Assembly (NCBI GenBank): GCA_964030785.1
Contig: OZ034967.1
Coordinates: 64,676,742-64,740,741, forward strand
Length of the DNA stretch: 64,000 nt
Direction of reading: 5' to 3'
Source of the DNA: Siderastrea siderea
Lineage: Eukaryota > Cnidaria > Anthozoa > Scleractinia > Rhizangiidae
Positions 1-64,000 of the stretch are shown here, in pieces (position 1 is the stretch's first letter; each line of letters begins with the position of its first letter). The position numbers and the translations under genes were made by a program. A model generated the notes under the pieces. It searched no databases and was not told the DNA's origin. It was given only the letters and a program-made list of their open reading frames with translations.

Positions 1-2796
1 TGACTTTTATTGCTAAGAAACTGAGAAGTGGCCAGCGCCTTTTTTTTTTTTTGTTTTGGTCAGGTGTCAGCAACCATGACATCAGTTTAAATTGACATGA
101 AGCCCCGTGGGGGACTCCCATATGAAAGGGACGGGGATGCTCGTCGGAAGATTGGAATTAAAACCCTAAAGGATACCAATCTGGACGTGGCTCAGGCTTT
201 ATTTCAGCCCTAAAGGAGACCGTGCTAAAACAGAGAACCAATATAGTGATTTAAATTCCGCTAAAGATCTTTACATCGAATGCTGTATTCTACTATTCGA
301 TTTTAGAAGCATTGTCATTCGATTGTCATAAATCCTTAGTTTTCGTTCATACTCTACCCTAAGCGATACCTGTAGGAGTAAAAACATTGGCTTTCTGTCC
401 TGACCACCTTACGTGAGACCAAAATCTGCAATTTACGCCCCTAAGCGAGACGACGAGCATCTCTGTCACTTTCATGCGGAAGTCACCTCCCGTGCATGAA
501 GTATTATTCAGACTGAGTAAAACATTCCTTAGGAGGTAAAAAGCGAAGGTTGGACGCATTAAAAAAAAAAACGTTTTGAGATCAGTTAAAATTAAAACTA
601 GTTCATCAAGCACTATGGTCATGTTTATTCTACCCCCGATACTGTGTTTAGCTGCAATTTTCCCTGTCTATCAAGAAAGTAAACTGCGGGTGTTTCAGAT
701 CGAAATTCTCCAGTGACATTTCCGGTAACCGGCTCACAATAGTATAGGTCACACAACTCTTGTTTATAGTTTCTGCGTCTAGCAAACAAATAATCTAGAA
801 CAAACATATTTACTACTGGTAAATTGTATTGATTTCCGAAAGTTCGCTTTTGATTGACAGAGGCATGCAGTTCCTTTTAGCACAGGTCAACGACGATCGC
901 GATTATTACCCCGCCGTCAGGACGGGGTCTAGTAATACCCTTTTTTTTTCGGTGGTTTTTTTTTGTGGTCACTTGCCCCAGACCTCCGGTTTTCGCTCGG
1001 CCAAAGAAATACTCGTCGTGTCTTTCGCTACACAGCCAAGGGCTTTTATCTTGAATGACCGTAACATGTTTTACACCCCCGGGGGGGGGGGGGGGGAGAA
1101 CAACGGCGGGGTCTAATGCCCCTGGGGCTTTTCTTGTAATTTCTCAAACTCGCCGTCGCTAAACAAACATATACTTACAAGCATCGGAAAACTGAGAAGG
1201 AGAAGCAAGAGCAAAAACGCCAAAAGAAAAGAAATGCCTCTCTAACAAAATTCTACCTACACATTTTCATATTTCTGTCTCTAAAGTATTTTTCTGGTGT
1301 TCCTTTACGCTCTCGTAAGTCTCGGTGACCTGCGGTGTCACGCAATTGTTTACACTGGCGAAAGCCATATTTTCGACAAAATAGGGGTTGAACTCGAGGC
1401 TCTGCGGGTCACTTAAAACGATTTGCCCAACGATTTCTTTTCATATTCTAATAAAACAGTATATAAATAAGTCACAGAAAGTCATTTTATGCAATTCTGC
1501 GTATCGCCCATAGTTAAAATTTGCCATATTTTAGAGCTAACATTTGGTTGCAAAAAATTCTCAATTATAGTGTGTTTTTGCAAATCTGTTTCGGGCATAA
1601 AAGTAACTTAGATTTTACAAATTTCTTTGTTAATCAGTACAAGAAGACTTAGGAAAACCACAGAATGATGTTATTTGAAGTTTCGTATCTAGTTCTAGAT
1701 TCACATGCGAACCGATCAAATTTTGGGAAAATGGCGTTTCACCGGAAGTGGATTTTGAGCTGAACTCGAGAAAAACGGTTTTTCTCAAATTTTCACGAAA
1801 GGAAGGTGTTTTTGGAAAAACTAACTACAGCCCGTTTAGTTTCTCACTAGGGCCTATCTATGAGCAAAATATGAGCGAAATCGATTTTTCCACTTGTGCC
1901 ACCAAAAGTCGATATTGGTCGATATTTGTGGGAAGTCGCTCTTAAAAAGCACTGAAACAATCTAAGGAACTAGAAAATGACATTTCAATTATTTTGGTAA
2001 ACTTCTCTCCTTGGGTGTCCCTGAAAATTTGGCTCCAGTCAAGAGAGGCCTCTCTTGCTACAGTGCAGTGTTTTAAATGAATATGGAAATATAATTGAAC
2101 ATTGATGTCCCAACTGCCTCATTTTAACAGCGTAAACTGACTATTACGTAAAAATGCATCCTACTGTGCGTGGTACGATTGGCGCATACTATCTTAGTTA
2201 CGTCCGCAAGGTCGAAGGGTTATGTATTGTCTACGGGCTAAATTCACTTGAATTTTAGTTGAAAATGGTATGAAAATGGTATTACACGATTACAAAGCAA
2301 TGCAATGCAATGAAATATACTTTTATTTAACACACAAGTGGAACTAGAATAATTGGCATTGTCGTAACTGTCAGTATACGAAAACTCAGTCTCAGGGTTA
2401 TTCGACAGTTCTTGTTCTTAAGATTGAACATTTAATGGCGGTCCTCAAGCATGGAAGAGTTAGGAAAAGTGAGGCTCAAGCGGCCGCGGGGCAAAATACT
2501 GTCATTGATAGGGCAGCTAGATCCGGAGGCGGCCGGAAAAACTTTGCCTCTGTTGTGCTGTGGACAGTGAATACAAAGGTGTTTATAAGGGAACGACTGA
2601 CGATCAGGAAAACCGTCGGTGCTAAAATCCCAACGAATACAGAACTCCTCACTGGATTGCATGCGGCCCTCTGATTGTTTTGAAGGAGATGTAGGACTGT
2701 GAAGAGTAGCGTAACAGAAGAATGAAAATACCAAGCGCTGAGGTCATCTTCTTTGCTCCCCCACCTTAACTCTTCTCGCAATTTTAGAGCAAAGTA
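1..2796. other. Host flank, no gene recognised
   Basis: I see no convincing gene here. Short open frames have no recognisable domains. There is a poly-T run near 41-52 and a long poly-G run at about 1079-1096. Around 2110-2190 there is a short stretch that recurs in diverged form near 26470-26545, so at least part of this flank is dispersed repeat. Confidence 0.5.
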
Positions 2797-3229
2797 TTAA
2801 CTATTTTTCAAAGGTTTCACTGCATTTCGTAGATTTTTGTTTCGATCGAAATAAAACATGGGATTGATCGTTGAAGTCATAAACGCTAGTGTTAAAGCCC
2901 ACGGCGACACAATGGAGTACACTCGAGGGTATCGCAATTCAATAATCTTCACAAACACAGACGGCACCAGGAAAACCAAAAGCATGATGGCGACAATCAT
3001 CATATCAAACGCTACTTTCTTCTCACGCTGCAACACTGCTGACATCTGTTGAGAGGCAGCGGCGTCACCCAATTGTCTGTTTTGACGACGAATGGCGAAC
3101 AACATTCCAATATGATTGACAACTGGGACCACGAAGAGCCAGGTGGAGGCAAGATCAATTCCGGAGCACGAAGCAGGAATGTATACAGAAGCCAAATTAC
3201 ACTGGCAAGTATGGAAACTTTCATTGCAC
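2797..3229 (-). pseudogene. Last exon of a rhodopsin-family GPCR, frameshifted
   Basis: The minus strand encodes the end of TM4 through TM7 of a class A G-protein-coupled receptor. Visible are a hydrophobic TM5, a basic third loop ending in REKKVAFDM, TM6, and TM7 with the family signature NPMFY (NPxxY) followed by a basic helix-8 region. A polypyrimidine tract plus AG at 3240-3230 gives a phase-1 splice acceptor, matching the acceptor of the paralogue at 63803. The first ~14 codons are in one frame and the rest in another, so a one-base indel lies near 3180-3195. Either this copy is a pseudogene or the assembly has an error. The Polinton begins about 200 bp upstream, so if earlier exons existed the element sits in the preceding intron. 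The ligand cannot be predicted. Confidence 0.75.
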
Positions 3230-3431
3230 CTGCAAAAAACCGAAATCTATGTCATTTTTTTTTTAATTAAATGGCAAAAAATGTCTTTAAAATGATAAAA
3301 ATCCTGACACAAGCATGATCCTAAATGGTTTATCTGCTCTACCTTAGTAATCTGATGTTCATAGCCAATTATTGGCTGAACTTGTCTAGATATTAGCAAC
3401 ATATTTATTAAGTTATTAAGTTATTATTTTT

Positions 3432-3437
3432 ATTAAG
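3432..3437. repeat. Polinton target-site duplication, left copy (ATTAAG)
   Basis: The six bases directly before the element's first base are identical to the six directly after its last base (19222-19227). Six-bp target duplications are the established hallmark of Polinton/Maverick integration. Confidence 0.93.
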
Positions 3438-3778
3438 AGTAGTTAGAGAGTTGGGAGTTTCAGCACAGTTGTCAAACTTTCAGTTAAATTTTAGCAGAAA
3501 AAATCTCCAGTCAACCCGACCCCCCATTTTCACCTCACTGAATTCCCAGTTTTCCCAAAATCAGAAAAAAATTTAGTCAAACTTTTCCCGACCCCTATTT
3601 GAAAATTAAATGCACAAGCGCGGCTGTTGTTTTGTTGTCGAATTCTCATATAAATTTTATATGAGAATTTATGGGATGTTTCCGTGACCGTAAGCATAAC
3701 TTGTCACGCCATTTTTATGAATATATCTTTTATCGTCGAAGCAGCTGAGTGATATTTTATCGACCACGTAGCTACCAA
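3438..3778 (+). repeat. Polinton left terminal inverted repeat (341 bp)
   Basis: Base-by-base comparison with the reverse complement of 18881-19221 shows no difference that I can find. The repeat starts AGTAGTTAGAGAG and ends inside the PolB gene, so the last 35 codons of PolB and its stop lie within the TIR. Perfect identity implies recent insertion or TIR homogenisation during protein-primed replication. Confidence 0.95.
3641..3669. repeat. Perfect 14-bp-arm palindrome next to the PolB stop codon
   Basis: Arms 3641-3654 and 3656-3669 are perfectly complementary around one central base. The palindrome abuts and slightly overlaps the PolB stop (3669-3671) and is repeated in the other TIR at 18990-19018. 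It could act in 3'-end formation of the PolB mRNA or as a cruciform in replication. Neither role is shown. Confidence 0.8.
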
Positions 3779-6700
3779 TGAGATGTTTTTCACTTTTAAT
3801 AATTCTCATCTCATGGCGCAACTGCTTTTTATTGAAAAGCACGTCCTTGTAATTATCATGTTGCAACTGTTGTTTTATCACATTTTTTTTTATTCCCTTT
3901 GCTGTGCGACTACCCTGTTCATTGTTTTTCATAAGAGAATACATTTTAGATCTCAAGCCAACAAACTCCACGATTGGCAAACCGGCCGCTTCATCCTTGA
4001 ATTTCCCAATGACTTTCTTGTTTGAGTTATCAAAAAACGGGTTATTCTTTGGATAATCACTATTATCGAATAGATGTTTGTCTTTCCAAAAATCTTGATA
4101 AACATCATCTGCTTCAATTTCATAGGTCAGACTGTCAGTATCTGTGAACAGCAACCGAGCTTTGTCACCATATTTACTTTTGATGTAATTGTAATGAAAA
4201 TCATACATTAATGTTTTTGATAAATCTAGGATGCACATTCCAACATACGCCGGTCTGTTTAATGTCAAAGTTGGTTTCATTTTATGAACGGCGACTAAAT
4301 CCTCATTGAAAATTTTGAAGCTCACGAAACTCGGTTTACTGGTCCACTTTAATAGATTTTCTTCATCAGTTACAAGTTTAATATCCTGTCGCTTTCTCAG
4401 ATTTTCCATTGTCTTCCCAAACACCGAATTGTTCATCAACTTGAAAAAATCCTTTTCAAAAGAGTTCTTTGCCTTTGCTCTCTTTTTTGTGTTGAAATCA
4501 ATGTAAGTTTTCAACCATGGACTCTGATTGAATTCAAGAGCTCTGTGAATTTTTGTTAGTTTTAATCCTAAAGACATGTATAGTTGCAAGTTGCGATAAT
4601 GCAAAACATATCTCTCTTTTTTCGATAATGTTGGTACTAACTTTTCAACCAGTCCAACCTTTACTTTAAATTTTTCAGCAATTTCTCGGCAATAAGGGGA
4701 CAACATATCTTCAGTTACTTTGATTTTTTCAGCGGCCAGCGGATAGTCGTTGTGGAGATTATGCAACTCTTCTGGATATTCCAAATCAACCTCTAATATC
4801 AATCCTTTTTCAGACTTATCATCGAACTTGGATAAATCCACCTCTTCTTCAGTTAACCATTTGAATCCACCGGTCGGAAGATATTGACTCATTGCCCAAC
4901 CATATAGATTGTTTGCATCCAGATACATGATGTATTTTGACGCCTCCTCCGGATTGTAGTTTTCCATATACTTGTTGTTTGCCTTTCCATATCGATTGGC
5001 GATGTAACTGATCCCCCCACGCATGCCTTTTTCAATGAATAGAAACATATCAACATCACTCATCAACTCCAATTTAGTTTTTGTCATTTTCAACATTGCA
5101 TCCCAACTCAGACCGGGTGTTGTGAAATAATGAGCAGGATCCAATTCATAGTATTGTTGACATGCTTTGCGGAAATTTTCAAAAACATCAGTCAACAACA
5201 AAATATCCGATTTGAGATACAGATCGTGATACTCCCCCATTGATGATAAACCAAATTCATTCCAAACATTCTGTGCATGTTGGTACTCTTCATCTGTGAT
5301 ATGTTCATTATTCATGACGCTGAAAAAATCTTCTTTCTTCGGTAACCGGCTGTCCTCAAACTTTTTAAAACTATTCATATAATCATAAGGATAAACACCT
5401 TTCTTTTTCATCAAACTCAATTGTTCACCTTGAAATACTTGCCCCGTATATTTGAACGCTTCAGCCGGAAGATTATTCACCAAATTACTCAATGATGAGC
5501 TCATGAATTGAAAGCTGTCGATGAACAAAAGGTATCGGCCCAACATGAAGGCCATGTATTTCTCCATGTTACAGGGAATGACATTTATACTCATCTCACG
5601 TTTATTTCCTTTTGCATCAACATACACACACTCTTTCACAATATTACCAATTTCTTGCATTATAAAGTGACTGTCATACCCCTTGAGATTGTGAAACACC
5701 ACAGGTATTTTATCAGTCAATTGGAAATTTAGATTACAAAACTCGTGTGCAGAGCCTCTGTATTTGCCGGTGACATGACAGTGATCTCTTACTATGTTAT
5801 TGAAATTATCATTTGCGCCATACGGTATCTTGCAAATGTGGCATTCTTTTGCTGATCGAAAACTTTCCTTATCCTCGTTTGTCATTTCGATTGGTTTTGT
5901 GAAATGGTCTTTTGCAATCTTTTTACAGTATTTAACTTCATCCAACATATCTTTTATGAACTTGTGAATGGTCATTTCTCCTCTGTAAATTTTAGTGGGC
6001 TTTGAAAATTTATCGTCATAACAGCAAACAACTTTATAACCATATCCACAAGCTGTATGTTTTTGATATTGTTCGGTGTAGGATTTTTTTTGTGAAACTT
6101 TTTCGGTAATGGCCTCAAAATCAGCATAAATCACAAAAGGGGCCGGCAACTGTCTACGATAATTTTTGAATGCAATTGTCGATCCAGGTGCCGGCATTTT
6201 AATGGATTGTTTCCCATTAATTTCAATACAATCAACTTTGTGATTAATTAATACCCTTTCAGAGCTGAAACCTTGAAGACAGTACATACAGAAATGCTTT
6301 CTTCCATTGTTTTTCGTTTGATTGTGCATAAATTTATTGAAATTTTTTAATAAACAATAATGTTTCTTTTCTCCTTCGGTTATTAATAGCAGATTCAAAC
6401 AATGGTTGAACTTTTCTTTTGAAAGGTAAATCGGATACCGTTGCCCTTCCTCATAACCGAAGACATTTACACGAATATTATTCTGTTTCTCTATTTTGTT
6501 GTATTGTTTCACAGAAACTGGAAACTCAATTCCTGAGTAATCCAATTTTTCTACATATTTTTTATCAGACTCTTTTATTCTCTGTGGATTTTTATTTTGT
6601 GGTAAGAGGTGCCGAATATGGCACCAACGAAAACATTCATCATCATTATTTTTTATGTTTATAATTCCTTTAGCTGGGTGACGCAGCTCTTTGGGTAATG

Positions 6701-7433
6701 GAATATATGAAGAACCCCTGAGTGGTCTGTACTTTGCAACATTGATGAAATGACCATCAATTGATTTAATAATCCATGCTGAGCCTTCTGAAATCCATTG
6801 CTGAATCTTATTTAAAATCTGTTGTTGTGTTATTTGCAACAATTCTGCAATCTCTATCTCGTTTTTTACTGTTTGTGGCTCTGCATTGAAATAAGCTTCA
6901 TTTTCAATCAACTCATCTCCTTTCTGTTTTTCAAACGTAATCTTCAACGTTTCATTGAATTTGAGACCTTTCATCTCATTTAGAACCTTTGATAGATTGT
7001 TCTTAATCACTAAACGGGTTTTCTGAAGTTGAATTAATGGGTCTTGTCTGTTTGTGAGACCAATTTCATATGATCTTGTAAACCCTCGCAGGGCTTTTTC
7101 AGTTTTTGTGAAAGTTGGTTCAGTTTGTTTAGTTTGCTCTTCAATCACTTTATCAACATTTTTCAACCACTCTTCCCAATTGATAACGTTTTCAGTCGTT
7201 TTTTGAATCATATTTGGTAGCTTATTGAGTGTTGTTGTGACAACTGTTGGTTTGAGGATGGGAACGTTGATTTCAGGTACTTCACCAAATAATCTAGGGT
7301 TTGGTCTTGGTGCTGGAACAGGTGGTTTTGGTTTATAAGTTCTTGGTGCTGGAACTGGCTTCCTTTTATTTTGATTCAAAATCAATCTAATAAGCTGTGA
7401 TTTGTTGAGTTTTTTCAAACTAGCTTTATCCAT
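3669..7433 (-). CDS. Protein-primed family B DNA polymerase (Polinton PolB)
   Basis: This 1254-aa polymerase would replicate the element by protein priming. Order of features: a Pro-rich N-terminus with repeated PAPR motifs (about 27-50); a C2H2/C2HC-like finger (about 382-402); Exo I with D438/E440 in YADFEA; an HNH-like zinc cluster (about 531-567, RDHCHVTGKYRG); Exo II HNLKGYD (581-587); Exo III Y739xxxD743; polymerase motif A DANNLYG (D839); motif B NNSVFG (about 1001-1006); motif C DTD (1098-1100). All exonuclease and polymerase catalytic acids are present, so it looks intact. The start is an ATG preceded by AATAAA. The last 35 codons lie in the TIR and are duplicated at 18883-18990. It is the last gene of the minus-strand block, 69 bp after the small SAP-like gene. 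Confidence 0.97.
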   Translation of the reverse strand: MDKASLKKLNKSQLIRLILNQNKRKPVPAPRTYKPKPPVPAPRPNPRLFGEVPEINVPILKPTVVTTTLNKLPNMIQKTTENVINWEEWLKNVDKVIEEQTKQTEPTFTKTEKALRGFTRSYEIGLTNRQDPLIQLQKTRLVIKNNLSKVLNEMKGLKFNETLKITFEKQKGDELIENEAYFNAEPQTVKNEIEIAELLQITQQQILNKIQQWISEGSAWIIKSIDGHFINVAKYRPLRGSSYIPLPKELRHPAKGIINIKNNDDECFRWCHIRHLLPQNKNPQRIKESDKKYVEKLDYSGIEFPVSVKQYNKIEKQNNIRVNVFGYEEGQRYPIYLSKEKFNHCLNLLLITEGEKKHYCLLKNFNKFMHNQTKNNGRKHFCMYCLQGFSSERVLINHKVDCIEINGKQSIKMPAPGSTIAFKNYRRQLPAPFVIYADFEAITEKVSQKKSYTEQYQKHTACGYGYKVVCCYDDKFSKPTKIYRGEMTIHKFIKDMLDEVKYCKKIAKDHFTKPIEMTNEDKESFRSAKECHICKIPYGANDNFNNIVRDHCHVTGKYRGSAHEFCNLNFQLTDKIPVVFHNLKGYDSHFIMQEIGNIVKECVYVDAKGNKREMSINVIPCNMEKYMAFMLGRYLLFIDSFQFMSSSLSNLVNNLPAEAFKYTGQVFQGEQLSLMKKKGVYPYDYMNSFKKFEDSRLPKKEDFFSVMNNEHITDEEYQHAQNVWNEFGLSSMGEYHDLYLKSDILLLTDVFENFRKACQQYYELDPAHYFTTPGLSWDAMLKMTKTKLELMSDVDMFLFIEKGMRGGISYIANRYGKANNKYMENYNPEEASKYIMYLDANNLYGWAMSQYLPTGGFKWLTEEEVDLSKFDDKSEKGLILEVDLEYPEELHNLHNDYPLAAEKIKVTEDMLSPYCREIAEKFKVKVGLVEKLVPTLSKKERYVLHYRNLQLYMSLGLKLTKIHRALEFNQSPWLKTYIDFNTKKRAKAKNSFEKDFFKLMNNSVFGKTMENLRKRQDIKLVTDEENLLKWTSKPSFVSFKIFNEDLVAVHKMKPTLTLNRPAYVGMCILDLSKTLMYDFHYNYIKSKYGDKARLLFTDTDSLTYEIEADDVYQDFWKDKHLFDNSDYPKNNPFFDNSNKKVIGKFKDEAAGLPIVEFVGLRSKMYSLMKNNEQGSRTAKGIKKNVIKQQLQHDNYKDVLFNKKQLRHEMRIIKSEKHLIGSYVVDKISLSCFDDKRYIHKNGVTSYAYGHGNIP

Positions 7434-7502
7434 TTTTATTGAATAACAATATTTTTTTTTAAATTATTTTTTTCATTTCCAAGTTTCATGAAATGAAAAA
7501 AT

Positions 7503-7808
7503 TTACGCTAAAGATACTCTCACCTTATTTCCATCCTTATCCATGAACTCTTTTCCACAATTCAAAAAATAATGAACTGAACCAGGTCTTTTACCCAATA
7601 ATTTTGAGCATTGATAAATGCTTTTGCATTTTACACGAACTTGTGTGTCAACATTAATAACAAACACCTCCTTCCCTGTTGGTTTGTATAAAACTCCTTC
7701 ATCAAGATTCAAAGCTTTAACCAAATCTTTTTTTGATATCTTATTTGCGTTTTTAATATTATTTTCTACAGCCATTTTTCGAATTTCTTGATAGGTCATG
7801 AATACCAT
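7503..7808 (-). CDS. Small SAP/Rho_N-like protein with NUMOD1-like tail
   Basis: This is a 101-aa protein if the ATG at 7808 is used; an upstream TTG would add six residues, but AATAAA sits just before the ATG as in neighbouring genes. Residues 5-36 (TYQEIRKMAVENNIKN and onward) resemble the SAP or Rho-N helix-extension-helix fold that binds nucleic acid. The C-terminal half, with SIYQCSKLLGKRPGSVHYFL, resembles NUMOD1-type helix-turn-helix modules. Both resemblances are by eye and weak. It lies between integrase (46 bp gap) and PolB (69 bp gap). DNA binding during replication or regulation is an inference. Confidence 0.65.
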   Translation of the reverse strand: MVFMTYQEIRKMAVENNIKNANKISKKDLVKALNLDEGVLYKPTGKEVFVINVDTQVRVKCKSIYQCSKLLGKRPGSVHYFLNCGKEFMDKDGNKVRVSLA

Positions 7809-7854
7809 AATTTTATTGTAATACAATATTTTTTAAATTTTTTTAAATTTATTT

Positions 7855-8814
7855 TTACATCAGATCGCTAATATTTACCCATGAATTGAATTTTTCTGGA
7901 TAACCGCTCCACTTCACCAAAGCTTTGCCTTTTCGAGGGTCTCGTCGAATTACTTTCTCAATACGGTAAACGTCTTGAACAGCCTTCTGCATCTCCTGTT
8001 CATAAAAAGAACCTGATATCTCCTCACCACTGAGATCTTTGAGTCTGTAAGTGATCGGATTGGTGTATTGTATCTTGTCGACTGTAAAAACTTCTTCTGT
8101 CCAATTGGCTGTGTATCCTTTGTCAAAGACAGGACGTTTGTACTTAGATATTCTGACCTTATCACCTACTCTGTATTTTGACTTTGTTGAGATTGGCTTT
8201 ATATCACCGAAAAGGTTGAAGTAAACGATTCCTTCATTCTTCTTTTTACTTGCTTCCGTGGGTGTCATCTTTGTGCTTGAATGTTTAGTGTTGTTATACT
8301 GTTTCACTAATTTTGGTAGCATGTCAAGATACTGTGTATTCCCCTGAACAGTAAACTGTTTCCACATTTTGGTTTTGATTGTACGGTTCCATCTTTCGCA
8401 AACTGACGACTTTTCCTCATTCTCAGTTGAGTACAAGGTTATTTTATTCTTATCAATTAGTTCCTTAACATGTTTGTTGTAATACTCTTTCCCTTTATCA
8501 GTCCAAAGATATTGTGGTTTACGCCCCTCTTTGAATATTGTTTTGAATGCATTCATAACTGTTTCACCCTTTTTATCTTTTAATGGGACAATCCAACCAT
8601 ATTTACTGAACACATCGAGTACCATGAGAAGATATCTAAAACCCTTATTCCATCGACTGAATTTTTGCATCTCAACGATATCTGAACACCATATCTCGTC
8701 AATGTGGTTTGCAATTACCCGCCGCCGGGTGAAGTTACGTTTTATAGGTTTATGAAGCTCATCAGCTAATTTTTCTTGCCAGTTTTCTTCACTCGACGGC
8801 CTTTTCAGTTTAAA
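7855..8814 (-). CDS. Retroviral-type integrase with C-terminal chromodomain, -1 frame product
   Basis: This integrase (rve) domain inserts the element into host DNA. The frame is open from the stop at 8836-8838 and has no ATG before 8670. Family-conserved residues start well before that ATG (LADELHKPIKRNF and then WCSD). Catalytic acids are Asp in WCSD (8680-8682), Asp in LWTDKG and Glu in VCERWNRT, a DD(33)E spacing. An ATG start at 8670 would remove the first catalytic Asp. Translation therefore most likely enters by a -1 shift at 8808-8814 from the PLA2 frame, adding 317 residues. The C-terminal ~36 residues (EKVIRRD...ALVKWSGYP) form a chromodomain, which in other elements targets integration to marked chromatin. 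Alternatives are an old frameshift mutation or an unseen splice. Confidence 0.92.
   Translation of the reverse strand, partial: FKLKRPSSEENWQEKLADELHKPIKRNFTRRRVIANHIDEIWCSDIVEMQKFSRWNKGFRYLLMVLDVFSKYGWIVPLKDKKGETVMNAFKTIFKEGRKPQYLWTDKGKEYYNKHVKELIDKNKITLYSTENEEKSSVCERWNRTIKTKMWKQFTVQGNTQYLDMLPKLVKQYNNTKHSSTKMTPTEASKKKNEGIVYFNLFGDIKPISTKSKYRVGDKVRISKYKRPVFDKGYTANWTEEVFTVDKIQYTNPITYRLKDLSGEEISGSFYEQEMQKAVQDVYRIEKVIRRDPRKGKALVKWSGYPEKFNSWVNISDLM
8724..8814 (-). promoter_or_regulatory. Candidate -1 ribosomal frameshift site 2 (U_UUA_AAC, stop, stem)
   Basis: On the minus strand the PLA2 frame reads GGT TTA AAC TGA. The heptamer T_TTA_AAC (8808-8814) is in the correct phase for simultaneous tRNA slippage and is followed at once by the UGA stop. 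The -1 frame continues directly into integrase. After a 7-nt spacer, 8787-8800 can pair with 8724-8734: a 4-bp helix (GCCG/CGGC), a small internal loop, then a 6-bp helix (GTGAAG/CTTCAC). UUUAAAC is the heptamer used by coronaviruses. Slippage itself is inferred, not shown. Confidence 0.8.
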
Positions 8815-9461
8815 CCAAGACCAAGTTTTTGCTTTTTATCAATAATATTTCGTGCCATCCAATGACCCCATTGTCTCTCATTATAAGGAACAGAATCCAA
8901 TGCTTTGACCATTTTCCTGTCGGCTTTGTTCTTGCATTTTTTATCATCTTTGCAAACTGAATAATCAACATCATGCTGCATCGCTATAGCATCGGTCTTA
9001 CCAGTTGGTTTGTCATATATCTCTAGTATCTCTCCTGTTTTTGGATCCCATCTAACCTGATTTTCAAGGTCATTGTAGGGGCCTGTGTATTTATGCCCTG
9101 GAAGAGTCCAACCCCCTTTTGGTTTAGGCAGCCTTCCAATGGCTTTATGTATATCTAAACTTCCGCCATCCAAATCCTTTCTGTCGGTTTTATACTTTCT
9201 ATTTGGTCTGATTTTAGTGGATAATTGATCAAGCATCTCTGATCCTGTTTTTTGAATGAAAGGAGTCGCTTTTTCCAAAGCATAATCGAGAGCCTTTTTC
9301 TGAAGTTTTGGGTTCCTTAGAGCTTCGCTACCATAATAACGCCCCATTTCTACAGCTTTTTTTCCAAGCCAAGGAATACCATGGTGAATTAACATATCAG
9401 TACCTGTTGAAGCCATCGTATCCAGAATGCCCGCCCCTTCAGACGGGCTATTTAGTTTCCC
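8805..9461 (-). CDS. Phospholipase A2-like domain protein (-1 frame product of zinc-ribbon gene)
   Basis: This segment resembles the parvovirus-VP1-like PLA2 family found in many Polintons. It has a Ca2+-loop motif YTGPYNDL and a catalytic-helix motif HDVDYS with His and Asp present, followed by a Lys/Cys stretch and GLGLN before the UGA stop. In parvoviruses such domains breach endosomal membranes; a similar entry role here is inference. The frame has an ATG at 9506, but that ATG is inside the zinc-ribbon coding region and lacks the AATAAA-type leader. Entry by -1 slippage at 9455-9461 is more likely, giving a 269-aa zinc-ribbon/PLA2 protein. The segment ends on another slippery heptamer leading into integrase. 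Confidence 0.87.
   Translation of the reverse strand, partial: GKLNSPSEGAGILDTMASTGTDMLIHHGIPWLGKKAVEMGRYYGSEALRNPKLQKKALDYALEKATPFIQKTGSEMLDQLSTKIRPNRKYKTDRKDLDGGSLDIHKAIGRLPKPKGGWTLPGHKYTGPYNDLENQVRWDPKTGEILEIYDKPTGKTDAIAMQHDVDYSVCKDDKKCKNKADRKMVKALDSVPYNERQWGHWMARNIIDKKQKLGLGLN
9408..9461 (-). promoter_or_regulatory. Candidate -1 ribosomal frameshift site 1 (G_GGA_AAC, stop, pseudoknot)
   Basis: The zinc-ribbon frame ends CCG GGA AAC TAA. The heptamer G_GGA_AAC (9455-9461) is in slip phase and directly precedes the stop; the -1 frame continues into the PLA2 segment. Six nt downstream is an all-GC hairpin with 5-bp arms at 9444-9448 and 9429-9433, unusual in this AT-rich element. Its loop (TGAAG, 9437-9441) can pair with CTTCA at 9408-9412, making an H-type pseudoknot. 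GGGAAAC is used for gag-pro frameshifting in some betaretroviruses. Function is inferred. Confidence 0.8.
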
Positions 9462-9613
9462 GGCACCTCTGATTGTTTCACAAATCTGGTTTTGGTTATT
9501 CCACATTCAGCACATGTGCAGAAAAACATTAATCGTCCGTTTTTCGCATATTTATATCCTGAAGGTTTAACACATTCAGTCTGTTTTCTTTGTTTCACGC
9601 AATACGTTTTCAT
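9452..9613 (-). CDS. DUF5679-like zinc-ribbon protein, first frame of a frameshift cassette
   Basis: This 53-aa frame starts with MKTYCVK and has cysteines at 5, 14, 32, 34 and 37, with a CAEC knuckle and a preceding KNGR motif. It resembles DUF5679-type zinc ribbons known at the N-terminus of Polinton proteins. Its ATG directly follows the protease stop codon (TAA-ATG with no gap), suggesting termination-reinitiation or a very short leader. The frame stops at 9452-9454 directly after a slippery heptamer, and the -1 frame encodes the PLA2 domain. Products expected: 53 aa (no slip), 269 aa (one slip), 586 aa (two slips). Confidence 0.82.
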   Translation of the reverse strand: MKTYCVKQRKQTECVKPSGYKYAKNGRLMFFCTCAECGITKTRFVKQSEVPGN

Positions 9614-10060
9614 TTATATTATGCCAGGATTTTTAAAATATTTTTCAATAAATTTTTCATTTTTCATGGTATCATGAATATCAAAGGGTTGTAAAATGTC
9701 GAAATATGTATTACCCTTATTCATTTCATTCAAAAAGTATAAACAAAAATATCCACAAGTGGTGGTACCCAAATTTTGAATCTGATCATTTTGATGAATC
9801 AAAGTGAGATTATTTTTCACTGCATGATTCACAATTTCTTGAAAAGGGGGTAACCCAAAACTATCGAAATAATTGATTACCCCATCCTTTACAAATGTTG
9901 CGACCCAATGACTTCCACTCATATATGACGGCTCAAGATTGTAAATGAAAAACGCCATTTTGTGGTTGTGTGGAACAGTTTGGTCCCTTGATAAAACACC
10001 ACCCATATCAATTGGAATTCTGAGATACTCACACCATTCCATTAAATCATAATTGCTCAT
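9614..10060 (-). CDS. Adenain-like cysteine protease (Polinton PRO, C5 family)
   Basis: This 148-aa protease probably matures the virion proteins. Counting from the ATG at 10060, the adenain/Ulp1-type residues are H51 (GSHW), D66 (YFDSFG), Q95 and C102 (TTTCGYF). The length fits the family. The frame stays open to beyond 10297, and codon use in 10061-10150 looks coding in this frame. The ATG has no AATAAA leader, unlike neighbouring genes. The protease may therefore be made as a C-terminal extension of the upstream core precursor through a frame change at the A17 run. Otherwise it could start at 10060, where the precursor stop overlaps it by 14 nt. The zinc-ribbon ATG abuts its stop. Confidence 0.93.
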   Translation of the reverse strand: MSNYDLMEWCEYLRIPIDMGGVLSRDQTVPHNHKMAFFIYNLEPSYMSGSHWVATFVKDGVINYFDSFGLPPFQEIVNHAVKNNLTLIHQNDQIQNLGTTTCGYFCLYFLNEMNKGNTYFDILQPFDIHDTMKNEKFIEKYFKNPGII

Positions 10061-10895
10061 TGGAACATGTTTTCGAAATTTCAAAGTAGGGTTCCCAACA
10101 GCGGAATCCCATTGAACGGACTGTTTTTTCCAAGGAGCAATCCCTCCCCCGATTTTTTTTTTTTTTTTTCTTCCCTTCACCCATTTTTTCCCATGTTCCA
10201 AAAAATGGGGGTATTGGTTGATATGCTCCCATTCTGGGGGCCGCTCCACCTGCAAGTGCGGGTGCTTTTCCAATTCTTGGAACTCCTTTTGAACCACCTG
10301 TCATTTTTTTAAAAGCTTCAAGAGCGAGTGGAACACCAATGGATGCCAGAAGTGTCCCTAGAAAACCACCAGTTTGTTTTTGTGTTGGTTTAATATGAAC
10401 ACCAGAACCAGTTTGCAAGGCATTTAAAACATCCTTTTTCTGTTTGTTGCTCAAAAGACTCTTATTTTCAATGAGTCGATTTATTTTAGCATATGGAACC
10501 ATAAAACCACCTGTCTGTGAACCTTTTCCAGATATCTTTTTGACAATTTGAGATGCCCCTTCGGAAGCCGCTCCCGCGAGAGCCGATAATCCCACTGTTT
10601 TTGCTAATGTTGGCCCAAATGTTCGAGCCAGTGACAAAATTGAAGTCAAAAGTGAACCACCCACTTGTTTTCTAATGTTGGTTTTGGCCAGTTTTATTTC
10701 CATTCCTTTTCTTGAATTACGATTTTTTTCCAACTTTTTTACAACATTTGAAGGAACAAGAAGAGTGTCATTTCCGGAAAGAGCATCATATTTTAATCTC
10801 AGCTTGATTGTTTCACGATTGTTGTAAGCTGAGGCGAGTTTCTTTTTTTGAAAATCAGAAAGCGAAACATTTATTTCATATAGTTGAGTAGACAT
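10047..10895 (-). CDS. Core/pX-like precursor with several adenain-type cleavage motifs
   Basis: This 282-aa protein begins with the family module shared by four neighbours (INVSLSDFQKKK, then SGNDTLLVP, then KGMEIKLAK). It adds a Gly-rich, amphipathic region (about 75-235) and a Lys run. The body matches adenain consensus (hydrophobic or N/Q-x-G-x|G or -x-G-G|x) at about seven places: QVGG(80), ISGK(124), QTGG(130), QTGS(164), QTGG(177), MTGG(201), LAGG(217). It is plausibly a virion core or membrane-active precursor processed by the adjacent protease. The last ~35 residues, after the A17 run, look non-coding in this frame; the coding signal moves to the protease frame. The true C-terminus is therefore uncertain. 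Confidence 0.85.
   Translation of the reverse strand: MSTQLYEINVSLSDFQKKKLASAYNNRETIKLRLKYDALSGNDTLLVPSNVVKKLEKNRNSRKGMEIKLAKTNIRKQVGGSLLTSILSLARTFGPTLAKTVGLSALAGAASEGASQIVKKISGKGSQTGGFMVPYAKINRLIENKSLLSNKQKKDVLNALQTGSGVHIKPTQKQTGGFLGTLLASIGVPLALEAFKKMTGGSKGVPRIGKAPALAGGAAPRMGAYQPIPPFFGTWEKMGEGKKKKKKNRGRDCSLEKTVRSMGFRCWEPYFEISKTCSNEQL
10153..10169. repeat. 17-base A/T homopolymer at the precursor-protease frame switch
   Basis: The minus strand has 17 consecutive A. Upstream, codon use fits the precursor frame; downstream, it fits the protease frame, which is +1 (or -2) away. With 16 A the two would be one continuous frame. With 15 or 18, a -1 slip would join them. The cause could be an assembly miscount, replication slippage, or programmed or transcriptional slippage. 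Confidence 0.85.
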
Positions 10896-10947
10896 TTTAT
10901 TTTATTAATTCAAAATAAAATAAAATAAAATAAATTCACAAATTTTC

Positions 10948-11496
10948 CTACATTCCTGAAGATGGAATATCTTCCATCAGTTTTGCTACATTCTTAAACA
11001 CAGAATATTCCGTTGAATTAGGTGAGGTATTTAACAATGAATAATCCAAAATAAAATCAAAACCAATACTATTATATTTGCGGGCATTTTCCAACCTTTC
11101 AACAACCGTTGGGGGAGTATAAAGTCGAAAATTTTTCAACCCTTCATCATTTATTGAAGGAACCAGTGAAAAACCATTATCAATCATTTCAGAAAAAGTA
11201 TATTTAGAAATTCCATCACGCACACATCCAATAAATGACTCAGGGAAAGTTTCTTTATCAGATACAAATTGATCATACATATCCCATTTAATTGACTTTT
11301 CAGGAACAAGAAGAGTATCATTTCCGTAAAGGGCATCATTTGTCAAATGCAGTTTGATTTTTCCTAAAAGGGGTTTTCCGAAAATGAAATCACATTTCGG
11401 CTGTTCGACTTCTCTACGAGAGGAAAAAGCAGCAAAAATGTCTTCTTTCTGATGCTTTGAAAGTTTAACATTTATTTTGTGTAGTTTTGTTTCCAT
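10948..11496 (-). CDS. Core-family paralogue, 182 aa, with long insert
   Basis: The N-terminal module (INVKLSKHQKED, then YGNDTLLVP) and the second module (LENARKYNSIGFDF) are those of the 282-aa precursor. Between them is an insert containing TFSEMIDNGFSLVPS and a TPPTVVERLENAR segment, also present in the 147-aa paralogue. It lacks the Gly-rich cleavable body. It ends 52 bp before the 282-aa gene. The function is not known; a structural or decoy role is a guess. Confidence 0.82.
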   Translation of the reverse strand: METKLHKINVKLSKHQKEDIFAAFSSRREVEQPKCDFIFGKPLLGKIKLHLTNDALYGNDTLLVPEKSIKWDMYDQFVSDKETFPESFIGCVRDGISKYTFSEMIDNGFSLVPSINDEGLKNFRLYTPPTVVERLENARKYNSIGFDFILDYSLLNTSPNSTEYSVFKNVAKLMEDIPSSGM

Positions 11497-11518
11497 TTAT
11501 CTTAGTAAATTTATTGTT

Positions 11519-11866
11519 TTAAGCAAATAGTTTTTTTATATTCTTTTCCACTGAATCTTTTATTGGTCCAGTCATCCCCTCATATGTCAAATCTACTAAC
11601 AATCCTCTACACTCGGAGCGGTTTTTTTCCAATTCGCCAACGATTGATGGGAAAGGTATGGAATATTCTTTTTCGAATTCCTCTTTTAAACTTTCAAATG
11701 TTATTTGAGGAACAAGAAGAGTGTCATTTCCTGTAAGATCTTTATTTTTTAACTTCAGTCGGATATTTTTACCCTTGATGAAAGCATTACGAATTTTTCG
11801 TTTTTGATACTTTGAAAGTGTTACATTTATTTCATGGAGATATGTTACAAGTGGTTCTGTTTCCAT
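11519..11866 (-). CDS. Core-family paralogue, 115 aa
   Basis: It carries the module INVTLSKYQKRK, an LRLKLKNK-like strand, TGNDTLLVP, and a second module around ELEKNRSECRGLLVDL. It then ends without the Gly-rich body. Its leader shares ATTTATTTCGTTTAA with the 147- and 94-aa paralogues, which points to tandem duplication including the control region. Gap to the next gene is 22 bp. Function unknown. Confidence 0.82.
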   Translation of the reverse strand: METEPLVTYLHEINVTLSKYQKRKIRNAFIKGKNIRLKLKNKDLTGNDTLLVPQITFESLKEEFEKEYSIPFPSIVGELEKNRSECRGLLVDLTYEGMTGPIKDSVEKNIKKLFA

Positions 11867-11898
11867 TTATTTAATTTAAACGAAATAAATTTATAAAT

Positions 11899-12183
11899 TT
11901 ATAAATTTTCACTGATATTCACTATATTTCTAAGAACTGAAATTTTATGTGAGAGAGGCAAGGTATCATATAATGAATATTTCAAATGAAATTCCATTTT
12001 ATTGGGGGCATTATTCAGTTTTTTGAATAACTTTGGAGGAACAATAAGAGTGTCACGTCCTCTGAGATTATCTTTTCTTGATAATCTCAGTCTTATATCT
12101 ATGAGATTCATGAAAGCACTATTAATTTTTTGTTTTTGATTATTTGAAAGTGTAACATTTATTTTAATCAGTTCTTCATCCAT
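11899..12183 (-). CDS. Core-family paralogue, 94 aa (shortest)
   Basis: Minimal version of the family: INVTLSNNQKQK, then RGRDTLIVPP (GNDTL changed to GRDTL), then a short MEFHLKYSLYDTL module. It starts only 9 bp after the 147-aa gene's stop with an AATAAATG-type start. It supports a modular unit of roughly 90 residues. Function unknown. Confidence 0.8.
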   Translation of the reverse strand: MDEELIKINVTLSNNQKQKINSAFMNLIDIRLRLSRKDNLRGRDTLIVPPKLFKKLNNAPNKMEFHLKYSLYDTLPLSHKISVLRNIVNISENL

Positions 12184-12192
12184 TTATTTTAT

Positions 12193-12636
12193 TCAACGAA
12201 ATAAATTAACCATATTTTCTGCAATGGAAAGTGCTGTTGAGTAATTTATTAAAGAATAATCCAAAGCAATGACCATTCCTTTATTATTTTCACGAGCTTT
12301 TTCCAAAATTTCGAGAACCTTTGGAGGAGCGAACAGTTGAAATTTTTCCGCACTTTTTGTAATATGTGGAGGAGCTGACAGTTGAAATTTTTCACCCCCT
12401 GATGGAATAATGAAATAACCATTATCATACATTTCGGAAAAAGTTTTTTTATCAAGAATACATCCTTCTTCACCCGTTTTGACCAATTTTTGAGGGATAA
12501 AAAGGGTATCATTTCCAGAAAGGGAATCATTTTCCAAAAACAATTGAATTGATGCTTGTTTGATTAAAGCATCATGAATTAGTCGTTTTTGACAATTCGA
12601 AAGTGTGATATTTATTTCGATTAGTTCTACTTTCAT
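12193..12636 (-). CDS. Core-family paralogue, 147 aa, with repeated insert
   Basis: Starts with INITLSNCQKRL and SGNDTLFIP. It then has an insert with TFSEMYDNGYFIIPS and two tandem versions of a short AEKFQLxAPP unit, followed by the second module LEKARENNKGMVIAL. The insert is homologous to that in the 182-aa paralogue. It is the first family gene after the capsid gene (43 bp gap). Function unknown. Confidence 0.82.
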   Translation of the reverse strand: MKVELIEINITLSNCQKRLIHDALIKQASIQLFLENDSLSGNDTLFIPQKLVKTGEEGCILDKKTFSEMYDNGYFIIPSGGEKFQLSAPPHITKSAEKFQLFAPPKVLEILEKARENNKGMVIALDYSLINYSTALSIAENMVNLFR

Positions 12637-12679
12637 TTATTTTATTTAAACGAAATAAAATAAATTCACATTTTTTGAA

Positions 12680-13969
12680 TCAAGCAATCATGAGCTCATT
12701 TCCAACCTTGTTGACAATAACCTCATTTTCGTAAAATACGATAGCATGAGCTTTCACATTGGCTGTTGGTGCTGCATTCAATCTGTAGTTTAAAACAAGT
12801 TGTTTCGGATCTCGAGTAGCAGTCTCTTTTTGGTAGGTTAAATTGAAATAAATAAGACCGTAAAGAGATGCGAAATTGTGTGGATTCAACTGCGTTCCTG
12901 TGTTGAAATTATTATTTCGAAAAGCATAAGACATTAGATCGTCGAAGATTACCACTTTTGAATCAGCATCATACTCTAATTCAGGATAAAAAGTATTTTT
13001 TCCATACTCCAAACGACACGACGCAAGAGAGCTATTGTTATCGGCTGCATTCAACTTGAAAGTATTAAAAATGTAAGGAGTTCTCTCAGATTCATCATTG
13101 TTTGGGGGACCAGTTCTTTGTAAATAAATAAATACGTGTTTAACATTGTCAATGGCTGGGCTTATTTGAAACATGTTTTGAATTGCTCTTGTTTCAGCAC
13201 TCTCATTATACAAATCTTTCATATACGTCCATTTGATTGGTTTTAGAAAATCTTTCACGAATTCACCATATTCAACATCTTTTGGAATCATTTTTGGAAC
13301 CCAAAGATAAAATCTCTTCACTACAACACGACCAGGGTCTGTGCCGTTTGCCATGTGAATCAATTCACCATCTTCATTTAAATCAATTTCGAACTCGAGC
13401 TGCATCGGAGGAAGCATCCTATCTTCCAATTCCTCAAAGAAACTATATCTGTTCAAAGGAATTATCTCATTTATGCTTTTGGCTCCACCCCCTCCATTAT
13501 TTTGGTTTGCTTGAGTTAAAATTCGCCTTGCTTCAAAACCCGAATTTGTATTTGCTGTTGAATCTTCTGTGTCAAGATACCAAAAACTTTTTTTCGCCAC
13601 TGACCTGCTGAAATCATTACTATACTCCAGCAAATTTTTAACATTTGTTGTTCTATGAACGTTGTCAGTAACATATACTACTTTACCAGCAGATTTGATA
13701 GTCATGCGTTTAATGAGGGAATGCGACCCATTAATTATTGAAATTCGATCGGCCGCCGCATAACCGGACCCATCAGCTTTCTTTTGAAGCTCTTTGACCA
13801 CTTCGAAATATCCATTGAAATAATCAAAAAAATTAGATCTGTCTGTTATTGTGAATTTATATCCTGTTTTTTTCTGAGTACCATTGTTTCCAGGTTGTTC
13901 AATTAAATTTTCAGGGGAGTATCTAACTTTTTCATATCTCTGCAGTTTATCACTTGTTCTGAAACTCAT
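12680..13969 (-). CDS. Polinton major capsid protein (double jelly-roll)
   Basis: This 429-aa protein has the length and motifs of Polinton hexon-like capsid proteins. A central PLNRYSFFEELEDRMLPPMQ block is followed by LEFEIDLNEDGEL. The C-terminus has the pattern LVLNYRLNAAPTANV with a charged tail. Trimers of such proteins form the icosahedral shell in related viruses. It sits between the 121-aa protein and the core-family genes, matching a morphogenesis cluster. No frame disruption. Identification rests on motif recall, not an alignment. Confidence 0.93.
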   Translation of the reverse strand: MSFRTSDKLQRYEKVRYSPENLIEQPGNNGTQKKTGYKFTITDRSNFFDYFNGYFEVVKELQKKADGSGYAAADRISIINGSHSLIKRMTIKSAGKVVYVTDNVHRTTNVKNLLEYSNDFSRSVAKKSFWYLDTEDSTANTNSGFEARRILTQANQNNGGGGAKSINEIIPLNRYSFFEELEDRMLPPMQLEFEIDLNEDGELIHMANGTDPGRVVVKRFYLWVPKMIPKDVEYGEFVKDFLKPIKWTYMKDLYNESAETRAIQNMFQISPAIDNVKHVFIYLQRTGPPNNDESERTPYIFNTFKLNAADNNSSLASCRLEYGKNTFYPELEYDADSKVVIFDDLMSYAFRNNNFNTGTQLNPHNFASLYGLIYFNLTYQKETATRDPKQLVLNYRLNAAPTANVKAHAIVFYENEVIVNKVGNELMIA

Positions 13970-13997
13970 CTTTTTTATTTATATGTTTAAAACTTTT

Positions 13998-14363
13998 TTA
14001 TTTTTTGTTTTTTTTTGTTTCATACCCCTCTCCAGAAATCATTCTATTCAACAAAACGTTGTAATCTTCTTGTTTTGGTTTGTTTGTTGCTTTCGGAACT
14101 TTTTTCCCCAAAGACTGAAGGTCTTTTATAAAAAGATGACCTGATTTTTCAGCAATTTTTTCAACAACTTTTTTACCAACTTTGTCACCAGCACTTTCTA
14201 TCCCCGATTTCAAAGCTTTTTTAGCAACAGGTTTTAAAACTTTATCCACAATCATTTTCATTGGTTTGAAAATATTATCCACAATTAAACCTGATCCCAT
14301 ATGTTTGTAAACAAATTTTCCAAGACTTGGATGATAAATTAGTTCGTAATTGTACGACCGCAT
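13998..14363 (-). CDS. Small basic virion-like protein, 121 aa
   Basis: A Lys-rich, partly amphipathic protein: a short N-terminus, a GSGLIVDNIFKPMK segment, then a helical Lys/Val region (about 35-85) and a basic tail. Near the C-terminus, ISGE|G fits the adenain type-1 cleavage consensus. Its position between the penton and major capsid genes and its composition suggest a minor core or cement protein similar in spirit to adenovirus pVI/pX. I do not recognise it by sequence. Confidence 0.72.
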   Translation of the reverse strand: MRSYNYELIYHPSLGKFVYKHMGSGLIVDNIFKPMKMIVDKVLKPVAKKALKSGIESAGDKVGKKVVEKIAEKSGHLFIKDLQSLGKKVPKATNKPKQEDYNVLLNRMISGEGYETKKNKK

Positions 14364-14371
14364 TTTTATAA

Positions 14372-15133
14372 TTATATTTTATTTTTTTTTTCTCTCAAAA
14401 TCAGAGAAAATGATGTATCAGCGTCGTTTAAATCAATAATTCGTCTTTTTCCATCAGTAATGTAAATCCGCAGAGTTTGTATCACGTACTTATTCACTGG
14501 ATAAAATTTAACTCTCAATGGCTCCTTGGTAAAAGCATAAGATGGTGTCAAATCATTTGTTCCAAAAGTGTAAATAATATCCGTTTCATGTTCATCAACA
14601 AGGCTTTCCGAAATGAGATCACAATGTATGTTCAAAATCTCTGTATCTTGACTGAGATTTGGTGTGTAGTCGCCATCACTTGAACTGGTTAAAATTCGTT
14701 TTTTAAAACCAATCAGATCGTTAAAATTCGATGTTGTCAGGTCCAGTTGGTAGTCTGTTGCAAGATTTACTACTGTTTTGAAAGTAGTGTTGTTGAATTG
14801 CAATGTAATTGGATACGTGGTCGAGCTTGAAGTTACTTTTTTTGTCTGTTGTTTGATAAAATCGTTGAAACTGGTATAATTCCATACACCCGGGGGAAAT
14901 ATTATATCTTTCCAAGTTTTTCCACCATCTGAAGAGTATTTTATTTTTCGGTTGTTCAAATCTGATGTGATATTGAACCATGTGAAAGCCATGGATAAAC
15001 GATCTAAACCGAGTTCGTATTGTTTGTTTTGATTAAGCATTATTGGTTGATTATATCTGATTGTGAAATCGCTGGGCTTATTTTTTTTTTGTTTCTTAAC
15101 GTTGTGAGAGGATAAAATTAATGTAGTATTCAT
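14372..15133 (-). CDS. Minor capsid protein (penton, single jelly-roll type)
   Basis: This 253-aa protein has the size and position of the Polinton penton protein. An N-terminal segment (SDFTIRYNQPIML, then QYELGLDRLSMAFTWFNI) matches the start of known Polinton minor capsid proteins. The remainder is beta-rich. It starts 5 bp after the 328-aa gene stop and ends 8 bp before the next gene. The role at icosahedral vertices is known for the family. Confidence 0.85.
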   Translation of the reverse strand: MNTTLILSSHNVKKQKKNKPSDFTIRYNQPIMLNQNKQYELGLDRLSMAFTWFNITSDLNNRKIKYSSDGGKTWKDIIFPPGVWNYTSFNDFIKQQTKKVTSSSTTYPITLQFNNTTFKTVVNLATDYQLDLTTSNFNDLIGFKKRILTSSSDGDYTPNLSQDTEILNIHCDLISESLVDEHETDIIYTFGTNDLTPSYAFTKEPLRVKFYPVNKYVIQTLRIYITDGKRRIIDLNDADTSFSLILREKKNKI

Positions 15134-15138
15134 TTATT

Positions 15139-16125
15139 TCACATCGAGAAAAAGTTTTCATAAATTTTATTGTATTTATCTTTGCTGATTATGTAATTTC
15201 TCAACAAAATATCGAGAATGGCAACACCTGTGTTTCTGAGCTCAATGCTATTGTTTCCGGCATCAATTGAACCAACTATCAACTCCAATTTTTTAACAGC
15301 TTCTAAAGGATTGATGAAAACTGCGACGGCTTTTCCACCTCGTTTTGTTTTCTTTCCTTTGAGACCGGAACCTTTGAAACTCTTTAACTTATTTTTGTTG
15401 AAATTGATATAATCGTTGAGAACTTTTTGAGCGTCGTCGATGACCTTTCTTCTGAACTGTGCTTCAGATGGGGTTATCAAACCTTTATTCAACTGCTTGG
15501 TAATTTGTGTTTTGTAACCTGGGAGTTGTTGTCTTTTTTTGACTGCATTTTCTATTTTCTTTGATAAGAAAGAATGTCTTATTTTTTCTGTCATATCTTC
15601 TCTTTTGAGTTGTGCTTCAATGTCATCATAGTTGGTCAATCCAAGTTCATCTAAAGTCTCATTTATTCTATCTTCTTCAAAAATCTCATAATCTGGAACT
15701 TCATCTTCTTCATATTCTGGGGGGTCTTCAAGTTGTTGCATATACTCAGGATTGACATATATTTTCTTTTCCCCAGTTTCCAAGTCTTTTAGAACATCAT
15801 CATAGGAGGGTGGTTTTGGAACAAGCTGTTTAGTATTTTCTGGTTCATGAAACAAATCTTCAAGATTGTAATCTGGTACTTCATCTTCAATATTGATACC
15901 ATAATCTGGAACCTCTACTTTTTTCCTTTGCAACCGTCTTTTAAAAGGTTGTGGTTGTGCCAAGTCTTTCAAACCGGATGTTATCGGTTTGAAAAGCTTC
16001 TCTGCTTCAACATCACTCATTGCATCAGTTATTTTCTTTCGTTCTATCGTTTCCCTGATATTATTAACATCTCGGCCCATTTTTGATATTTTTTCAGCCA
16101 TTTCTTTCCACTTGAGGAGACTCAT
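15139..16125 (-). CDS. Polinton conserved protein with PPxY and repeated VPDY motifs
   Basis: A 328-aa, largely hydrophilic protein. Residues 70-146 are acidic with three EVPDY/DEVPDY repeats (72-75, 83-86, 143-146) and two PPxY motifs, PPSY (105-108) and PPEY (135-138). PPxY binds WW domains of Nedd4-type ubiquitin ligases in several animal viruses, including adenovirus protein VI. A basic GSGLKGKKTKRGGK patch (252-265) precedes a conserved C-terminal domain (GSIDAGNNSIEL and on) that I recall from other Polintons. It is the first gene of the minus-strand cluster, transcribed from the divergent intergenic region. Role in virion assembly or entry is inferred. Confidence 0.8.
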   Translation of the reverse strand: MSLLKWKEMAEKISKMGRDVNNIRETIERKKITDAMSDVEAEKLFKPITSGLKDLAQPQPFKRRLQRKKVEVPDYGINIEDEVPDYNLEDLFHEPENTKQLVPKPPSYDDVLKDLETGEKKIYVNPEYMQQLEDPPEYEEDEVPDYEIFEEDRINETLDELGLTNYDDIEAQLKREDMTEKIRHSFLSKKIENAVKKRQQLPGYKTQITKQLNKGLITPSEAQFRRKVIDDAQKVLNDYINFNKNKLKSFKGSGLKGKKTKRGGKAVAVFINPLEAVKKLELIVGSIDAGNNSIELRNTGVAILDILLRNYIISKDKYNKIYENFFSM

Positions 16126-16277
16126 TTTATTTCATTAAAATAAAAAAATATTTTTTTTGTTTCAATTGAATACAAAAAAAGTTCGCATAGCGTGTTGCAT
16201 GGCGTGTTGCATAGCGTGTTGCATGGCGTGTTGCATGAAATTATTGAAAAAAAAAAATTCTGTTGAGAATTAATAAA
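16126..16277. promoter_or_regulatory. Divergent promoter region with 12-bp tandem repeat
   Basis: This 152-bp AT-rich region separates the leftward cluster from the rightward ATPase gene. It contains four and a half copies of GCATRGCGTGTT at 16185-16237, strictly alternating A and G at the fifth base. GC-rich repeats in an otherwise A/T stretch suggest a protein-binding array controlling both directions. Role inferred from position. Confidence 0.7.
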
Positions 16278-16922
16278 ATGAAAATACCAAACTGTGACGT
16301 TGAAGGTAATGAAGACAGTAATTTCACTCAGTTGTATCCTTTCATGCCTGATAGATGCTTCAGAATGTTGATCTGCGCTCCGAGTGGGAGTGGTAAAACC
16401 AATCTTTTGTTTTACATGATAAACAAACCCCTATTATTTTTTGATAAGATTTATCTATATGCTAAAAACTTACAGCAAAACAAGTATCAATATTTGTTGA
16501 AAAAATTTGAACCTCTTTCGAAAAAATATGGTTATAATATTATTGAAGGTAGCAACGGCGGGATAATTCCTTTAGATGACATGGATGATGGAAACCAAAA
16601 GTTAATCATTTTCGATGATTACTTGAACACTGGAGTGAAAAATGATCGTGAAATACAAAACTATTTCACAAACTCTCGAAATAAAAATTGCAGCTGTATC
16701 TATCTGTCTCAGTCTTTTTACAATACAAATAAAACCATCAGATTAAACTGTTCCCATTACTGCATTTTCGATTTAGAAAGCAAGAATGAAGAGAGAAGGG
16801 TATGCCAAGAATTGAACATCAACAAAGACGACTACCTCTCAGCAACAAAAGAACCATATACTTTTCTATATGTTGATAAGCCACGAAAATTTAAAGCAAA
16901 AAATTTTGATGAAAAAATCTGA
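16278..16922 (+). CDS. FtsK/HerA-type (A32-like) genome-packaging ATPase
   Basis: A 214-aa P-loop ATPase that would pump DNA into capsids. Walker A is APSGSGKTN (34-42); Walker B is LIIFDDYL with D113 and D114; a downstream LSQSFY sensor-like segment and NCSHYCIFD follow. The chosen ATG at 16278 is preceded by AATAAA; an upstream TTG at 16263 would add five residues and is unlikely. First gene of the rightward pair, 11 bp before the fibre gene. Confidence 0.93.
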   Translation: MKIPNCDVEGNEDSNFTQLYPFMPDRCFRMLICAPSGSGKTNLLFYMINKPLLFFDKIYLYAKNLQQNKYQYLLKKFEPLSKKYGYNIIEGSNGGIIPLDDMDDGNQKLIIFDDYLNTGVKNDREIQNYFTNSRNKNCSCIYLSQSFYNTNKTIRLNCSHYCIFDLESKNEERRVCQELNINKDDYLSATKEPYTFLYVDKPRKFKAKNFDEKI

Positions 16923-16933
16923 ATAGTTAATAA

Positions 16934-18634
16934 ATGAGTAGATTTTACATGGGAATATTGAATTTCAATCATTTAATGAATTCAAGAGGTCCTCGAGGTT
17001 TTCCTGGTATTGGTTTCAAATTAGATGCTAATAATGATTATGATATGCAGAATAAAAAATTAGTGAATGTAAAAAAAGGAACCAATAATGATGATGCGGT
17101 TACTAAAAGTCAGTTAGATAGTGAAATAGCTAAGATTCCAAGTGCGGATACAACTCAGTTTGTCAAAAAGACAGGAGCAACTATGAACGGAGACCTAATT
17201 TTACAACCACAGCCGTACCCAATTCATGGAAACACGAATAAAGCCATCTCTTATAATACAGCTCGGAATATATTCTTGAGTAAAAAAGAAGGCGGGTCTA
17301 TGCTACAATCTTTAGACATGAACAACCATTTCATAACAAATATCAAAGACCCAGTCAATTCAGACCATGGAGTAAATAAAAAATATGTCGATAATCAGCT
17401 TGCGAAAAAATTAGATAAGGACACTACTATCGATATGAAAGATAATGCGATCACCAATGTCAAATTTCCAGTAAACCAAAAAGACGTTGCTACTGTAGAA
17501 TATATCACTCAGAGAATCACTAACTCACAAAAAAATTATCTCAAACTTGATGGCACAACAAGTATGTCGGGAGACTTGAATTTAAATAACAATAAAATTA
17601 TTAACTTACAAACCGATTCAAAAAATTCGAAATCCGCAGTTAATGTTGAGTTAATGGAAAATGAAATAACAGATTTGAGAAATCTTGTCACTCAAAAAAT
17701 TCATGAAACTCAGATTATTAATTCAGGACAAAAAAAAGACGCCTTCAGATACTTGATGGAAAACGACGACGAATCTTCAAGTGAATCAAATATTCAGGTT
17801 TTGGGTATTGTTGATTTTTCCAATTCTCCACATCAAATTAATAAAAAAGCTTACCAACTTAAACTCCTGTTTCAAAAAAGCTCACCAAACCAGTACCAAT
17901 CACGCCTCGGTTTTAACCTTTATAAACTTCCAGTCGGTTACTATACTTTTGTAGTTGAATGGTTTCCGCCGGAAATGAATGAGTTGAGTGTGGCAGTGCA
18001 AGGCACTACGATTTCAATTTCTAATTATGCAACAAAAACATTCGAAAACTATACCAAAACAGTTATCAATTTTCACCGATGGGGTAGCTCACCTCCACAA
18101 TTTATTTATCTCGATCTACACGGTACAGTTACTTTTCCATCACTTTTAACAATTGGGCATCTAATTGTTTATGGTGTAAAAGAAACAATTTCAAACGTTG
18201 ACCCAAGTGTCTATGACACCGCTTTTGTAATTGAGAATGGTAAGATGGTGATGGAAACGGATTTGTCTTTAAACGGACACAATTTGAGTGGTTCCGTTCA
18301 TTACATAAATGGGTATTTAAATACTAAAAACGGTTACGCATTTTTATTAAACGGTTTCGATAAATTACTCTTTTTAAACGATGTTCAAATAATGAATATA
18401 ACAGTTTTCTATCTTAAACACAAAAATAAATATCCACTTGTCAAATTAAAAATTAGAAAACACACTCAAAATTTTAATGATTCAATACATTTATTTAATT
18501 CAAATAATGCAACTCGAACACAAAAAATAAATATCAATTTAAACCTGTCGTTTAGTTATTTAATTGTGGAATTAAATACCCTTTTTCCACCAGGAGAAGA
18601 ATTCTTACTATTAATGGAATATAGAGCGTCATAA
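16934..18634 (+). CDS. Fibre-like protein with phage-tail-fibre-type repeats
   Basis: A 566-aa protein. Near the N-terminus is one collagen-like GPRGFPG turn (19-25). Four degenerate repeats follow, of the form [M/L]xNNxIxNxxxPxxxxxAVxxxYVD (about 36-62, 129-157, 167-192, 214-245). These closely resemble phage tail-fibre 'N-x-I-x-N-L..P....A..K.YVD' units, which form trimeric beta shafts. The C-terminal ~300 residues are beta-rich with no recognised family and would be the receptor-binding head if this is a spike. Virion attachment is an inference from architecture and from following the packaging ATPase. Confidence 0.78.
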   Translation: MSRFYMGILNFNHLMNSRGPRGFPGIGFKLDANNDYDMQNKKLVNVKKGTNNDDAVTKSQLDSEIAKIPSADTTQFVKKTGATMNGDLILQPQPYPIHGNTNKAISYNTARNIFLSKKEGGSMLQSLDMNNHFITNIKDPVNSDHGVNKKYVDNQLAKKLDKDTTIDMKDNAITNVKFPVNQKDVATVEYITQRITNSQKNYLKLDGTTSMSGDLNLNNNKIINLQTDSKNSKSAVNVELMENEITDLRNLVTQKIHETQIINSGQKKDAFRYLMENDDESSSESNIQVLGIVDFSNSPHQINKKAYQLKLLFQKSSPNQYQSRLGFNLYKLPVGYYTFVVEWFPPEMNELSVAVQGTTISISNYATKTFENYTKTVINFHRWGSSPPQFIYLDLHGTVTFPSLLTIGHLIVYGVKETISNVDPSVYDTAFVIENGKMVMETDLSLNGHNLSGSVHYINGYLNTKNGYAFLLNGFDKLLFLNDVQIMNITVFYLKHKNKYPLVKLKIRKHTQNFNDSIHLFNSNNATRTQKININLNLSFSYLIVELNTLFPPGEEFLLLMEYRAS

Positions 18635-18880
18635 ACATTTTTCAGTTATTATATAGCACAAGTCTACTTTTCTAAAAAATAACAAACTTTACTAATAAAC
18701 TTTACCAATAAACTTTACTTCAAATACAAGTTCATCTGATGACTCATTTCCTCGGGAAAGTCCCTGTGGTTTTCAAGACAAAAGAACTGTCTAACGCGTT
18801 AGACAGACAATTGAAAAACTTAATGACTCATTTCCTCGGGAAAGTCCCTGTGGACTAATTAAAAGTTAAAGACATCAAAT
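18635..18880. other. Right subterminal non-coding region with repeats and palindrome
   Basis: No gene. A 31-bp unit is present twice in direct orientation (18739-18769 and 18823-18853); each contains the inverted motif TTTCC-TCG-GGAAA. Between them, 18787-18806 is a perfect 20-bp palindrome (CTGTCTAACGCGTTAGACAG). These may serve replication, packaging or transcript ends. Not seen at the left end. Confidence 0.8.
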
Positions 18881-19221
18881 TTGGTAGCTACGTGGTCGAT
18901 AAAATATCACTCAGCTGCTTCGACGATAAAAGATATATTCATAAAAATGGCGTGACAAGTTATGCTTACGGTCACGGAAACATCCCATAAATTCTCATAT
19001 AAAATTTATATGAGAATTCGACAACAAAACAACAGCCGCGCTTGTGCATTTAATTTTCAAATAGGGGTCGGGAAAAGTTTGACTAAATTTTTTTCTGATT
19101 TTGGGAAAACTGGGAATTCAGTGAGGTGAAAATGGGGGGTCGGGTTGACTGGAGATTTTTTCTGCTAAAATTTAACTGAAAGTTTGACAACTGTGCTGAA
19201 ACTCCCAACTCTCTAACTACT
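18881..19221 (-). repeat. Polinton right terminal inverted repeat (341 bp)
   Basis: Exact reverse complement of 3438-3778 by inspection, ending CTAACTACT at the host junction. It includes a second copy of the TIR palindrome (18990-19018). Confidence 0.95.
18883..18990 (+). pseudogene. Duplicate of the PolB 3' end inside the right TIR
   Basis: Codons for the last 35 PolB residues plus stop appear here on the plus strand because the TIR extends into PolB. No start or polymerase domains are attached. It keeps the PolB tail under TIR homogenisation. Confidence 0.9.
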
Positions 19222-19227
19222 ATTAAG
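19222..19227. repeat. Polinton target-site duplication, right copy (ATTAAG)
   Basis: Identical to 3432-3437; see the left copy. Confidence 0.93.
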
Positions 19228-20600
19228 TTAGTTCAAGTTTGGTGTATTAATCTCTTACTAACTGAATGCGAGGGCCGTACTGGGGAATATTGGCCCGGGG
19301 TCGTGGCAGTGCGGACCAAGCGCAGCGAGGTCCGTACAAAAAGGACCGAGGGCCAATATTCCCTAGTACGGTCCCGAGCACGTGAAGTTAGTAAGTAGTT
19401 TATTATATGGCATCACTTTTCGTGAGAAACAACACTTCCAGTAGTTCTTTCAAGTCAATTTCCGGCGCTATGTCATCGAAAGAAGCCCGTGATGATCGTT
19501 GCTGTCGATCGGCAAAAACTTGCGTGGCTCTTGAATGAAAACTGCCCTTCTTCTATTATATGTGTCAGTTTTTCGTCGTCCTCTACAACACAAGATAGTT
19601 TGATTTGAAAACACTTCTCCGTACAAACGTGCTTCGCAAACTGGAAATTGTGGCAGCGTGTTAATCTGTCATGTGAACAAAGGAACACCCGAACTTAAAA
19701 AAAAAGACACTGGAAATTATCTCTCCATCAAATACTGCAAGTTGTTTGTGGATGCTGAGAGCAAATTTTCGTCGCACCTAACAAAGTTGTTTTTAGTGCG
19801 AGCTACATGTACAGCAAGAGCGGACTTGTGAACAAGCTAAAATTATTTTCAAGGATGTCCACTACAACAGCAAAAATCTCGCTCAGGAATGAAGGCACAC
19901 TGTTATTTCAATACATGTACGTGTAGCTTTAACTTGTTCTTGTGGAAAGCGGACTGAAGTGATGGCCAATATTAAACTAGACAAACACGTGATCGTTTCC
20001 TTTCGATTTACAGTTGCCGATGAAAGCCGTTTCCTGGTTGTTTTGCAGTTTTCATTATTTTTTGTTGTGAGAAACGTACTCTTTTGTTAATGCTGAATTT
20101 TAAAAATTATTGTTTAAGTCTTGGCCGATTTACTTGGCTCTTTACAGCTTACAGTCTTTTATAGCCGTACAAAAAAAAACAATAAATACACAAAGTCACT
20201 GAAGAACGTTCGTTGGCCATGCTTTTTGATTCACTGCTGGCGAGTGTTTTGCTTATATCAAAACGTCGCTATAGTTTTGCGTTCCACGGCCCCCCGGATG
20301 CTCGAATCTCATGATACCCCTTCTCAATTTGTTTTATATGGTCTCAAGAATATGTGTGCCAAATTTGATGCTTTTACGCGATTCGTCACGATTTTTCCCT
20401 TAACAGACCGGACTACCTTGCGTTTTCGCAGTTTGAATTTTGCGGGAGCGGGAGCGCGAAAAAAAAAACATCCAAAAAGGACTGTTTCCATGGTAATGGT
20501 CCGTACTGTAAAATCCCGACCGACAACTAACCAATCAGAACACTCGATTTAGACTGGAAAATTGCTTGCCATATAATAACATATATTATTTACTTTAATC
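19228..20600. repeat. Host inverted-repeat element(s) beside the Polinton
   Basis: An imperfect hairpin at about 19268-19378 pairs GGGCCGTACTGGGGAATATT with its near-complement. A wider pair, TTATTATATGGCA (19400-19412) and TGCCATATAATAA (20567-20579), brackets about 1.2 kb like MITE termini. Open frames inside have no recognisable domain. Confidence 0.6.
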
Positions 20601-21818
20601 TTCAGACGCAGAGCTTCATGGTAAATAAGAATAAGCTTTATCAGTTTTGTGCCTAATAAAGTATCTATCCCTCTACGTCCTGGTGGAGGAAAGTGGATGC
20701 CACCACTCTGTAAGATTTTATTTAATTTTTTGAAGACACCCGCTTTTTGTTTTCTTTTTTATCCGTACCCACTAGGTTTATCAACACATACTAGCTGTAT
20801 GCTCATCCCATAGACAAAGTGGTAAAGTTTGGTTGGAGTCGGTTAGTATGGTTAAGAAGATATGACATTCTAAGAAGCCAAGCCAATTGTGAATAAAAAT
20901 GCGTATTTCTCACTTTTTCGATGAAAAGTATAAAATCTTGATAAAAAGCAACGAAGTGTTTGATTGTGTGTATTCTATGAGACTGGCATGAAAAATGTTA
21001 ATTTTCTCCGTTTTTTATACATTCTAATTTTATGGCGGACATCTTGACCGCCATTTTGAAGGACATCACTGGCTCCCAGCCGCGCCACAAGCCGTTGAAC
21101 TTGTACTCGTACAGAACAACACAGTCCCTCTGTCAAAGGTAAAACATTCTCGATGTATTCTAACAAAACAAAAACCCAATGGGGTTTCATCAACCTTCCT
21201 TGTACGACGGTGGCGTATGAGTTTACTTGTAAATTTTGACAAATAGGAAGAGGTTACTGTTGTGTATTTCAATTGCAAAAAGAGACGCACAAAGCAGAAG
21301 ATAAGAACTTTAAGGAACAATAATCATGCATGTTGACTGTGAATATACCTTTTATAAATAAGATGTGTAACAGAACAAGTAAATGAGTCGTTAACAGAGC
21401 ATCTAACCTTAAGTGTTTGCGTAAGCTCATTTTCGTTTCTGTTATTGGGAAGGAAGAGATCTTCCTCAATATCACTGGGGTCATGAGTATCAAAAGAGTG
21501 AAGTGGCTCTCTTAAACTTTAACATGAATGTTTAGTCGTTCATTCTGCTAAAAAAGCGCGGAGTTGAGTGGATTGTCTTTATCATTGAACTTAAAAATAC
21601 TTTAGTGATTTCGTTTTGGGGTAAAAAAAATTGACCTTCTTTGGTGACATTGGCATTATATGCCATTGGCTTCGACAAAGCATAATGGCGATCAAAACTG
21701 ATAATGAGAACATTGGCAAAAGACAGACTACTGTAAAAGAATTGAAAGTGTAATACACATCAAAAGCCAAACGTTGGTGTAAACACGACTACTGAGCCTT
21801 CAGAAGGAAAAATCGACT
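20601..21818. other. Host intergenic, nothing recognised
   Basis: AT-rich sequence with only short, domain-free open frames. Confidence 0.5.
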
Positions 21819-21819
21819 A

Positions 21820-21955
21820 TTGGCTGGGCAGTGATTCCTGTAAGACAATCCGCGAACGCCAGGCTACACAGCAGAATGTTGCAGGGTTTCTGTAAGAAGG
21901 GATTCTTGATGACAGCGAAATGATGGCCACGTTACTCACAAATGCAAAGATATTA
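21820..21955 (-). pseudogene. GPCR TM1-TM2 fragment
   Basis: The minus strand reads NIFAFVSNVAII in one frame and, after a frameshift, LLCSLAFADCLTGITAQP in another. This is the end of TM1 and TM2 (LAxAD motif) of a rhodopsin-family receptor. It is broken and short. It lies upstream, in gene orientation, of the GPCR last exon at 2797-3229, so both may derive from one receptor locus now split by the Polinton. That is speculative. Confidence 0.65.
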
Positions 21956-21956
21956 A

Positions 21957-22036
21957 AAATATTATTGATATTGATATTGATATTGATACTTATTATTATT
22001 ATCATCATTATCATCAAAATCATCATCATCATCATT

Positions 22037-22070
<34 letters not shown>

Positions 22071-22076
22071 CCATCA
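21957..22076. repeat. ATC/ATT/GATATT microsatellite
   Basis: Tandem ATC triplets with interruptions and short ATTGAT repeats; the inverted counterpart is near 45415-45525. Confidence 0.9.
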
Positions 22077-23402
22077 CCAGTACGACAGCTTAACTTAAAC
22101 TTAACAGCTAAAACTTAAAGTTTTCCTAATACCTCGAGATGCGCAAAACGTAGCGCAGTAACAAAAGAAGGCACCGGTTTTAACAACAAATGCATATAGT
22201 GCGTGGGAAAAATTAAAATAGGAACAAGAATCGATCATATGACTAAACTCCACTGCAAAGCGTTTTTTCCCGACCACTCTCTTGCCCAGTTCAAGAAGAA
22301 AGCCTATCTCACTTTGTTGTTGTCGCAATCACTGGCCATATTTGTCGAAGCAGATTTTTTCCTCATACTGTCTCCGCTGCGCCAATCAAAGCGCTAGAAA
22401 TCTAATTATCCTACTCCGAGTTTTCAATAACTGTTATTATGCCTATCTCAGAAAAGAAGGATACCCCTGTTGAAAGTCACTGTCCGGCTGCTTATGTTCG
22501 GTGTAAGTGGATAGGTACTGAATACAATACAGTGTTTCCTAGAGAGATGCTACAAGAGGAGTTATATCACAGAATTAATTAGTATCACATGACACTCTTA
22601 AGAAATTGATCGAAAGCTATTTTTAAAAAAAAGATTACTGCTAATAAGAACCACTTAAAAAAAAACATGTTGCTTAAATCGAATGCTAGATCTCGCAGCC
22701 AAGCTCCTCCAAACAAAATCTGTAATTGCTATATTTCACACGTGAAAACAGCGATGTTAATATTTAGTACAATTGCTCAGGTGATTATAGAGAAGCGCGC
22801 GCACTGATTGGTCGAGGATTACGTCAGATCTTGCTATAATCACCCCGCGCGAGGTGATAATAATATTGAAGCACTAATTTTGAAAATGGCCACGGCGAGA
22901 TTTTTGATGTTTCTAGAGAAAAGAAAAACGAAATTGCATTTGCTCTGATATTCACCTGACCAATTGTAGCAAAACAATTATTCTCCTCAGGCTCAGCGAA
23001 TATTGTGGAATAACAATATTCACTTCGCCTTCGGCGAATTATTGTTAAATACAGCGTATTCTACACGTGAGAATATAACCAATCAGTATCTAGAGTGGAA
23101 CCACCCAGTCAATCACAGCACAAGGGCTCAAATGGCTTCCAAGGTGGTTTACAAAACAGCGGCGAGTTTGGCTCGTGGAGGGTCGTGGCCGCAGTTTGTG
23201 TTTTAAAAACATGCATGGCTGAGCGCTTTTTCCCTCTCTGTCCCCTTAGAGAGGATCATTGTTTATGCCGGCTCTCGGTCAAGCAGTAACAGGAGATAAG
23301 TTTTTATAACGCAATATAATTTGGATTAAATAAATGGAAAGAAGATCCTCGCAGTTATTAACGCAACTTATGCAGTTGCGAAAAGAAAGCCTGAAAAAAT
23401 CC

Positions 23403-23473
23403 GTCTTGCCGGGATTCGAACTCTGACCTCTGCGATACCGGTGCAGCGCTCTAACCAATTGAGCTAACAAGCC
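23403..23473 (-). repeat. tRNA-like sequence
   Basis: A cloverleaf-like 71-nt unit: acceptor GGCTTG paired with (here mutated) CAAGAC, a D arm GCTC/GAGC around AATTGGTTA, an anticodon-type arm CTGC/GCAG, and TTCGAAT with an imperfect T stem. The anticodon loop has C instead of the usual U33, with GGT in the anticodon place. Best read as a tRNA-derived repeat, not a working tRNA. Confidence 0.65.
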
Positions 23474-23620
23474 AACTGGGAGCTGGTCATTAAGTTGGTT
23501 CGTAATATACCCGGGAAAGATGAAGATGAAATTATGAATATATGAATTTCATATATTCATAATTTCATCTTCATCTTTCCCGGGTATATTACGAACCAAC
23601 TTTATGACCAGCTCCCAGTT

Positions 23621-23691
23621 GGCTTGTTAGCTCAATTGGTTAGAGCGCTGCACCGGTATCGCAGAGGTCAGAGTTCGAATCCCGGCAAGCC
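23621..23691 (+). repeat. tRNA-like sequence
   Basis: Mirror partner in the foldback. Acceptor GGCTTG/CAAGCC pairs fully over 6 bp; D and anticodon arms as in the other copies. Lacks U33, and the T stem has two mismatches. Confidence 0.65.
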
Positions 23692-23816
23692 TGATTTTTT
23701 CAGGCTTTCTTTTCGCAACTGCGTAAGTTGCGTTAATAACTGCGAGGATCTTCTTTACATTTATTTCTTCATTCCGCAGTTCAAATATATGAATTTCATA
23801 TATTCATAATTTCATA

Positions 23817-26800
23817 ATTTGGATTATTGAATTGTTGCTGCATCTGTATGTATTGTACATAGCAAAAATAAAATTTGAAAGACTTGCTTAATTCTCGTTA
23901 TATATCGTTGAGAAACTTCGGTAGAACACATTCGCTTGCAAAGCCTCGCTCGTTCCTTTTTCAGAAGTTTCACGACTCGTGAATAAAATTCCGTACACCG
24001 CAACAGCTCTATGAAGTAATCTATATGTATCAATTATGATTGCTAGTCGTGATAAATCTTATAGACGTACAGTGTCTACCGTATTTAGATGCATCTTTAG
24101 CCATTTAGAAGGACAATTTTTTTTAGTTATGCTAAATGTATGGCAACATTAATGTAAAAAATATTGTTATGCAATTATCTAGGTTACCTTGACTCTGCGT
24201 GGCAAATTCACGACGAAACTATTGCATTTCAAGTTCACAAATACTGGAAGATATTTCTTTCACTTTCGCGACTAAAGTTAACTCTCCTTTGTTGGATTCA
24301 TGCAAATTTCAAGTTATCAGCATACATACTTAGGTAGATTTTGCCAGATTTTCAGTGTGTGAAAGTGTTGTTCCTTAATACATACCGTATTTACTCGAAA
24401 AAGCGCCGCGGCGCTTATTTAACTTTTCGACTTGTCGGTGAGGCGCTCATTTGAGGGCCGCGCTTATTCGGGAACAGCGCTTATTTTTACAATAATAACA
24501 CAGTCAGATGTATTCACTCTTAATCTTTATTTTGGTCATAGCAATAACATAGGGAGGAGGCAATAAAAAGTTAGTTCTTTTTGTACATCCAACTAACTAT
24601 TAATAACAGCAATAACAAAATCTGCCGTATTAGCATTTCAGCATTAGTCTTGTCAAAAATCAATGAGCGCCGCTCTGTTGCTGGAAGGATGCGCCGCTTA
24701 TTCGGGAGCGGCGCTTATAAACATTTTTGCTCCAAGATGCGGCGCGTACTAGGGGACGGCGCCTATTCGAGGGCGGCGCTCTTTCGAGTAAATACGATAC
24801 ACAGCTTTTAAAACCAGTATTCATGAAACAGAGGATAAGTCACTGCCTTCTCAAGAAAAAAGTTTGCAAAAAAGCTTAAAACGTTTTAATGAAAATTACA
24901 TTTTCATGAATTTAAACCAACTTTTATTTGAATGTAAAAATCAAATATGACTACAAGTTATGTACTTTCGTTCTTTAATTATTTTTTTCATATGTTTTTT
25001 GTTCGTTTGTTTGTATGAAATTTCGGCAAATTACCGATGAAATGTAATTTAACATTAAAAAATCTACATGAATGAAAATTTGCTTACCGTAAGTGAAAAA
25101 AAAATCTAGACTATAATTTACTGCTGCTGTTTGAAAGTTTCACCGGTAATTGATAACGCAAACAGATTTATCCTCGTACATTTGAAAAATTAAAGTATGC
25201 AAACAGAATTAAACGTACTGTTGTAGGTGTCTCCAAACAACTCCTCCTCTTGAAGCCTTGTCGTTTGTGGTCTGAGAACTAGCTGCCTTGCTCATATTCC
25301 TTACTTTACTTTTCTACCTATTCTCTGAAAACATCGCGCATGGTTATAAATGTTAACCCCAAAATTCGTGATAAAATGTAATGACTTAGATTCATTGACC
25401 AGACTCTTAACTCGAGTTCGGTCTTCGATATTCGGCAGTAACAGAGTGTATTATGTCAAACGTTCTTCACAACCCGTTAATCATCGTATTTTTTCCGCGC
25501 CGTAATTTATGCCCTTGACTTCCTTCCTTCCTTTTCTTTGATTCTAGCCAACGAAAAGCGGAAAATCGGTAATTTTTGACAAAAGCATTCGAAAGACTTA
25601 TTTGTTTTCATGGGTACTTATTGTCTTTTTAAAGTATCTGTTCATAGTTAATTTTGTCTTCGCTTTGTTAGGCAATACATTTTGCGCTAACAGCTTCGAT
25701 GATCACGTAGATGTAAACAATTATCCTCTCTTTGTTTTTTATTGTCAACTGCACACGGCGCTCTATGGGGAAAAAGCCGTGCCGAGAGGTTAATTGATTT
25801 TGCTGTTTAGGTTAATTACAAGCCAGCCCTATATTTCTGGCTTTGTTTTGTTGTCTCTGTGTTCCTTCCTGTTCATCTAGAAACTTGACATTAAAGACTA
25901 TGTCAGACTATTTCCTTCAGATTTGTTAACCCAACGTTTCTCTTGTAAAAGTCTCAGCTAAAGCCATTAATCAAAGGGGATATTGAATTTGTTTTAAGTA
26001 TATAGATGTGATGAGGTCGAAAAAGGAATTTCAGTTCATTTTCTAAAGTGGTGCTTAATATGTAAGATTGTGCTTTGAATGTTCTCCACCAAACTAATGA
26101 AGCAAATTTAGATCAAATATTAGTTCTGCTGCTACGACTCTGATGTGCAAACGGCTTAACTTAACTGCATTTTAACTATTGACTTTAGTAAAGGTGCATG
26201 TATGACCTGCTAAAATGTTGATCATAATTGTCATAAATGAAAAAATCACAGATTTTCCTTGTCAAGCAACGCAAACAGAGAAGAAAACATAGTATTTGCC
26301 AACGTTAAATAATGGTTATTTCTAAGTAGTACTTTGTACGCAAACCTGAGTGAGAGTACTTTTTTCTTTCCACTCAAAAAGAATCATTAACGAAAAATTT
26401 GATTAAAGAGTGCAAGGTTTTTAAGTAAATGCGTAAATATTGAAAATTGATGTAACAACTCTTCTCTCGAGAGGTTTCATTTTGACAGCGTAAACTGACT
26501 TTTTGGTAAAAATGCTTCTTACTGTGTGTACGACGAATGGCGCGTACAATCAACAATTATTGGATGAGTAGCGGCTTTAATTGTAACTGCTTTAACCATA
26601 AAAAAAAAGATCAGAAGGCAACAACAGCTAACTGTTCGGGACCTGTTGAGTCACCCGAGGTAGTCGGTCTGGCTGGAACTGAAGAGACTTGGTTTGAAAC
26701 TGAGACCAGGTCCTTGTGTTGAGGTGGAGAAGGGGTGGTTTTCGCCTCGCAAAACTTTGCCTCAATTTTGGGAAGTTCATCCTCAAGCAAAAAAGGAAGA

Positions 26801-28281
26801 TCCAGACTCCGTTGAAGTGTGGTCCGCTAAGCTGGTCAGTGGATTAGTGTTGTTTCCAATGGAGGAGGCGCAGAGGCGAGCAATCATAACGACGTAAAAT
26901 GATTTTACGAGCCCGACCACGAGGTGCACTGACTATAGCAGTGAAACGCTATCAGCGGTAATGATAGCGAGAGGAGATTCGGAGGTAATGTGGTGTTCAG
27001 CAAGGATTTCCTTGGGCCAGTGGGATTTTGTACCTTTGACACAATTTATCATGCGAGATAGGTCAGAATTGGCTGGTTGAGCGGAAGATTGGTTATTTGA
27101 ACGCTTTTAGAAGGCATATTCCTAAAAACGGCTGAACGGCGATTACAAAACGACAGAGAGTTTAATTTCCTAAATGAAATGTGGTATTATTTTTTTTAAA
27201 TTTGGTTGGATTTTTTTTTTTTTTTTGCCCTCTTCTGCTCGGGTAAAGAGTTTAAACTGTAAACTCTTTTCAAGCCTTCCAACATATTCGCATAGTGATA
27301 GTAGTAAGTAAGTAAAGTAAGTAAATCCTTTATTTAAAGAGGGTAACACTAAATAGTGCACAACAATTATCATAAACGTGTGGCCCTCTGTCTAAGCTAA
27401 ATAAAAAATAATAAAAAGAGTTAAGAACTATGTACAAGATATAAACAAGATAAAAAAAATACACGTCAAGATTTCCAGTAATAAAAAATTACAGTTAGGG
27501 TTATCAAGTGCTGAAGATTTCCAGAGAACTCAAAGGAATCGATTAGTAGTCAAATAATAACAGCGGGAATACAGCGGCGTTCAGTAGTTGCCGATTACGT
27601 TCATTTTTCTCACCTTACAATTTGTAGACAGCGTATTTCATTGTAATTTTATGCTTACAGGGAGAGATATTTTGCATGCTTAAAGACTAACAAAACGATA
27701 CTCTTGAGTTATATTCGGACGAGTTGCGTGACTGGATTGAAATTCTTCACCGGAGTAAACTCGATTCCTACTCTGAGCAGGTGTCTAGTGCGAATTGGTT
27801 TGTCCGTAGAAAAAAAATTTTCACTTCTACTATAAATAACCAATGTATATCTTAGAAGCGTTTTGCCAGATTTTTAACTTACCGCGAATATATTTCCATG
27901 ATACTGGACAGCCTAAATTTAAAGCAAAATTCCCATGGCATCAAAAATCGGCTCGCAGAAACGTTGAACTTTGCTAAAATTGGCTATTTCTTGCTTTACT
28001 TCTCCCGCAAAAAATCTCCATGAAGAAAACAAAACTCATTCTTCTCAAGTTCAACGTTAACAGATCGCACGGTTAAAATCCGTTGCATGAATTCGATCCA
28101 GTCTAGCCTGCACGCAGTTGTCTCCTATTTCCAGATTCCGTTATGCAACTCGTCCAAATATAACTCTAGATATTGTCCTATTAGTCTTCAGACAAGCAAA
28201 ATACTCTCTCCCTGTAAGTATAAAAATAAAAGGAAATACGCTTTCTTGAAGTTGTGAGGTAAGAAAAACGAACATAATGAT
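23817..28281. other. Host intergenic, no gene recognised
   Basis: Apart from the MITE-like element at 24384-24798, I see no gene. It includes a poly-T run near 27210-27227 and low-complexity A/T stretches. Confidence 0.5.
24384..24798. mobile_element. MITE-like element with CGTATTTACTCGAAA termini
   Basis: Termini CGTATTTACTCGAAA (24386-24400) and TTTCGAGTAAATACG (24782-24796) are perfect inverted repeats. The interior has repeated GC-rich GCGCTTATTCGGG-type units, in contrast to the AT-rich surroundings. No transposase is encoded. Confidence 0.8.
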
Positions 28282-28509
28282 TCAAAATTCACAGAACAAA
28301 TGTAAAACAAAAGCACAATACCTACCAACTACTGAGCGCCGCTTCCTGCTGTTAGGATTTGACGAGTAATCGATTCCTTTGGTTTCTGTATAAATCTTCA
28401 GCACTTGATGAACATATGATTTGCCTACTTTCAGGAGCCGCGCTATCTGATGGCTTATGTGTAAAAATACGACTCTCCAGCGCAAAGAAGTTCCGTATTT
28501 GCGAACCAC
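28282..28509 (-). pseudogene. Helix-turn-helix fragment of a Tc1/IS630-like transposase
   Basis: About 60 residues (RKYGTSLRWRVVFLH, then IARLLKVGKSYVHQVLKIY) match the N-terminal helix-turn-helix typical of IS630/Tc1-type transposases. No ATG is present (GTG at the expected place), and no DDE domain follows in frame. A GT-rich end near 28330 might be a splice donor. Treated as a fragment. Confidence 0.55.
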
Positions 28510-28739
28510 GTTAATTTAAAAGTCTCATGATGCGAACAGCGCTGGCAGTAGTCGGAAGCGGGGAGGACCCTCCGAAAATTTGATTGACGGTAGCGAAAAA
28601 CGCATTTGTCGGTTGAGCTCCTAAACTACTACAAACTACTTCTCTTTCACGTTTTATTTGCATGAAGAATTCACCGGTCTAAGCATAGTTGATTATGCAG
28701 TAGTACTATAAATGGTTTGAATCTAGGAGTCATATCACG

Positions 28740-29165
28740 GTAAAGTGTGATCGTCCGGGTGAGTGTAGTCCTGAGAAGGACTGTTTATGGTGACATTGAC
28801 TGGTGTTTCGACAACCTGAGCGAAAGTCATTTATTAGAGTCATTTCGTAACTGACTAACTTTACTAACAATAGGCGAACAGACATTTGACTAACACAAGA
28901 CGGATCGAAACACAAAAATCACGCTTTACAGTCTTCTCAGCCGAAAAAAATCACGGCTTAATAGACAAACGAGCAATAACATCACGAGTTCGTCGAACAA
29001 TCTAGACAACAACTAGAGACTTACAACATCTACTGACGATTCAAAATTCACTTGACTGTAATGATGAGATTGATGACTTCCGCGCAGGTTGTCGAAACGT
29101 CAGTCAATGCCACAACAAACAGTCCCTCTGAGATCTACACTCACCCGGACGATCGATCATACTTT
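28740..29165. repeat. Inverted-repeat element
   Basis: Arms of about 90 bp (28740-28831 and 29067-29165), with motifs GTCCGGGTGAGTGTAG and GTTGTCGAAACGTCAGTC. GTCGAAACGT motifs occur in Penelope-like and foldback repeats; class not certain. Confidence 0.65.
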
Positions 29166-29486
29166 ACTGACTTATGTTATTCGGTAATCTTGGGCATTAT
29201 GTTATGTAATACTTAACACAGATTTAAAACAAAAAATACAGAATGTCCTTTAGAACTGTCTTACTAATACGTTTGTTCTTTTAAGAAGAATCGCAAAGTT
29301 AGGACATGGAAATTTGCATCGTCATTTTTCGTCTGCATGTACTGACGTTGCAAAATGATTTCTTCCACAGTTTCATCGAATATATTAAGGGACGTGTTAA
29401 TATTCCTCGAGCGCCACATCTACCGACGATTAACATCGGAGAATAAATGAAGCGGAAAGCGAAAACAAATCCATGATGACTTGAAG

Positions 29487-32335
29487 TAGCTAATATTGAA
29501 ACCGAGATCATAAAACAACAGGTGAGCACGATGCGTAATTTTTGTCGATAGAACACAAATTTGCGTCACAAGTACTGGCGTTTATGGTACTATCAGTATG
29601 ACAACTATTTATAGTAACACTTTCTAAATCGGCAAGTTTCATTTGCATTGACAATGGATCGGTTTCGTTGTTAGTGAGTATGTCAGTAATCTGAAACTAT
29701 TAATTAGTAGAGTTTTTGGCTGTAAGGATGGCCAGCGTGGAAATGGACTACAACCTGAAATGGTAAGCAGCTTTTTACCGTTCCGTCGTTTTGTTTTAGG
29801 AAAAAAAGTACGTACTTTGTAATCTGCTCTTGGTGCCTTGGGATATATTTTAAACGTTCTCACCTCAAGTACCCCAGTCACTACCTTAGTTAGACATGAA
29901 CACGAGTCTTTTAAAAAGACGTTTTTTCTAAAACAAAAGAGGAAAACCGTCGAGGTTAAAATTCAGAAGCAGGCAGAAGTCTAGATCTTGTGAATAAACT
30001 CAGGTGATTAATTTGTTTTTCCCCTTTAATTTCTCTTACAAACAGTTTTGGAGATATAATGAATTGGGCGACTGCATTTACTTACGGTTCCAGTTTTTTC
30101 GTTATGGTCAACAAAAGCCTTCAGATGGGGGTTTGTAATTGACGTCCACCGTCAGTTCAATTTTGGCAAAAGTAATATGATATTGTTGTTTACATATCAT
30201 CAACGTAAATGAAAATAGTTTATATTTGTCTTGGAGATGAAAAAGGATATTTTGAGCTATTCTAGCCTGCGAACTCAGACGTAATTCCGGCTGTCGTTTC
30301 TCTCCGCCGATACGTCTGCATTCGCAGGCTAGAGCTATTCTGCCATTCTTTTGTTCTTATAGTTCTCTAAGATTTTCGTCATAGTAAGGTGTTCATGGTC
30401 ACGATGTTTGATTTATTGCTTAATGATATCCTAAGGGGGTGAAAACGGAAGAGGGCTTACATTTTGACGTTGGCTTCCCTGGGGACAAAAAGAATTGAAT
30501 GGGAAAGTTGTAGAAGACTCGATTTAAATGGAATGGAAATTGGAGAGCTTAAAACAACAAATTACAGTGTATGAAAAGCAACTCTTTGATGGTTACTTTT
30601 TAGTAGAGTAATTATCGCTTTACTCACGCTGTCGTTTAATCTACTAATATGGCTTAGTGATTTTATGAAGGCAAGCAATACAGGCAATATCAAAACCTGT
30701 TCCGTTGAACTCGAAAGTTCTTTTTTTTTTCTCAGCTTCATCACAAGGACGTCCAATAACACTGTTGGATAACAATAAGTTCCAAACTGTTTTGGTGAAG
30801 GCGTCGATCAAAGAGATACATCTATCATTCAAAGGTTAGTACAGAAGAATATTCGGTGTTGTGTACAGCCAGAATACAATCTTTCCCTGTTATTCAGACT
30901 AATGTTTGGGGATGGAAGGGGAAAAATGAATAACGAATAACGAGTCAAAACAAAAAATGAATAAGAAATATTTAGAGCATAAACGTTCGGAATAAGGAAT
31001 AATTCAGTCCCTTTAAAGGAACTCGACTCTGCATATTCTTCGTCAGTGTTTGCGTCTCCCGTGTGAAGGCCAGCCACAAAAGTTGTCCGTAGTCAGTTAT
31101 AGTTACTCTAGGTGATTAGTGTTCAATCAGGTAGGTACCCTTGGTGCAAAAAGTCTTTCGGCAGAGGACTTGCTCATAACTGGTGCGACTTTTGTTCTAT
31201 TCGATTGTTTTAAGTTCATCAACGACAACTTCGTCTCCACTGACATGTGGTGACCTTTTATAAATTGATCGCCACTCCTTAGGGAGGAATAGGGGTAAAG
31301 AAAAACTGCGGCGAATGGAGCGAGCAGCGTGTGGACAGCTAGCGTCGCCCCCTCCCCAAACCTCACACCCACCCGCTCCGATTTTTCCTTATCCCAGTCC
31401 TACTTACGAGCCTTTTTATAGGCTAATAACTGGTATCGTCTTGTGTAGCCTGCATCAGGCGTTCATTAGGTGCGAGTGGGAACCCTCTCCCTCATCGCTT
31501 CCTCCTTGTCTCGTGTATCCTTTACTTCTTTGCGCCGTTCCCAACTATCTAAAGACATAAACTAGCCAGATTTTTTATGGGATCTATCAAAAGTAAGTGA
31601 CGGTTAATAAGCTTCAATGTACAAAGTACCCGGACATGTTCACCATTATTGTCGACCTTTACTTACGGACACCCTCTGTAAACGGTCAGTAGTAAAATTC
31701 TGAGTATCTATTTTTAAACTTCTCACAAGTAAACATAATCCACAAACGGGTAAAGTAGAAGACATAAGGGTTTGAAATGGCCCATGTGTCAATGTTTACT
31801 GACTTTAGAGGCCAGGAAGAGTTACTGAACTCTAAGCTAAACGTAAAAGAACAGCTTTTACGGAAATCTAAGAATCAATGCTCAAGAACCTCGAAAGTTT
31901 GCTGGGAGAGGAGAACAGGATGGCGTCAACTCCTCCCTAGGCATCGCACCGCTCGCACCGCCTTTTCGGCGTTGTATCTCTGGTGCACTAAGTAGCATGT
32001 TCTTCTTTCTTACATTTTCTTAATGGACAAGTTTATCATGTTCAATGGAAACAGTTTGCAATATTGACTTTTGTTCGATGTTCAACCGCATAATAAAGAT
32101 GTAATATCAAACAATGTCACGAGCGTGGGACGAAAAAAAATCTGAGTCTGCTATGCAAATCGAACCGATGACCATCCCCTCTTCCTCCGGGGAGTCTAAC
32201 CGCAGACTTATTTAAAGCCTCGAGGCAAGCTAAGTCATAGTTACAAGGTTCATTGTTCAGTTACGTGTTTTTCCATAAAGTGGCCCTGATTAAGACATAT
32301 TTTGAGGATAGAAAACCTTAAAAATCGCGAAAGTG
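29487..32335 (+). repeat. 2.85-kb tandem duplication, copy 1
   Basis: Near-identical to the following unit (32336-35181), differing by scattered substitutions and small indels. It includes a 69-bp MITE at 30263-30331. The short open frames in it are shared simply because the units are duplicates. None has a recognised domain. Confidence 0.93.
30263..30331. mobile_element. 69-bp MITE with 9-bp target duplication
   Basis: Termini TAGCCTGCGAA and TTCGCAGGCTA with inner inverted pairing. It is flanked by GAGCTATTC on both sides (30254-30262 and 30332-30340). A 9-bp duplication suggests a Mutator-like source. A copy with the same flanks is in the second unit (33112-33180). Confidence 0.8.
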
Positions 32336-35181
32336 TAGCTAACATTGAAACCGAGATCATAAAACAACAGGTGAGCACGATGCGTAATTTTTGTCGATAG
32401 AACACAAATTTGCGTCACAAGTACTGGCGTTTATGGTACTATCAGTATGACAACTATTTATAGTAACACTTTCTAAATCGGCAAGTTTCATTTGCATTGA
32501 CAATGGATCGGTTTCGTTGTTAGTGAGTATGTCAGTAATCTGAAACTATTAATTAGTAGAGTTTTTGGCTGTAAGGATGGCCAGGGTGGAAATGGACTAC
32601 AACCTGAAATGGTAAGCAGCTTTTTACCGTTCCGTCGTTTTGTTTTAGGAAAAAAAGTACGTACTTTGTAATCTGCTCTTGGTGCCTTGGGATATATTTT
32701 AAACGTTCTCACGTCAAGTACCCCAGTCACTACCTTAGTTAGACATGAACACGAGTCTTTTAAAAAGACGTTTTTTCTAAAACAAAAGAGGAAAACCGTC
32801 GAGGTTAAAATTAAGAAGCAGGCAGAAGTCTAGATCTTGTGAATAAATTCAGGTGATTAATTTGTTTTTCCCCTTTAATTTCTCTTACAAACAGTTTTGG
32901 AGATATAATGAATTGGGTGACTGCATTTACTTACGGTTCCAGTTTTTTCGTTATGGTCAACAAAAGCCTTCAGGTGGGGGGTTTGTAATTGACGTCCACC
33001 GTCAGTTCAATTTTGGCAAAAGTAACATGATATTGTTGTTTACATATCATCAACGTAAATGAAAATAGTTTATATTTGTCTTGGAGATGAAAAAGGATAT
33101 TTTGAGCTATTCTAGCCTGCGAACGCAGACGTAATTCCGGCTGTCGTTTCTCTCCGCCGATACGTCTGCATTCGCAGGCTAGAGCTATTCTGCTATTCTT
33201 TTGTTCTTATAGTTCTCTAAGATTTTCGTCATAGTAAGGTGTTCATGGTCATGATGTTTGATTTATTGCTTAATGATATCCTAAGGGGGTGAAAACGGAA
33301 GAGGGCTTACATTTTGACGTTGGCTTCCCTGGGGACAAAAAGAATTGAATGGGAAAGTTGTAGAAGACTCGATTTAAATGGACTGGAAATTGGAGAGCTT
33401 AAAACAACAAATTACAGTGTATGAAAAGCAACTCTTTGGTGGTTACTTTTTAGTAGAGTAATTATCGCTTTACTCACGCTGTCGTTTAATCTACTAATAT
33501 GGCTTAGTGATCTTATGAAGGTAAGCAATACAGGCAATATCACAACCTGTTCCGTTGAACTCGAAAGTTCTTTTTTTTTTTCTCAGCTTCATCACAAGGA
33601 CGTCCAATAACACTGTTGGATAACAATAAGTTCCAAACTGTTTTGGTGAAGGCGTCGATCAAAGAGATACATCTATCATTCAAAGGTTAGTACAGAAGAA
33701 TATTCGGTGTTGTGTACAGCCAGAATACAATCTTTCCCTGTTATTCAGACTAATGTTTGGGGATGGAAGGGGAAAAATGAATAACGAATAACGAGTCAAA
33801 ACAAAAAATGAATAAGAAATATTTAGAGCATAAACGTTCGGAATAAGGAATAATTCAGTCCCTTTAAAGGAACTCGACTCTGCATATTCTTCGTCAGTGT
33901 TTGCGTCTCCCGTGTGAAGGCCAGCCACAAAAGTTGTCCGTAGTCAGTTATAGTTACTCTAGGTGATTAGTGTTCAATCAGGTACCCTTGGTGCAAAAAG
34001 TCTTTCGGCAGAGGACTTGCTCATAACTGGTGCGACTTTTGTTCTATTCGATTGTTTTAAGTTCATCAACGACAACTTCGTCTCCACTGACATGTGGTGA
34101 CCTTTCATAAATTGATCGCCACTCCTTAGGGAGGAATAGGGGTAAAGAAAAACTGCGGCGAATGGAGCGAGCAGCGTGTGGACAGCTAGCGTCGCCCCCT
34201 CCCCAAACCTCACACCCACCCGCTCCGATTTTTCCTTATCCCAGTCCTACTTACGAGCCTTTTTATAGGCTAATAACTGGTATCGTCTTGTGTAGCCTGT
34301 ATCAGGCGTTCATTAGGTGCGAGTGGGAACCCTCTCCCTCATCGCTTCCTCCTTGTCTCGTGTATCCTTTACTTCTTTGCGCCGTTCCCAACTATCTAAA
34401 GACATAAACTAGCCAGATTTTTTATGGGATCTATCAAAAGTAAGTGACGGTTAATAAGCTTCAATGTACAAAGTACCCGGACATGTTCACCATTATTGTC
34501 GACCTTTACTTACGGACACCCTCTGTAAACGGTCAGTAGTAAAATTCTGAGTATCTATTTTTAAACTTCTCACAAGTAAACATAATCCACAAACGGGTAA
34601 AGTAGAAGACATAAGGGTTTGAAATGGCCCATGTGTCAATGTTTACTGACTTTAAAGGCCAGGAAGAGTTACTGAACTCTAAGCTAAACGTAAAAGAACA
34701 GCTTTTACGGAAATCTAAGAATCAATGCTCAAGAACCTCGAAAGTTTGCTGGGAGAGGAGAACAAGATGGCGTCACCTCCTCCCTAGGCATCGCACCGCT
34801 CGCACCGCCTTTTCGGCGTTGTATCTCTGGTGCACTAAGTAGCATGTTCTTCTTTCTCACATTTTCTTAATGGACAAGTTTATCATGTTCAATGGAAACA
34901 GTTTGCAATATTGACTTTTGTTCGATGTTCAACCGCATAATAAAGATGTAATATCCACCATGTCACGAGCGTGGGACGAAAAAAAATCTGAGTCTGCTAT
35001 GCAAATCGAACCGATGACCATCCCCTCTTCCTCCAGGGAGTCTAACCGCAGACTTATTTAAAGCCTCGAGGCAAGCTAAGTCATAGTTACAAGGTTCATT
35101 GTTCAGTTACGTGTTTTTCCATGAAGTGGCCCTGATTAAGACATATTTTGAGGAAAGAAAACCTTAAAAATCGCGAAAGTG
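32336..35181 (+). repeat. 2.85-kb tandem duplication, copy 2
   Basis: Head-to-tail copy of 29487-32335, joined without spacer at ...GCGAAAGTG/TAGCTAA. Ends at 35181, after which the sequence diverges. Confidence 0.93.
33112..33180. mobile_element. 69-bp MITE, copy in duplicated unit
   Basis: Same element and same flanking 9-bp repeats as 30263-30331, so the MITE predates the tandem duplication. Confidence 0.78.
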
Positions 35182-37400
35182 TTTTCAACACTTTCCTTTT
35201 CATGTTTTCATTACAACATTACACCTTTTTTTTGTTTATTTATGCACCTTTTCCTCGTATGAAGTACAATTAAACTATTTGCAGTCATTTCCAATTTCAT
35301 GCACACGCATTGCAACTGAGGTTGCCCAACAAAATATGAATAGCAACTGGACACAATATTGCATAAAAGAAAATATCCTGAAAAATTCTAAAATGAATAA
35401 TGAATAAATCCGAAAAAAAGCAAATGGGTAATGAATAAGTGAGATACCATTATTTCTCTTTCACCCCCGCTAGTGTGAAAATTTGTGTTTTGATCCTCCT
35501 GATATAGTTTACACATGGTGTTCAGCTGTTGTTTGGGTTTTTGAAAGCAACTTAATAAAGTGTACGCATTAGATACGGTACATGAATTTAGGACCGATTT
35601 TGAATCATGACTCGAGATCCTGACTCGAAGTCCTGACTCGAAGGATAGATGTCCTCGTGTGGCACTCATCAGATAACATTGCCAAATGCGAAGTTACAAC
35701 GTGACACGGACATATGATGCACAGATGCGTGGCGTGAGCGGAAATGCAAATAGTTTCTATTGTGTGACAATGGAAGTTTGAAGAGGAATTTGTTTGCGTG
35801 TCTACAGGCGGAAGTTGTGAGTTCATTTCGTTTAGTGATGGACAAATCAGGCTTGCAAATTATAAACTTCCTAACTTCCTGTAAACACGCAAATAAAATT
35901 CCTCTTCAAACATTTTAAGGCTTCCATTGTCACACAATAGAAACTATTGTAATTTGCTTGAAAGTGGTCAATTACCTAGATGTCACACTTAATCTCACAA
36001 CCGGAAATAACCTGCGATCAGGCGTTTTAAACCGGAAAATACCACAGGGACCCACACAAACTGTGTGGCCGTTTGTAGTTTCAAAATTATAAGGGAATTT
36101 AGGGGAGGAATATTTACATGCGAGGCACATATGCGAGGAATATTTACATTCAAGTTCAAAATAAACATAATCTTACCTCAATCTTTGCGTTTTGTCGTCA
36201 TTGTGCCTCTGAACAGCGAATCATGGCGAACAATTTCGTACAGTCAGCGGCTCGATATGTCGGCTCACGCAGTTTTTTTATTCGTTTAGGTGAATTAGTG
36301 GAAAACCGTTAAATCTACTATTAAGCGATAAGACTATAGTGTCTAACATATATTCAAATCAAAAAGCAAGTTTAAAAGAAGAAAAACCCAGTTTTCTTGT
36401 TATTTAAGCATTGATCAATCAACAGCCATATTGTCACACCACTTTGTCACGCGAAGTCACACTGTCAGAGGAAGTTCAGCCCGAAACTTCTATTCAAGCT
36501 TGTACAGCGGACCTCCAAGTGAAATTTAAAGTTGTCATGTAAGCTGAATATAAATTGAACATTCTGAACATGGCAGGCGATCTTGACTTCGGTGAAAAGT
36601 TTTGTAAATCTTTCGTTTCGTTGGTTTTTCCTGATGTCACGGGCTTAGGAAATCATAAGTATTTTACCCGTTTTTCAGTCGTGGCGGGAAGCAAGAAAAC
36701 AACTTGAAAGGCAATATATTTGCGATGAACTTAAGGGTTCGAGTGTAAACTATACAAACAGACTTTTGGACATTGACCAGCACTTCTGAAAGGGACACAA
36801 GTTGAGAATGTTCTACTCGCACTCCGGCCGCGACAAGAAGCGAAGAATGGCGAGTTGGCGATGTACCGTGAATGGTATAAAAGTTAATCAGGAAGCGTGA
36901 AGAAACTTCAAAAGCAACAATAATACGGTTCCACTGTTACTAGATATAGTCGTCTTCGTGTTAAGGCGTTTGCACCCTGGAAATGTTTCATTGTTCTGAC
37001 TTGGGCAGGAAGAATAAATCAAGGTACGACAAAATTTCGCTTTTTTCTTTGTTGAGACTTTAAAATCTAAAGCGGAATTTGGCGCGTGTGCGCCTGCGCG
37101 GCGTCCACGTTGTATGAATTTGTTTGCCATGATTAGTGATTTTTCAGGGTTTAGCAATGTGATCGACTGTACGTAATAAGAGGAAAACAAAGGAGGAAAG
37201 CCTGATTTCAGACCGGCCCAGCGTCGAAACCGGCTGAAAGTTGTCCAATATACACGCACTGTAACGGTTCGATAAGTGATGTTTCGGTCTGCATGTAAAC
37301 CTACCAGTCGGACCGTATACAGTTTAATACGGTCCGTGGAATAGATCTCATTAGTGAGACTTACAGTATTTTGATACTGATTCAGTAAGGTTCACTATGG
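35182..37400. other. Host intergenic with a ~230-bp palindrome
   Basis: Around 35738-35822 and 35863-35965, imperfect inverted arms share GTGTGACAATGGAAG and related motifs. No gene recognised; small frames at 36190-36310 and 36900-37135 have no known domain. From about 37262 the sequence is a diverged member of the 135-bp repeat family seen at 38558-38825. Confidence 0.5.
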
Positions 37401-38557
37401 GGGCGCGTTCCTTTTAGTGAATCCGGATACGGATTGAAAAATCCAGATTTTAGAGATTTATGATAAAAAATGGAACGCATAAGATTTGAATCTAAAAGAT
37501 CCATATTTAGGTTAACAAATGGAACGCGAAATCCGGATTCCTGATTTTCTCTGATCGGTCACATGATATTGCTTCCTCGTTCCCAGTCGAAAACAAAATG
37601 GCAGCCATCTGAAGGTTGGAACTTTTAAACGCGTTAATGTTTCTGTTTTTACGGCCTCAGATGTCAAATTAAAGGAGTATGCACTACACATTTAGAGTTG
37701 GAGGCTTCGTTTTTCGACCGACCATAGAACACGTTGAATAAACGATATTTTTGAACAGTTCTTCGACGACTTTTCTTTTATGAGTTTGTTGTAATACGAG
37801 ATTAATTGCTTGTCTTTTCTTTCTCGATCGTTAATGAACTCGCATTGTTATAGTGTAAATACGGAACATTCTAGCACGTTATTATTTTTCTTGTGAATGT
37901 ATGTGGAATGATTCATTATGAAATATGAGTGAAAACTTGTAGAGTAATTATTCAGGGATATTCAAATAGGTCACGTTTATTTCTTGTGAGTTTGTTTGCT
38001 ACCTGAAGCTGAAAGGACGTCAAATAAATACGCGCAAAAATACAGTTACCTCGTCGAGTAGTTCTTTCTCTTCGATACAAGATTTTTCTACACAATGTCG
38101 AAGAAGGAACACGTGTGGAAACAGACTTATTTCTCAGGCGAAGCCTTACTGAGCTTACGGCTCTTGTCCGCTTCCAATAATGTGTTTTACTCAAGCTGAC
38201 CAGCAGATAGTTCAGGTTTTTAACTATATTCAAGTTAACTTTTACTTGAGAAAACAAAAGAACTTAATTTTAAACTTAAAGGTGCAAGCTAATTATCGGT
38301 AGAAAAAACGGTTTCACGAACATGTTTTAAAACCGCGCAAGACTGTGTGAAGCGTGTGTTTTGTATCACTCAGGACCAAAATGGGGAAAAAAAGAACGCA
38401 GAATCCAAATCTGGCTTGAGATTGAATCCAAAAAACTCCACTCAGTGGCGTGGATTTTTTGGATTCGAATATTATTTCAGATTTTCGTTAATGGAACGCT
38501 GAAACCAGAATTGGATTGCATGAATCCAAAACCAGATTCGTTAACAGGAACGCGCCC
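37401..38557. mobile_element. 1.16-kb MITE-like element with GGGCGCGTTCC termini
   Basis: Left end GGGCGCGTTCCTTTTAGTGAATC and right end (reverse complement) GGGCGCGTTCCTGTTAACGAATC form imperfect terminal inverted repeats. Subterminal copies of 'AATCCGGAT/ATCCAAA' and 'GGAACGC' recur inside. No transposase domain seen. It interrupts an array of 135-bp repeats. Confidence 0.78.
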
Positions 38558-38828
38558 TGAGTGTGGGGTGAAACGGTTAATCGATCCGTACGGTACGTAC
38601 AGACCGTAAAAGGGGTGAGATTCAGTCCGTTAACGGTCCGTGAACTGCATCTCATTAAGGGCACTTAGAATATTTTTCAGTACGGTGTACTCTGAGTGTG
38701 GGGTGAAACGGTTGATCGATCCGTACGGTCCGTACAGACCGTAAAAGGGGTGTTCGGTCCGTTAACAGTCCGTGAACTGCATCTCATTAAGGACACTCAG
38801 AATATTTTTCAGTACCATTCACTCTGAG
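38558..38828. repeat. Tandem repeat, period about 135 bp, two copies
   Basis: Unit begins GAGTGTGGGGTGAAACGGTT and contains CCGTACGG and CCGTACAGACCGTAAAAGG. Starts at about 38559 and 38694, with a third partial start near 38825. Related antisense sequence occurs at 41170-41330. Confidence 0.85.
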
Positions 38829-39335
38829 TGTTTTATCTCACACCGGGTAGTTATGATCGGTCGAGAGCACTGATTACTTTAACTTTTTGAGTTAAGACGT
38901 CTCAACTTTCTTCGCGTGATAAGCACTACAAGGACGCTGTCAAAATGCATAATTGGTGGTTTCTACACAACAGACCATTTAAGCAAAAATTTCTCCCATC
39001 TTGTCAGATCAAACTCACCCGAGTTTTTTAGCGTCAATAAGTGGCAAACTATAAAAGCAGGCTTGATAACGATCATGACACCAGCTACTAGCTCGCCTTT
39101 AGAGCTGTTCACAAAAAGGCTTCAGTAGCAAAGCGAGCGCAACTCTTGCGTCCTCGGTCACGTGAACATACCACTTTAAACTTGCAGTTATCGAAAAAAA
39201 CAGAAAGTATTTATCATTTCATTCTGTAGTTGAATACAGCATTTCACAAATGAAGATACACTCAATATGTGAATTTGATCTAATTTTATAAAGATCTAAT
39301 TTTGATCCAATTTGATCTAATTTTATGAAGATGGT
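38829..39335. other. Host intergenic, nothing recognised
   Basis: Only short frames without domains. Confidence 0.5.
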
Positions 39336-41166
39336 TTAAGGAGGTTCGCAACAGTTTTTTTGGCCTTGGAGTGTATCTTTTGAAGTCAAAATTTCGCATA
39401 GAAGATAAACTTCGATTTCCTTGATACTACACCACCTTTTCAACATATCATCAACGTTTATTTTCTCACTGGTTTCCTAGCAACAGTTGTCACCATAGCA
39501 ACGGTAATGGACAACCCCTCATTTTAAATAATGTCGAATATCTCGAAAACTAGTCAGACACTTTATGACGAAAAATGAACTATTTGAACTACTCAACCAA
39601 CACAACTTGTATGCAAAATTAGAGAAAAATCTGTAAGAGCGTTTTCAAGTAAATCATGATTCATTTTTTACGGGCAGATTTTGGTCATTACTGCAATTTT
39701 CTCCACTATTTCAAGAAAGATAAAACTTAACACTTTCCCTTTTCAGTTGAAAGATCTTTTATGATATCAAAACATTCGTAATGTACATTGAGCTTCCTAG
39801 GTGGCTACGATTTCAAGATATTTATATTTAAAAAGTCCTAAAATGTTGCACAAATCAGTCAAAAAGTTCGTAATTTGCATAAATAGAAATATTTCTAAAC
39901 TGCCCTTACAGATTTTTCTCTTAAATTGATTGCCGTTAGAATAACAATTCTTTTTGATGTTCCAGTGAGTTTTAGGCTGAATAAACGTTTCTGTTATTAG
40001 ATAAGAAGGCTGAATCTCGGTCAAGTTTCAGTCGTTATTAACTTTCAACGAGCAACAGTTTTATTTTCTTTTTCCTGGTATATTTCACGGTTATTCACAT
40101 GCAATGAATAATTGTACACGCTGCGCTTGTGTCCTCTCGTGCGTTTATAATTCCTTCTCATAATAAAAAAATATTCGTCTTTTGGCTTGTTTCTCGTTAT
40201 TTTTCTGCCCCAGTTAATGCCATCGTGGGCGTTAACATGTATGCAATCCGTAATTATAAATGCTAACACGTCAGTCAGTATTTAAAGAATAATGGCAAAG
40301 AGTCTCCAGGAAGAAGCTCAGAAGACCAAGATTTTTTATTATTATGACAAGGAATTATAAATGCACGACAGGACTCAAGCGCAGCGTGTATAATTATTCG
40401 TTGCATGTGAATAACCGTGAAATATACCAGGAGAAAGAACAAAACTGTTGCTCGTTGAAAGTTAATAATGACTGAAACTTGACCGAGATTCAGCCTTCTT
40501 ATCTAATAACAGAAACGTTTATTCAGCCAAAAACTCACTGGAACATCAAACAGAATTATTATTCTAACGGCAATCAATTTAAGAGAAAAATCTGTAAGGG
40601 CAGTTTAGAAATATTTCTATCTATGCAAATTACGAACTTTTTGACTGATTTGTGCTACATTTTAGCAGTTTTTAAATATAAATATCTTAAAATAGCAGCC
40701 ACCTAGGAGAGCTCAATGTACATTAAGAATGTTCTGCTGTCATGAAAGATCGTTCGACTGAAAAGAGAAAGTGTTAAGTTTTATCTTTCTTGAAATATTG
40801 GAGAAAATTGCAGGAATGACCAAAATCTGCCCGCAAAAAATGAATCACGATTTACTTGAAAACGCTCTTACAGATTTGCTCTAATTTCGCATACAAGTTG
40901 TGTAGGTTGAGTAGTTCAAATAGTTCTAGTTTCGTCATAAAGTGTCTGACTAGTTTTCGAGATATTTGACATTATTTAAAATGAGGGGTTGTCCATTACA
41001 GTTGCTATGGTGACAGTTGTTGCTAAGAGACCAATGAAAAATAAACTTTGGTCATATGTTGAAAAGGTGGCGTAGTATCAAGGAAATCGAAGTTTACCTT
41101 CTATGCGAAAATTTGATTTCAAAAGATACACTCCAAGGTCCAAAAAACTGTTGCGAGCCTCCTTAA
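39336..41166. mobile_element. TTAA-flanked foldback element A
   Basis: TTAA (39336-39339) is followed by GGAGGTTCGCAACAG. The right end is CTGTTGCGAGCCTCC followed by TTAA (41163-41166). Long inverted arms (about 39340-40280 and 40365-41162) make most of the element a diverged palindrome. TTAA target use suggests a piggyBac-type source. No transposase is encoded. Confidence 0.82.
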
Positions 41167-41630
41167 TACAGATCGTACAGATCGACAAACCGTTTCACCC
41201 TTAATCATCTGAATCACTAACGAGACGCACACAATTAACGGACCGTATACGGACCGATTACCCCTCTTACGGTCTGTACAGAGCGTACAGATCGTAAGGC
41301 TGATTTATCAGTCCGTATTAGGTTGTGTATATTGGACATGAGTGGATTTTCACCAAGAAATTTGCATCGCACTGTTTCCAAACTCCGTACCAGGCAAGCT
41401 GATGGGGTTGAGGTTTCTTCTCGCACCATTCAATTGGAAATTCATCGAAAAGTCGAAGGGAGAGCCGTATGGGTAGGCAAATTTGGTAACCTATGGATCT
41501 GAGAAATTTTGGTTATGACGTCAGCGTACACCACCCACACAGACTCTGGGGGAGGGGGAAAGGGGTCCCAAGAAAACCCGACATGGGGGAGGAGAATGCC
41601 ATCTTTTCTTGGCGGGAAATCGCGCGGTGC
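40365..41630 (+). repeat. Tandem duplication around the foldback right half, copy 1
   Basis: 1,266-bp unit repeated at 41631-43013. It contains the right half of foldback element A plus about 460 bp of flank, so the duplication happened after insertion. Confidence 0.9.
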
Positions 41631-43013
41631 ACGACAGGACTCAAGCGCAGCGTGTATAATTATTCGTTGCATGTGAATAACCGTGAAATATGCCAGGAGA
41701 AAGAAAACAAAACTGTTGCTCGTTGAAAGTTAATAATGACTGAAACTTGACCGAGATTCAGCCTTCTTATCTAATAACAGAAACGTTTATTCAGCCAAAA
41801 ACTCACTGGAACATCAAACAGAATTATTATTCTAACGTTGAAAGTTAATAATGACTGAAACTTGACCGAGATTCAGCCTTCTTATCTAATAACAGAAACG
41901 TTTATTCAGCCAAAAACTCACTGGAACATCAAACAGAATTATTATTCTAACGGCAATCAATTTAAGAGAAAAATCTGTAAGGGCAGTTTAGAAATATTTC
42001 TATCTATGCAAATTACGAACTTTTTGACTGATTTGTGCTACATTTTAGCAGTTTTTAAATATAAATATCTTAAAATAGCAGCCACCTAGGAGAGCTCAAT
42101 GTACATTAAGAATGTTCTGCTGTCATGAAAGATCGTTCGACTGAAAAGAGAAAGTGTTAAGTTTTATCTTTCTTGAAATATTGGAGAAAATTGCAGGAAT
42201 GACCAAAATCTGCCCGCAAAAAATGAATCACGATTTACTTGAAAACGCTCTTACAGATTTGCTCTAATTTCGCATACAAGTTGTGTAGGTTGAGTAGTTC
42301 AAATAGTTCTAGTTTCGTCATAAAGTGTCTGACTAGTTTTCGAGATATTTGACATTATTTAAAATGAGGGGTTGTCCATTACAGTTGCTATGGTGACAGT
42401 TGTTGCTAAGAGACCAATGAAAAATAAACTTTGGTCATATGTTGAAAAGGTGGCGTAGTATCAAGGAAATCGAAGTTTACCTTCTATGCGAAAATTTGAT
42501 TTCAAAAGATACACTCCAAGGTCCAAAAAACTGTTGCGAGCCTCCTTAATACAGATCGTACAGATCGACAAACCGTTTCACCCTTAATCATCTGAATCAC
42601 TAACGAGACGCACACAATTAACGGACCGTATACGGACCGATTACCCCTCTTACGGTCTGTACAGAGCGTACAGATCGTAAGGCTGATTTATCAGTCCGTA
42701 TTAGGTTGTGTATATTGGACATGAGTGGATTTTCACCAAGAAATTTGCATCGCACTGTTTCCAAACTCCGTACCAGGCAAGCTGATGGGGTTGAGGTTTC
42801 TTCTCGCACCATTCAATTGGAAATTCATCGAAAAGTCGAAGGGAGAGCCGTATGGGTAGGCAAATTTGGTAACCTATGGATCTGAGAAATTTTGGTTATG
42901 ACGTCAGCGTACACCACCCACACAGACTCTGGGGGAGGGGGAAAGGGGTCCCAAGAAAACCCGACATGGGGGAGGAGAACGCCATCTTTTCTTGGCGGGA
43001 AATCGCGCGGTGC
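41631..43013 (+). repeat. Tandem duplication, copy 2, with an extra internal 117-bp repeat
   Basis: Near-identical to 40365-41630, but GTTGAAAGTTAATAATGACT and about 97 following bases occur twice in a row (about 41721 and 41837). Confidence 0.9.
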
Positions 43014-43527
43014 CAGTTTGGGCAACCTGCGTTTTTCGTAGAGGGAAATCGCATGACCATTGTCGCTTGCTCGTCGCTTTTGAAGCCTATTTAGCAAAAC
43101 GATTGTTCGACAGTACTGAAGTTTTAAACTTAAGAAGAAATATCTATTATCTATAAATGCAAAGAAAAAGTTGAAAATAATACTTCATTGTCTTTTTTGG
43201 TGGAAGGCGAAAAGTTCAAGTTACGAAACTTTGCCTGCGAGGACTTCATCTTTGTTTTCTTCACGGCGGAGTCAGCTTATCCTGACGTTTTAAGAGGGTT
43301 GAAGGTACATTATTTTGTGCATTACAGTCAAAGAAATTACGATTTGAAATGGGAATTTAATTAAGGTCATTGGAAATGTGCCATTTACTTTTTTATGTTG
43401 ACGTCGACTTTAAAAAAAAATATTAGAAAACGCGCTCAGATTTGAGAGAGACCTAGTCTTGAATATTTCGCCATGCTCAGTCGGCTTCACTGGTGTACAC
43501 GGGCCTACGATGCAGGAAGTGTAACGT
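43014..43527. other. Host intergenic, nothing recognised
   Basis: Ends at the scaffold gap. No domain-bearing frame seen. Confidence 0.5.
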
Positions 43528-43727
43528 NNNNNNNNNNNNNNNNNNNNNNNNNNNNNNNNNNNNNNNNNNNNNNNNNNNNNNNNNNNNNNNNNNNNNNNNN
43601 NNNNNNNNNNNNNNNNNNNNNNNNNNNNNNNNNNNNNNNNNNNNNNNNNNNNNNNNNNNNNNNNNNNNNNNNNNNNNNNNNNNNNNNNNNNNNNNNNNNN
43701 NNNNNNNNNNNNNNNNNNNNNNNNNNN
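43528..43727. other. Assembly gap (200 N)
   Basis: Exactly 200 N, typical of an arbitrary-length scaffold join. It directly abuts the right arm of the inverted repeat, so the true distance and order here are unknown. Confidence 0.99.
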
Positions 43728-43852
43728 TATGAAATTATGAATATATGAAATTCATATATTTGAACTGCGGAATGAAGAAATAACTGTAAAGAAGATCCTC
43801 GCAATTATTAACGCAACTTATGCAGTTGCGAAAAGAAAGCCTGAAAAAATCA

Positions 43853-43923
43853 GGCTTGCCGGGATTCGAACTCTGACCTCTGCGATACCGGTGCAGCGCT
43901 CTAACCAATTGAGCTAACAAGCC
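43853..43923 (-). repeat. tRNA-like sequence
   Basis: Same 71-nt unit as 23621-23691, with GGCTTG/CAAGCC acceptor pairing intact. Confidence 0.65.
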
Positions 43924-44027
43924 AACTGGGAGCTGGTCATTAAGTTGGTTCGTAATATACCCGGGAAAGATGAAGATGAAATTATCCCGGGTATATTACG
44001 AACCAACTTAATGACCAGCTCCCAGTT

Positions 44028-44098
44028 GGCTTGTTAGCTCAATTGGTTAGAGCGCTGCACCGGTATCGCAGAGGTCAGAGTTCGAATCCCGGCAAGAC
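44028..44098 (+). repeat. tRNA-like sequence
   Basis: Same unit with acceptor 3' strand changed to CAAGAC, the same variant as the copy at 23403-23473. Variants thus pair across the 20-kb inverted repeat. Confidence 0.65.
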
Positions 44099-45413
44099 TG
44101 ATTTTTTCAGGCTTTCTTTTCGCAACTGCATAAGTTGCGTTAATAACTGCGAGGATCTTCTTTCCATTTATTTAATCCCAATTATATTGCTTTATAAAAA
44201 CTTATCTCCTGTTACTGCTTGACCGAGAGCCGGCATAAACAATGATCCTCTCTAAGGGGACAGAGAGCGAAAAAGCGCTCAGCCATGCATGTTTTTAAAA
44301 CACAAACTGCGGCCACGACCCTCCACGAGCCAAACTCGCCGCTGTTTTGTAAACCACCTTGGAAGCCATTTGAGCCCTTGTGCTGTGATTGACTGGGTGG
44401 TTCCACTCTAGATACTGATTGGTTATATTCTCACGTGTAGAATACGCTGTATTTAACAATAATTCGCCGAAGGCGAAGTGAATATTGTTATTCCACAATA
44501 TTCGCTGAGCCTGAGGAGAATAATTGTTTTGCTATAATTGGTCAGGTGAATATCAGAGCAAATGCAATTTCGTTTTTCTTTTCTCTAGAAACATCAAAAA
44601 TCTCGCCGTGGCCATTTTCAAAATTAGTGCTTCAATATTATTATCACCTCGCGCGGGGTGATTATAGCAAGATCTGACGTAATCCTCGACCAATCAGTGC
44701 GCGCGCTTCTCTATAATCACCTGAGCAATTATACTAAATATTAACATCGCTTTTTTCTCATGTGAAATATAGCAATTACAGATTTTGTTTGGAGGAGCTT
44801 GGCTGCGAGATCTAGCATTCGATTTAAGCAGCATGTTTTTTTTTAAAGTGGTTCTTATTAGCAGTAATCTTTTTTTAAAAATAGCTTTCGATCAATTTCT
44901 TAAGAGTGTCATGTGATACTAATTAATTCTGTGATATAACTCCTCTTGTAGCATCTTTCTAAGAAACACTGTATTGTATTCAGTACCTATCCACTTACAC
45001 CGAACATAAGCAGCCGGACAGTGACTTTCAACAGGGGTATCCTTCTTTTCTGAGATAGGCATAATAACAGTTATTGAAAACTCGGAGTAGGATAATTAGA
45101 TTTCTAGCGCTTTGATTGGCGCAGCGGAGACAGTATGAGGAAAAAATCTGCTTCGACAAATATGGCCAGTGATTGCGACAACAACAAAGTGAGATAGGCT
45201 TTCTTCTTTAACTGGGCAAGATAGTGGTCGGGAAAAAACGCTTTGCAGTGGAGTTTAGTCATATGATCGATTCTTGTTCCTATTTTAATTTTTCCCACGC
45301 ACTTTATGCATTTGTTGTTAAAACCGGTGCCTTCTTTTGTTACTGCGCTATGTTTTGCGCATCTCGAGGTATTAGGAAAACTTTAAGTCCTATTAGTTAA
45401 GCTGTCGTACTGG

Positions 45414-45444
<31 letters not shown>

Positions 45445-45524
45445 AATGATGATGATGATGATTTTGATGATAATGATAATAATAATAAGTATCAATATCA
45501 ATATCAATATCAATAATATTTTTA

Positions 45525-45680
45525 ATATCTTTGCATTTGTGAGTAACGTGGCCATCATTTAGCTGTCATCAAGAATCCCTTCTTACAGAAACCCTGCAAC
45601 ATTCTGCTGTGCAGCCTGGCGTTCGCGGATTGTCTAACAGGAATCACTGCCCAGCCAATGTTTATCGTGTGGCTATCACA
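45525..45680 (+). pseudogene. GPCR TM1-TM2 fragment (inverted copy)
   Basis: The plus strand carries the same receptor fragment as 21820-21955. It has a TAG stop after FAFVSNVAII, then LLCSLAFADCLTGITAQP in a shifted frame, continuing to MFIVWL beyond the repeat boundary. The extra receptor-like residues past the arm suggest this side is nearer the original. Confidence 0.65.
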
Positions 45681-48270
45681 GCATGAAATCATGGATTTAC
45701 GAATGTTGATATCACGCGTAAATATACGTAAATAAAAGGCCTTTTCTTTACGCATCGGTTCCGTGGTGCGTAAAGACGCGTAAATTCACAGAACGCGTAA
45801 AGGCTGCGTAAAGGGGAATAAAGAATATTTGTGAAAATAGAGAAGGAAATGAAATTTTTACGTCTCCATATTCATTCAGGATTTTCCCGCTATATTTTGT
45901 CTGGCATTGCTGTCAATACTTCACGGCTCTTTAACCCTGTTTACGAATCTTTACGTACTGCTGTTTATGCTCTTTACGATTCTTTATCCTTCTTTACGCG
46001 CAATACATTTTCTAATTGACAAGTTATTCTTGCAGAAGACAGGCAAATATGAAATATAATGTGATCATCAACGATTTTCCCCTTGCATTTTGAACGGCTT
46101 TGCTGTGACCACTTAATAAAATTTACGCCTCTTTTCAGCCCATTACGCATCTTTAAGCACCGTTGTTTACGCTTTTTACGAATTTTTACCCTTGATTACG
46201 GGCAAACTTTCCAACAATTTGCAGTTTATTATTTAAGGAAATACAGAGAGAAATGAAATATGTGTGTCCATGACAATAGTCTTGACATTTAATAAAATCA
46301 TGACAGAAAGTGACCTGTCAGAAAGAGGTTAGCAAAAACTCATGCATTGGGCTCTGGATTTGTCAACCTTTCATTTAATCATGTCTTTTTATAAGCAATG
46401 ACAAGGAATGTTAATCTTATCGTAAGGCTGTTGATGACGGATAATAACAGAAAGCGTCTTAGTGTAAACTTCAATTTATCTTTTCACGTATCTTTTCAAC
46501 CTCAGGCGAAATTAAAAAGAAAAATAATAACTAAACTGGTTTCTTACCTAACCTCGTGAAAAAGAAAAAAAATTGGGTCAAAAAGAAAAAAATTGGGTCG
46601 AACGGAAATACTCCTCTCCCCGAAGCGTAGCTCTAAGGGGACTGGAAACGAGATGAGGCTGCGGATTTGATCAGCGGTGTCCGTGTTAGCGTCACTTCGT
46701 GGCGTCCATTTTGAAATGACACGAAAGTGTGATGTTTCTTCAACGTCTTTGAAAGGTAAAAACGAGAATTTACTCCATTTGATGTCTGGAATAGTGCTTT
46801 TTTTGTAAAATGCTAGTGATATGTGAACCGCTGGTGATCCCACAAAGCTTCGTAGAGAGCTTTAAAACCACCTCTATCGCGCACAAATGCAAAATCGTCG
46901 TGACTCGTGGATTAATTAAACTGGCGGGATGTTTGAACTTGAACTTGAAGCACGCTTCGATAAGGCTTGTTAAGCTACGTTCTCTTCTCCTATTCTGGAT
47001 TGGATCTCCCCATTCACGGAAATACAGGAAACAGAGGTAAGCCGTCTTTCTTTTAGTCTCCACGCAGATGATCATGATGTGCAGTAACTTTCAATGTAGG
47101 TTTTCAATATTGTTTGCGAACACGTTCACTCAAAGAGAACCGACATTGTAAGTTTTTAACTAAAAAAAATATTCGAAATTCCATTAAGGTTTTTGTAGTT
47201 TAGTTTTTGAAATCGGATTGCCTTCATCAAATGTACTTTATTTGACTGTTAGAGAAAGGTTTGCAAATAAATATAGGGGCCAATTACATGAGCAGGGAAT
47301 TTATATATTTTGAAACTACTAAAAGTGACGTAGCTTGTGTGGGCTCCCTGTGAATAGACTTGCCAGAATCTCGGCAAATCAAGCCAGGCCTGGTTAGCAG
47401 GGCTGACTAGGGTATATGGCAATACCGAAACATCCCTATTTACATGGAATATTGTAAAGAATATTTACATCTGAGTTCAATTAAATGGAATCACTTCAAT
47501 GGTTTTCTGTTTGATCCTCGTGGCTCTATATGGTGCATTTTCACAGTTTGAAGGGTTTTGCAAATCATTCTACTGTACGTAATAAGAGAAAACAACAAGG
47601 AAGGAAAACTGCATTCTAAACTGGCCCTGAAATTCCCATCGCTCAGCTTCAAAACCACAAAGGCAAGCTCAGTGGTTAAAGATTCTTCTCGTACATTGTA
47701 CATTTGTCAAAAACTTAAGACTTACCTCAAAGGTAAGTATTCTTTGCAATATTTCATGTTAACGGGGACATTTCAATAATATCCAGGGCTATACGTTACA
47801 TTTTGAAACTGCATACTACTGGCCACGTAGTTTGTGTTGGAAGTTTGCCCTGTGGACATACCAAAAGTAAAATTGGGCCAAGCAATTATGTGGGAAAATC
47901 TCAGCCCAGTTTGCCAGGATCCCAGCAATGTGATGCCAGAATCCCAGCCAGGCTGAAAGTTTTCCATGTAAACTGTGTGTACTAGGCCAGGGTGACTTGC
48001 ATCATGTACGTGGAGTACCAGGCTGAAGTCATCTTGGCCTGAACCAGCCTGTTGGCTTATCATGGGCCAGCCCAGCTCATGTAATTGGCCCTAAATATTG
48101 GGTTTTCAAAGGAAAGAAATGATATGATTGAAAGTACCAGATTAGCAAACATCCTTAATTTGCCAAAAAGGTTACCAATTCACATGCACTTTTGTGTTTC
48201 ACCTCTTGCTTGTTTGTCTTCCTGTTGTTGCAGTCTTATCAGCCCTTAATCAAACATTAAACCAGTAACT
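45681..48270. other. Host intergenic with TTTACG-rich repeat patches
   Basis: 45715-46200 has dense short TTTACG/CGTAAA motifs. 47330-48060 contains CCAGGCTGG/CTGGGATTCTGGCA-type repeat sequence. Open frames (for example 46544-46843 and 47773-48063, minus) look like repeat shadows. Confidence 0.5.
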
Positions 48271-50203
48271 TTAAGGTGGCTCGATCGGGTTTTTGAGTGA
48301 CGATACCTCTTAACTTTGAGCAACTAGCGTACCACAGTGAACAACCCAATAGAAAATCGATCGTTACTGCTGACCTAGAGAAAGATGAAAGTTTTAAATG
48401 AGGTAAGTTTGATCGAAATCGGAGTTACCATAGCAACGTAATGACGTCATCTCCCCTTTTACATGAGAGCCAATTACTTGCCACCAAGAGATAATTCTGG
48501 AAGGCGCTCGACTGGATCTTCGACCTGACATATTTGTATTCACGTCTGCAAAATTTGAAGAATTTCTATGAGAGCGTTTTCGAGAAATTTTCGGGTGAAG
48601 TTTTAGGGTGTTAAAAAACAACAAAAACAAAACAATTTTGATCTGTTATTGAAAAGTATGCCCACAAAGGTTTGATGAAATAACATTTTGGTTTTAAATG
48701 AATGTTATATCATCTAATTGCTTTGTGTGAAAATTTCAAGGAAATCGTTCCATTTGATTTTTAGAAACGTTGGCTTGAATATGAACTTGTTTAGTGTGTT
48801 ACGCGGCTTTTTTATCAAAAATTGACATTACACTTATTAAAGCGGTTATGAATTAAAAAGCGCTAGATGAATTTTTTTATATCTTTGTCCTCAAGGAGAA
48901 TGATCAATATTCAATACAATCCCAGCGTTTCAAATTCATTGAAACGTTATAAGGCTGTCAATTTTGAGCCAAAACTCAGGAAAATATTGGACTGATTTTC
49001 ACGCCAGTAGCTTGTTGTTCTCATTATGCATCTCCATTGTTTTGAATCGGCGTGCAATTGTAAATTTCACTACACCATGAATTCATATAACGCTTGGTTG
49101 CTTTCCGAAGATGTTCCGAAAACGTGCTGAGACTGGGATAAGATTGGGGGAGACCCACGTCTACTGACCTGTTTAAATTTTTCGTTGACTTCTTGCCATA
49201 AAAATTTATCTGGAACACTGACTGAGCACAGCAGCTTTCCGTTTGCACTCACTGCTAACCGAAGTTTGCGCTTACTGCTAACCTTGAGGTTTGCACTCAC
49301 TGCTGTCAGCCTGTCCATTGTTATTGTAATGCTGGCCTGATACATTAGCACGTTTTTCGGAACATATTCGGAAAGCAATCAAGCGTTATGAATTCATGAT
49401 GTACTGAAATGTACAATTGCACGCCTATTCGAAACAATGGAGATGCAAAATAAGAGCAACAAGCCACTGGCGTAGAATTCAGTCCAATAATTTCCTGAGT
49501 TTAGGCTTTAAATTGATAGCCTTACAACGTTTCAATGAGTTTGAGACTCGGGGATTGTATTGAATATTGATTATTCTCCTTGAAAGCAAAGTTTTAAAAA
49601 AATTCATCTACCGCTTTTTAATTCATAATCATTTTAATAAGTGTAGGGTCGATTTTTGATAAAAAAGCCGCGTATCACACTAAACCAGTTCATATTCAAG
49701 CCAACGTTTCTAAAAACCAAATGGAACGATTTCCCCGAAATTTTCACATAAAGCAATTAGATGACATAACATTCATTTAAAACCAAAATGTTGTTTCATC
49801 AAGTCGCTGTGGACATACTTTTCAATAACAGTTCAAAATTATTTTGTTTTTGTTGTTTTTTAACACCTTAAAACCTCACCCGAAAATTTCTCGAAAACTC
49901 TCTCATAGAAATTCTTCAAATTTTGTAGACTTGAAGACAAATATGTCAGGTCGAAGATCCAGTCGAGCGCTTCCCAGAATTGTCTCTTGGTGACAAGTAA
50001 TTAGCTCTCATGTAAAACGGGGGATGACGTCATTACGTTGCTATGGTAACTCCGATTTCGATGAAACGTACCTTATGTAAAACTTTCATCTTTTTCTAGG
50101 ACAGCAGTAACGATCGATTTTCTATTGGGTTGTTCACTGTGGTACACTAGTTGCTTAAAGTTGAGAGGTATCGTCACTCAAAAACTCGATCGAGCCACCT
50201 TAA
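48271..50203. mobile_element. TTAA-flanked foldback element B
   Basis: TTAA (48271-48274) then GGTGGCTCGATCGGG. The right end is its diverged complement (CTCGATCGAGCCACC) then TTAA (50200-50203). Arms of about 0.9 kb on each side pair imperfectly around a centre near 49240. The end sequence resembles element A (GGWGGYTCG), so both may belong to one family. No transposase. Confidence 0.82.
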
Positions 50204-51074
50204 TAGACTTAATACATCACCTGCAAACAGCATCCCCTGAGGGCTACTCTTGTACTCTTATGTAATCGCATGAGGCCGATTAGGACAAATATTCACACAT
50301 ATTTTCAAAGCTTTCACAAAATTGCCTGAGTCATGGAGCAATAAGGGCAATTTGTGAAAACTTTGAAAATAAAAGTGAAATTTATCCTTAATTCTATGAG
50401 GAATCAATGCAATTACTTTTCATAACACAGAGAGCAGAATTCTCGGAAAACTTTTCATACACATTGAAACACAATCAGGCGGCCCCCAGAATAAAAGTAC
50501 CCCCACGTAAACAATTCACGACACAAGCAATTTAACTGTTGCTCAGTGCACAGAACAAGAAAGACTGACCGTTATGTACATTTTAAGAGATAAAGGCAAT
50601 TCTATTTCATTGACAAAACACACTAAAGGCTCAAACTAAGTAAATTTTATTCACCTGAGTTGCGAAGCTTCCTCTCGCTGGAAAAATTATTGACCACATC
50701 ACTCCAAAGTTTTCAGTAGTTTAAAAACAAAAACCATTTGCTCTTTCCCAGCACATAGAAGCTACGGCTTATTACGTATACATGGTTGTCGTTGAAATAG
50801 AAAATTTAATTAAAACATTGCACCTCCATTGTCTTATGGCGTTGCTAGCATCCAACAGATAGCTCTCCAGCAGTTAATTGCGCTGCTTAGTAATTCTGGC
50901 AGAGGTTGTTGTTTGACCTTCCTGTGACAATCTGTTTGTAGTTCATAAATGATTTTCTAAACCTCCATTTGTTAAATCTGCAGCAATTGAAACAGTGCTG
51001 GTTCGTTAAAATCGAGGATGCTTCTCGTAAATGTATTGTGCTAATGAAGTTTTATTGTCCTCTTTTTGTCTTAG
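50204..51074. other. Host intergenic, nothing recognised
   Basis: No domain-bearing frame seen. Confidence 0.45.
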
Positions 51075-51330
51075 GATTGTATGTGGAGAACCCACCGTAA
51101 CTGTTCGCCCCAAAACGGAGCAAAATTTCCGAAGAAATGAGCAGGCCTGCGGAGGAGCATACGTCCCGCGACTTAAATCGACGGCCCGAGGCAGAGTTTG
51201 CAACCGAAGTGCTTCATCGAGATCGCGTAACCCTAGCGGAGTGCGAAAAAGAAATGGATATGACAGGAGATTTCGAAAATTAGAGCAGATGTCGAAAGTT
51301 ATTTGTGCTGTGAAAATAAATAAATGATAT
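51075..51330 (+). other. Possible terminal exon of a host gene
   Basis: A pyrimidine-rich tract ending TTTTTGTCTTAG at 51074 looks like a splice acceptor. An AATAAATAAATGA cluster near 51317 could be a poly(A) signal. Two frames are open: one reads through to 51327, another contains an ATG at 51138 with an acidic 49-residue reading (MSRPAEEHTSRD and on). I do not recognise either. Confidence 0.3.
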
Positions 51331-51529
51331 GTTTCGTGTAATTTATTGATAATTTTACACTGTTCCCCTTCGCCAAAATAATATTACAACATGGCCGCCA
51401 GTCATGAGGCAGCAAGAAAAATAAACAGTCCCAGTCCCTCTCGGCCAAATGAGTTTCTTTTGGTTTTGTCTAGGCCAATCACATTGCTAGAAATCATATA
51501 GACAAAACTGTCTATGGCCCGGACTGTCT

Positions 51530-52760
51530 TATGGCTATACAAGCATCACCCATGGTGATAGTCCTTGTTGGTGGACCCTGTGGCCCTAATTTATTTAACC
51601 CGGCGAATGCTGAATGTGTGGCGATCGGCGAGTGTAACAAAAATGTCTACAGTCACCTCGTGTATTGTAAAATCAGCGACGACATTACAGTAGACAGTGA
51701 ATCCCAGCTATTACTTACTCGAGCAGGTAGGGGCTTTACTGTTAGACATCGCAAATCCTAGAGAGCGATTTTTTATTTGGCCATTTTTGTAAATTGAATC
51801 GGCGTATTTATTTCATGCATTTTTGCGACAGAAGCTAGAAGAGTCTCACTTAAAATTAACATTGTGCCCACGACATTGAAATCTGTTTGGGACTAGGGGG
51901 CGTTGCAATAAAACTGGCGGTGTTCGATTCCCACAGAGGTGGCTGCCCACAAGGGAAAATCCTCAGCCCCAGAAACTCAATATGGATTTAAAAAGGCGCA
52001 TTCAGCCCATGTTATGAGCGCCTTGTACAAGTAGGCTCGCGTAAGCATTTGTATGAATGGCTTTTGTTCAGAATAAATTAGCCGCAATTTGTTTACACGG
52101 TTAGTCTGGTGTGCGCAGTTTTACTTACTCTTTCATGTTCCTGGAGGAGAGGTGGCACAGAAAACCGCTGCTCAAACATACTTTCGTAACAGAAAACCGT
52201 TACCACCGTGATAAAAACAAAAAACAAAACAAAAACAAAAAACGGAGTCCCACTGTTCCCAAATCTTACATGGTTTGTAAGAGCTTGTGCCCCAAAAACT
52301 TGCGCTGCATTCAGTAAAACATGGTTTCTGAAATCTGTTCACAGCGGTTTATTTATCTAGTGTTTTAGGTACGCGAGTGTGCAATCGCAAACCGCGAAAA
52401 AAAAAAAAGGATTGTTCTCATTCCCCCGGCCTCTTGTGTGCGCTTGTGAAAAACCATCTTGCATGAAATAAAACTTCTGTGAAAGGGCGACGTCTTTTTG
52501 AAAAAAAAAACTGTTAATTGACGAGTAGGCTAGGAGTTTCATTAAGATAGTTTTGGCCGTGTGAAATTCCACTAGTTTCCTCACCGTGGACATTGTGAAT
52601 AAGAAATGAACGGTCTGTTATTATGTTCTTCCGATTTCCTCATTTTCATGAATTATTCTCTGGATAAAAACCATTTTGGAAAAAAGATTCTTTATCTGCG
52701 TGATCAGTGTCCATCAAATTTCAACACCTTAGGCTGCGGGCACTCTAATTTTCCGCTCAG
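51530..52760 (+). repeat. Left arm of a diverged inverted duplication
   Basis: Pairs with the reverse complement of 53395-54645 with many substitutions and indels. Both arms contain a stretch reading GGPCGP/GVPCGP, then CVAIGEC and KNVYSHLV, with LLLTRAG further on. Confidence 0.75.
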
Positions 52761-53394
52761 GGATAGTCGAGGAAAACGTACGAGGGAGCCGGCGAGCGCG
52801 AAATCGGCCTATGGCGTTGAAACGTGACGCGCGTGTGGAGCCCACGCGAAAATCGCCGAACGCCGCAAGCAATTTTTACGTCCACTCGCGGGTTGTTTTG
52901 GCTGGACTAGTCCCTAGCGGGAAGAGTAGACCGAGCAGTCTCTCTTTCCTCTCAGGAATAGTCGAGAGAAACGAATAGGGGAGAGAGCAAGCGCGAAAAT
53001 CACCTGCACAAACATGGCGTTAGATACAGCGCATAGTGACCGTTTTGGGCCATTTTCGCTCAAAATTTAGCGTTGTACAATAAAAGCAATAGAGTCCTTC
53101 CGTCTGAGGCCCTATGTGTGGTAGGTTTCCTCGGGAATTTGGTGTTCAAACTTCTCATAAGCCTTTGAACTGCGTTCTCGGGCTAATATTTGTTGTGAAC
53201 ATCAAATTTTCTCGGGCAACCTATCACACGGTAGTGCCTTCGACAAAAGAACTCTATTGTTTCAACAGCAGCTCCACCATTGTAAACATGCGCGTCACAT
53301 TTGAACGCCGAAGGCGATTTAGCGCTCGTCAGCTCGCTTGTTCGTTTTGCTCGACTGACTGGACTATCCCTGAGCAGGAAGAGAGACTGCTTTT

Positions 53395-54645
53395 AGTCTA
53401 AGGTGCTGAAATTTAACGGATACTGATCACGCAAATAAAGAATCTTTTTCTTTCCGAAATGGTTTTTACCCAGGAAATAATTCATGGAAATAAGAAAATC
53501 GCAAGAACATAATAGCTGACCCTATTCACAATGTCTCCGGAGGGGTAGCTGGTGGAATTTCACAAGGCCGAACCGAATTTTAACGAAACCCCCAGCACCC
53601 TCCTTTAATTCACATTTTTTTCTCAATAAGACTTAGGTCACAGACGTATTTTTGTTTTTGGAGTAAGATAGGTTTTCACGAGTGCACACAACGAGTGAGA
53701 GGTTGGCTGGGGGAATGGGAACATTTTCTACTTTTTTTTGGCGGTTCACGCTCGTGCACTCGTGTATCTAAAACACTAAATAAATATACAGTTGTGAACT
53801 GACCCCAAAAAACATGTTTTTACTTACGTATATTAAATGCCGCACGAGTTTTTGGGGCACGAGCTAATAAACCATGTAAGACTTGGGAACGATGGGACAC
53901 GGTTTTCTGTTTTTGTTTGTGCTTTTCTTAAATCACGGCAGTAACGGTTTTCTATTAGGAAAGTATGTTTGAGCAGCGGTTTTCTGTCCAACTTTCTAAA
54001 AAATACAATAAACCCATATAAGTATGTCTTTGATTAGCCTCTCCCCCAGCCAGACAAATTGCGGATAATTTATTATCAACGAAAATCATTTATGCAAATA
54101 CTTACGCCAGCTTACTTGTGCAAGTGTATTTATGGCCTCATAACATGGGCTTTTAATCCACATTGAGCCTTTGGGGCTGAGGATGTTCCCTAGTGTGCAG
54201 CCACCATGGCCACTTCTGCGGGGATCGAACACCGCGAGTTACCGCACCGCCACCTAGTCCCAAACAAATACCGATGTCGTGGGCACACTGTTATTTTAAA
54301 GTGAGACTCCTTCTGTCTCAAAAATGCCTGAAATATAAATGCTGATTTACGTTATTATAGTTTTTTTTTAAATGTCCAAATCGCTCTCTAGGATTTGCAA
54401 TGTCTAACAGGAAACTCCTTACCTGCTCGAGTAAGTAAAAGCGTAGATTCACTATTGAGTATAATGTCGATTCGTTGCCGCTTTACAATGCACGAGGTGA
54501 CTGTAGACATTTTTGCCACACTCGCCGATTGCCACACATTTAACATTCCCCAGGTTAAATGAACTGGGGCCACAGGGTACACCAGCGAGGACATTCTGAC
54601 GAGGACTATCATCATGATGCTTTAAATATATGGCCACAAGATGCC
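53395..54645 (-). repeat. Right arm of a diverged inverted duplication
   Basis: See 51530-52760. The protein-like stretch on the minus strand is split by a frameshift. The 52760-53395 centre also has weaker inverted similarity (GGACTATCCCTGAGC-type motifs). Confidence 0.75.
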
Positions 54646-57600
54646 ATGCAATGAAATGTCAAAAAAAAAAAAAAAAAACTAGCGACACGATATCAATGCA
54701 GGAAAGCTTTGTTGCATCAAAAGGTGGATAAAAAACCTAGTATTTCTAGAACTTGTACGCCTATGCCTCAAAAAGCTAACACCTAAAAAAATGGAATTAT
54801 ATCAATTGACCTTTGCCCTTGTCATGCGTCACGCAATCTTTTTGTTGCAACGTATATTCTGGTACTGTTCCACCCACAATGTTACTTTTGTCAGTTTGTT
54901 TGCGGCTAAGTGATGACAAATTTCGGGAAAACAACGTTCTCACGTGTCCAGCAAGCTACAGCTGTTACAGTACCAATCACAACGATGGAGTGGAGGATTG
55001 TTTTTATCAGACAGATAATGTAATGGATAATTTTAAAAACACGGTAAGATTAATGTTATGCATATGTTGCGGTTTCGATCGACCGATCCATGTACTAAAA
55101 CAAGACGTGCGTGTGTTGATCGTAGTTCAAAAACAGCATTTAACTTCAGCAAACACCATGTAAAATTATTCTGCAAGCCCCCTAAGTAATTTTGCGAAGG
55201 TTTTCTCCGGCATTTCTCGCAATGAAAAGTGCTACCGTTTGCTTTGCGTAGCCAGTCGGCGGTTTGCGTCATAAATTCAGTCGGCGATTCGTGTCTAACT
55301 ACCCTTCACATTTTGGTCTCTCGACAGTGTAAATTTTCATTGCCGCCAGAAATATTTTAACACAGTAATTTACAAATGTCTTTCTTCAAACCTGTTGTTA
55401 TTCCATGTCCAAAATCCACGTACCAATTGGGTTTCTGTAGTGTGGAAGTTGGGTGAAATTTGCTATTTTTTTAAATACCTGAAACTGGTTTTCTTCTAAC
55501 GGCCGATACATTCTCACTTGAACAGCTTATCCAAAGAAAATTACTGTATTATAAAGAGCTAAAGTATGTTTATATTGTGTTTTTGTTTCATTAACAGACG
55601 ACGCCGCGTTTTAACGTACGAGCGAGATAGAAATGTGATATTTTCCGCCAGTTTCACTATTCGAAGGAGGCCGATATACCGTATTTTCAAGCTTTGCCCT
55701 ATTTCGAAAAAAATAAAAAGCTGTTGAAACTTTTAATGTTATTTTTGAAAATACTTCACTATAGAGGTTACTTGAGAAAAATATAATGAAATTGGAAATT
55801 TCACGACTGACGCCCGATTCTCGATAATTTCAGACATCCGCTCTTAAAACGTAATGCAATAGGGGTTCCCTCCTTAACTACTGGGACACAGTTTTGCAGG
55901 CATATTCGTAGATGGCTAGAGTTTTTAAATCGTCGGCCTCCCTGGTGAACAATCGGATCAACCTGGTGGATTTTTGTCTGCCCTGGTAAAATTTTTGTAA
56001 AAAACCTGGTGAACAACCAAGCTTCACCAGGTCTGTTACAGAGGGTGCTGAAATGTTGTGTGCTTTTTTCAAAGAATTAGCCAGATGAAGGGAAAAAAAT
56101 CTGGACATGCATTTGTTCTTTGCAAATCTTGGCCCATTCGTTGGACAGCCGGCTAATGTAACCTGGGATTAAAATTTAATTAAGGTTCCCGTCAGTCTCT
56201 TATTCAAAAGAGTTTTCACAGCAAAAATTTCAAGTGGTGGTTTGAAAGCAACCAAAGTCAAAATGCATGGGAAAATAATCTAAAGGAATCCTATCGTTTG
56301 GCTGTAAAATTGAATTAAAAATTGACGCTAATCCTGGGTTAGCTTAATCCTGCTTTGAACAACCGGGCACTGGACTAAAAGCCAACTATTTCCAGCAGTC
56401 TTACCCAAGTGAGTATAAGAGTTGAATACGCATAGAATTCATTATCATTTCGATAGAAGACACGTCCGGTTCTTCATGGCTTTATTAAACGTGCCTACCA
56501 ACCCCTCTTCTCCCTCCACCCCTTCGCATTTTCGTTCTACTTTCTGTTTTTTTTGTTTATTATATTTATCTCCAAATTTCAGAACATTTCTTTTCAGCAG
56601 TCTGTAAGCATGTTGCCTAAACCTTTTCCACGTGGTCGATGCTTCGTTCAACCCTTCCCTACTTTGAGGTTAGTATTCTCTTTGCGTTTTATGTTGTGTG
56701 CTTTTGGCTTTGACTTTATTTGCTAGCGTTTCCATTCTGTTTTGTTCACCTCTTTTCGTTCTCTGCTGCCGCTCCTGAGATGACAGTTTTGCAAGGTAGT
56801 CTAATCCCCTGTCAGATTACTGGAACCCATTTCAGTGCACCGGATTGACGCGTGCGCAACGTAGTTGTCCGATTACAGCTATCCAATTACAAAAAGTTCT
56901 TGTTATATAAACGAATAATACAATAACCTAACTCAAACATTTAATGCTTTCAAGGTCCTCAGAAGAGATTATTTTTAATAAAGGGGTTAGTTACTGATTT
57001 TAAGAAACTGTGGTAATTTGTTGGTGGAAAAGTATAAAACAGAAATTGGGGTTTATCAACCAAGTCGATTTGGTAAATTAGCCACCGGAAAGAAATAACA
57101 AAACTGATGTTTGAGTGTAAAATAGCTCATTTGCTCTAAATGAATAGCTAACACTCAAAATGTCAACTTTTGAATTAGTTTGTGGTGGCTAATTTACCAT
57201 GGCAAACAAGTTGATGAATCCATGCAAATCATTTTGTTGCATTGTTGTCTTGCATTTTAACTTTAACAAATACGACTAAATTTACTTATATAAATGAAAC
57301 TATGTATCAACGAGTCTGCAAACTTTTTATTTTCTCCTTTTCATGTCTGCAAACAATTTATTTGGGCTTTTTTGATTTTGCAAACAATTTTTTTCAGGAT
57401 TTTTCATCCCCCCCCACCTCCAAAAAAATAATGGTCCGTCCCTAAGATTAACAAGGAGTACGCTTACAATACATATTACAATACAATGTAACAATACATT
57501 ACATATTTCATATTTATTTAAGACACTAACTGAAGGGCTCAGGAAAAAAAAAAGAAGAAGAAGAATAGAAGGTGGGGAGGGAGGGGGGGGGGAAGGTCAC

Positions 57601-57646
57601 ATAAATACGACAAGCGTTACTTATCAATTTTTAGTTGCAGAATTAA
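54646..57646. other. Host intergenic, no gene recognised
   Basis: Includes an A-run near 54661-54679 and a G-run near 57581-57592. A 68-bp sequence at 56397-56464 (AGTCTTACCCAAG to AGAAGACACG) recurs in direct orientation at 60917-60984. Confidence 0.5.
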
Positions 57647-58231
57647 TTAAGAAATAAATTCAGAGATATCCACTTTCTTTTGCATTGTCTTCCAGGCATT
57701 TGCCAGATCACAGTATTTCAGTTCCTTGTTACTAACTAGAATTCTGTGTAGTAGTTTAAAGTTGAATTGTCTTAATTTATTGTCGCCTGTTATTTTATAA
57801 CTTGTTCCGATGCAAGGTACCCATTGCTCAGCGATTTGAGTTTTTTTTTTCGCCAAGGATTTAATTGCAGTGGGTGCTATATAGATCGTTTCTATAAACA
57901 GTTCATAAAATTGCTTACATTTCATTTTCTTTACATCAAAAGTAATATCTTTAGAGAGTTGGTTATCAAAATTCCTGTGGAGTGAACTCAACTGCTGGAG
58001 ATCATTATTTATTGAAACTTGGTTTTTAAGCCACGCGGGAATGGCCGGGGTCATTTGGCAGTAATGCAAAAAAATTAACGTTTATATTGTATTTATTCCT
58101 GAACTCTTGTAAGGAAAGAAAGTTATGTTGGCTTGTGAGTAGATCTTGTACGAAAAGAATGTTTTTCTCTACCCATGTCTTCCAAAAAACTGATTCATTT
58201 TCAATCATTATCTCTTTGTTATTCCATAAGG
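57647..58231 (-). pseudogene. LINE reverse-transcriptase C-terminal fragment (L1/Tx1-like)
   Basis: Two overlapping frames joined by a one-base shift near 58065 give the typical tail of an L1-type ORF2. Motifs: PPLWNNKEIMIENES, LSLQEFRNKYNINVNFF, then LRQFNFKLLHRILVSNKEL. 5'-truncated and frameshifted, so dead. It abuts a LINE fragment in the opposite orientation at 58231. Confidence 0.72.
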
Positions 58232-58930
58232 GCGGACTGTGGTAAACAGAATGCGCAACGTTTAGAACGTCTTCAGAATCAAGCAATGCGTATCATTTTA
58301 GCTGCGCATCGTAAATCGTGTACTCAGGACATGCGTACTAAGTTGGCTCTTTTATCATTATCGAGTAGACGTCGTTTTCTAAGACATCAGTGAGTTTATA
58401 AGATTGTTCATAATGTCAACTGTCCCAACCAGCTTAAGAACTATCCAGTTAAGAGATCACAATTACATATTAGTATAAATCTACTAGCGTTGTATCACTA
58501 ATGCTGTTCTCTGATTGGCTACGCTACTTACTATCTGTTCTGTTGTAGATAGTGAGTAGTGTTTTCCGCGCGCAGTGTGACCTATTTATATCATTTTTCA
58601 ATAAAAACATGTAGTGTCTGCTGTTAAGTTTTGAAAGTCTAGTAGATTTATACTAAAACAATTAGATTACTCGCTCTCGATTTCTATGCGTGATAGTTGA
58701 TTCGGCCTTCGGCCTCATCAACTATCACGCGATAGAAATCTCGAGCTCATAATCTAATTGTTAAATAGACGTTATAGGGATGCTACTTTATTAGATTTAG
58801 GAGATAATATGTCCTCAGCAATGGGACAGTCATCGTTCAAGTTTGCCGCTGCGAAGGACAGGAATGATCTAACGAAAGAGTTAAGAGAGCTGACTACAAT
58901 CTCTAGTTTTAAAACTAAGGTTTTTAAGTA
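58230..58930 (+). pseudogene. LINE C-terminal fragment (jockey/CR1-like), split by an insertion
   Basis: The plus strand reads CGKQNAQRLERLQNQAMRI at the start and, after an insertion at 58471-58760, resumes with a GQSSFKFAAAKDRNDL and ISSFKTKVFKYF tail. This is the usual end of jockey/CR1-type ORF2 proteins. Stops interrupt it. Confidence 0.72.
58471..58760. mobile_element. MITE plus hairpin inserted in the LINE
   Basis: Inverted termini TAGTATAAATCTACTAG (58471-58487) and CTAGTAGATTTATACTA (58639-58655). Next to them is a 102-bp hairpin (58659-58760) with loop GGCCTTCGGCC. Together they split the LINE reading frame. Confidence 0.75.
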
Positions 58931-59174
58931 TTTCTCGGAATTAGATGAAAAGCAACATGTTTGTACTGTTCATTGGCATTTTTCTTTTCTTTGCATCTCT
59001 GTATTTTTGTATATTATATAGTCATATATTGTATTAGGTTACCTCGATTTTACAATGATTTTTTTTATGTATATTTAATCAACTTTTACATGTTCATATT
59101 GCTGATCACCGGTTCATACCAGCTGTTCCCCTGTGTTCAGCTGATCGGTTTTTTATCGGGGTAAATACATTCTC

Positions 59175-59413
59175 GTCCCCAGAGCCCACAATCCTTTTGG
59201 TCTGCGCCAGAGATCGAGACCTCTGGCAGGGACCAGGAAACGCGCAAGCGCAATAGCTGCCCAGTTTTGTAACCGATAGTAACCGTTATTTTTTTAAATT
59301 TCTGAGGTTGCGCACAAAAGCCGGAAGTCCGTGATTTGCGGACTTCCTGCTTCGGTCCCTGCCAGAGGTCTCGATCCCTGGCGCAGACCAAACGGATCGT
59401 GGGCTCTGGGGAC
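59175..59413. repeat. Foldback repeat of ~240 bp
   Basis: Arms 59175-59234 and 59354-59413 are near-perfect complements (GTCCCCAGAGCCCAC ... GTGGGCTCTGGGGAC). A second inner hairpin, GGAAGTCC/GGACTTCC, lies near 59322-59346. Confidence 0.88.
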
Positions 59414-59440
59414 TAGAATGGGGTAAATAAAGACATTCAC

Positions 59441-59494
59441 GAATTCATGAATTCATGAATTCATGAATTCATGAATTCATGAATTCATGAATTC
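59441..59494. repeat. GAATTCAT tandem repeat, 6.75 copies
   Basis: Perfect 8-bp period; each unit is nearly self-complementary. Confidence 0.97.
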
Positions 59495-60059
59495 ACGTCT
59501 CAAGGGAGCTTCATAATTGCTGCATAGTTCTTTGAAATACTGAAGGAGTTTACGGTAGGAAAGGGGGCGTGGGTATTTAAATTCTTTCCCTCCTGTTTTG
59601 CACGTTTTTCAATATTTTACACCTAGTCAGGTAAATATCCTTTCTTTCAATATTTCAGTTATACCGCGTGCCCGCATCTCCTGCTACTCTCATTACTCTC
59701 CTACAGTTCGCTCATTATGCTGTCTTGTTAGCTCTGTCGATCCAGAGCGGAAGTTTTGTTTCACGGCAGTTCTTGTTTCCTGACTCTGTCAAGCGTGCAC
59801 TAGAAACAGGAGCTCAATTTCGCTAAATTTATTGCTCCTTGGCCTTGTCAGTATGTTATGTGGCTCCAGAGCAGAAGTTGTTTCGCGGAAATTTTTGTTT
59901 CCTGCTCTGTAGAACGTTTACTGAGTAGCAGTGGCTCCATGTTTTATAATTTTATAAATTGTTGCCTCATGGCCGGTGATTACTTTAATATTTCCAGTAT
60001 AAGATGTTTTATATTTATTTGCTACCTGGCCGATGTTTTTTCATGTACTTTTCGGTATG

Positions 60060-60450
60060 AGAAGATGTTATTTGCATATGCGGTTGCGGGCTCAAAAGGC
60101 TTCTGCTTTGTCACGAGAGTTATCGGCCTTTATTTTGTCCCTCGTTACGATTTGTTGTCGTTGGCATATGCCTTTGTTCGTTTTTATTTGAGTAGGCTTA
60201 AAAGGCTTCTGCTCTCTGGCGAGATGTAATTTGCTTTTACTTGGCTCCTCGTGACGTATTTGTTTGCTGTTTTCATATGCCTTTGTTTGTTTTTATTTGA
60301 GCAGGTTCTAAAGGCTTCTCCTCTCACGAGATGTAGTTGGCTTTTATTTGGTTCCTCTTTCTTATTTTCATATTCTTTTGTTTGTTTGTTTTTATTTGAG
60401 CAGGCCCTAAAGGCCTCTGCCCTCTTGGAAGATTAATCGTGTTTTATTTT
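60060..60450. repeat. Degenerate tandem repeat, period about 115 bp
   Basis: Repeated 'TTTTATTTGAGCAGG...AAAGGCTTCTGCTCT...GAGATGTA...GGCT' units, three to four copies, T-rich on the plus strand. Confidence 0.7.
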
Positions 60451-62066
60451 GCTTCTCGTAACGTCTTGTTTGCTCTTTCCTTATCCTTCGCTTATCTATA
60501 CAGGCGCTTCTTTACTGGTCCACGACATAAATCTTTAATTTACTAGTCTGTTCCTCGTGGCGTTTTCTGTCGCATTTGTCAGTGCCATTGCCTTGTTAGA
60601 AGGCCCAAGAGGCTTCATCCTTTGTTACAAGGTTATTTGGGCTTTTTTCTTGGTTTTGTGACATCTCTTTGTTTTACGGAATTAAGTTTCTTGTTTCTAT
60701 TTTTGGGCCTTTGTGCCAGGTCCCGTGTGCCTTGCCTTTATTTTAAGTTTGCATATCCTGCAGTTTGGGTGCTTTTGGTTTTGGCGCGTTTTGAGATTTG
60801 GGGGTGCTGTTTTCTGTGGTTGCCTGGTCGAGGATATTTCACCCTTGTGGCTGCCAGATTTCCATAACTTAAAGGACCGTGAGTAAGACCGGCGTAAATA
60901 GAATACTGTATTCAGAAGTCTTACCCAAGCAAGTATAAGAGCTGGATACGCATAGAATTCATTATCATTTCGATAGAAGACACGGTAGGTTATTATTATG
61001 GCGCCATTGTGTTACTCCTTACCCGTTCTCCACTTTATGCGGTGCCTCTTTGAGATGATTTTTGCTTTTCTGCCCTCCTCATCCCACCCCTCGTTTTTGC
61101 TGGCTTGTACCTTTCAGCTGAAAGAGGCCGCCAGATTCCCATAACTTTAAGGAGTGAGGGTAAGACCGGTGTAAATAGAATACTATTTTGCAGGCGTAGT
61201 TAAATGATCTTTTCTTACCTGGATCGCATTGGAAGTTCATCATCGGTCGCTATGAGACACTGAGGCCGCAAGTTTACACTGTTTGAAGCTCTTTCGTAAC
61301 AAACTTTTATACAAAAATCCTTGTTTTTGCATTCACTTCGTGCTCTCAGTATTTTTGCGTGTATTTGAATGAAAATGAACGCGATGCCAAGCAACATACG
61401 GGACACAAGTGTTCGATAGTTTTTGGCCACGCATCTGAAAAAAGTAATGCAAGCTCAGATACAAGGGCACGTATACAGCAGCTATATTCTAAACTAATTT
61501 TGGTCATATCCCTATTGTAGCTTACGGGACAAAAATTGAAACGCTGTATACCTCAAGTACGGAAATAAATAAAATAAATAACCTTTATACACTTTTGTGT
61601 GTTAAGGCCTTTAGCTTGTGAGGCCGTGCCAATTTATATCTAGAAAGAAATAACAAATAGAACATAACAAGTAAGAATCCCATCTGGCCTGAGGCAGACC
61701 AGTTGGCTATCTACAAGCATGGCTGAGGAATTAAACTCGGGGCTACCGAGAAACAACTCCACATATAAGTCAATGGCCAGAGTGGGATATGAATCCGGGA
61801 CGACCGAATTGAAATCCAACGCCCTAACACTCTCGGGGCTTAAAGCAGATGACCATAGTGGGCTCTTAGACGTCAATGCCCTAAGCTTTCAACCAAAGTT
61901 TTAAACCCGTTTTCGCACTCAAATTTAGCTGGTATCCCCTATTTTATAGCGTATTTTGGCGTATCTTTAAAATGCTATAAGAAAACACAAATCAAATGAA
62001 AAGAAGATTGTCGCAGCTATAGACGCAACTTTTACAGTTGCGAAAAGAAAGCCTGAAAAAAATTTA

Positions 62067-62139
62067 GGCTTGTATGGGATTCGAACCCTTGACCTCTACG
62101 ACACAGGTGCAGCGCTCTAACCAATTAAGCTAACAAGCC
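62067..62139 (-). repeat. tRNA-like sequence, best-paired copy
   Basis: 73 nt. Acceptor GGCTTGT pairs with ACAAGCC over 7 bp. D arm GCTT/GAGC, T arm with GGGTTCGAATCCC. Anticodon place reads TGT, but U33 is C and the anticodon stem has a mismatch. Closest to a real tRNA among the five copies, and flanked by the same foldback arm sequence. Confidence 0.6.
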
Positions 62140-62509
62140 AACTGGGAGCTGGTCATTTAGTCGGTTCGTTATAAAACAGCGAAGGATGAGGATGAAATAA
62201 GGAATATATGAATATAATATATTAGAACTGCGGGATGAAAATTAAATGATTATATGATATTCATATATAACTACAAACACAACAAGCAGAACAAATCTTT
62301 TCCTGGAAAAAGTGAATCTTAAGTGCACACAGCAATCTTTCTTTTATAAAGGGGTACGGATTTTTAATAATCTTAACAAGTCTAGAATCATGATATATAT
62401 ATGCACTAGCATTTATCCTTTTTGACTTGTAATCAGCATTATTGTCAGTCTTTTTTCCCTTTTTAGTTTTTAACAGCAGGACCTGATGCCGTTATCTTGG
62501 ATAAATATG

Positions 62510-62617
62510 TTCTTCTTCTTCTTCCTCTTCTTCTTCTTGTTCTTGTTCTTGTTCTTGTTCTTCTTCTTGTTCTTCTTCTTCTTCTTCTTCTTCTTCTTAT
62601 TCTTCTTCTTCTTCTTT
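62510..62617. repeat. CTT/GTT microsatellite
   Basis: Long run of TTC triplets with interspersed TTG and one CTC. Confidence 0.95.
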
Positions 62618-63345
62618 TTGTTATGTACAGATGATCATTGCATGCAGTTATAGACGCAACTTTTGCAGTTGCGAAAAGAAAGCCTGAAAAAAAAATTGTT
62701 GCGTCTATAACTGCGATGGTCTCCTTTACATTTAATTATTCATCCAGCAGTTCTAATATATGATATTCACATCTTCATTATTTCAAAACAAAAATCCCTA
62801 CCCTTTCGTATACTGTAATCGCAAAAAGGCACCATTTTCGGGCGGAGCCCCCTTGTATAGCCGACTATTGTAAGTAACCCCTCGGAGAAAACTGTGGGTT
62901 TGAAAGCAACTGTTAAGTCTCAGGATTAGCAACTTTTTGTGACTATTTTATTCACCCTTTCCTATTCTCCCAAACATGAAACAAAAATATTGAAAAGCAT
63001 GCAAAGACGTAAACAGGGAAGTTCTAACATTTCGCGGCAGTATTTATCTTTCGCCGCGAACGATGGCTTGGCGTCCTTGTTACATGAGGGATTTCAGCCA
63101 TCCTGTCCAACCAATTACGGTCCTCTATAGAAAATTCATATGGCAACTAGAATAACTAGAATATACAGTTTGTTACGATGGGGGACACGCTGTATACTGT
63201 ATGCTAACTACAAACAGTTAAAAATGAGTGGCTTTGAATTGGATTTTGTCGTTTCAGGGGCTCCAAAGCAATCCAATTCGGGGAAAATGTTTGCGGAAAC
63301 GTGACTTTATTTTTTAAAATGATTTTACCATTGATATGATGTGAA

Positions 63346-63803
63346 TTATGCAGCTAAGATGGACTTCATCCCATCTCTAAGTGCTTTGTTTCTCAGCGTG
63401 CAAATTGTAGGATTTAAAGAAGGGATTAGAAAAGCCATTGTTACTGCCCACGGCTGCAAAAAAATGTACATTTTTGGATTGAAAGTCTGAACGATTTTGT
63501 TCAAAACAACTGGTGCGAGCGACAGTAGTGGAACCAAACTAACAACAGCCATGTCCAGAGCTACTTTCTTCTCTCGCCGAAACACCACCGACATCTGTTG
63601 CGACACGTCTGCGCCTGCTGCGAAGTTGTTATGGCGACGAACGGCCAAAAACATTCTCACGTGATTGACAATTGGGACTGCAATGAAGGTAGCCTGTGCA
63701 GCGATGGCAAAAATCACTTGAGCAAAAGAGGGTAGCGCAAACTGAACTATGCCTGTTAACAGAAACCAGCTTACTCCAGTCAAGGCAATCATCTTCAGCA
63801 CGC
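63346..63803 (-). CDS. Last exon of a rhodopsin-family GPCR
   Basis: The minus strand encodes TM4 to the C-terminus without interruption: TM4 (KMIALTGVSWFLL), TM5 ending PIVNHVRMFLAVRR, third loop with SQQMSVVFRREKKVALDM, TM6, and TM7 with SLNPTIC in place of NPxxY, then a short tail. An acceptor TTAATCCTTACAG at 63804 gives a phase-1 exon, the same as in the broken paralogue at 3229. The frame also runs open upstream to 63930 but loses receptor character. TM1-TM3 exons are not seen in the last 200 bp. The change of the NPxxY tyrosine to cysteine is unusual. Confidence 0.78.
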
Positions 63804-64000
63804 CTGTAAGGATTAAAATAGACGTACACGGATTACTTCCTGGAATTTCTGACTTATCTATTTGTAGTACTTTTTTGTTGTTAAGCAAAGAACCAGGCAG
63901 ATATGCAATAGCCAGCCAAGAGTGGTCCACAATTTCGACTTGACTCCACTTCAGCTCCTTCGGCTGGGCTGGGTTCCGATTTTAGTCTAACCTTGCTCAC

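Follow-up and report, generated by a model that had tools for sequence, protein, structure and literature searches.

Two tandem -1 frameshift signals predicted in the zinc-ribbon/PLA2/integrase cassette of a Polinton-like element from Siderastrea siderea

Two tandem programmed -1 ribosomal frameshift signals very probably express the zinc-ribbon/PLA2/integrase cassette of a Polinton in the genome of Siderastrea siderea. This reading of the sequence is strongly supported by the slippery heptamers, their phase and spacing, the predicted stems, the conservation within one genome and the missing integrase start in most copies. The cassette lies in a 64,000-nucleotide stretch of contig OZ034967.1 (assembly GCA_964030785.1), hereafter referred to as the window, and all coordinates are positions in this window.

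The cassette and the element that carries it

On the minus strand, from 9613 to 7855, open reading frames (ORFs) for a zinc ribbon, a PLA2 and an integrase follow one another in frames 1, 2 and 0 (modulo 3), both steps being -1. They lie within an element whose two ends are present:

9452 to 9613, minus strand: ORF1, zinc ribbon (DUF5679; PF18930 match), 53 aa, ending PGN-stop
8805 to 9506, minus strand: ORF2, PLA2 with an HDxxY motif, 233 aa (PF08398, Phospholip_A2_4, E 1.4e-10)
7855 to 8835, minus strand: ORF3, rve integrase with a C-terminal chromodomain, 326 aa (PF00665, PF00385)
3438 to 19221, no strand: Polinton-like element, 15.8 kb, its terminal inverted repeats (TIRs) lying inside 6-bp direct repeats
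3432 to 3437, no strand: target-site duplication ATTAAG, left copy
19222 to 19227, no strand: target-site duplication ATTAAG, right copy
3438 to 3778, no strand: left TIR, 341 bp
18881 to 19221, no strand: right TIR, 341 bp

The match of ORF1 to PF18930 (E 1.5e-4, 22.2 bits) is below the family cut-off of 27 bits, and the protein P0242, which is 92% identical to ORF1, reaches 28.9 bits with the same family. The HDxxY of ORF2 is a PLA2 motif, and PF08398 is linked to the parvovirus PLA2. ORF3 matches both PF00665 (E 5e-12) and PF00385 (E 1.3e-6), the combination of rve and chromodomain that is found in Polintons.

Long TIRs and a 6-bp target duplication are likewise Polinton traits. The two 341-bp TIRs have 0 mismatches between them and the ATTAAG duplications are intact; therefore, the insertion is probably recent. 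The remaining long ORFs of the element have intact reading frames, and an A17 run lies between the protease-like ORF and its upstream neighbour, which are in different frames. An A32/FtsK-type packaging ATPase is indicated by a match to Pox_A32 (PF04665) of 33.9 bits against a cut-off of 22.8, and the match of the protease-like ORF to Peptidase_C5 (E 0.016) is below the cut-off. In the Pfam profile search, neither 12683-13978 nor 14375-15133 matched a capsid family, and the element ORFs that were scanned gave no match to reverse transcriptase or RNase H, a trait of retroviral Gag-Pro-Pol. The sole match of the 1264-aa ORF at 7463-3669, in Pfam and in PHROGs alike, is endonuclease VII; this ORF has no solved-structure match, and its C-terminal 676 aa have no Pfam match. 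PolB-like motifs were sighted in it by eye only.

Signals at the two joints

The zinc-ribbon ORF ends CCG GGA AAC TAA and the PLA2 ORF ends GGT TTA AAC TGA; the overlaps with the following frames comprise 18 codons (joint 1) and 10 codons (joint 2), and each contains exactly one in-phase heptamer. An earlier note on this DNA had claimed two -1 joints, each on an in-phase heptamer abutting a stop, and the ORF coordinates and the DNA bear this out. Its products of 53, 269 (53+216) and 586 (269+317) aa are also correct as arithmetic of ORF lengths. The signals in the window are as follows:

9455 to 9461, minus strand: slippery heptamer of joint 1, G GGA AAC, abutting the stop TAA (9454-9452); GGGAAAC is kept in copies
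9429 to 9448, minus strand: joint 1 hairpin predicted by folding, 8 bp with a 4-nt loop, 6 nt past the heptamer
8808 to 8814, minus strand: slippery heptamer of joint 2, T TTA AAC, abutting the stop TGA (8807-8805); an in-phase heptamer, of one of four types, is kept in copies
8787 to 8800, minus strand: 5' arm of the predicted joint 2 stem, GCCGUCGAGUGAAG, 7 nt past the heptamer
8721 to 8734, minus strand: 3' arm of the predicted joint 2 stem, CUUCACCCGGCGGC, coding for FTRRR, with 52 nt between the arms

The signals thus have the traits of a canonical -1 site, namely an in-phase X XXY YYZ heptamer, a predicted stem 5-9 nt downstream, and conservation of heptamer and frame. Compared with all 1214 heptamers that the window holds on its two strands, with the stem starting 5-9 nt downstream, the local hairpin of joint 1 ranks first (-15.7; next -14.7); in the long-range stem scan this joint ranks 213, and it is extreme for the local hairpin only. 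The joint 2 stem consists of 13 pairs and one A.C mismatch after a spacer of 7 (-23.6) and ranks first among 1214 heptamers for stems reaching within ~100 nt, with a close runner-up (-23.2) and by a measure devised after the fold had been seen. Joint 2 ranks 184 in the local hairpin scan, being extreme for the long-range stem only, and its full-length MFE is less extreme (z -2.09; 15 of 2000 synonymous recodings as low). When the protein was kept and the codons were recoded synonymously, 0 of 5000 recodings reached the observed stem at either joint, which makes it unlikely that the stems are by-products of the coding sequence. Across 16 ORFs of the element, 65 of the 4825 codon positions carry an in-phase heptamer, and a heptamer directly precedes the stop in three of these 16 ORFs, the two joints and the unrelated ORF o94. 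The earlier note's observation is confirmed, and more strongly than could be seen from the letters of the window alone.

We propose that the majority of ribosomes would terminate past the 53-aa zinc ribbon. Slippage at GGGAAAC, aided by the hairpin 6 nt downstream, would yield the 269-aa zinc ribbon-PLA2 protein, and a fraction of these ribosomes would slip again at TTTAAAC, aided by the 13-bp stem 7 nt on, to give the 586-aa zinc ribbon-PLA2-integrase protein. That slippage takes place, how efficient it is and what becomes of the 586-aa protein are all inferred here. In this way, small amounts of integrase might be brought into particles as a fusion with a membrane-active PLA2. PLA2 of the PF08398 family acts in parvovirus entry; thus, fusion to PLA2 would offer the integrase a means of travelling inside the particle. 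Limitation of the integrase and its placement in the virion beside PLA2 are consistent with the data and plausible.

Conservation among copies and relatives, and rival explanations

The host assembly (830.9 Mb, 402 contigs) was searched with a 121-bp DNA probe over joint 2 (40 scored of 137 candidates) and with the integrase protein (123 rows scored of 3594 first-look candidates). The probe found at least 24 places on 13 contigs, window included, that are identical over the 121 bp. Among the 123 integrase rows, 121 have an open frame of 322-362 aa (integrase alone), two have one of 535-537 aa (fused), and three contain an internal stop. Joint DNA was read for 120 of the 123 rows, comprising 119 loci and the window. 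The first 39 loci form a biased set, having been picked by their DNA identity over joint 2, and the other 80 were found by integrase protein alone; all come from one genome and, being related, do not count as independent samples.

Joint 2 is a -1 step in 117 of these 120 copies, fused in two and +1 in one. Each of the 117 overlaps holds exactly one in-phase heptamer (TTTAAAC 51, AAAAAAC 53, AAAAAAA 12, TTTAAAA 1). At joint 1, the 110 copies with a called zinc ribbon comprise 105 with a -1 step, three with +1 and two fused, and GGGAAAC is present in 104 of the 105, the remaining one having no heptamer. For this one genome, these counts answer the earlier note's call to count in-phase heptamers at the joints. 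In the protein-found subset, joint 2 is -1 in 77/80 copies and joint 1 in 66/71, and both joints are -1 with heptamers in 62 of the 80; at the element's density, ~0.35 heptamers per overlap would be expected at joint 2 and ~0.20 at joint 1, and one each was observed in 77/77 and 65/66. The three +1 copies of joint 1 look, from their sequence, like later damage, because the zinc ribbon still ends GN or GNGLARRKGRAY and the PLA2 frame differs further on. The stop follows the joint 1 heptamer after 0, 10 or 14 codons and the joint 2 heptamer after 0, 4, 8, 11, 13 or 14; across these copies, it is the heptamer that is conserved and not the stop position.

Of 37 distinct joint 1 sequences, 36 retain the arms of the predicted hairpin 6 nt past the heptamer and leave its first seven pairs unchanged. 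The eighth pair is U.G in 22 of the 36, C-G in two and broken (G.G) in 12, and another register is the best fold in two. The 37th sequence (loci L076, L084 and L118) has GCCCUCUC..GAGGGGGC, 7 nt on, replacing GCCCGUCU..GGGCGGGC, so that the stem is re-paired. The synonymous-site conservation proposed as a check in the earlier note was measured at joint 1: synonymous entropy is low in the hairpin codons (mean 0.21 vs 0.63), but among the 103 other codons, 69 do not exceed the most variable hairpin codon in variability.

At joint 2, the arm GCCGUCG starts 7 nt past the heptamer in 57 of 67 distinct sequences, behind UUUAAAC and AAAAAAC alike. Over the 14 arm positions of these 57 sequences, changes keep the pairs except at one position, A.C in 29 and A-U in 28. 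In third positions of the 3' arm (FTRRR), UUC/UUU and CGG/CGA keep the pair, and ACC (29) or ACU (28) sets A.C vs A-U; the second Arg codon is CGG in 57/57, a codon used for 13 of 183 Arg in the window's element, with three of those 13 within this 3' arm. In some copies, two reading frames overlap at the hairpin and at the 5' arm; thus, the invariance of these two structures is partly protein-driven. A third family of 13 loci (L050-L059, L062, L066, L067) has lost the joint 2 arm, with AGA codons there, and its heptamer, AAAAAAC, is followed at 6 nt by a local hairpin (z -2.1; equalled or exceeded in stability by 35 of 1000 shuffles), and a fourth family of 10 loci (L068-L074, L079, L080, L092) has AAAAAAA with a variant stem. 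According to these folds, the stimulatory structure at joint 2 seems to have been replaced between families, not dropped.

Beyond the host genome, no DNA relatives were found in the viral contig, genome contig or phage sequence sets. Three protein searches were evaluated by the best 120 each of 5934, 2466 and 276 matches; the named integrase matches among those listed are from Oculina patagonica and Stylophora. Among the best 120 zinc-ribbon rows, GN follows the last Cys motif in 47 (25 stop at this point, 17 continue with a short xxARxxGRAY-like tail and five are others), and 43-45 of the 120 form a separate group without GN. Of 53 N-termini that overlap in -1, 52 have GK, two integrase linkers having been excluded from the 55 matched by a search pattern that itself required K. 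We also asked whether one DNA can encode both overlapping protein frames. At joint 1, proteins of other assemblies gave 33 such pairs in -1, 0 in +1 and 0 with shuffled tails; at joint 2, where as many as 4 mismatches were tolerated, encoding in -1 was possible for 15 of 21 integrase rows and in +1 for 0 of 21. The 15 inferred joint 2 stretches contain a heptamer in 11 cases and none in four; the imperfect heptamer C TTA AAY, implied by P0072 and P0089, is of a class absent from the heptamers of the 120 host-genome copies. Overlapping protein pairs number 55 in -1 and 0 in +1 for overlaps of at least 8, many of the 55 involving the window's own integrase, and four appear in +1 for overlaps of at least 6. 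The joint 1 hairpin could be encoded by 34 of 42 listed 12-mers, two of which were skipped and at least two affected by pattern errors, compared with 436 of 1600 shuffles; this test is weak because the rows are related.

Several relatives carry the same proteins without a joint. Zinc ribbon-PLA2-integrase is one ORF in P0009, P0052 and P0113, and PLA2-integrase is one ORF in P0018; overall, one-ORF forms account for 2/123 integrase rows in the host genome and 33/109 protein rows. The frameshift is therefore not indispensable, and these forms show the fusion protein to be an architecture that occurs naturally. A tree of the protein rows requires at least 15 changes between fused and separate labels. 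We rejected dating of the switches by this tree, as the 'separate' label includes gene-caller start choices.

The one-ORF relatives, together with the proneness of homopolymer heptamers to indels, would suit the explanation that the intact gene is one ORF and that decay of the element, or its misassembly, introduced an indel at both joints. However, the TIRs are mismatch-free and the duplication is intact, a mere 3/123 integrase rows contain an internal stop, and -1 outnumbers +1 by 117 vs 1 at joint 2 and 105 vs 3 at joint 1, the same step and heptamer recurring in 117/120 copies. A sequencing indel, with which the earlier note would have let its reading fall, is excluded at joint 2 by the 24 identical places and is countered at joint 1 by the same -1 step with GGGAAAC in 104 copies; decay or misassembly is almost certainly not the cause. 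Splicing could also join the frames, and some Polintons are reported to contain introns, but it gives no cause for the stems or for a near-universal in-phase heptamer in the overlaps, and we regard it as next to negligible. RNA polymerase slippage on A-runs, producing a shifted mRNA, is a very remote prospect; it would fit AAAAAAC or AAAAAAA at joint 2 in 65 of 117 copies, whereas GGGAAAC and TTTAAAC are not homopolymers, and the tandem-slip phase with stems at 6-7 nt suits ribosomes.

Initiation of PLA2 and integrase from their own starts, by leaky scanning, reinitiation or an IRES, with incidental heptamers, appears highly improbable to us. ORF2 does have its own ATG in the overlap, at 9506, and many relatives keep an ATG in the ORF1/ORF2 overlap; however, four further ATGs, one of them in the zinc-ribbon frame, lie between the zinc-ribbon ATG and 9506. 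For the integrase, the first ATG of the window's frame is residue 56, beyond the first catalytic Asp (52), and no integrase-frame ATG precedes this Asp in 96 of the 117 host-genome copies with a -1 joint 2. The remaining 21, which speak for separate initiation, have the pre-Asp ATG solely upstream of the heptamer (14) or solely downstream of it (seven). Judging by the reading frames, ordinary ATG initiation is unable to give an intact integrase in most copies, and it would leave the conservation of heptamer, spacing and stem unexplained. Two tandem programmed -1 signals therefore remain our preferred reading.

Relation to known systems

Metering of a recombinase by -1 frameshifting is textbook knowledge for retroviruses and bacterial insertion sequences. 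In the literature searched, with most subscription papers and the 2021 adintovirus paper outside its scope, we found no report of integrase -1 frameshifting in a Polinton or in any eukaryotic DNA transposon. For some adintovirus Penton genes, a possible -1 slippery site close to the 3' end has been suggested (PMC11071296). Within the available text of other papers, frameshifts are named solely as damage, artefact or search setting (PMC8097293, PMC10120064, PMC12721341), ribosomal frameshifting is named solely for an unrelated virus (PMC12567637), and a genome-map legend lists a PLA2 domain of the parvovirus capsid type (PMC3671162).

If the two signals work, these elements would combine a retroviral-style translation strategy with DNA-virus capsids; this would suggest a route of the Polinton integrase into the particle and would account for gene callers splitting these genes. 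We tentatively speculate, as a possibility and not as an expectation, that a two-step -1 cascade like Gag-Pro-Pol was evolved or kept by an entire radiation of virus-like DNA transposons in eukaryotes, probably the Polintons of anthozoans. The integrase would then exist for the most part as a C-terminal extension, rarely made, of the PLA2 entry protein of the virion, packaged with and delivered by this membrane-penetrating protein, and the second signal would have swapped heptamer and stem types with its function kept. The earlier note's other thought, that the cascade is a trace of a retroviral-type integrase history, is not supported: retroviral inheritance of the signal is unlikely on the sequences at hand, because element families have different joint 2 heptamers and both signals are located within or next to genes that are not retroviral (zinc ribbon, PLA2), and some relatives encode PLA2-integrase or all three domains as one ORF.

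Beta- and deltaretroviruses use double -1 frameshifting in Gag-Pro-Pol. The present case resembles theirs in its two tandem -1 sites, in X XXY YYZ heptamers that include AAAAAAC and UUUAAAC, in a predicted structure past a short spacer, and in an integrase that comes last and as a fusion. It differs in being a DNA element that has Polinton ends and that, in place of Gag and protease, encodes a zinc ribbon and a PLA2 upstream of the integrase. With Polintons/Mavericks and adintoviruses (for example, the integrase of 'Stylophora coral adintovirus', P0112), the element shares TIRs, a 6-bp target-site duplication, an rve-chromodomain integrase and an A32-type packaging ATPase; unlike here, frameshifting at these genes is not described in the portions of the published accounts available to us. 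The one-ORF relatives P0009, P0052, P0113 and P0018 have the same domains in the same order and need no frameshift at one or both joints. Bacterial IS elements, in which transposases are made by -1 frameshift, are unrelated, bacterial and dependent on a single site, but they offer the parallel of a DNA transposon that controls its recombinase via -1 slippage.

Open reading frames beside the cassette

Several features of the element and its right flank accompany the zinc ribbon/PLA2/integrase cassette.

10169-10153, minus strand: run of 17 A, inside the overlap of the ORF at 10898-10047 and the protease-like ORF at 10300-9614
10047-12636, minus strand: tandem paralogous array of five adjacent ORFs (BLASTP)
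11899-12183, minus strand: 94-aa ORF ending in the heptamer AAATTTA, then the stop TAA
19272-19374: imperfect inverted repeat (46 bp, 78%), just beyond the element's right end

Across the A run, the upstream ORF at 10898-10047, which is possibly a minor capsid protein, gives way to the protease-like ORF in a +1 relation; slippage could account for this, as could an indel or a fault in the assembly. The five ORFs of the array have in common a mutually related N-terminal domain of ~50-70 aa, with the pattern xxEINVxLSxxQK...GNDTLLVP. In the 94-aa ORF, the heptamer lies right before the stop, as in the joint ORFs.

Variant joint 2 and zinc-ribbon groups

Thirteen element copies in the host genome (L050-L059, L062, L066 and L067) constitute one family, in which the heptamer at joint 2, the -1 step from PLA2 to integrase, is AAAAAAC; a predicted local hairpin replaces the long-range stem, and AGA codons occupy joint 2 positions that are CGG in other copies. 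Among the matches listed in the zinc-ribbon search (best 120 of 276), most of rows P0312-P0361 form a second zinc-ribbon group, which has a GKGLLLGKNSPFRKIPVLGAIL-like tail and lacks the GN motif.

Copy number in the host genome

The host genome yielded 3594 integrase candidates at first look, 123 of which were scored, and 24 identical 121-bp copies; this very high copy number suggests recent bursts.
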